A stretch of 35,865 bases of DNA from Chrysophaeum taylorii (lineage: Eukaryota; Sar; Pelagophyceae; Pelagomonadales; Pelagomonadaceae). Position numbers and translations under genes: made by a program. Position 1 is the stretch's first letter; every line of letters starts with the position of its first letter. Below, one piece after another: positions 1-35,865 of this stretch. The DNA lies in assembly GCA_029834535.1 (NCBI GenBank), contig JAQMWT010000410.1, positions 1 to 35,865 on the forward strand. Reading direction: 5' to 3'. The notes under the pieces are model-generated. The model did not search any database. It was not told the origin of the DNA and saw only the letters and a list, made by a program, of their open reading frames with translations.

Positions 1-760
1 TCAAAATCAGGGGCATCGTCAGCAACTCCGAAGTCATTTCCAGATTCAGAGATCTGTAATCGGAACGGTGCGGTCCTACGCGAAGCGGGACACGCGTAAC
101 AGTATAAGCTGCGTCTGTCGCGGCTCGTGATGATCCTAAATTGTTCATCTGAAGTAAATGTCGTTCGTCGGCGTAGCCAAGTGCTGCGAACTTGTGCTGC
201 ATATTCTTGCAAGTCTTTGGAACTGCGCGCAAATGGAGCGGATGGCTGGAAACCAACAATCGCACGCGGCAGCTCATCAAACTGGGAGTTATGTCGTAAA
301 AATTGACGACGTACACGTAAGGGTGTAAACGTGCAACGTAAGAAATAATCGAAGCCTCCTGCTCTATCAACCACATGAAGAAACCAGCCATCTTGCATAA
401 TTTCATCGTCCAGTGGGTAGCGGTGACTCCTTTCCCAACATCTCTGGAGGTCAAGTTGCACAGAGCGGAGTGTACGCAGGGTGGCGACGCGACACACATC
501 GACGACGACCATTCCGCGTAGGGTAAATAAGATTCGATCAACCGTAAGGTTGTAACATAGCGACCACACAATGTGTGCTGCACCACAGGAATATTCGGAA
601 AGTTCTTGTGGTGGATCTGGTTGGCGGTGTCCGACGCATCGAGTGCTAGCACGAAGAAACGACGTCCCACACGTTTCGTTGGCTCGTTGGAGACCTAAAG
701 TACTGCCTCCGGCTCCACTGAACAGCATCACCACCTTGCGATAAGTGATTGGAAGCCATT
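1..760 (-). pseudogene. C5-cytosine DNA methyltransferase domain of the minus-strand retrotransposon (frameshifted, C-terminus outside window)
   Basis: On the minus strand the sequence reads PITYRKVVMLFSGAGGSTLG (motif I; FSGAGGS at 722-702). After one frame change it reads VLALDAS (motif II, near 646-635), NFPNIP, VASPPC with the catalytic-type Cys codon at 478-476 (motif IV), IEQEA near 374-351 (position of motif VI, normally ENV), and SCRVRLL at 274-254 (motif VIII, normally QxRxR). The frame then stays open to base 1 through TVTR..LR.GPH, a segment also present in the plus-strand copy. Motif X would lie outside the window. The fold and reaction (methyl transfer from S-adenosylmethionine to cytosine C5) follow from the family. 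The frame change falls between motif I and motif II, near 660. The position inside a retrotransposon polyprotein, directly downstream of the protease linker, matches the other element. Confidence 0.88.
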
Positions 761-1508
761 GAACCTTTTCATATCGGCGGCGGATCTCCGCTTCGGTGAT
801 CTCGCGGCATTTCTTTTCATCTTTTCCGACCTTCGAGCGAAATCGTCGCTGCCTTCAGGTCGTTTGAGGGTGGACTTGTCCGTCATAGCGGTCGTAGCGT
901 CCTTCTGCACCGTGCTCAGCAGCATCGGCGGGGAGATTCGTCGCATCGCGTCAAGTGACTAGCGACAGAAACGGTGAAAGAAAGGTTCCCCTTGTCGTAT
1001 CCTTCTTCACATTCTTTCGTAAGTTCGTTGATCGTAGAGACGTTCAACTCATCTTCGTACCTAACGATATCACCAATCGCAAGGACTTCGCCTTGAGTGA
1101 CGACCGTCGGCACTTCTTCCGTGGCAGTAACCGCCACCCGAGCAGCGGACCGGTCGCGCTCTTCGCAAGAAGAACACATTCCTTCGACAACTCCCAACTG
1201 CTCGTTCTCAGCAAACGTAGCGACGAAAACCTGTCCTTTTCCATAGGCTTCGACAAAATAACCGGTAGATTGTACGTTCGACCGGGCTCGATTTGAAGCG
1301 TGCGCGCAGCATAAGCGATTACTTCTCGCGTCTTCTCCCGGAGCTGGGAGAATTTGGTCGTAGCATGTCCTCGCGTAGCCAAGGCTACCTTACGTTCCGG
1401 CGGCGGGCTTCGGAGATCTTTAATCGTGCTCAAACGAGCGTAAACTCGAGTCTTGACCAGGTCGAGACTCTGCCGAAGGACATCGTGTTGATGATTGTAA
1501 ATCGGCAC
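761..1508 (-). pseudogene. Protease-to-methyltransferase linker of the minus-strand retrotransposon (frameshifted)
   Basis: This piece lies between the end of the Gag-protease frame (stop at 1511) and the methyltransferase. It is read in at least three frames: 1508-1200, 1197-916 and 946-728. Short stretches align with the same part of the plus-strand element, for example EPGRTYNLPVILSKPMEKDRF against the LLPSQPYFLEMECDVPLEKGH region, and GMCSSCEE with TQGEVL against SYSSYCADEP with VEGEIM. The equivalent stretch in Ty3/gypsy polyproteins is a beta-rich spacer after the protease. The last part, before the methyltransferase, is basic and charged. No function is visible beyond being a polyprotein spacer. 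Confidence 0.6.
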
Positions 1509-1510
1509 GG

Positions 1511-4384
1511 TTATCGGTTTCGATCGTAAATAGACCGAAAGGTCACGATTGGTGCATCGACTCGTTCATCCTTAACTTTAATCTTCTTGCGCCCGTAGAC
1601 GACTTGGGTTCGACAAAAACAGATCCGATCATGGGGAAAATCCACGATGGCTCCTAAAACTCGTATATCGCGCCCTCCCAACAGGAACAGATAATTCGTA
1701 TCGGCTACAATAGCGACAATGGGGGCAGCGAAGTCGTCGGCGAAAGCGACCCGAAGGGCGATCCAACGATGGATCGTCGTCGTATTCAACCCTGATCCGT
1801 ACAGCTTGCGCTTAATCGGAAGTTCGCCTTCATCGAAAATCAACTGATCTTTGGTCAACTTTTTGACCATTTCTCGGCAAATATAAGAAACATCTGCCAT
1901 TCCATCGACACCGATGGTCGTCGAGAATTTCGGTCCGTCACGATTCCTGTAGATGTGACAGGCCATAAACGTTAGAGTACCCGTATCTAAACAACTGAGG
2001 GTAATCAAATCATCTTCGATCGTCTTGCCGTCTCGCGGCGTCAACGAAGTGTGAGCACATCGGGCTCTGATTCGCTCATCTCCGGGGTTGGGCATCGATA
2101 CCGCGGCTTGAGCTTTCGTATTATCTGTTGTTGGCGTCTTCGCCATAACGCTCGCGGCAGCCTCTTTCTGGCGGCTTCCGCTCTTCCTCCAAGACAATCT
2201 CAGAGGAATCAGTGCTGGTAGGGGATCCTGGTCTTCGTAGTTCACGGAAGCAAAGGACCCCTCCCATAAATCATTCATTTCGTCTTTCCAGAATGCATCT
2301 GTAAATTCATTCGTCGCCTGCTGATCCTCATCAGCATCGGCGATCGGTTCCGTGTCAGCTGCGGCTTTGAGTCTGCAGCTGCGCGGTTGTTCTGGTGGCT
2401 TCTTTAGCAAGAAATTCCGAGCTTTCGTCCACCAATCCTGCAGGTTCCACGTCGGCTCGTCTTCGTCACACTTGAGAACGCTGCTAATCTTCTTCATAAA
2501 TCTATCCTTTTCTTCCGGCGGCGTATCCGTGTCTCGATCCGTAGTAATCGAAACCGTTTCGGGGGGGTCCGCAGGAAAAGATGGCGTCGTCCCCGACGTC
2601 AACTCTGTCGTAAAATCGTCGTCTGCAATACTCGCGCTGGTCATCGTCTCGTCAGTCGAATGCGCGCACGAGCTATCACTGCAGAAATTCATGTCTGGCT
2701 CACAGCCAGTTCGGTCGCCAGCGGTCGTCTCTGGAGGGTCCAAAGATAAGCCGATGGCATCGAGGGCTTCCTCATCAAAAATAAACGGTGGGTCGTCCGT
2801 GGACGACTCGTCAAATAACGTTAACGCGGACACTGGTTCACAAAGTGTAGCTTCTTCATCTTCCGAATCTGAATCGCCTTCCCAGTATCGTGGAGCTTCA
2901 AGTTCCTCGCTCGAATCTTCGAGCTCATCGCTCGACATCTGCTCATAAATCTGTGCCAAAGACCGACGATTGGTCAGCACGTCGTTGGGTGGCTCGTCCA
3001 TCGGTGGGCGAGCAAGATCTTCGAATGCGGCCGCGGCAAGGGCGTCGGCTGCGTCGTCGGTGCGGGTGTCCTTGTTCGGGTACACCGTCACTCCTAATGG
3101 TAACTGTTGACCGCAAGGGGTCGTAAATGCGAACGTTGCAGACGACTGTCCCGAGTCTTCTCGGTAACGACCATCGTCCGAATCTCGATCGCGAGATCTT
3201 CGTCGCCGGCGGCGGCGTGAATGTCGGCTGGAGCTCCTGCTATCTTTCCGTCGGCGCTGGCACGAGCTGCTACGGCTCTTGTCGTGGCGTCGGGGGCTCC
3301 GGCTATCTCGACGGCCCGTTCGTGTCGAAGACGATCGGCCGTGTCCATCTGTTAAGTGCTGCACGGTACTCATAACCGTGGTTAGCTGCGTGCTCATATC
3401 ATTGAGTCTGCTCTGAATATCGTGAGCAGCGCTCGAACCGAAGGTGGCATTAGAACTACCGTCGTCACGCGAATGATTATCTTTCCTTTGTCGGCTCTCC
3501 CATCGTCCTCGCGAAATGGGCTTTCTGCCGTCTTTGATGTATTTGCACATCGCTACATAATAGTCGTCGGGCTCGCGGTTGCAAATGACGCGGTTCCCGT
3601 GTTCATCTTTGTCGTGGGTCGCTAAGAAAAACCCACAGTCCTTGCGTCCTCTCGAACCACTTCGGATTCTCTTCGAGGCGTAGGCTTCATATTTCGTCGT
3701 TTTCTCTTTCGTTCCCGAGACGAGCTCGTCCTCCGCGTCCAGGCGGCGGCTTCTGCGGCTTCCCGCTCGAGGGTTCATCGAGTTTCGGCTGTTCTTCTCC
3801 GCCATGGCTGTTGCGAAGTCGTTTTCGAGCCGCGTAATCAGCGACAACGTAGACGTAAACGTCTTATACGTCGTCGGGTGTCCGCTGCGCATCGTTCGCA
3901 CGCGGGATTTCAATTCGCTGGACTCCAGTCCACGTATCAAGTAAGAGATGATCTCCACGTCGTTGAGATCTCGGTTGGCCACGGAACAGTATGCCATGGC
4001 TTCTTGCTGAAATTTAATGCAATATGTATGCACGTGACGTTCTCCAGAGCGTTTCGGAACGGTCGCTTGGGTCGTGCATTGTAACTTTCGTAATGATTCC
4101 TCTGCCGTCACCGGCAGCGGACAACTCTCTCGGAAATATTTCAAAATCTTGAGGCAATACTTCTCGTTCAATCGTCGTATCCGTCGTACCACGGAACCGT
4201 ACTCCTCATCGTCGATATCCCGACGTAAATAGAAAGACGCTGGGTGATCGAGGTCTTTACACAGGTCTTCATATTTCTTTAAGTGTTCTCGAAAAATCGG
4301 TGCGACCGTGTCGCGCAGGGTCGCGGGAAGCAGATATCGGAGTTTCTCCAAGCTGAAATGGTCTTCGGCTAACGTATGCATCAC
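1511..4384 (-). CDS. gag-pro: Gag-protease polyprotein segment with SR-rich domain, 957 codons
   Basis: This is the longest intact frame of the minus-strand element. Residues 1-200 are a helical Gag/capsid-like region. At about 250-285 there is a Cys/His-containing stretch (RKDCGFF...HGNRVIC...AMCKY) that is not a canonical CCHC knuckle. Residues about 345-412 are strongly Arg/Ser-rich, like an SR splicing-factor domain. Residues about 430-680 are very acidic. The last 150 residues form a retropepsin-like domain: VDGMADVSYI with the presumed catalytic Asp at residue 827 (codon 1906-1904), then a beta-rich stretch, then FLLGGRDIRVLGA near residue 900, which matches the usual ILGxDxL motif at the protease end. 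The usual DSGA/DTGA is DGMA here, as in the plus-strand element. The frame opens upstream of its first ATG (DQFDLDAGAV precedes it), so it is probably a continuation of the Gag begun at 5153 after frame changes rather than a separate start. Confidence 0.8.
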   Translation of the reverse strand: MMHTLAEDHFSLEKLRYLLPATLRDTVAPIFREHLKKYEDLCKDLDHPASFYLRRDIDDEEYGSVVRRIRRLNEKYCLKILKYFRESCPLPVTAEESLRKLQCTTQATVPKRSGERHVHTYCIKFQQEAMAYCSVANRDLNDVEIISYLIRGLESSELKSRVRTMRSGHPTTYKTFTSTLSLITRLENDFATAMAEKNSRNSMNPRAGSRRSRRLDAEDELVSGTKEKTTKYEAYASKRIRSGSRGRKDCGFFLATHDKDEHGNRVICNREPDDYYVAMCKYIKDGRKPISRGRWESRQRKDNHSRDDGSSNATFGSSAAHDIQSRLNDMSTQLTTVMSTVQHLTDGHGRSSSTRTGRRDSRSPRRHDKSRSSSCQRRRKDSRSSSRHSRRRRRRRSRDRDSDDGRYREDSGQSSATFAFTTPCGQQLPLGVTVYPNKDTRTDDAADALAAAAFEDLARPPMDEPPNDVLTNRRSLAQIYEQMSSDELEDSSEELEAPRYWEGDSDSEDEEATLCEPVSALTLFDESSTDDPPFIFDEEALDAIGLSLDPPETTAGDRTGCEPDMNFCSDSSCAHSTDETMTSASIADDDFTTELTSGTTPSFPADPPETVSITTDRDTDTPPEEKDRFMKKISSVLKCDEDEPTWNLQDWWTKARNFLLKKPPEQPRSCRLKAAADTEPIADADEDQQATNEFTDAFWKDEMNDLWEGSFASVNYEDQDPLPALIPLRLSWRKSGSRQKEAAASVMAKTPTTDNTKAQAAVSMPNPGDERIRARCAHTSLTPRDGKTIEDDLITLSCLDTGTLTFMACHIYRNRDGPKFSTTIGVDGMADVSYICREMVKKLTKDQLIFDEGELPIKRKLYGSGLNTTTIHRWIALRVAFADDFAAPIVAIVADTNYLFLLGGRDIRVLGAIVDFPHDRICFCRTQVVYGRKKIKVKDERVDAPIVTFRSIYDRNR

Positions 4385-4395
4385 CGCGCCCGCAT

Positions 4396-5153
4396 CTAAA
4401 TCGAACTGGTCCTGATCGCGTCCATCGAGAACCAGTTTAAAAGTTTCGGTTTTAATCCAGAGGTTGATCGCCGCTCCTTGTTGCGATCGTGTTTAGCTAA
4501 CGCGCTCGCGAGTCGATCCGTAAAACCCATCAAGAACTCCTGGGTGTCGATCTTTCCGGCGCCACGCGTCTCCTCCTTTTCTTCTTCATCATCGTCTTCA
4601 TAGCGCGGCTTTCTAGCTTTCGCGCGTGATCGTGTAGTCGGCGGCTCTTCCTCAGCTCGGGACTCCGGGCTGCTCGCTCGCCTTGATCGACTCGGCGTAC
4701 GTAACTCGTCTCTTTCACGGGTCAACGAGCTTACTTGCTCTTGGAAGGCGTCTGCTCGAGCGTTGGCCCGACGCAGTTGCTCTATTAGTTCTTCTTTATC
4801 CTTCCGTTGTAGCCGTTCTTTTCGTTCGTCATCTTCCCTATTTGTTTTAAAAGTCGTTCTTGCGCGCGTTCGTTCTCTTCGCGTAATGCCCGCAAGTGAG
4901 CCTCGTAGAACTCATTCATTTTCGTTGCATCCGGGGGTTCTGCACGCGTTGACGGAGCTGTCGATCGTCCTCCCGTCGGTCTCTCCGTGGGCTTGCCGTC
5001 GTTGTAGTTTAGCTCTTCTTCCTCGTCAACTTCTGTATCGTGCTCTTCTTCATCGTCATCATTATCATCATCGTCATTCCGCTCGTTCGTCTCATCCTGA
5101 CGGCTTGGTTCTTCATATCGTAGCTGCTCGACGGCAGCATCATCGTCTTCCAT
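4396..5153 (-). pseudogene. gag: Gag N-terminal region, acidic and coiled-coil (frameshifted)
   Basis: The proposed Gag start is the ATG at 5153 (MEDDDAAVEQLRYEE), 462 bases downstream of the LTR. The plus-strand element has an almost identical leader length (470 bases). The first 60 residues are very acidic (runs of Asp and Glu). A long charged helix follows (EAHLRALREENERAQERLLKQ in frame 5153-4785). After a frame change near 4820 the helix continues (KDKEELIEQLRRANARADAF), then a basic/acidic stretch in frame 4725-4396. A second frame change near 4430 joins it to the 957-codon frame. A coiled coil in the same place is present in Gag of the plus-strand element. I see no known domain beyond that. 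Confidence 0.6.
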
Positions 5154-5615
5154 ATCGGCTCTGGCTCGTTCTAGTCGGCCGAGATCAGAGCGGGTCCAAA
5201 ATGGTTGAGTCGTCGTCGTTCTCGTGCTCCTTCGGCTCTGGAACTTCTAATCGTCCACGACACGCGTAATATCGTCGTTGCGTGCGTCTTCCACCGACAA
5301 ATCTATCCGTACGGTGGGCGGCAGAACTCGTCTCTGCCCGGCAAACAATGCCTTATCCGTGAGTTGCGATCTCACTCCGCTCGCCTGCGGCAGCGGTACC
5401 CGGGTTGCGCGTCGGTTAGCACCAAATCGCGCGTCGTCACTTCCGACGACTAACGTATCCGGCCGGGGAACTTTCCCACGGCAATGGTCCTTCTGGAATT
5501 CCTTGTCGGCGCGCTTGATCAGGGCGCGCACGGCTTGTCCGGACCGTGTAGAGAATGCAAGATGCACTAGTTCGTTGCGACCGATATAGTCGCTCGAATC
5601 TATTCTTCCACCACC
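5154..5615 (-). other. 5' leader of the minus-strand retrotransposon
   Basis: Untranslated leader between LTR and Gag. On the minus strand, just after the LTR end (CCACA) and two G residues, the sequence TGGTGGAAGAATAGATTCGA (5613-5594) looks like a primer-binding site: it starts with TGG, the complement of a tRNA CCA end, and contains a T-loop-like ATTCGA. The spacing to that element is two bases shorter than expected, so the tRNA match is weak. Further down, GTCGTC-loop-GACGAC and GCGAC-loop-GTCGC can form small hairpins. No open frame here resembles a known protein. Confidence 0.5.
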
Positions 5616-5950
5616 TGTGGCGTAAGGAGAATTTTTGGGGCTACCTGGCGTGGCTTCGAATCCTGGCTCGCCGATCGCGTCCGTGCCCTTGGTGGGATCA
5701 CTGGACGAGGATGGCCGGTCTCCCGCCACGCGACCACAAACAACTCCTGCGCCTGGTCCTCTCAACTTGAGGATCGGCTGTTGCTTTATGATCAAGGATA
5801 ATCGAAAACAGAAATCAGCGTGACACATGTCACGGAAAAGGAAGATGATGTCAGAGAAAACTCTGACATCATCGGAACGGAGTAGGGTGCCCCTGATAAG
5901 GGGGGCCCTAGAAGAGGGGTAAGTCTTAGGAGGCGGGAGTTGCCGCCACA
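5616..5950 (-). repeat. 5' LTR of the minus-strand retrotransposon, 335 bp
   Basis: On the minus strand it starts TGTGGCGGCAACTCCC and ends CCACA, giving TG...CA ends with a short TGTGG/CCACA inverted repeat. The start resembles that of the plus-strand element's LTR (TGTGGCAGTAACGCCC) and the lengths agree (335 against 334). The right boundary coincides exactly with the point where similarity to the tandem array begins. The partner LTR is outside the window, so the identification rests on this similarity, the length and the position upstream of Gag. Confidence 0.75.
5844..5873. other. Perfect 13 bp hairpin with AAAA loop inside the LTR
   Basis: GATGATGTCAGAG, then AAAA, then CTCTGACATCATC is a perfect 13 bp inverted repeat. 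Immediately left, at 5819-5834, CGTGACA-CA-TGTCACG forms a 7 bp hairpin, and just right GCCCCT/AGGGG can also pair. They lie in the middle of the LTR, where transcription control or the start/polyA signals of an LTR element would be expected. No function can be assigned from sequence alone. Confidence 0.6.
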
Positions 5951-6287
5951 TTCCCGATTTTTCTGCGTGTAGAGGGGCCCAAGGCGCGTCGTTTGCGCAC
6001 GTAAAAACTACCTGTTGCCCACACACCCCGACCCCTGAATTTCGGCGCGATTGTGTGGTTCTTAATCGTGGTTGTTGTTTATTCTACCCATTGTCCGATC
6101 GCCCTGCGTCCTCCAGACCAGAGGGTGGAGGAAGTGCCTCGATGGTCGTTTGGCGGCCGTCTCACAGGGGCTCATGGGCGGTGTTGCTCCGTCGATGTCG
6201 GCGGCGGCGGATTGCGTTTGCGTGTTTCCACCACGACATAAGCGTTCACAGCCAACAACATCACCACCGCAAAGACGATCACACCTT

Positions 6288-6437
6288 TGTCGAACGAGTC
6301 GACAACTCGTTCGACACCATTGTCGAACGAGTCGACAACTCGGTCGAACGAGTCGACAACTCGGTCGAACGAGTCGACAACTCGTTCGACACCATTATCA
6401 GGCGGTCGACAACTCGTTCGACACCATTGTCGAACGA
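6288..6437. repeat. Palindromic minisatellite of unit 1
   Basis: Copies of TGTCGAACGAGTCGACAACTCG, with or without the extension TTCGACACCAT, giving 21- and 33-base periods. Each 33-mer holds GTCGAACGAGT-CGACA-ACTCGTTCGAC, an 11 bp perfect inverted repeat. Corresponding tracts lie at 7914-8000, 9486-9570, 11063-11268, 14050-14093, 15604-15748 and 17518-17757, with roughly 5, 3, 3, 7, 1, 4 and 8 copies from left to right. Confidence 0.9.
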
Positions 6438-6632
6438 GCCGGCAATCCTCTCCGCCTTTTGGCGACGACGGCGGCGAGAGTTAGGGCGCCCAACGACCCC
6501 CCTATGGAAACAATAGGCCCCTCGAGCGTACGCGCCACGGCCATCGCCACGAAGAATGCCACCATAGAAGCGGAAGAGACCGGTTCGCGTTTTTCCGAAC
6601 GTTTGGAGACATTAGGGGCCATCCTGTTGATG

Positions 6633-7180
6633 GAATCAACAGCTCACAGCTGTTTCAACCACCCGTCGCCTGTCGATCGGCGCGCAGCGCGATCCACACT
6701 CCGATGCCCCGCTCGCCCGCGGCATCGGCGCCATCATCCCCAGCCGGGTACAGCACCACCGCCTGGCTGGGCCTGTCGACAGCGGCTACGTAGCTACGGC
6801 ACAATCGCCGGCCTCGTCTTTGAATTGCGACCTTCGGTGAGCCAGCGCGGCGTGTCACGCCCTCGCCCAAACATGCGCAAGAGCGCATCGCTGTGCGACA
6901 CTGGGTGGCAAGCGGCTGCGCCAACTTCACAGAGGCAAGGCATTGAAGCTCGCCGCATCTACCGTGAGTGGGGGATCGCCAACGCGTCGGCGGAGCTCGC
7001 TCGTGCCCTCACCGCCCTCCCACCCATGTCGCCGCCTCAGGGCCCCACCCGGGCCGCCCGAGTCAGCGGGACGTCACCCTTCGTCGCCCATACGTCCGGC
7101 GGCGGCATGCGCTACGACCTCGGGCGGGGCCCGTCCTCGCCTGCCCCACGACTCGGTTTGATGACCCCGGCTAGGTCCCG
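6633..7180 (+). pseudogene. Broken copy of the 184-codon array ORF (unit 1)
   Basis: The start (MESTAHSC) and pieces such as RLRSYGTIAGLVF and REWGIANA are recognisable in different frames, separated by small indels. The intact versions are in units 4-7. Confidence 0.7.
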
Positions 7181-7547
7181 CATACTTATCTCCGCCCGTC
7201 AGGCACATCCCTTTCGCCCCACAAAACCAACCACAACCTTCATGCACCACACACACCCGCCCCTCTTAGCAGTCGACCTTTAAACACACCTTTTTCTGTG
7301 AGCCTGTCAAAACCCCTTAAAAGAACACAAGGAGGAGAATACTGAGGACTTGGCTGAAGCGGCACCGAGGCCTGGGCACCGCCAGTGTGACGGTGGCATG
7401 GGGACCTCACAGGCGAGTCTGCGATGAGTCTTCTCACCTCTAGGTGTCATTATTAGGGAGTTCTTAATTTGAGTCTATAATCAATTAATTTTCTGAAAAG
7501 GCGAATTTAGTCGCGCTCTGAAACTTTCACACACCGTCAATTGGATC

Positions 7548-9126
7548 TTCCCGATTTTCTGCGCGTAGAGGGCCCAAGGCGCGTCGTTTGCGCGCGTAAA
7601 AACTTACCTGTTGCCCACCCCGACCCCTGAATTTCAGCGCGATTGTGGTTCTTAATCGTGGTTGTTGTTTATTCTACCCCGCATTGTCCGATCGCCCTGC
7701 GTCCTCCAGACCAGGTGGAGGAAGTGTGCCTCGATGAGTCGTTTGGCGGCCGTCTCTGGGGACTCCATGGGCGGTGTTGCTCGTCGATGTCGGCGGCGGC
7801 GGATTGCGATTTGCGTCTTTCCACCCACGACATAAGCGTTCACAGCCAACAACATCACCACCGCCAAAGACGATCACGTAACAACATCACCACCGCAAAG
7901 ACGATCACACCTTTGTCGAACGAGTCGACAACTCGGTCGAACGAGTCGACAACTCGGTCGAGACGGTCGACAACTCGTTCGACACCATTCCTCGAACGAG
8001 CCGGCAATCCTCTCCGCCTTTTTGGCGACGACGGCGGCGAGTTAGAACTGACCCCTATGCGACAATGAGCCCCTCGAGCGTACGCGCCACGGCCATCGCC
8101 ACGAAGATGCCACCATAGGAAGAAGCGGAAGAGACCGGTTCGCGTTTTCGAACGTTTGGAGACATTAGGGGCCATCCTGTTGATGGAATCAACAGCTCAC
8201 AGCTATTTCAACCACCCCGTCGCCTGTCGATCGGCGCGCAGCGCAAGTCCACTCCGTCACCTCGCTCACGCCCGCGGCATCGGCGCCATCATCCCCCAGC
8301 CGGGTACAGCACCACCGCCTGGCTTCTTGGGCCCTGTCGAACAGCGGCTACGTAGCTACGGCACCGTCGCCGGCCTCGTCTTTGGTGCCTTCGGTGAGGC
8401 CAGCGCGGCGTGCCACGCTCCCTCGCCCAAACATGCATAGAGCGCATCGCTGTGCGAAACGGGTGGCAAGCAGCTGCGCCAACTTCACAGAAGGCAAAGG
8501 CGGCCCAAACTCGCCGCATCTACCGTAAGTGGGGGATCGCCAACGCATTGGGCCGGGCTCGCTGTGCCCTCACCGCCCTCACCCATGTCGCCGCCTCGGG
8601 AACCCCACCCAGGCCGCCCGATCCCAGCGGGACGTCACCCTTCTATTAAGCCACACACACGTACGTCCGGCGGCGGCATGCGTACGACCTCCGGGCCGGG
8701 CCCGACCTCTCTTCGCCGCCTGCCCACGACTCGGCGATGACCCCGACTAGGTCCACATATCTCCGCCCGTCAGGCACATCCCTTTCGCCCCACAAAACCA
8801 ACCACATCCTTCCTTGCACCACACACACACCCCCTCTTATCAGTCGACCTTTAAACACACCTTTTTCTACTTGAGCCTGTCAAAACCCCTTAAAAAGAAC
8901 ACAAGGAGGAGAATACTGAGGACAGCACAAGCAGCGCCGAGGAGCCTGGGCGCTGCCGCCAGTGTGGCGGTAGCATGGGGACCTCACGGAGCGAGTCTGC
9001 GATAGTGCTTCTCACCTCTAGGTGTCATTATTAGGGGAGTTCTTAATTTGAGTCTATAATCAATTAATTTCTGAAAAGGCGAATTTAGTCGCGCTCTAGA
9101 AACTTTCACACACCGTCAATTGGATC
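7548..9126 (+). repeat. Array unit 2 (degraded)
   Basis: A full-length unit with many one- or two-base indels relative to units 4-7, for example in the CGATTTGCGTCTTTCC block. The minisatellite at 7914-8000 has about three copies, the last one altered. The AT-rich linker (about 9010-9126) is intact. Confidence 0.85.
8183..8750 (+). pseudogene. Broken copy of the 184-codon array ORF (unit 2)
   Basis: Open from MESTAHSYFNHP through RLRSYGTVAGLVFGAFGEAS, then frameshifted. The later part (IYRKWGIANA, RARCALTALTHVAAS) is readable in another frame. Confidence 0.7.
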
Positions 9127-10687
9127 TTCCCGATTTTCTGCGCGTAGAGGGCCCAAGGCGCGTCGTTTGCGCACGTAAAACTACCTGTTGCCCACACACC
9201 CCGACCCTACCGGCGCGATTGTGGTTCTTGTCGTGGTTGTTGTTTATTCTACCCCGCATTGTCCGATCGCCCTGCGTCCTCCAGACCAGAGGGTGGAGGA
9301 AGTGCCTCGATGGTCGTTTGGCGGCCGTCTCACAGAGCTCCATGGGCGGTGTTGCTCGTCGATGTCGGCGGCGGCGGATTGCGTTGCGTCTTTCCACCAC
9401 GACATAAGCGTTCTGACCAACAACATCACCACCGCAAAGACGATCACAGCCAACAACATCACCACCGCAAAGACGATCACACCTTTGTCGAACGAGTCGA
9501 CAACTCGGTCGAACGAGTCGACAACTCGGTCGAACGAGTCGACAACTCGTTCGACACCATTGTCGAACGAGCCGGCAATCCTCTCCGCCTTTTTGGCGAC
9601 GACGGCGGCGAGAGTTAGGGCGCCCAACGACCCCCCTATGGAAACAATAGGCCTCGAGCGTACGCGCCACGGCCATCGCCACGAGGAATGCCACCATAGG
9701 AAAAGCGGAAGAGACCGGTTCGCGTTTTCGAACGTTTGGAGACATTAGGGGCCATCCTGTTGATGGAATCAACAGCTCACAGCTGTTCAACCACCCGTCG
9801 CCTGTCGATCGGCGCGCAGCGCAAGTCCACACAAAATGCCTCGCTCACGCCCGCGGCATCGACGCCATCATCCCCAGCCGGGTACAGCACCACCGCCTGG
9901 CTTTGCCGGGCCCTGTCAGACAGCGGCTACGTAGCTACAGCACCGTCGCCGGCCTCGTCTTTGGTGCCTTCGGTGAGACCAGCGCGGCGTGCACGCCCTC
10001 GCCCAAACATGCGCAGAGCGCATCGCTGTGCGAACCTGGGTGGCAAGCGGCTGCGCCAGCCGCGGGGCAAGGCGGCCCAAACTCGCCGCATCTACCGTGG
10101 TGGGGGATCGCCAACGCATTAGGCCGGGCTCGCTGTGCCCTCACCGCCCTCACCCATGTCGCCGCCTCAGGGCTTACCCAGGCCGCCCGATCCCAGCAAG
10201 GACGTCACCTTCGTCGCCCATACGTCCGGCGGCGGCATGCGTACGACCTCCGGGCAGGGCCCGTCCTCTTCGCCTGCCCACGACTCGGCGATGACCCCGA
10301 CTAGGTCCACTGTACTTATCTCCGCCCGTCAGGCACATCCCTTTCGCCCACAAAACCAACCACATCCTTCATACCACACACACACACCCCCTCTTATCAG
10401 TCGACCTTTAAACACACCTTTTTCTACTTGAGCCTCTGTCAAAACCCCTTAAAAAGAACACAAGGGAGGGGAGAATACTGAGGAAGGCACAAGCAGCGCC
10501 AGCAGGGAGCCTGGCGCTGCCATGAATGGCGGTAGCATGGGGACCTCACGGGCGAGTCTGTGATAGTCTTCTCACCTCTAGGTGTCATTGATAGGGGAGT
10601 TCTTAATTTGAGTCTATAATCAATTAATTTCTGAAAAGGCGAATTTAGTCGCGCTCTAGAAACTTTCACACACTGTCGAATTGGATC
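9127..10687 (+). repeat. Array unit 3 (degraded)
   Basis: Minisatellite 9486-9570 with three copies and two copies of the preceding 33-base block. Several small indels break both reading frames that are intact in units 4-7. Confidence 0.85.
9763..10304 (+). pseudogene. Broken copy of the 184-codon array ORF (unit 3)
   Basis: Starts with the MESTAHS context and loses frame at the HPSPVDRR region. RLRSYSTVAGLVFGAFGE and NALGRARCALTALTHVAAS are readable downstream in a different frame. Confidence 0.7.
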
Positions 10688-10820
10688 TTCCCGAATTTTC
10701 TGCGCGTAGAGGGGCCCAAGGCGCGTCGTTTGCGCACGTAAAAACTACCTGTTGCCCACACACCCCGACCCCTGAATTTCGGCGCGATTGTGTGGTTCTT
10801 AATCGTGGTTGTTGTTTATT

Positions 10821-11396
10821 CTACCCCGCATTGTCCGATCGCCCTGCGTCCTCCAGACCAGAGGGTGGAGGAAGTGCCTCGATGGTCGTTTGGCGGCCGT
10901 CTCTGGGGGGGGCTCCATGGGCGGTGTTGCTCGTCGATGTCGGCGGCGGCGGATTGCGTTTGCGTCTTTCCACCACGACATAAGCGTTCACAGCCAACAA
11001 CATCACCACCGCAAAGACGATCACAGCCAACAACATCACCACCGCAAAGACGATCACACCTTTGTCGAACGAGTCGACAACTCGGTCGAACGAGTCGACA
11101 ACTCGGTCGAACGAGTCGACAACTCGGTCGAACGAGTCGACAACTAGTTCGACACCATTGTCGAACGAGTCGACAACTCGTTCGACACCATTGTCGAACG
11201 AGTCGACAACTCGTTCGACACCATTGTCGAACGAGTCGACAACTCGTTCGACACCATTGTCGAACGAGCCGGCAATCCTCTCCGCCTTTTTGGCGACGAC
11301 GGCGGCGAGAGTTAGGGCGCCCAACGACCCCCCTATGGAAACAATGAGCCCCTCGAGCGTACGCGCCACGGCCATCGCCACGAAGAATGCCACCAT
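10821..11396 (-). CDS. Putative two-TM protein with 11-residue repeats (unit 4 copy, 191 aa)
   Basis: Minus-strand frame from ATG at 11396. It has an N-terminal hydrophobic segment (LIVSIGGSLGALTLAAVVA), then repeats of the type SFDNGVERVVD and shorter SFDRVVD copies. A second hydrophobic stretch is built from a duplicated 11-mer (VIVFAVVMLLA twice). A basic stop-transfer-like ERRKR and a Pro-rich tail (NPPPPTSTS) follow. The 11-residue period would suit a hendecad coiled coil between two membrane segments. The frame is kept in units 4-6 although repeat number differs, because all repeat units are multiples of three bases. Against a real gene: the minisatellite is near-palindromic, so both strands are open. 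I do not recognise the protein. Confidence 0.4.
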   Translation of the reverse strand: MVAFFVAMAVARTLEGLIVSIGGSLGALTLAAVVAKKAERIAGSFDNGVERVVDSFDNGVERVVDSFDNGVERVVDSFDNGVELVVDSFDRVVDSFDRVVDSFDRVVDSFDKGVIVFAVVMLLAVIVFAVVMLLAVNAYVVVERRKRNPPPPTSTSNTAHGAPPRDGRQTTIEALPPPSGLEDAGRSDNAG

Positions 11397-11462
11397 AGGA
11401 AAAGCGGAAGAGACCGGTTCGCGTTTTTCGAACGTTTGGAGACATTAGGGGCCATCCTGTTG

Positions 11463-12017
11463 ATGGAATCAACAGCTCACAGCTGTTTCAACCACCCGTC
11501 GCCTGTCGATCGGCGCGCAGCGCAAGTCCACTCCGAATACCTCGCTCACGCCCGCGGCATCGACGCCATCATCCCCCAGCCGGGTACAGCACCACCGCCT
11601 GGCTTCTTGGGCCCTGTCGAACAGCGGCTACGTAGCTACGGCACCGTCGCCGGCCTCGTCTTTGGTGCCTTCGGTGAGGCCAGCGCGGCGTGCCACGCCC
11701 TCGCCCAAACATGCGCAGAGCGCATCGCTGTGCGAACCTGGGTGGCAAGCGGCTGCGCCAACTTCACAGAGGCAAAGGCGGCCCAAACTCGCCGCATCTA
11801 CCGTGAGTGGGGGATCGCCAACGCATTAGGCCGGGCTCGCTGTGCCCTCACCGCCCTCACCCATGTCGCCGCCTCAGGGAGCCCCACCCAGGCCGCCCGA
11901 TCCCAGCAGGACGTCACCCTTCGTCGCCCATACGTCCGGCGGCAGCATGCGTACGACCTCCGGGCGGGGCCCGTCCTCTCTTCGCCTGCCCCACGACTCG
12001 GCGATGACCCCGACTAG
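11463..12017 (+). CDS. 184-codon array ORF, unit 4 copy
   Basis: Frame from the first ATG (MESTAHSCFNHPS). The frame is open further upstream without an ATG, so the domain may once have been part of a longer protein. The middle is the most protein-like part: EQRLRSYGTVAGLVFGAFG, then CHALAQTCAERIAVRTWVAS, REWGIANALGRARCALTAL. Patterns of this kind (G-V-x-GLVFGAFGExS... followed by R-x-WG and an Arg/Leu helix) are, from memory, seen at the C-terminal end of transposon-encoded proteins in protists and algae. I cannot confirm that here. The N-terminal 40 residues are Pro/His-rich. It diverges from the minus-strand frame, with 66 bases between their start codons. It is intact and near-identical in units 4-7 and broken in units 1-3. 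Confidence 0.5.
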   Translation: MESTAHSCFNHPSPVDRRAAQVHSEYLAHARGIDAIIPQPGTAPPPGFLGPVEQRLRSYGTVAGLVFGAFGEASAACHALAQTCAERIAVRTWVASGCANFTEAKAAQTRRIYREWGIANALGRARCALTALTHVAASGSPTQAARSQQDVTLRRPYVRRQHAYDLRAGPVLSSPAPRLGDDPD

Positions 12018-12150
12018 GTCCCGCATACTTATCTCCGCCCGTCAGGCACATCCCTTTCGCCCCACAAAACCAACCACATCCTTCATGCACCACACACACA
12101 CACCCCCCTCTTATCAGTCGACCTTTAAACACACCTTTTTCTACTTGAGG

Positions 12151-12409
12151 TAGGGTCGGATTAGAAAACGAGACTAGCCCGCGCCGCAACGACGGGTCCT
12201 ACAACGCGTGGGCTTTTTCCTTTTTTTGCGTGAGGGGACGAAAGGATGCCGACTTCACTATGGGGACTAGTTCCATCGCGACGATCTCGCGGCGTGGCGG
12301 CACATACTGCTTGAGTACAAATGAACATAGCTCAGCGATCCGTTGAGTATGTCTTAGTACAAACTGAAACATAGTTAACGGCTCGTACGAACTTTCTTAT
12401 CCGACCCTA
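12151..12409. mobile_element. 259 bp MITE-like element with terminal inverted repeats (copy 1)
   Basis: The left end is TAGGGTCGGATTAGAAA and the right end TTTCTTATCCGACCCTA, an inverted repeat of 17 bp with one mismatch. It interrupts the array tail between CTACTTGAG and CAAAACCCC, where other units read CCTGT. There is no clear target duplication, and a few host bases appear to be missing. The inside has no ORF with a recognisable product. Short, non-coding and flanked by inverted repeats, it fits a MITE, meaning a non-autonomous DNA transposon. Confidence 0.75.
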
Positions 12410-12441
12410 ACAAAACCCCTTAAAAAAGAACAAGTGCAGGC

Positions 12442-12742
12442 CAGTAAGTTCACCTAGTCCCAATCTCTAACCCCAGTAAGTTCACCTGGTCCCAGTAAGT
12501 TCACCTGGTCAGTAAGTTCACCTAGCTCTAACCAACTCCTTTGAGCTCGGTCGCTCTCGCCTCCGCCAACCTAAGCTGCTTTGGTCCGCACGCGCCGCCA
12601 ACCTTTGAGTTTACTCTAAAAACCCTTTACTCTGAAAACCCCAGTATGTTCACCTGGTCCCAGTAAGTTCACCTGGTCACTATATTCACCTAGTCCCAAT
12701 CTCCAACCCCAGTAAGTTCACCTGGTCCCAGTAAGTTCACCT
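12442..12742. repeat. Minisatellite of CAGTAAGTTCACCTGGTC-type units
   Basis: About nine copies of CCAGTAAGTTCACCT(G/A)GTC, some back to back and some separated by unique spacer (12535-12640, which holds ACTCTAAAAACCC and ACTCTGAAAACCC). It lies at the side of the Helitron fragment where that fragment's coding strand ends, and it may be part of the same insertion. Confidence 0.8.
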
Positions 12743-12779
12743 ACAGTGCGCGTGTAGACGCCGGGAGGGGGCTTATCGG

Positions 12780-13345
12780 TATTGCGCAGCACGTGTGGGG
12801 TAGGGTGGAGTCGTCGACTCAGAAGAGGATATCCTCGGGGTTGCTGATCGACAGAGAGCCACGTAGAGCTGGACGTGGCAGAAGACGGGCTTGGGAAAGA
12901 GGACGCCGACCTCGCGGGGCGTCTGGCCCTGGCTCTTGTTGATCGTTTGGCGTAGGCGGGCCTTAAGCGATACAGGTTGGAGGAGCCTCGGTGACAACGA
13001 CACGATCGATCATGTATCTGGTACCGTTGCAGTGGCCGTGCGACGGGTCGAGGTTGCGAAGACATTAAGCTCGCGATCAAAGTCAGCATGCGTTGGTTGT
13101 CAGGGAGTTGAAAACTCTACTGTAAAGAGCGAGGCGTCGTCTTCCGACCCAGCCTAGTCAGCCGAAAAGAACTCCGACGCCTCGTCTCCGGGAAAAAAAG
13201 GCCGCGGTCATGCGCGCGTTGTCAGCATCGACAACATCGTTTCGACGGGGCGTGAGAATGGCACGCTGAAAGAGCCGCCGCGGGTCGTGGAAATAGTCTG
13301 CGAGGGCGCTGTAGACGGCTTGGAGGATCACTGTCTGGCTCTCGC
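12780..13345 (-). pseudogene. Helitron-type Pif1-like helicase, C-terminal fragment (decayed)
   Basis: On the minus strand, from right to left: QRAILTPRRNDVVDADN (near 13262-13220), FPGDEASEFFSAD, then EDDASLFTVEF followed by a stop. Next come CNGTRYMIDRVVVTEAP (near 13030-12985), LRQTINKSQGQTPREVGV (near 12950-12900) and FCHVQLYVALCRSATP (near 12890-12845). These match the C-terminal motifs of Pif1-family helicases as found in the Helitron RepHel protein (AILTPxN, LCNGTR, INKSQGQT, HGQLYVALSR). At least three frame changes and two stops separate the pieces, and SR became CR in the last motif. It is a dead remnant brought into the array between units 4 and 5. Confidence 0.88.
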
Positions 13346-13445
13346 GCCTACCTGATCCTTACTCTCGCGCCTACCTGGTCCTTACCCTAAATCGAGGGAC
13401 AAACAGACAAACAGACAGACAAACATCTGTCGATTAGTAGTTAAG
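13346..13445. other. Junction of the Helitron insertion with the array
   Basis: Contains a direct duplication of CTCTCGCGCCTACCTG(A/G)TCCTTA and a short ACAAACAG/ACAGACAAAC simple repeat. After GTTAAGACA the normal array linker resumes (CAAGGAGGGGAG). On the other side the break falls after TTAAAAAAGAACA, so both junctions share ACA. Confidence 0.5.
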
Positions 13446-13808
13446 ACACAAGGAGGGGAGAATACTGAGGAAGGCACAAGCAGCGCCGAGGAGCCTGGGC
13501 GCTGCCGCCAGTGTGGCGGTAGCACGGGGACCTCACGGGCGAGTCTGTGATAGTCTTCTCACCTCTAGGTGTCATTATTAAGGGGAGTTCTTAATTCGAG
13601 TCTATAATCAATTAATTTCTGACAAGGCGAATTTAGTCGCGCTCTAGAAACTTTCACACACCGTCGAATTGGATCTTCCCGATTTTTCTGCGCGTAGAGG
13701 GGCCCAAGGCGCGTCGTTTGCGCACGTAAAAACTACCTGTTGCCCACACACCCCGACCCCTGAATTTCGGCGCGATTGTGTGGTTCTTAATCGTGGTTGT
13801 TGTTTATT

Positions 13809-14222
13809 CTACCCCGCATTGTCCGATCGCCCTGCGTCCTCCAGACCAGAGGGTGGAGGAAGTGCCTCGATGGTCGTTTGGCGGCCGTCTCTGGGGGGGG
13901 CTCCATGGGCGGTGTTGCTCGTCGATGTCGGCGGCGGCGGATTGCGTTTGCGTCTTTCCACCACGACATAAGCGTTCACAGCCAACAACATCACCACCGC
14001 AAAGACGATCACAGCCAACAACATCACCACCGCAAAGACGATCACACCTTTGTCGAACGAGTCGACAACTCGTTCGACACCATTGTCGAACGAGCCGGCA
14101 ATCCTCTCCGCCTTTTTGGCGACGACGGCGGCGAGAGTTAGGGCGCCCAACGACCCCCCTATGGAAACAATGAGCCCCTCGAGCGTACGCGCCACGGCCA
14201 TCGCCACGAAGAATGCCACCAT
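13809..14222 (-). CDS. Putative two-TM repeat protein (unit 5 copy, 137 aa)
   Basis: Same frame as the unit 4 copy, with a single 11-residue repeat between the two hydrophobic segments. The ATG start and the Pro-rich tail are unchanged. Confidence 0.4.
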   Translation of the reverse strand: MVAFFVAMAVARTLEGLIVSIGGSLGALTLAAVVAKKAERIAGSFDNGVERVVDSFDKGVIVFAVVMLLAVIVFAVVMLLAVNAYVVVERRKRNPPPPTSTSNTAHGAPPRDGRQTTIEALPPPSGLEDAGRSDNAG

Positions 14223-14288
14223 AGGAAAAGCGGAAGAGACCGGTTCGCGTTTTTCGAACGTTTGGAGACATTAGGGGCCATCCTGTTG

Positions 14289-14843
14289 ATGGAATCAACA
14301 GCTCACAGCTGTTTCAACCACCCGTCGCCTGTCGATCGGCGCGCAGCGCAAGTCCACTCCGAATACCTCGCTCACGCCCGCGGCATCGACGCCATCATCC
14401 CCCAGCCGGGTACAGCACCACCGCCTGGCTTCTTGGGCCCTGTCGAACAGCGGCTACGTAGCTACGGCACCGTCGCCGGCCTCGTCTTTGGTGCCTTCGG
14501 TGAGGCCAGCGCGGCGTGCCACGCCCTCGCCCAAACATGCGCAGAGCGCATCGCTGTGCGAACCTGGGTGGCAAGCGGCTGCGCCAACTTCACAGAGGCA
14601 AAGGCGGCCCAAACTCGCCGCATCTACCGTGAGTGGGGGATCGCCAACGCATTAGGCCGGGCTCGCTGTGCCCTCACCGCCCTCACCCATGTCGCCGCCT
14701 CAGGGAGCCCCACCCAGGCCGCCCGATCCCAGCAGGACGTCACCCTTCGTCGCCCATACGTCCGGCGGCAGCATGCGTACGACCTCCGGGCGGGGCCCGT
14801 CCTCTCTTCGCCTGCCCCACGACTCGGCGATGACCCCGACTAG
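14289..14843 (+). CDS. 184-codon array ORF, unit 5 copy
   Basis: Same sequence as the unit 4 copy as far as I can read by eye, including length and stop context (LGDDPD then TAG). Confidence 0.5.
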   Translation: MESTAHSCFNHPSPVDRRAAQVHSEYLAHARGIDAIIPQPGTAPPPGFLGPVEQRLRSYGTVAGLVFGAFGEASAACHALAQTCAERIAVRTWVASGCANFTEAKAAQTRRIYREWGIANALGRARCALTALTHVAASGSPTQAARSQQDVTLRRPYVRRQHAYDLRAGPVLSSPAPRLGDDPD

Positions 14844-15362
14844 GTCCCGCATACTTATCTCCGCCCGTCAGGCACATCCCTTTCGCCCCACAAAACCAAC
14901 CACATCCTTCATGCACCACACACACACACCCCCCTCTTATCAGTCGACCTTTAAACACACCTTTTTCTACTTGAGCCTGTCAAAACCCCTTAAAAAAGAA
15001 CACAAGGAGGGGAGAATACTGAGGACGGCACAAGCAGCGCCGAGGAGCCTGGGCGCTGCCGCCAGTGTGGCGGTAGCATGGGGACCTCACGGGCGAGTCT
15101 GTGATAGTCTTCTCACCTCTAGGTGTCATTATTAAGGGGAGTTCTTAATTCGAGTCTATAATCAATTAATTTCTGACAAGGCGAATTTAGTCGCGCTCTA
15201 GAAACTTTCACACACCGTCGAATTGGATCTCCCCGATTTTTCTGCGCGTAGAGGGGCCCAAGGCGCGTCGTTTGCGCACGTAAAAACTACCTGTTGCCCA
15301 CACACCCCGACCCCTGAATTTCGGCGCGATTGTGTGGTTCTTAATCGTGGTTGTTGTTTATT

Positions 15363-15875
15363 CTACCCCGCATTGTCCGATCGCCCTGCGTCCTCCAGAC
15401 CAGAGGGTGGAGGAAGTGCCTCGATGGTCGTTTGGCGGCCGTCTCTGGGGGGGGCTCCATGGGCGGTGTTGCTCGTCGATGTCGGCGGCGGCGGATTGCG
15501 TTTGCGTCTTTCCACCACGACATAAGCGTTCACAGCCAACAACATCACCACCGCAAAGACGATCACAGCCAACAACATCACCACCGCAAAGACGATCACA
15601 CCTTTGTCGAACGAGTCGACAACTCGTTCGACACCCTTGTCGAACGAGTCGACAACTCGTTCGACACCCTTGTCGAACGAGTCGACAACTCGTTCGACAC
15701 CATTGTCGAACGAGTCGACAACTCGTTCGACACCATTGTCGAACGAGCCGGCAATCCTCTCCGCCTTTTTGGCGACGACGGCGGCGAGAGTTAGGGCGCC
15801 CAACGACCCCCCTATGGAAACAATGAGCCCCTCGAGCGTACGCGCCACGGCCATCGCCACGAAGAATGCCACCAT
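15363..15875 (-). CDS. Putative two-TM repeat protein (unit 6 copy, 170 aa)
   Basis: Four 11-residue repeats, alternating SFDNGVERVVD and SFDKGVERVVD, sit between LTLAAVVA and the VIVFAVVMLLA duplication. The start ATG lies 66 bases from the ATG of the divergent plus-strand frame. Confidence 0.4.
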   Translation of the reverse strand: MVAFFVAMAVARTLEGLIVSIGGSLGALTLAAVVAKKAERIAGSFDNGVERVVDSFDNGVERVVDSFDKGVERVVDSFDKGVERVVDSFDKGVIVFAVVMLLAVIVFAVVMLLAVNAYVVVERRKRNPPPPTSTSNTAHGAPPRDGRQTTIEALPPPSGLEDAGRSDNAG

Positions 15876-15941
15876 AGGAAAAGCGGAAGAGACCGGTTCG
15901 CGTTTTTCGAACGTTTGGAGACATTAGGGGCCATCCTGTTG

Positions 15942-16496
15942 ATGGAATCAACAGCTCACAGCTGTTTCAACCACCCGTCGCCTGTCGATCGGCGCGCAGC
16001 GCAAGTCCACTCCGAATACCTCGCTCACGCCCGCGGCATCGACGCCATCATCCCCCAGCCGGGTACAGCACCACCGCCTGGCTTCTTGGGCCCTGTCGAA
16101 CAGCGGCTACGTAGCTACGGCACCGTCGCCGGCCTCGTCTTTGGTGCCTTCGGTGAGGCCAGCGCGGCGTGCCACGCCCTCGCCCAAACATGCGCAGAGC
16201 GCATCGCTGTGCGAACCTGGGTGGCAAGCGGCTGCGCCAACTTCACAGAGGCAAAGGCGGCCCAAACTCGCCGCATCTACCGTGAGTGGGGGATCGCCAA
16301 CGCATTAGGCCGGGCTCGCTGTGCCCTCACCGCCCTCACCCATGTCGCCGCCTCAGGGAGCCCCACCCAGGCCGCCCGATCCCAGCAGGACGTCACCCTT
16401 CGTCGCCCATACGTCCGGCGGCAGCATGCGTACGACCTCCGGGCGGGGCCCGTCCTCTCTTCGCCTGCCCCACGACTCGGCGATGACCCCGACTAG
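15942..16496 (+). CDS. 184-codon array ORF, unit 6 copy
   Basis: Same reading as units 4 and 5. It is followed after about 135 bases by the MITE insertion in the tail. Confidence 0.5.
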   Translation: MESTAHSCFNHPSPVDRRAAQVHSEYLAHARGIDAIIPQPGTAPPPGFLGPVEQRLRSYGTVAGLVFGAFGEASAACHALAQTCAERIAVRTWVASGCANFTEAKAAQTRRIYREWGIANALGRARCALTALTHVAASGSPTQAARSQQDVTLRRPYVRRQHAYDLRAGPVLSSPAPRLGDDPD

Positions 16497-16632
16497 GTCC
16501 CGCATACTTATCTCCGCCCGTCAGGCACATCCCTTTCGCCCCACAAAACCAACCACATCCTTCATGCACCACACACACACACCCCCCTCTTATCAGTCGA
16601 CCTTTATTAAACACACCTTTTTCTACTTGAGG

Positions 16633-16891
16633 TAGGGTCGGATTAGAAAACGAGACTAGCCCGCGCCGCAACGACGGGTCCTACAACGCGTGGGCTTTTT
16701 CCTTTTTTTGCGTGAGGGGACGAAAGGATGCCGACTTCACTATGGGGACTAGTTCCATCGCGACGATCTCGCGGCGTGGCGGCACATACTGCTTGAGTAC
16801 AAATGAACATAGCTCAGCGATCCGTTGAGTATGTCTTAGTACAAACTGAAACATAGTTAACGGCTCGTACGAACTTTCTTATCCGACCCTA
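16633..16891. mobile_element. 259 bp MITE-like element (copy 2)
   Basis: Same length, same terminal repeats and same insertion point as the copy at 12151, with no difference I could find by eye. The shared insertion site means it was duplicated together with the array unit rather than inserted twice. Confidence 0.75.
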
Positions 16892-17274
16892 ACAAAACCC
16901 CTTAAAAAAGAACACAAGGAGGGGAGAATACTGAGGAAGGCACAAGCAGCGCCGAGGAGCCTGGGCGCTGCCGCCAGTGTGGCGGTAGCATGGGGACCTC
17001 ACGGGCGAGTCTGTGATAGTCTTCTCACCTCTAGGTGTCATTATTAGGGGGAGTTCTTAATTTGAGTCTATAATCAATTAATTTCTGAAAAGGCGAATTT
17101 AGTCGCGCTCTAGAAACTTTCACACACCGTCGAATTGGATCTTCCCGATTTTTCTGCGCGTAGAGGGGCCCAAGGCGCGTCGTTTGCGCACGTAAAAACT
17201 ACCTGTTGCCCACACACCCCGACCCCTGAATTTCGGCGCGATTGTGTGGTTCTTAATCGTGGTTGTTGTTTATT

Positions 17275-17880
17275 CTACCCCGCATTGTCCGATCGCCCTG
17301 CGTCCTCCAGACCAGAGGGTGGAGGAAGTGCCTCGATGGTCGTTTGGCGGCCGTCTCTGGGGGGGGCTCCATGGGCGGTGTTGCTCGTCGATGTCGGCGG
17401 CGGCGGATTGCGTTTGCGTCTTTCCACCACGACATAAGCGTTCACAGCCAACAACATCACCACCGCAAAGACGATCACAGCCAACAACATCACCACCGCA
17501 AAGACGATCACACCTTTGTCGAACGAGTCGACAACTCGGTCGAACGAGTCGACAACTCGGTCAAACGAGTCGACAGCTCGTTCGACACCATTGTCGAACG
17601 AGTCGACAACTCGTTCGACACCATTGTCGAACGAGTCGACAACTCGTTCGACACCATTGTCGAACGAGTCGACACCATTGTCGAACGAGTCGACAACTCG
17701 TTCGACACCATTGTCGAACGAGTCGACAACTCGTTCGACACCATTGTCGAACGAGCCGGCAATCCTCTCCGCCTTTTTGGCGACGACGGCGGCGAGAGTT
17801 AGGGCGCCCAACGACCCCCCTATGGAAACAATGAGCCCCTCGAGCGTACGCGCCACGGCCATCGCCACGAAGAATGCCAC
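17275..17880 (-). pseudogene. Putative two-TM repeat protein, start codon lost (unit 7 copy)
   Basis: The frame and features are as in unit 6, but the change CACCAT to CACCTT removes the initiating ATG on the minus strand. The next in-frame ATG would drop a few residues (MAVARTLEG). Confidence 0.35.
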
Positions 17881-17949
17881 CTTAGGAAAAGCGGAAGAGA
17901 CCGGTTCGCGTTTTTCGAACGTTTGGAGACATTAGGGGCCATCCTGTTG

Positions 17950-18504
17950 ATGGAATCAACAGCTCACAGCTGTTTCAACCACCCGTCGCCTGTCGATCGG
18001 CGCGCAGCGCAAGTCCACTCCGAATACCTCGCTCACGCCCGCGGCATCGACGCCATCATCCCCCAGCCGGGTACAGCACCACCGCCTGGCTTCTTGGGCC
18101 CTGTCGAACAGCGGCTACGTAGCTACGGCACCGTCGCCGGCCTCGTCTTTGGTGCCTTCGGTGAGGCCAGCGCGGCGTGCCACGCCCTCGCCCAAACATG
18201 CGCAGAGCGTATCGCTGTGCGAACCTGGGTGGCAAGCGGCTGCGCCAACTTCACAGAGGCAAAGGCGGCCCAAACTCGCCGCATCTACCGTGAGTGGGGG
18301 ATCGCCAACGCATTAGGCCGGGCTCGCTGTGCCCTCACCGCCCTCACCCATGTCGCCGCCTCAGGGAGCCCCACCCAGGCCGCCCGATCCCAGCAGGACG
18401 TCACCCTTCGTCGCCCATACGTCCGGCGGCAGCATGCGTACGACCTCCGGGCGGGGCCCGTCCTCTCTTCGCCTGCCCCACGACTCGGCGATGACCCCGA
18501 CTAG
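17950..18504 (+). CDS. 184-codon array ORF, unit 7 copy
   Basis: Intact. One synonymous change (CGC to CGT in CAERIAVR) relative to units 4-6. Confidence 0.5.
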   Translation: MESTAHSCFNHPSPVDRRAAQVHSEYLAHARGIDAIIPQPGTAPPPGFLGPVEQRLRSYGTVAGLVFGAFGEASAACHALAQTCAERIAVRTWVASGCANFTEAKAAQTRRIYREWGIANALGRARCALTALTHVAASGSPTQAARSQQDVTLRRPYVRRQHAYDLRAGPVLSSPAPRLGDDPD

Positions 18505-18795
18505 GTCCCGCATACTTATCTCCGCCCGTCAGGCACATCCCTTTCGCCCCACAAAACCAACCACATCCTTCATGCACCACACACACACACCCCCCTCTTA
18601 TCAGTCGACCTTTATTAAACACACCTTTTTCTACTTGAGGGTTTTCTCTCCATAATACGGCTTTCCCTCTTTCCTTCCTTACCCTTCCGCAATTATTATT
18701 TCATGACGATGAGAATCGTCTGAAGCTTTCTACCAACATGGAGTAGGCGTCCAGGTGCGTACCGTCAGGCACGGGGTTTTCTGTTTAATTAACAG

Positions 18796-19063
18796 AGGCT
18801 TCGTTCCTCGTTGTCAGTGTAAACGCTTCTATGGGACTTCAGGCTATGGGCCCAGATGCGTAGGTGTGTCAGCCCAACAGTGTTGTGAGTATAAATGGAG
18901 TGATCAATTTGCGCCTGATCACGAGTACAGCGCGACAATGTGTTTGGCGGTGGTTTACGGTACATATCTGTTGTGTGACGGTGTGTGCCCACTAGTTAAG
19001 TTGGTTTGTGACCGAGTTGGGTCGGCCACTGGTCATGTGCACTCGCATAACAAAAATTATTAA
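18796..19063 (+). CDS. Possible terminal exon of a Cys-rich protein
   Basis: The stretch is preceded by TTTTCTGTTTAATTAACAG, a good match to a 3' splice site. It is open to a TAA at 19061 and reads GFVPRCQCKRFYGTSGYGPRC, then more Cys-containing sequence (QQCCEYKW, LLCDGVCPLV), at least ten Cys in 88 residues. The CxCxxxYGxxGYGxxC pattern recalls the end of an EGF-like module, but the spacing is not canonical. An AATAAA at 19176-19181, in AT-rich sequence about 110 bases after the stop, would suit a polyadenylation signal. No upstream exon is visible, because the array lies immediately upstream. It could also be chance. Confidence 0.3.
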
Positions 19064-19175
19064 AATTTTCCTACACAAGCCGCGGAAACTTGCACGGGTT
19101 TTCCTTCCATTCCCCAACGAAAGACTGACTGCTCGAGATTTAATCCATTCTTCAGTCTCAAGTCATCATGTTAAA

Positions 19176-19181
19176 AATAAA
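19176..19181 (+). promoter_or_regulatory. Possible polyadenylation signal AATAAA
   Basis: Located in an AT-rich stretch downstream of the Cys-rich frame and upstream of the retrotransposon insertion. Only the hexamer and its position support it. Confidence 0.25.
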
Positions 19182-19260
19182 CTTGTTGATTTGTTTGGTC
19201 TTGTAAATAAGTCCATGCTTAAAATAGCGTACTGTACATACGCACCCGCACGTTAGAAGC

Positions 19261-19264
19261 CCTT
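19261..19264 (+). other. Target-site duplication, left copy (CCTT)
   Basis: CCTT precedes the 5' LTR and CCTT (27881-27884) follows the 3' LTR. If the first T of the LTR is shared, it is the 5 bp CCTTT typical of Ty3/gypsy elements. This fixes the borders of the plus-strand element. Confidence 0.75.
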
Positions 19265-19598
19265 TGTGGCAGTAACGCCCATTTCCCCCGCTTGCCTGCC
19301 TGCCACCTGACTTACCCTGGTTGTTTCCCTGGTATTGACCTTGCATTTATGGGGGGGGGGGTGTCATTTCGACACCTTCACCTTCTCTTTTACTGGACCC
19401 AATGTACCGGGCATTTGTATTACTTTCTTGCTGTCTTCTTGATATTACCCTCATTTGATTGTCCGATTTCGTGATGGCGTGAGGTATTACGCTGAGATCG
19501 GGCGTGTGGTGGTTTCACCCGCGGTTCGGGTAGGGAGAAAGGGTTGTTGAGCCCCCCGGTCCGGTCAGGAGGGGCGGGTATCTGAGAACACCACTATA
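19265..19598 (+). repeat. 5' LTR of the plus-strand retrotransposon, 334 bp
   Basis: Starts TGTGGCAGTAACGCCC and ends CCACTATA (CCACTACA in the other LTR, so the terminal CA has mutated here). It contains an 11-G run (19351-19361), followed at once by GGTGTC-ATTTC-GACACC, a small hairpin. Near the end are a CCCGCGGTTCGGG hairpin and a pyrimidine/purine-skewed stretch. About 95% identical to 27547-27880 by eye. Confidence 0.93.
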
Positions 19599-19609
19599 GT
19601 GGTCTCAGA
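19581..19609 (+). other. Inverted repeat joining the LTR end to the primer-binding site
   Basis: TCTGAGA-aca-CCACTA is followed directly by TAGTGG-TCTCAGA: 13 paired positions with a three-base bulge, centred on the LTR/PBS border. The left arm copies the tRNA 3' end that the PBS is expected to bind (TTCTGAGA plus CCA). RNA from this element could therefore pair its own U5 end with the PBS. Confidence 0.6.
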
Positions 19610-19623
19610 AACGGGAATCGATA
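19600..19623 (+). promoter_or_regulatory. Primer-binding site (tRNA 3'-end complement)
   Basis: TGGTCTCAGAAACGGGAATC starts one base after the LTR. Its reverse complement reads as a tRNA 3' part: T-loop-like ATCGATT, T-stem CCCGT, acceptor TTCTGAG, discriminator A, then CCA. The spacing (3+8+5 bases before the loop) is exactly that of a tRNA. It is not the usual initiator-Met PBS, and I cannot name the tRNA. Confidence 0.75.
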
Positions 19624-20068
19624 GTCCAACTCCCGAACTATCGATCTCCTGTTTTTCGGCGGCGAGTCGGTTCGTAACGGTCGAGTGAGTGCGAAGCCGA
19701 CGCATTTGTGGGTGAAGATCAGGAGGATCACGGGTACCGCCGCGGGGTTCATTTTACGTGATTCGGATCGAACGGGGAGCGGAGTCACTACGACTCATTT
19801 AGGCAAACATCGTAAGACCTACGAGGCAAAGAAAGAGTAAGCCCTAACCTAGCTCGCGCGAGGCAGACCACCTCCCTGACGGCGAGCGACAACACCGGGA
19901 AGGCCGTCCATAGTCTTCACGCGCAAGGCAAGTGCTTCCGTAAGACCAGCGCACCGGTACAGAGCGCAGTAGTCAGACGGCTGCCGGCAATTGTCGTCTG
20001 ACGAAAAGAATACAACAAGTGCGCTGTGAACGTCCGGAACAAACCTATTATCCGGGCAAATCGCGGTC
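19624..20068 (+). other. 5' leader of the plus-strand retrotransposon
   Basis: Untranslated stretch up to the Gag ATG, with no convincing ORF. Its second half (about 19895-20010) resembles part of the 3' untranslated region of the same element (about 27075-27200) and includes the conserved hairpin listed separately. Confidence 0.6.
19972..20002 (+). ncRNA. Conserved leader hairpin with GCCGGCAA loop
   Basis: GTCAGACG (19972-19979) pairs perfectly with CGTCTGAC (19995-20002) across a 15-base loop containing GCCGGCAA. GCGCACCGGT lies about 30 bases upstream. The 3' untranslated copy (27161-27194) keeps the loop core and the upstream CACCGGT, while its stem has a different sequence that still pairs. 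This argues for a cis-acting RNA structure such as a packaging or replication signal, but the function is inferred. Confidence 0.55.
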
Positions 20069-22291
20069 ATGGCAGAGAGGCCAATGACAGAACGATCGCA
20101 GTGGTTTCGGGACGCACAGGAGCGTCTGCAACGATTCAGTGCAGGGACTCCATTTGCGTCTATTGGAAGAACACCGTTCAGTACGCCCTTTCAACGGCCG
20201 GAAGCCGAGGAAAGTGGCATCGGAAGAGAGGCAAGCTCATCTGATAGCCTCGACAGCCCCCCAAGCGTGGTCATCCTTCCGGATCCACGCGGCGGCGAAG
20301 GGGGAGCTGCGGTTGCGCCAGACGCAACTTCAAGACCGGGTGAGCCGACGTTCCCGTACGCACGACCCTACGAACGTGCGATGAATGCTATGGAGTCATC
20401 TCGAGCGGAACCCGGACCGTTTACGGCGATGCGTGGTCCAGAGGAGAGTGCACCTCCTAGGCCACCATCTGCGAATACGAGAGCGACAGAGTTTCGCGTG
20501 GATGTCGACCCCGAGGTTCTGCAGACCATCAACGAACGATTCGAGATGTACCAGTCGCAGATCGAGCAAGTCATACGTGAACTTGAGAACACCCGCCGCG
20601 ACGCTCAACAACAACGCTCAGAAGTGGAGCGGCAGCGGATCGACAACGATCGACTTCGGCGAATGTTGGAGGAATCCATGCGGGCGCATGCTCAAGAGGC
20701 ACAGCCAACCTCTCCGAATGCTACGCGTGTTACGCCCGACGACGATGATGACGCTGTATCGGCATTGACCGACGATCAGCCACCGCGAAGTCGACCGGAG
20801 CCTACCCCGCACCATCATACTGACCCCGGTTCGGCGCGTCCTCGTGACGAAGAAGAGATACTTCGTGTCAAGAAGGGAGCTGCTGGTATGACACGTATCA
20901 CATTTTCGAATCTCACGGGGCAAATTACCAAGGACCGTGATGAGGTGGACGCGTGGTGGATGCAATTGCGGCGTCTGATGGAAGGCAAGATTGATAAACC
21001 CTCAATAGCGACGAATGTGATTGGAGGCGAGTATCAACTCGCCCCTATGGAAGCTTATCGCAAGTGGGAAGTTGAACGGCCGCAGATGTGGAAACAATAC
21101 AAGGATGGGACCATCACAATGAAAGAGTTGCGCCAGCATGATGAGGACTGTCTGGATGCTATGCAAGAGGCGACGAAGCTTCCTTGTCCACCTCGGGCTA
21201 CGGTTGAGGAGCTTGAACGTGAATGGTTCAATTTACGGCAGGGGAATTTGTCATTGAATAAGTATATCGCGTGATGGGTGCAGAAATTCGGCCAGTGGAG
21301 AGCAATGTCAGGTCGCGATACTGATCCGGCTGCGTTCCGTTCGCACTTCATTGCTGGTCTCAATTCTGAGCGCTTGCGGACGAGCGTCGAACTTGCTCAG
21401 GCCTCACCGCATATGAAAGCATCTACTCTCACCCTCAACGATGTCATTCAATTGACCATCCAGATTTCTAAGATTCTGGAAGCCAACCCTACTGCCAACA
21501 TCGAAGATGCGATTAAGAAGGAGAAAGGAAAGGAGCACGCACCACGGATGAGGAGAGAGCAGCAGCAGCAGAGGTAGCAGTTGCAGCCAGTCCAACGGGT
21601 TGGTTATGTTACTGACTCGGGAGTTGGAACCTGGCTACCACAGGGGATAGATAACCATACGCGTCAAGCAATTACGACGTGCCTCAGTTGCGGCCGGCAT
21701 GGTAGTTTTCACCACGACAACGGTGTGTGTCCTGTGCCGGACAATCCCTCGAGGAAGAGGCGTGCTGCTCAGACGTTGACGACTGTGGGTTTTCCAGCAA
21801 CGCCAGAGGGACAGGAGCAATACCGACGGACGCTTTTAGCTGCAGCAGGACAGGCCTCAGTGACTCAGCTAGCGCCGCGCGTTGTGCAACAGCCGCAGGT
21901 GGTCTACACAGCAGCACAGGTGCCAGGTGCAGGTCAACAGCAGCTGGTTGCAGGCACTCAGCAGCGTTTGGTTGCAGGCTCTCAACAACAGGTGTTCCGA
22001 AGGCAGCCCGCAGTGCAGCGGACCGCTCAGACCTCGGTGCGCCTGGAGGATCTGACTACGGCTCTCACCACGATGAACTTGATTCGTCAGGCACAGCAGA
22101 CGGCTCCGCCGGGTAGATGGCGACAGTTTCAGAGAGCGAACCCTAGCCAGCACAATGATGGTGTCGCCGCTCAGTGGCTTGAAGTGCTTAGCGAAGATCA
22201 GGATGACACTAAGCGAGCGGATTACTGCACTGCGCAGTATTCTGAGCTCATGGAGGGCAACGTGTATGACGATGACGAGGTTGGGCGATGA
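20069..22291 (+). pseudogene. gag: Gag of the plus-strand retrotransposon (two in-frame stops)
   Basis: One reading frame from ATG 20069 to 22291, interrupted by TGA at 21272 and TAG at 21575. The first 130 residues are Pro/Ser/Arg-rich. A coiled coil follows at about residues 150-210 (TINERFEMYQSQIEQVIREL...). The capsid-like region (about 270-500) has the Gag features of Ty3/gypsy elements (REWFNLRQGNLSLNKYIA, then FGQWRAMSGRD...FIAGL). After the second stop comes a zinc-knuckle-like CLSCGRHGSFHHDNGVC with irregular spacing (C-x2-C-x6-H-x5-C). A Gln-rich tail follows (AGQQQLVAGTQQRLVAGSQQ, a 10-residue repeat). A frame change near 22285 leads into the protease frame. It would form the particle core. 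Confidence 0.82.
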
Positions 22292-22841
22292 TGATAGTTT
22301 CTCTGCAGAAGGCTATTCCCCTGGTGACCCCATGGAACCTCCTTCCTTTTTGGTCATCACTGAAGATGCATGGGTGGAGGAGCAGGAGCAAAGTGCCGAA
22401 GTGACTGGAGTTGCATCTAGAGTTCTCTCGGAAGACGAAGATAATCGTGACGAATTGGGGTATACGATTGTTCGTGTCGGACAAGATACCTTGGTTGTCG
22501 TGGATATAGTGCCACCGAGGGACGACTGTGCCGAGCGTTATGTTGCTCACCCTTCCATCTCTTCGGATTTCGAGAATTTCTGCCCTCAGACTGCGTTGAA
22601 TATCACTCAGGATCCCGACCATCGTGAAAATAAAGCCGTAAGGTACGATGGCACGAGATCCGCCTCTTTGACATATGTGCCTGTGGCTATCTCTTCGCAA
22701 GATGGTTCGAAATATTCCATCATCGCTGCCGGTTTGGATGGCATGGCTGATTCCCCCTACATCGATCACCGCTTGTATCGCAAACTTGATCGTGACGGCA
22801 AATCATCTATCGTCAGCCACTCCCTACGATTCGTACTCTAA
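22155..22841 (+). pseudogene. pro: Protease N-terminal part, plus-strand retrotransposon
   Basis: The frame is useful from about 22280, where the Gag frame ends (GDDDSFSAEGYSPGDP onward). An acidic lead is followed by a retropepsin-like half: YSIIAAGLDGMADSPYI with the presumed catalytic Asp at 22737-22739, then HRLYRKL. DGMAD replaces the usual D(S/T)GA, exactly as in the minus-strand element. At about 22800 the frame shifts by -1 into the next frame. Proteases of this type cut the Gag-Pol polyprotein and work as dimers. Confidence 0.75.
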
Positions 22842-22882
22842 ATGGGTCAGGAGGTTCGGGAGCTGCTATTCGAGAATGGGTC

Positions 22883-24490
22883 ATGCTCCGGATCTCCTTG
22901 GTGCCGACGACATCCATGCTGCTCATGTTCTTCGTTGGTCAAACGAATGGGCAGTTACTATTAGGAGCACGAGAATTACGACTCTTGGGTACGATCTTGC
23001 ATTATGCGACAGAGAGAGCTATTTTTCGGCGTTCTGAAGTGACCATTGGAGTTCTCAAGAATCGGACTTCCGCCTCGCCACAAGACCAGCATGGAATTGT
23101 TCTTTACAATGATGCATTCGATGCGACTCCGCAGGTAGTGCAGATGTTCCCGACAGCTAAGCTTGCTGTGCAATACGGAAATATCCAAACTTGGACGCCA
23201 GTTGGTAAACCGTGGAGTTATGACAGTCTACTGCGCTCTATTCGTATTAGAGCGAGTCACCATCACGTTCCTCCCGGTGATCAGACTGCTGAAAAAGCTG
23301 AAGACCAACTTGAATGCCCTGCAGACGAGGAAGATATCATCCCTCATTTCGCGTACGTGACGAGTACTCGATTTCTTCTTCCAAGCCAACCGTATTTCTT
23401 GGAGATGGAGTGCGATGTGCCGCTGGAAAAGGGTCACGTATTCCGACCTTATCGGTCACTCCTCCTAGATCTCTGCATTGTACCTGGTTCCTATTCATCG
23501 TATTGTGCTGATGAGCCCAACGAAGTTCATGTGGCTGTGGAGCACATTGGTGACGAACCTATTGGTATCGACCCCGAAGTCCCCGTGGTCGAAGGCGAGA
23601 TCATGCCGCATGAAGGATGTGTCAACATGCAGTTAGAAGCCACTGATGACGTGTGTCATGCCACTCTTACGGCTGCTGTTGACGACGATGAAGTCGAGGA
23701 TGATGTCTTGAAAGACAGACCTCCTCCTCAGCCACCTCCAGATGAAGAAGTGAAAAAAACACCAGAAATGGAGATGGAGGCGACTGTTAAGGAGCTGCTA
23801 TCTAAGCACGCCTCCTTGGTTTGGATACCCATCACCTACACCCTTGTCGTCGTCTACTTTGCTGGCGCTGGAGGATCAACGTTGGGTATCCGGCGATGCA
23901 ATGAGCTATATGGCAGTTCATTTCGCATTGTCCTGGCTTTGGATGCTTGTCCTCAAGCCCGAACCACCTTTGAACTCAACTTTCCGAAGATTCCCTATGT
24001 TTTGCATGAGCTGGGTAAATCTCATCGTCGTACATACGACTTGGTGTTGTCGTATTTACACTCAGATTTTTGGAAGCACTCTTATTTTCACGCCAGTCCG
24101 CCGTGTATCTATGGATCGACTGCCAATTTGCACTACAGGGACGCACGCAAGGGCGCTACTATTACTTCTTGGGTCCTGCGTCATTTCCGCAACGCACCTT
24201 TTGTGATTGGACGATGGACGCTCGAGCAGGAACCATCAGTGATCCCTTTTGTGCATCACCAATTTTATGTGCCGCGTATTGTTGATTTCTATAGTATCAC
24301 GCCAAAGCTGCTGTGCTCGCGCACGCGCCTACTTGCATGCAATGTTCGCTTGGAACTGCCGTTATTATCGCGTGTACCACCGAATTTACGGGACCGTTTT
24401 GGCCCAGCGTTGGGATTTACAGGTGGTCACCCGCTCATTATAGTGAACAGTTTCTCATCTACGCGGCTATCGGCCCTGCCTTCACGGTGA
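22883..24490 (+). CDS. pol: Protease C-terminal part, linker and methyltransferase motifs I-VIII (535 codons)
   Basis: The frame is open from about 22797, so the first ATG is not a true start. The reading begins IRTLNGSGGSGAAIREW and runs to QLLLGARELRLLGTI, which align with YGSGLNTTTIHRW and FLLGGRDIRVLGA of the minus-strand protease. A spacer of about 280 residues follows, acidic towards its end. From about residue 318 comes the methyltransferase: PITYTLVVVYFAGAGGSTLG (motif I, FAGAGGS at 23858-23878), VLALDACPQARTTFELNFP (motif II region), ASPPC (motif IV, Cys codon 24104-24106), LEQEPSV (position of motif VI) and SRTRLL (motif VIII, about 24317-24334). The frame ends in a stop, while the domain continues one frame back in the overlapping ORF. 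Confidence 0.85.
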   Translation: MLRISLVPTTSMLLMFFVGQTNGQLLLGARELRLLGTILHYATERAIFRRSEVTIGVLKNRTSASPQDQHGIVLYNDAFDATPQVVQMFPTAKLAVQYGNIQTWTPVGKPWSYDSLLRSIRIRASHHHVPPGDQTAEKAEDQLECPADEEDIIPHFAYVTSTRFLLPSQPYFLEMECDVPLEKGHVFRPYRSLLLDLCIVPGSYSSYCADEPNEVHVAVEHIGDEPIGIDPEVPVVEGEIMPHEGCVNMQLEATDDVCHATLTAAVDDDEVEDDVLKDRPPPQPPPDEEVKKTPEMEMEATVKELLSKHASLVWIPITYTLVVVYFAGAGGSTLGIRRCNELYGSSFRIVLALDACPQARTTFELNFPKIPYVLHELGKSHRRTYDLVLSYLHSDFWKHSYFHASPPCIYGSTANLHYRDARKGATITSWVLRHFRNAPFVIGRWTLEQEPSVIPFVHHQFYVPRIVDFYSITPKLLCSRTRLLACNVRLELPLLSRVPPNLRDRFGPALGFTGGHPLIIVNSFSSTRLSALPSR

Positions 24491-24700
24491 CGCGCAATAA
24501 GCTCCGCTTAGGACCTCATTTCTCGAACACCCGTCCACTCACATTACAGATGCACCAGGGAATTATGACCGTTCCTGTTACGTGGCAATGGGGTGCGACA
24601 GTTTCCGAGACAGTAGCTATGAAGATGCTTGGCAGTATGGTGCCACCCGCGACTATGACGCGGATTGCGCAAGCAGTGCACAATTCGTTTGGCCCTTCAC
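23836..24700 (+). pseudogene. C5-cytosine DNA methyltransferase domain (spans a -1 frame change)
   Basis: The complete domain can be followed across two overlapping frames. Motifs I to VIII are read in the first frame up to about 24465. In the next frame AAIGPAFTVTRNKLRLGPH and a short target-recognition-like stretch follow, then GSMVPPATMTRIAQAV at 24631-24678, which matches motif X (GNxVPP and following helix). The switch is placed near 24465 because the minus-strand copy reads SSRAATDAAYTVTR without a break there. No slippery heptamer is visible, so a one-base deletion is more likely than programmed frameshifting. The domain is about 285 residues, with a short target-recognition region. 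The cysteine of motif IV is followed by Ile instead of the usual Gln, and motif VI has EQE in place of ENV, with the catalytic Glu kept. Confidence 0.88.
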
Positions 24701-26985
24701 TTCGAAATTTGGGTAAGTTGCGGAATATTGCGACGACTACGCTAGCCCAACCTGATCACCATATTCTACGGTTTTCACCTTTTGCTGTAGAGTCGCGCAT
24801 TCCAACGCTCGACCCTGCCACTCGAAGTGTATCATGGATTGCGCCCGATGAACTCTATTCTCCTGCGAGTCCTGCACCATCAGCTGCTGCCACCACCACC
24901 CCGCCACCGCCTTCAGTTACATCGCCTGGAACGGCTTCATCTTTTGCAGGGAGCACCGTCGCCACTGCTGTTATGCAGAGCAACCAAGTTGATAACCAGC
25001 CCTCCGCAACTGCTGAAGAAGAAGGCACCGCGAAAGAGCGACCAGCGTATTTCAATACGTACGACGTTCCGTGGGCGGACGCGCCTCAGGATGAACATGG
25101 TCAACCTTCACCGGTGATGCCTCCCCATTTAGCGGATCAGGAGAGCATGCAGGTCATCCCTCCGACCGTCGCGCAGGTCGAAGAGGTGATGACCGAATTG
25201 GGTATTACAGAGCATCCTGCTTTAGATGATGACGAGAAGCTGATGATGAAGCATTTAATCTCGTATTCGTGGGCATTTTTCGATGATGTGATGAGACCTG
25301 TTGATTCACCTGAAGTGACGCTCCGGTTCAAAGAAGAGAACCCGACTCCCGTCAAACTCTCACCATATCGGTTGTCGAAAGAAAAGATTGAATGTTTGCG
25401 GATGCAGATTGAAGCATGGACCCGAGACGGAGTTATTCGTCCCGCGAATTCTCCATGGGGTTTCCCTATTTTGATGTTGCCTAAGAAAGGTGCTGAGCCT
25501 GGCACTTCCAATGCTTACAGAGCAGCTGTCGACCTACGGCGCCTCAATGCATTGCTCAAGGATGATAGCTGGCCGAGTGTGAGCATGGCTGACGCGTTGA
25601 TGTTTCTCATTGACAAGTTTTGTCGTTCCAGTTTGGATATTCGTTGGGGCTATCACAATTTACGATTGTCGCTGGATGCACAAGATGTGGTCACCTTCAC
25701 TAGTCCTCTGGGAGCGTACAGCTACATGCGTCTACCTTTGGGAGTCAAACCAGCCGGAAGTTTGTTTTGCAAGCAGTTGAACACTGACTTGTCGCGATGG
25801 CTATATCGTGATCTCATGGCATATATCGACAATATTCTCGCCGGTCACGCAGATACAAAGAATCACTTGCAGTGCCTTGTGCAAGTTATTCCCCATCTCG
25901 CCTTGAAGGGGTACAGCGCCAAGATCAAGAAGATTCATTTTATGCAAGAAGTCATTGAGTTTTTGGGTCATTTATCTACCCCGAACGGACTTCTTCCATC
26001 ACGAAGATCTTTAGAAGCTATCAGACACATGCCAATTCCTGGCACTTTGTCGGATGCTGACCCTAAGAAGCAAGTGCGATCTTTCCTTGGAATGGGGAGC
26101 TTTTGCCGGCGTTATGTAAGGAATTTTGCGAAAGTTGCAGAACCATTAAGACAACTGACGTTGCCGCACGTGAAATTCAAGTGGACGAAAGAGTGTCAGG
26201 AAGCTTGGGATGCCATCATCGAGGCTATTGTCACGTCGAAGGGCGTCTACCATCCTGATTACTCGTTGCCTTTTTACATTCGAACTGATGCTTCCGCGCA
26301 TGGGTTGGGTGCTTACCTATTTCAAAAAGTACCAGTCGTTGACGACGATGGAAGAGAAAGAATCGAAGAGAGAGTTATCGAGTACTGGAGTCGAACCGTG
26401 CCTAAGTCGATGAGGAAGTATGATCCTCGGCGCTTGGAACTCCTCGCAGTACTCTCTGCTCTCGAAAATTTCCGATTTTATATCGAAGGTCATCAGACGA
26501 AGTTAGAGACGGATCATCGTAACTTAACGTTTCTGCGGGATTCGAATCATACGTCTGGACAGTTAGCACGATGGGCTATGCGGCTTGCTGCGTTCGACCG
26601 GGAGCTCGGATACAAACCTGGAAGCTCCCCTGGCATGCGTATTCCGGATTGTCTGTCGCGCATCCCTATCGACAAATTGATCGAGAAAGATGAAGACGGG
26701 GAACCGATCAATGAAGCTTTTTTGATTTTCCAAGAAATCCCCACCGATGTCCCTGGCACCGCTTGCTTCATCTTCTCTTCGATGGCGATGCCTATGCTGA
26801 CGGACAGCGGACCCACCGCAGCTATGGTAGCAGTTAGTACGCGACAGAACGTACAACCGCCTCAATTCTCGTACGATTCTGAGCCAGTTGACTCCGTCGA
26901 ACGTCTCCCTTTTGCGGATCAAGCGGAGGATGAGATCACTGTCGATGAGATAGCGAAAGAACAAGCTGGCGGATTCGGACGTTGA
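24313..26985 (+). CDS. pol: End of methyltransferase, reverse transcriptase and RNase H (890 codons); RT active site mutated
   Basis: Residues about 50-125 finish the methyltransferase. Residues about 190-300 are a Pro/Ala/Thr-rich spacer. RT follows: SPWGFPILMLPKKG, AAVDLRRLNALL, SSLDIRWGYHNLRL (first catalytic Asp present), YSYMRLPLGVKPAGSLF, then YIDN at residues 504-507 (25822-25833) where YxDD is expected, so the second metal-binding Asp is Asn. RNase H of the Ty3 type follows: TDASAHGLGAYL (Asp 659), RRLELLAV, KLETDHRNLTFL (Asp 734), and YKPGSSPGMRIPDCLSR at its end. The frame stops soon after EITVDEIAKEQAGG, where integrase would normally begin. It would copy RNA to DNA inside particles. 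As it stands RT should be inactive. Confidence 0.9.
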   Translation: MLAHAPTCMQCSLGTAVIIACTTEFTGPFWPSVGIYRWSPAHYSEQFLIYAAIGPAFTVTRNKLRLGPHFSNTRPLTLQMHQGIMTVPVTWQWGATVSETVAMKMLGSMVPPATMTRIAQAVHNSFGPSLRNLGKLRNIATTTLAQPDHHILRFSPFAVESRIPTLDPATRSVSWIAPDELYSPASPAPSAAATTTPPPPSVTSPGTASSFAGSTVATAVMQSNQVDNQPSATAEEEGTAKERPAYFNTYDVPWADAPQDEHGQPSPVMPPHLADQESMQVIPPTVAQVEEVMTELGITEHPALDDDEKLMMKHLISYSWAFFDDVMRPVDSPEVTLRFKEENPTPVKLSPYRLSKEKIECLRMQIEAWTRDGVIRPANSPWGFPILMLPKKGAEPGTSNAYRAAVDLRRLNALLKDDSWPSVSMADALMFLIDKFCRSSLDIRWGYHNLRLSLDAQDVVTFTSPLGAYSYMRLPLGVKPAGSLFCKQLNTDLSRWLYRDLMAYIDNILAGHADTKNHLQCLVQVIPHLALKGYSAKIKKIHFMQEVIEFLGHLSTPNGLLPSRRSLEAIRHMPIPGTLSDADPKKQVRSFLGMGSFCRRYVRNFAKVAEPLRQLTLPHVKFKWTKECQEAWDAIIEAIVTSKGVYHPDYSLPFYIRTDASAHGLGAYLFQKVPVVDDDGRERIEERVIEYWSRTVPKSMRKYDPRRLELLAVLSALENFRFYIEGHQTKLETDHRNLTFLRDSNHTSGQLARWAMRLAAFDRELGYKPGSSPGMRIPDCLSRIPIDKLIEKDEDGEPINEAFLIFQEIPTDVPGTACFIFSSMAMPMLTDSGPTAAMVAVSTRQNVQPPQFSYDSEPVDSVERLPFADQAEDEITVDEIAKEQAGGFGR

Positions 26986-27546
26986 GCGGATTTTTGTGGG
27001 TCTCAAGACAAAAAGCGAGCCCAGGAGACCACCCACAGTCTCCGAAAAGAGGCAGAAAGAAGGCCGGAAAGACCAACCATAGTCTCTGAGACCAACCAGA
27101 GTCTCTGGCGAGGCAAAAGGCTTGTGCCGTGTAAGTCCGTCGCACCGGTCAACCGCGCAAGTCGAACAGTAGCCGGCAAATTTTGCTGCTCGACGAGAAG
27201 TTTTGGTGTTCGAGATAGCCGTTGATATCCGAGAGAAACCGCACCTTGGAAACTAGAGGAGACTGGCGTTTGTTTTGCGACCGCTTCTGCTGAAGAATGA
27301 TGCTTAAGACCAGAAGACAAAGACCACGATGGAGGTAGATTCACTCGCCTACGAACGAATATGGACGGCTGTGAACCTTGTGCCTGACTTTCGCCTGAAT
27401 GAAATTGATGTCCTCGTCAGTAACTTCGGCCTCCACAGCAACAAAGTTCCTGCTGATGTAGCTCACCGAGCTTATCGTACCATTCGCGAGCGTGACCTTC
27501 GTCACCCTTGAAGTCGAGGACGACTTCATCTGAAGTAGGGGGCTCC
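26986..27546 (+). other. 3' untranslated region of the plus-strand retrotransposon; integrase absent
   Basis: The 561 bases between the pol stop and the 3' LTR hold no integrase zinc-binding or DDE motifs in any frame. The stretch 27040-27120 has three copies of an AGACCA(A/C)CC(A)-AGTCTC-type repeat. The stretch 27075-27200 resembles the 5' leader. A purine-rich GAAGTAGGGGG ends four bases before the LTR and may serve as the polypurine tract. Confidence 0.7.
27161..27194 (+). ncRNA. 3' copy of the conserved hairpin
   Basis: GTCGAACAG (27161-27169) pairs with CTGCTCGAC (27186-27194), eight of nine positions, around a loop containing AGCCGGCAAATTTTG. It is preceded by GCACCGGT. See the leader copy at 19972 for the comparison. 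Confidence 0.5.
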
Positions 27547-27880
27547 TGTGGCAGTAACGCCCATTTCCCCCGCTTGCCTGCCTGCCACCTGACTTACCCT
27601 GGTTGTTGCCCTGGTATTGACCTTGCATTTATGGGGGGGGGGGTGTCATCTCGACACTTTCACCTGCGCTTCCACTGGACCCAATGTACCGGGCATTTGT
27701 ATTACTTTCTTGCTGTCTTCTTGATATTACCCTCTTTTGATTGTCCGATTTCGTGATGGCGTGAGGTATTACGCTGAGATCGGGCGTGTGGTGGTTTCAC
27801 CCGCGGTTCGGGTAGGGAGAAACGGTTGTTGAGGCCCCCGGTGCGACCAGGAGGGGCGGGTATCTGAGAAAACCACTACA
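27547..27880 (+). repeat. 3' LTR of the plus-strand retrotransposon, 334 bp
   Basis: TGTGGCAGTAACGCCC to CCACTACA, with the 11-G run at 27633-27643. The differences from the 5' LTR are substitutions only, clustered in the CACCTGCGCTTCCACTGG segment and near the end. Confidence 0.93.
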
Positions 27881-27884
27881 CCTT
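27881..27884 (+). other. Target-site duplication, right copy (CCTT)
   Basis: Matches the four bases before the 5' LTR. The flanks 19260 and 27885 were therefore adjacent before insertion. Confidence 0.75.
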
Positions 27885-27944
27885 TATTCGAACGTGTTAA
27901 ACCTGTTTATCAATCCTCTAACCTACCCTGAGCAGGTCATAACA

Positions 27945-28082
27945 ATGTCAAAACCCAAACCAATATCCACTACGGATATCTATAAGCAGGAACAAATTCT
28001 CGTTGATAAGCTTAACGAGGGATTACGTTTCCAAGACAATTCAACTAAGGTCAGTTGCAACTCGAAATGCTTTAGCACATGA
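27945..28082 (+). CDS. Small ORF, possible first exon
   Basis: ATG at 27945 in a good context (AACAATGTC). It reads MSKPKPISTTDIYKQEQ, then ILVDKLNEGLRFQDNSTK, and has a normal soluble-protein composition. At the Lys codon the DNA reads AAG/GTCAGT, a plausible 5' splice site, after which the reading becomes Cys-rich and stops. No domain recognised. It could be a first exon or a chance ORF. Confidence 0.25.
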   Translation: MSKPKPISTTDIYKQEQILVDKLNEGLRFQDNSTKVSCNSKCFST

Positions 28083-28198
28083 CAAGCCCATACGCCGACG
28101 CGTTGTTCTGCTCCGACTCGTATGACGCGTACACGTGGAATGCCCCAGAATATAACCAACTTCTTGAACACAAGTTGATATCATTTTCTCCCTATTAA
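28079..28198 (+). CDS. 39-residue ORF rich in Tyr and Asp
   Basis: ATG at 28079 (MTSPYADALFCSDSYDAYTW, then NAPEYNQLLEHK). The YxxxLFxSDSYDAY style loosely recalls the Tyr/Asp-rich repeats of the tract at 30-31 kb, but nothing firm links them. Confidence 0.2.
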   Translation: MTSPYADALFCSDSYDAYTWNAPEYNQLLEHKLISFSPY

Positions 28199-28362
28199 AT
28201 TCGAGAAAATCAACGAACTACATCTACCTAACAAGATCGCCTGCCCTCCCCATAACATCCGCGCGAGTCCCCACAGTTCACGTGCCGGGTCTCAACAAGG
28301 CATTCCGCGATTCCGCATACCAACGACCTCTTACTTCCTTGCTGAAGACCGTGGCAAAATAG
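28199..28362. other. Non-coding spacer
   Basis: Low-complexity pyrimidine-rich and AT-mixed sequence. I see no gene or structured element in it. Confidence 0.4.
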
Positions 28363-28424
28363 AGCACCCACATCCTTCATGCCCCCCCCCCACACACCCC
28401 CTCTTAGCAGTCGACATTTAAAGA
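28363..28424 (+). repeat. Stray copy of the array unit's tail
   Basis: CACATCCTTCATGC, a C/CA-rich run, then CCCTCTTAGCAGTCGACATTTAAA matches the end of each array unit (CACATCCTTCATGCACC... CTTATCAGTCGACCTTTAAA). Neither the upstream unit sequence nor the downstream linker is present. Confidence 0.7.
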
Positions 28425-29234
28425 AAAAATAGAGATAGAAAACTCCATTTAGGGTTAGGGACTCCCCTACTGTCCCCCTTAACAACTAACTAACTTCAGA
28501 CCTCTCCTGAGCATGGGAGCCAGGCCGGACCGGCAGGAGCCGGTACGGAATCACAAAGAAAATCACGCAGTTGGGGCAGAGGCGAGGGACGAGGACGGAC
28601 TTGTTGATGGTGGACCGCCACTGCGCGCGATCTTGTGCGAGGTCGTGCAAAAGCGTCGCAGGCCGCGGACGTGTTGGTCCACGAACAATCGACCTGTCCG
28701 TCGCGTTCTGCCCAACCGAGCGAACTCCATCCCAGCGCGGACTTTCCGGGTGCTAACCGGCCAGCCCGGGAGGCGAGCAGGCACCGTCTCACTCCGGGAC
28801 GGCCGGGGCCGCCGCAGGGAGCAAGCGTGTTAGGCGTCGTCCTCCATCGCAACCAACGGTTAGCGATCGCAGGGTTAACATCACACTTACAACCACTAAA
28901 TCGCTGTGTCGCACACCGTGCTGCTCTTTGTGTCGTTAGCGGACAGGACGAAAGGCAGCACTACCACTGCCACGATTCTCTACCATAGGCACAGTGATTT
29001 TTTCTGTTCTCTAGGTTTGGACCCAGTCCGGTACTGGTAGAGAAACGTCCTCCGAAAGACATCGATCTCGATCGACGTCTCGGACAAAGGCTCAGGATTT
29101 CCAGGCAAGAGCAATCTCCTGAAGTTCCTGAAAGTTTTAAGACCGTAGTCAAGTTTCATCGCTTGCTACTGGTGAAAAAGTGTGAAAAAGTGTGAAAGGC
29201 AACCAACAACGCGCAAAACGCAACCCCGAAAACG
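28425..29234. other. Unassigned sequence before the 29.2 kb ORF
   Basis: 28500-28850 is GC-rich and open in several frames on both strands without a recognisable product. At about 28988-29010 a TTTTTTCTGTTCTCTAG/GT is a good 3' splice-site match. At 29172-29200 GTGAAAAAGT is repeated. None of this supports a firm gene call. Confidence 0.3.
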
Positions 29235-30125
29235 ATGGCGACTCGCGACCAACAAGTTCCGAGTCTGGAATCAGCGAAGCCATTCGCTACACCACAAGAC
29301 CCACAAGCTTTCTGGCAGCCGCTCAAACAACTCCTAGATGATATCTTAGATCAACACGCCGCTGATAATGCTGCCTTGCACGCCAAAATCGCTGCTGGTT
29401 ACGCTGATCTCAGAGCCAAACTCACTGCCGCAAATGATCAAGACGAGCAACTCGATCAAGAAGTGCAACTCGATCAAGACGAACAACTTGAACAAGCTCC
29501 CCAACCAGCTGTTCATACGGCAACTCCCCTCAAGAACAAGCAAACTTCTCACGAAGTCGCGACCCAAGACCCGATCATCTCGATGCTCACCCCCCCTCAT
29601 GCCGACAACCCCACTGGATGTCAAACACCCCACGGCAAAGTCTCAGACCCAACTGCCTTCCCTCCGGACCCAGGCATAGCCAAGGTTCCTCCACAACCTG
29701 GCACACCCCACATTCACGAGGACACTCCAACTTGTTCAAATATCGCACCAGCAATGTTGAACACACCACCGCCAATAAACATTACTCCCTTCACTCCACA
29801 CCCACCGGAGCCGCCACCTCCTTCACTGGAGCCTAACTCCCCACTATCGGCGACTCCCGCGACACCACATATACAAGTTCCCCAACATCCTCGTCAACCC
29901 TCTCGCCGCACTACTCATCTTCTTGATGATCATGCCATATACGGCCATGACGGCCCCGGCACCTTCATCCCCGATCACCGCGGCTCACGCTCATGCCGCC
30001 CCACTGTCGGATTCCCTTGTCCGATATCCATCATCTCCCGCAAGTCACTCTCCTCAGGACTTTCCTCTCTATCCACAAGACCATGCCACCTACGGCCACG
30101 ACGGCCCCGGCACTTCCATTTATAG
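29235..30125 (+). CDS. Hypothetical protein, coiled-coil N-terminus and Pro-rich body (296 codons)
   Basis: ATG in a good context (AAAACGATGGCG). Residues 25-70 are helical (QPLKQLLDDILDQHAADNAA). Next is a short acidic repeat, three copies of an (L/E)DQ(D/E)(E/V)QL unit at about residues 72-90, then 150 residues rich in Pro, Thr and His (HTATPL, TPHIHEDTP, FTPHPPEPPPP). At about 235-250 the first DHAIYGHDGPGTFIP motif occurs. After it the frame appears to shift by +1, because the next, similar repeat is in another frame. An N-terminal coiled coil with a Pro-rich body is seen in some Gag proteins, but there is no capsid or zinc-knuckle signature. Unknown. Confidence 0.45.
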   Translation: MATRDQQVPSLESAKPFATPQDPQAFWQPLKQLLDDILDQHAADNAALHAKIAAGYADLRAKLTAANDQDEQLDQEVQLDQDEQLEQAPQPAVHTATPLKNKQTSHEVATQDPIISMLTPPHADNPTGCQTPHGKVSDPTAFPPDPGIAKVPPQPGTPHIHEDTPTCSNIAPAMLNTPPPINITPFTPHPPEPPPPSLEPNSPLSATPATPHIQVPQHPRQPSRRTTHLLDDHAIYGHDGPGTFIPDHRGSRSCRPTVGFPCPISIISRKSLSSGLSSLSTRPCHLRPRRPRHFHL

Positions 30126-30564
30126 CACAGCTCCTTCCGCGGCTCAAGTTCCTGCCGCCCAACCATCGCACCCTCATGACAGACCTTCATCACCTTTCGA
30201 AAGTCGCTGTTCCCCCGATTTGCACCTCCATCCGCGTGACTATGCATTCTACGACTACGACCATTCCTCCGTCCCCACTCGAGTCCCCACTCAAGCAACA
30301 CTCCACCTCCTTTCTCCAAGTTCCAATGCACCTCCGTCTGCGCTCCAACGCGAGTTGGCCGCCACTACGGCTGCATTCCGCTCCCAAACCGCTGAATTGG
30401 CCGCAACCAAGGCCATGCTCATTCGCAAGGATGACGCTTTGTCCTCCACAGCCAACAACTCACCACCACCGACCGCCCTGGCTTTCGCCACTGCCCAGCT
30501 CGCCATCCAAGCCGACCCCCTCCTCCTCTACCCACTCACTCTTCGCCTCTGTGGCACCCCCTGA
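29923..30564 (+). CDS. Continuation of the Pro/Ser/His-rich protein in the +1 frame (213 codons)
   Basis: The useful reading starts at about 29970 (SPITAAHAHAAPLSDS). It carries the second and third copies of the internal repeat (QDHATYGHDGPGTSI and RDYAFYDYDHSSVPT), then an Ala-rich helical stretch (ALQRELAATTAAFRSQTAEL). It stops at 30562. The frame stays open and coherent beyond that single TGA to about 30900, where a fourth copy (FFFFGHNGPGNL) occurs. Confidence 0.4.
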   Translation: MMIMPYTAMTAPAPSSPITAAHAHAAPLSDSLVRYPSSPASHSPQDFPLYPQDHATYGHDGPGTSIYSTAPSAAQVPAAQPSHPHDRPSSPFESRCSPDLHLHPRDYAFYDYDHSSVPTRVPTQATLHLLSPSSNAPPSALQRELAATTAAFRSQTAELAATKAMLIRKDDALSSTANNSPPPTALAFATAQLAIQADPLLLYPLTLRLCGTP

Positions 30565-33289
30565 GCCCCTTTTCACCCGCTCGCCTTATCAGCTACCTGG
30601 TTCATTCCAACTCGACCACATCCCCGCGTCCGAGTCGCGAGGGCGTACATTCAACACCCGCGACCGTACCCTACCACCAGCGACGATCACCACGTGCAAA
30701 GTCCCACCAATAATCAAGACCACCCACATCAAGAATCGACAAGTTCCGAACTATCAAAAGACAGCTCTTTGCCAGATGGTCATGCTCACCATCATGCTGC
30801 CAAGATGCATAAGGGCTTCTTCTTCTTCGGGCACAACGGCCCAGGCAATCTTGTCGAAGAAACACCAAGCCATCTCGTTCCCACTTTCGACAAGTCAAAG
30901 ACCAAGACACTCGAGATGTTCCCGAGTATTATGCCTACATCGACTATGGCAACCACACCCAAGAATCTAAGGCCCGCCGTATTCCATGCACCGGGCACAA
31001 GAGCCGCAGGCCACTGACAACATCCCCTCTGATTCAGTCCCCTGGTATGATGCATACAGCCAAGAAGCAAGACCCACTTCACTAGTCTCGAAGATGGTCT
31101 CTCGACCATTCCAGATCAGCCGCCTGATCCAAGCACCACCAATGACCCCGCAATGCCGTATCCACAAGGACAAGACACGCTGTCAACGGTCCCACGGTCA
31201 ACATACTCGCAGGCACTCACCGCACCTGCAGGTATCAGCTCAGATTCACAAGGCATCCCGCCTTATTCGATATCTCTCGATCAGCAGCCCGATCACTTCG
31301 AAGCTGGTTCCGCCTCGCCGCCTCCTCCTCGAAAACACTGCCGCTCACCGGCGCTTGCTGCTGCACCCACCATCCACCTTCTCGGTTGGGTGCACTGAAT
31401 GACAATGCCCAGCAGGTTGCATGGACCCATCTGCGACCACCGTTCAACGATTTGATGGATGTCTTCGCACGAGCACCAGTCGCAACACCTGATCACCCGC
31501 TCCCAACTCGGTCAGAGGACGCACTCCTTTCGACTGCCGATCCTTATGTCTCACCGCGACCAAGCCCTGGAAACTTTCCCCATGGCTGCAGTAACAGACA
31601 CAGATTCCGAGCGTTCTGAACGACCCGATCAGCCGCAAACTATGCATGATTCCATTGCGACCACTTCGGTCCTGTGTGTCCCCGCATAGCTTTCTTCTGG
31701 ACGCCACACGCTTGCGCTGCCTCCGGAAAATCGACGTTGCGCTCTCAGGAAACATTCTCCGCGCACTATGCACAGACTCGCTTCAACTGAACCACTTCTG
31801 TAAGTTTTTCGCATCACTGGAATGCACGACAAACGTTCCACGCCAGCTGCCGGCTCCACCACAAACATGCACCCAAGTCACGTACGTTGCCCCCTCAAAA
31901 GCGTCTTATCGCTCAGCACGTCACTCAGAGGACGCATGTCACATGCCCGCACCTTCGAATGCTCTACACGCCTAAGGGCAACCTGGTCACTCGGCACTCA
32001 CCACTCTGGTCCTCCCAGCATCTCCGCTATTGAGGATGCACCCAGCAGGACTGACCCTTACATCGCCCTTGGTTCAACTGCACTCTCCTTCGGCGACCCT
32101 CTTTCGAATTCCCGCACTGGACCCCAAGCATTTCAGGCCGGATACCACCACGGGATCTCAGCTCACGCGCCCATCTGCCCTACCTTGCAGACAGGTCAGC
32201 CGCGAGCCACACTCCTTTGGCACTGACTTCGGACCACCCGCATCACGCGCTTCGCTCTTGGAGCACGACACGCTTTTTGATGCTCTCCGCGTCACCGCCT
32301 CTAACACCACGACACTCGTCATTTCCACCGACACTCCGCGCCGCAACGTATCTCACGACCTTCAGATCACCAACCTAAGTCGCTCGCGCCCGCACCACGT
32401 CGCGCACGCCTTACGAGGGCGTATTTCAATTGGTGACCTCACAGGTCTTTCGATGCATTTTCCGACGTCCGACTTTGAACTTACGAGTTACTTTATGGCA
32501 ATCCCCAATGCCAAGACGTCTGAAGCTGCGCAATCATGTCTCTGGAACTCCAAAGCAACAGAAACTGCCAGACAAGAGAGCACTCAGCTCAAAAGCTGCT
32601 CAACAGCTACTTAAAGTCTCGCACATAGCAACGAGTACTATCTCGCAGTCTCTATTGGACGACAAGACGAAAGATAAGACCACAACGGCCAGCTACACCA
32701 GCCAGCTCATTGATGTAGCAGACGAGACAACGCAAACCAACTGCACAGCACGGTTCCAGACTATGCAGACGATGCTCAGGTCCAACGCTCAATTACTCGA
32801 CCACGCAAACGTTCTGTCACCTGACCTTGCACTGCTACTGGCTCCTGTCTCATTCATAGCTGATGCACCCCATCCGATGGACCAATCCCTAAGATATGTC
32901 CCGCTCGCAGAAGCACCACCACAGGACACAAAGGTACATCATGAAGACTCAGGTGAGCGCACCACGATCAAGCTCATTGCGCCTATCCGATCACGATGAC
33001 GAAGCTACAGCTTTGCTTGACCTTCGCCTCTGGAAGACAAAGGCCGCCTCTCAGCCCCCCAGGCACCTGACCCTTCCCTGTCGCTGCAATCCGCATTAGC
33101 ACAGACGATCTCGCCTCCCTGCACGACTGCAGATCAGGCACAAGCCAATGTCAGCACTCTGCAGAGTTATGCGCACCCGCTGGAATCTTACCAGCACGGC
33201 TACCTCAGCCAGTCAGGTCACTGCACCACCTCGGTCTCCCTGACACCAGGTCGACGTATCGCTCATTCGCGACCACCTCAAGTCATCTA
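30565..33289 (+). pseudogene. Decayed coding-like tract, unknown
   Basis: Plus-strand stretches of 60-130 codons follow one another in changing frames with the same Ser/Pro/Thr/His-rich, G-poor composition. Two further weak Tyr/Asp repeats occur (EYYAYIDYGNHTQES near 30924; VPWYDAYSQEARP near 31040). A loose R-G-R-(I/M/T)-(S/F) motif recurs near 30640, 31930 and 32415. No catalytic motif of RT, integrase, protease or transposase was found in any frame. A gene with introns, or a degenerate transposon ORF, are both possible. Confidence 0.35.
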
Positions 33290-33868
33290 ATGGACGACTC
33301 TGATCTCGAGCATGAAGTCATTGCAACGCTTGAGTCATACCCACGAAGGAATCCTACTTTGGAGTCACCTCCGCCACTCCCACAGGAACTTTGGCCACCA
33401 GACGCCACCCATGTGCTCGTGGTTTCTCCATTGGTTTCCTCCAAAGCATTTGACTGCAGCAGAGACAAAATGAAACCTCCCCATGCGACTATAACCGCAT
33501 TCTCGTTTGGGACACAAGCATTTACTTCATGTCATTTGTTTACGCCCATAGTACCGCGACACACGGCAACCAAGATAGAAGTGGACTGCGTTCCACCCTC
33601 ATCTCTGAGCGCCACCCCCGACATGCTGCTCCCGGCACTACTAGCCAGTCCCATCACGTCTGATTCAGCTCCCATCGCTTTGTATGACGTCATATGTCAT
33701 ATTCCGATTAAAGCCCAGACACCGCACAGGCTACAATGCACTCGCGACGGCACGCTCACCGCCCCTCTCGGTTTAGACTACAAACATTGCGCCATACCCA
33801 TGGTACACCCACAGTCAACTGAGACGCACGCTCGCTTGTCGCACAGTACGATGCCCAAACACCTTTGA
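33290..33868 (+). CDS. Hypothetical ORF (192 codons)
   Basis: Starts MDDSDLEHEVIATLESYPRR and is rich in Pro, Thr and Ser. A Cys-containing middle (KAFDCSRDK, TSCHLF, KIEVDCVP) and ALYDVICHIPIKAQTPH follow. The same frame is open on both sides of no recognised domain. It overlaps the next ORF by four bases, and composition is continuous, so a frame change in one former gene is as likely as two genes. Confidence 0.35.
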   Translation: MDDSDLEHEVIATLESYPRRNPTLESPPPLPQELWPPDATHVLVVSPLVSSKAFDCSRDKMKPPHATITAFSFGTQAFTSCHLFTPIVPRHTATKIEVDCVPPSSLSATPDMLLPALLASPITSDSAPIALYDVICHIPIKAQTPHRLQCTRDGTLTAPLGLDYKHCAIPMVHPQSTETHARLSHSTMPKHL

Positions 33869-34824
33869 TTCATGATACGCAGAACACTGTCGTCTCAGCC
33901 ACCGCTGAAAAGCCTCCTCCGACCGCCGCCCGGCTCTGCGCTCGTTTCGCAATCATGGTCTCTCGGTCTCACCGGCAATTCGAAGATTTCACCCAGTTCG
34001 AATTACGAGGGCGCATTAGTTTTCCACCGACGACAAGATTCGTTTCGATTCGTATCAGTCATGCCTCCTGGCTACTCTGGCTACATCGGAACTCACAAGG
34101 CACGTACCGAAGTCCTCTTTCTAAGGACCTCTGTCACACGCCAAGACCTGATGAGTATTCGTCGTTCCTCCCCGCTTCAACGCGACTCCCGACGATCAAA
34201 TCCCCGACGATTTGTGATGACACTAAGTTCCGTCATCAATGCAATTCAGAGCCTCCCACGCTCCTCCGTCAGTCTCTCGCAGGTCACACTCAAGTTTCAG
34301 CATTCCATCCTCGCTCGATTTTATCCAGCATGCTGCCATATGCAAACGAAGTCCTATCACGCCCACGCCACACGTCGCAGTTATCGCCAGTCTCGCGCAA
34401 TAAATGCCCGCCACCAAATGATAGCCGCACGCAGAGTCCTTTGCTCACCTCTTTCCACGTCCCTCCCAGCACTATGCTTGACGTTGAAGCTCTGCACCAC
34501 TATGGTTCGGTTACAACACAACTTCACGCGAAATCCTCGTCCAGTTCTGATCATATCTCGCACCTGTCGACATTGTTATCGGAATCATGCTTGGACACAG
34601 CTCAGACAGCACTAGCGTATTGCTCTTATGACGCATCGGTTCGCTCCTCTCCGTTCGCACTGCAGGTTCCATCTTGCAGAACTCTGAGCCCAACAGCCGC
34701 CATAGCGATTCGCACCCAGTCGACGCTTTCCGTAGCACCCGCGAGGATAACCCCCAATCTCCACAGGTTTGACACGCGCTCTGCTCTAAGCATTCCACCG
34801 CATCTCACTGCCGCACACCGCTAG
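33865..34824 (+). CDS. Hypothetical ORF (319 codons)
   Basis: Ser/Thr/Arg/His-rich throughout, with no hydrophobic segment or recognised domain. An overlapping frame (33872-34615) is also open. The real frame cannot be decided by eye: YEGALVFHRRQDSFRFVSVM in that other frame looks equally protein-like. Low stop density here follows from the C-rich, G-poor composition. Confidence 0.3.
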   Translation: MIHDTQNTVVSATAEKPPPTAARLCARFAIMVSRSHRQFEDFTQFELRGRISFPPTTRFVSIRISHASWLLWLHRNSQGTYRSPLSKDLCHTPRPDEYSSFLPASTRLPTIKSPTICDDTKFRHQCNSEPPTLLRQSLAGHTQVSAFHPRSILSSMLPYANEVLSRPRHTSQLSPVSRNKCPPPNDSRTQSPLLTSFHVPPSTMLDVEALHHYGSVTTQLHAKSSSSSDHISHLSTLLSESCLDTAQTALAYCSYDASVRSSPFALQVPSCRTLSPTAAIAIRTQSTLSVAPARITPNLHRFDTRSALSIPPHLTAAHR

Positions 34825-35176
34825 CCCCACCCAGTTGTGTTACGAATCAAGGGAAGTTAACTGCCATGACTATTTACTTCTTCATTCCCACACACTCGCT
34901 GCTAGCCACAGTCTCGCATGACTCATTATCGGACAGTTCTCGCATTATGGACAGGACCTCACATCATGTTCATTCTTCGGACATCCCCGTCCACAGACAA
35001 TCCTTCCTCTCTTGCAACATACGCTCCTACAAACTGTACAGCTCTCGCATATCGACAACACCCTCTGTCGAATGCTTTTCAGTCACTGCACGATTCACCA
35101 GGGATGCACCACGCCCTCGCGCTTGTACATCAAGGGAAGTTTGATTCTGGTGAAAACGCTTGTTTGATTCTGATGA

Positions 35177-35865
35177 AACGACTCCGGACATGAAATGAAT
35201 AGATCAGTCGATTGTCACAGGGATTACTTTATCGAACAGAACACGAAAGATGCGACTTTGACCATACCTTCGAAGTCAACTCTCCCCTGGCACGGACACT
35301 ATCTTCGAGCAGTCCATCGCCTTCAGCCATTCTCTTCTGTTGCCCAACTCTTCTGCATTTTCGTCAGCACAGGACAACACGCCTGTATCCACCATCATAC
35401 GCGATACACTGCAAACCTCGCGCCCTCGCCTGATGATAGCCACTGGCGACTTACACGAGACTACGAACCCAAACCTACAGCAAATTTAGAGTACGAACCC
35501 AAAGCTACAGCAAATTTAGAGTTTTCATATTTATGGCCACCCCCAGACAACTTTATCCCGATGTCCTCATCGCGCTACGATTATCCGCATATTATTTTAG
35601 ACGCTCATAGCCTAGCTTCAGCTGTCCCACGCTACACTCAGGACGACAGCTTTGACACGTATGTGACAGGCAATTCTGGTTCTCTCATCTTCCAGAAACA
35701 GCTCCGCCTTACTCGCTACACACGACGATTACCTTACCATGTCGAAACCGATTTGGTTAAATGGTCATATCTCTTCATGGATCACGCTGGCGCTCCGTCA
35801 CATCGTCAAATCTTTACTAGCCCAACATTAGCCACAATAGAATCTCATCCCTACGGCCACTCATT
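35177..35865 (+). CDS. Hypothetical ORF running off the right edge (about 229 codons visible)
   Basis: Open from after a TGA at 35174 to the window end; first ATG at 35195. It includes SVAQLFCIFVSTGQHACIHH and an exact-frame duplication of ten residues YEPK(P/A)TANLE (35462-35521, two 30-base copies), then WPPPDNFIPMSSSRYDYPHI, SLIFQKQLRLTRYTRRLPYH and VKWSYLFMDHAGAPSHRQIF. The composition is more balanced than the preceding tract, with hydrophobic and aromatic residues spread evenly, so this looks like the best-preserved coding piece in the right end. No family recognised. Confidence 0.4.

Follow-up and report, generated by a model that had tools for sequence, protein, structure and literature searches.

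Retroelements that bear a DNMT were published in 2018 among gypsy, DIRS and LINE elements (PMC5890265), and a survey of DNMTs from 2025 names elements of the LTR Copia and DIRS types, from streptophytes and from dinoflagellates (PMC12344493). In the alga Klebsormidium nitens, KnitGypsy-Dnmt3 holds a C5-cytosine methyltransferase (MTase) in the pol frame of a gypsy LTR element, is present as several intronless copies with retained catalytic residues, and is under purifying selection with a published Ka/Ks of less than 0.2 (PMC5890265). The SymbioDIRS-Dnmt3 and SymbioLINE-Dnmt elements of Symbiodinium amount to hundreds of retroelement DNMTs in a single algal genome and stem from more than one capture; the DIRS MTase is embedded in pol, and the host possesses a DNMT5 (PMC5890265). 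In yeast, the SymbioDIRS DNMT domains were demonstrated to confer de novo CG methylation; the DNMTs of KnitGypsy and SymbioLINE displayed no activity, a negative result that the authors themselves call inconclusive (PMC5890265). A captured DNA MTase is likewise found in DIRS elements with Dam-like enzymes, but these are adenine MTases and structurally unrelated (PMC5890265).

The locus reported here lies in a 35,865-nucleotide stretch of the genome of the pelagophyte Chrysophaeum taylorii (contig JAQMWT010000410.1; the whole stretch is hereafter termed the window). The first-pass annotation of this DNA had proposed that a C5-MTase was captured by a gypsy LTR element within pol, upstream of the reverse transcriptase (RT), and had pointed to algal precedents for LTR elements of this kind; the precedents are present in PMC5890265, and the capture was confirmed as multicopy and subject to purifying selection. 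In these respects (a DNMT in a retroelement frame, many copies and purifying selection), the lineage fits the DNMT-encoding retrotransposons of PMC5890265, and its dN/dS of 0.067 stands beside the published Ka/Ks for KnitGypsy-Dnmt3. Unlike the latter, whose MTase is of the DNMT3 class and whose repeats are of the DIRS type (PMC5890265), the present element is bounded by direct-repeat LTRs and resides in a stramenopile host. Its FAGAGGSTLG and ASPPC motifs and its profile matches look bacterial or phage DCM-like or Dnmt2-like, the putative difference in class being read from motifs. The form of motif IV in DNMT3 differs from ASPPC. The Symbiodinium elements differ in belonging to the tyrosine recombinase and LINE classes and in residing in a dinoflagellate with most of its CGs methylated (PMC5890265), whereas in C. 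taylorii the MTases are carried by gypsy elements and a second retroelement family within a compact 71-Mb genome.

A Ty3/gypsy LTR element occupies positions 19265-27880 of the window on the + strand. That it is bounded by LTRs, as first annotated, was borne out by a 332-bp pair alignment with 95.8% identity (19265-19598 versus 27547-27880), by TG...CA ends, and by CCTT on both sides. Each LTR measures 334 bp: the 5' copy (19265..19598, +), which starts TGTGGCAG... and pairs over 332 bp with 27547-27878, ends in TATA, and the 3' copy (27547..27880, +) ends in TACA, so that by eye both start with TG and the terminal dinucleotide is CA in the 3' copy and TA in the 5' copy. The target-site duplication, also identified by eye, occupies 19261..19264 on the left and 27881..27884 on the right. 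LTR pairs were likewise found in two of the six long stretches retrieved from elsewhere in the genome (L031 and L032). Following the 5' LTR, a gag-like ORF (20069..21274, +) is continued in other frames to ~22279, and the open frame of a related copy, L034, aligns through its residues 5-746 with 20102-22279 at 38.7% identity (tblastn); no gag family in Pfam matched this gag-like region. A putative retropepsin-like segment follows at approximately 22626..23135 (+), the position of pol residues 111-280 of another open copy, L033 (tblastn).

The MTase is split over two frames. Its front part with motifs I-VIII (23783..24484, +) is 82.9% identical to residues 1-234 of the L033 domain by tblastn and includes FAGAGGSTLG at ~23858-23887, PPC at ~24098-24106, EQE at ~24224-24232 and SRTRLL thereafter; its rear part with motifs IX-X (24466..24666, +, in the other frame) is 73.1% identical to residues 230-295 and includes GSMVPPAT inside 24628-24666. 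The motifs named at first pass thus stand in the order given then, with FAGAGGSTLG, ALDA, NFP, ASPPC, EQE and SRTRLL in the ORF at 22883-24490 and GSMVPPAT in the ORF at 24313-26985. Downstream, as had also been proposed, lie RT and RNase H (25396..26718, +), which match RVT_1 with 44.7 bits and RT_RNaseH with 90.4 bits and are 92% identical to the corresponding region of L033. The integrase core is missing from 26985..27546 (+), where only the terminal part of pol remains (27304-27457); the H2C2 and rve domains of L033 fall in the pol stretch missing here.

The window copy is accordingly a dead, broken member of its family, for which the function proposed below is no longer possible. By tblastn against L033, its MTase frame is broken at ~24466-24484, and L033 pol residues 1563-2046 are unmatched between 26964 and 27304, the integrase core being gone; the RT motif reads YIDN, as opposed to YIDD in L031 and L033. 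Since the MTase is split and its pieces score only 17.4 bits (front) and 15.4 bits (rear) against PF00145, each below the cut-off of 22, the window sequence alone fails a strict profile test.

It is in the open relatives that the profile check suggested at first pass returned a positive answer. All three open MTase-pol frames scanned exceeded the PF00145 cut-off of 22 as whole proteins (L031, 33.0 bits; L034, 30.8 bits; L033, 28.2 bits), these scores being sums over several short stretches with no single stretch at E 0.01. The frames scanned were of 1815, 2129 and 2098 aa, respectively, within the fetched stretch. A single open frame in L033 comprises MTase, RVT_1, RT_RNaseH, H2C2 and rve, in the order RT, RNase H, integrase, with rve at 29.4 bits just below its cut-off of 32.6; the L034 frame has RVT_1, and that of L031 stops before a complete RT. 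The best-scoring families in two further libraries were the Druantia protein DruM2 (PADLOC PDLC00033; E 3.8e-10 for L033 and 7.5e-11 for L031) and the phage cytosine methylases of phrog_116 (E 5.5e-9 and 6.8e-10), although the best stretch covers only motifs I-IV and these are bacterial and phage enzymes rather than domains of a retroelement polyprotein. Using hhalign, a 23-row MTase profile matched a 17-sequence Dnmt2-type profile, the sole MTase class compared, with a probability of 96.0 and E 3.8e-9 over motifs I to IV, with motif I and SPPC paired.

Within the 23-row alignment, the catalytic Cys of motif IV is present in 22 of the 22 covering rows. Motif VI reads EQE, not ENV, in 20 of the 22 (EHE in L024 and QQE in L014), its first Glu being kept in 21, and the residues of PPC, EQE and R-x-R are retained at 90% or more across subfamilies whose MTases share only 38% identity. 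Other searches were less telling. Structure models of both MTases were poor (pLDDT 37.3 and 29.6, from shallow alignments); with such a low-pLDDT model, no Foldseek match reached E 0.001, and the best rows from this poor model, at E 1.1e-3, had an unrelated entry at the top and SAM enzymes that included DNMT3A and DNMT2. Sequence searches of solved structures with the MTases returned only 8yf3 (E 0.49 and 0.24) or nothing, viral contigs yielded no MTase relative at E 1e-3, and the phage search gave a single hit, a weak one at E 7e-4, to the C5-MTase of a cyanophage. A large protein set contained no match to the MTase parts at E 1e-3 (829 and 1660 candidates), and because the host's own element copies were missed there too, this null result carries little information on other species. 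The profile matches, together with the conservation in two subfamilies, place the domain well beyond chance, and 23783-24666 is predicted from its sequence to encode a C5-cytosine methyltransferase domain in the pol of a Ty3/gypsy LTR element.

Copies were sought in the C. taylorii assembly (70.8 Mb, 697 contigs); the published assembly is given as 71 Mbp in 702 contigs, and a word search of the main text of that report returned no word starting with "transpos" or "repeat" (PMC10366177). The 535-aa MTase frame of the window gave 89 matches in the genome, and the L033 MTase gave 141 match rows, corresponding to at least 124 loci. One of these, on contig C676, is nearer to a second gypsy subfamily (42% versus 83%). 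That subfamily is represented in the window by an element on the - strand at its left end, cut by the window edge. Its MTase consists of a motif I piece with FSGAGGSTLG (657..797, -; 55.3% by tblastn to residues 1-47 of the L033 MTase) and a piece with ALDA, NFP, ASPPC, EQE and CRVRLL (11..652, -; 37.8%, E 1.4e-47), and hence shares just 38% identity with its L033 counterpart, with the motifs retained. A gag-pro-like frame (1511..4384, -), 30-31% identical to L033 and L034 pol by tblastn, has no Pfam match. Searches with the second-subfamily MTase gave at least 150 matches each, also with a 100-aa query, and together at least 223 loci; by eye, the only overlap with the L033 MTase among the matches listed was C676. 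Contig C5 holds two frames of this subfamily, of 3063 and 3067 aa, each containing both MTase and RT. Of the 96 RT-RNase H rows, 70 are preceded within 3.5 kb, on the same strand, by an MTase among the matches listed, and the other 26 are not. Truncation, interruption or an overlooked match may account for some of the latter, and relatives genuinely devoid of the MTase may also be among them.

Selection was gauged by pairwise NG86 estimates, in which dS ranged from 0.42 to 2.0 between segments and was near saturation in some, the ratios thus being approximate and exchange between copies possible. Between L033 and L031, dN/dS was 0.067 for the MTase (0.051 in the front half, 0.095 in the recognition part), 0.048 for the N-terminal part of RT, 0.086 for the protease-like segment, 0.295 for the region preceding that segment, and 0.224 and 0.383 for the linkers before and after the MTase. 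The comparison of L033 with L032 gave 0.063 for the MTase, 0.101 for the protease-like segment, and 0.215 and 0.399 for the linkers; that of L033 with the window copy gave 0.342 for the linker, 0.036 for RT and 0.048 for RNase H. Approximate as the ratios are, the domains differ clearly from the linkers. Mean dN and dS in the main subfamily were 0.020 and 0.081 (91 pairs of 14 loci), and between L033 and the left-edge MTase dN was 0.705 with dS saturated, giving no ratio. Lying near the values for RT (0.036-0.048) and far below those of the linkers (0.22 and 0.38), the 0.067 of the MTase denotes purifying selection, and the constraint on the domain is almost that on the polymerase itself.

The segment upstream of the MTase does not share this clarity of identity. 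It had been read at first pass as a retropepsin, yet the corresponding segments of L033, L034 and the left-edge element match no Pfam family, even with E relaxed to 10, and show no DTG or DSG. In the window, LDGMAD stands at the site where DTG or DSG is expected, with LLGARELRLLG later, and the protease-like part of the second subfamily (1523-2149, -) reads VDGMAD, so that DGMAD is common to both gypsy subfamilies. The accompanying suggestion that the element's protease releases the MTase is therefore not upheld. The strong constraint on the segment (0.086) nevertheless implies that it has some role.

A different family of retroelements with MTases came to light in a PF00145 search of the genome, which could have missed genes with many introns and which returned 57 matches above the cut-off: two host-like loci (L037 and L038) and 55 others. 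Every one of the 28 retrieved from the latter (L039-L066) is a member of a single repeat family with 92 loci; 16 of the remaining 27 lie on or beside matches of that repeat family and 11 were not assigned to a family. By eye, the order in this family is a DGGASFCFTR segment, an MTase (TLPCQH, ENVPP, SKTRY) and a segment resembling the start of an integrase, an arrangement that would resemble Ty1/copia; an RVT_2 search for its RT gave a best 150 that were all other copia RTs. Its MTase front part shows dN/dS of 0.116-0.161 (six pairs from four copies). A profile comparison of this MTase with that of the gypsy elements revealed no link. In this one small genome, MTase capture has probably occurred more than once.

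The two remaining PF00145 matches look, by their sequence, like host genes. The Dnmt2-like L037 is identical to CTAYLR_008533 over 360 aa; its contig, C634, also carries a second-subfamily MTase match. The other, L038, matches PDB 7r76, deposited as Rad8 and which we take to be fungal DNMT5, at E 3e-143, and would be a DNMT5-like enzyme of the maintenance type. In fungi, DNMT5 is a maintenance enzyme, known only for maintaining methylation.

Should the element methylate DNA at CpG, as contemplated at first pass with regard to CpG loss, an excess of CpG transitions between copies might be sought. None was found between nearest copies: in 26 family-A pairs from 30 loci, the transition rate was 0.0318 at CG and 0.0277 at CH, a ratio of 1.15, and 20 nearest-copy pairs from 28 family-B loci gave 1.15 again, with transversion ratios of ~1.2 and ~1.1 in the same pairs. 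Nothing in these pairs thus points to CpG methylation that has persisted over a long time, and the suggested effect on CpG loss was not substantiated. The CpG observed/expected values are mixed: the window element has 1.035 and the left-edge element 1.463, compared with 1.258 and 1.458 at the two host-gene loci. L031, L033 and L053 share with the window element a range of 1.03-1.08, which lies below both host-gene loci. The absent signature would fit methylation in a different sequence context, repair that works efficiently, methylation that is very short-lived, or RNA as the substrate.

The whole explanation favoured here, with a probability of roughly 0.6, is that of a captured C5-MTase that forms part of the polyprotein, placed after the gag/protease-like part and ahead of RT, and that would methylate the element's own DNA. 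The anatomy (domain, order, copy number and two subfamilies) and the purifying selection are observed and leave little room for doubt; the self-methylation of DNA by the element is put forward tentatively, at slightly less than an even chance. The MTase would ride with RT in the virus-like particle and methylate the newly made DNA of the element, or the DNA at its insertion site; the host DNMT5 would then copy the mark onward, and new copies would thereby resemble DNA already silenced and tolerated. That the motifs match by chance, or that unrelated genes merely adjoin, deserves practically no credence: the window MTase pieces do by themselves fall below the Pfam cut-off, but PF00145 is exceeded in all three open frames scanned, the MTase recurs at a similar upstream distance in 70 of 96 RT rows among the matches listed, and open frames of up to 3067 aa contain MTase and RT together. 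It is also quite improbable that the MTase has no catalytic activity and is retained for its fold, in DNA or cofactor binding or in polyprotein spacing. The EQE in place of ENV and the weak Pfam scores might be so explained, yet the presence of the catalytic Cys in all 22 covering rows, the retention of PPC, EQE and R-x-R at 90% or more between subfamilies only 38% alike, and a front-half dN/dS of 0.051 against 0.22-0.38 in the linkers argue against it.

The substrate is the point at which the other alternatives diverge from self-methylation. Dnmt2 acts on tRNA, and an RNA substrate here, either the tRNA priming reverse transcription or the element's own RNA, would suit the lack of a CpG mutation signature between copies as well as the Dnmt2 profile match (E 3.8e-9) with its common SPPC motif. 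The 2018 report also records yeast controls in which Dnmt2 gave no DNA methylation (PMC5890265). This reading is nonetheless unlikely, given that Dnmt2 was the sole class compared as a profile, so that the match is not specific to it, that bacterial and phage DNA MTase profiles match too, and that retroelement DNMTs with published activity act on DNA (PMC5890265). Methylation of host DNA in trans, quieting competing elements or DNA viruses or loosening host silencing, we likewise hold to be improbable: hundreds of copies could alter the host methylome, and antiviral roles have been proposed for retrotransposon MTases (PMC6338049), but a selfish element would gain little thereby, and an MTase situated in pol would be packaged with RT. 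Methylation of the element's own DNA is retained as the preferred, if tentative, reading.

Among the literature matches listed, seen as titles and abstract starts, with few subscription papers and no preprints, none described retroelements with an MTase in pelagophytes. As far as seen, what is new is the stramenopile lineage, the apparently non-DNMT3 type of MTase, its position ahead of RT within a gypsy element with ordinary LTRs, and the probable occurrence of several captures in a single small genome. Retroelement-borne cytosine MTases are thereby extended to a stramenopile alga and to a type of MTase that looks unlike the earlier DNMT3 class. Given some 430 MTase loci, spread over two or more retroelement families of unrelated appearance and set against two host-like genes, it might be speculated, though we consider it rather doubtful, that de novo C5-methylation in Chrysophaeum is owned by the retroelements and not by the host, being seeded by the element enzymes and copied by DNMT5. 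With its DNMT5, C. taylorii would let the origin of new methylation in DNMT5 organisms be asked directly, and its elements raise the question of why a retrotransposon should carry the same type of enzyme that silences it.

In the gypsy elements that carry a C5-MTase, the protease-like segment (residing at 3784-4506 of L033, another copy of the window element's subfamily, and at 1523-2149 of the window on the minus strand) reads DGMAD where DTGA stands in the retropepsin motif. The segment is conserved across two diverged gypsy-MTase subfamilies and would be a retropepsin of unusual type or else a different protein altogether.

Family B, the second family of retroelements with its own C5-MTase, was represented by loci L039-L066 (e.g. 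L053:1324-2886). Conservation was also observed in residues 291-521 of its aligned region (dN/dS 0.067-0.161). At L049:2840-3169, next to a family-B MTase piece, lies a sequence matching the LTR of the window element at 95-97% identity, which is either a nested insertion or a solo LTR. Stretches within window 28430-29740 displayed 73-94% identity to portions of certain family-B MTase loci, L041, L051, L056, and L046 among them, as if small repeats were common to both or nested. The right third of the window outside this interval contains C-rich long frames, of which the single one scanned against Pfam gave no match.

Within the stretch replacing the integrase of the window element, positions 27020-27200 resemble by eye the leader 3' of the 5' LTR (19920-20010), possibly as a scar of recombination between elements; BLAST at E 1e-5 gave no match. 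To the left of the element lies a tandem array of seven unit copies (window 6043-17383, about 5.7-18.7 kb), mostly ~1.55-1.6 kb in length and spaced at 1593, 1575, 1572, 2988, 1554, and 1912, with minisatellite repeats of the GTCGACAACTCGTTCGACACCATT type inside the units, varying in number from unit to unit.

Searching the C. taylorii genome with the RVT_2 reverse transcriptase profile PF07727 yielded at least 150 matches, and since all scored ones (150 of 150) were Ty1/copia-type reverse transcriptases above the cut-off, this genome is crowded with copia elements.
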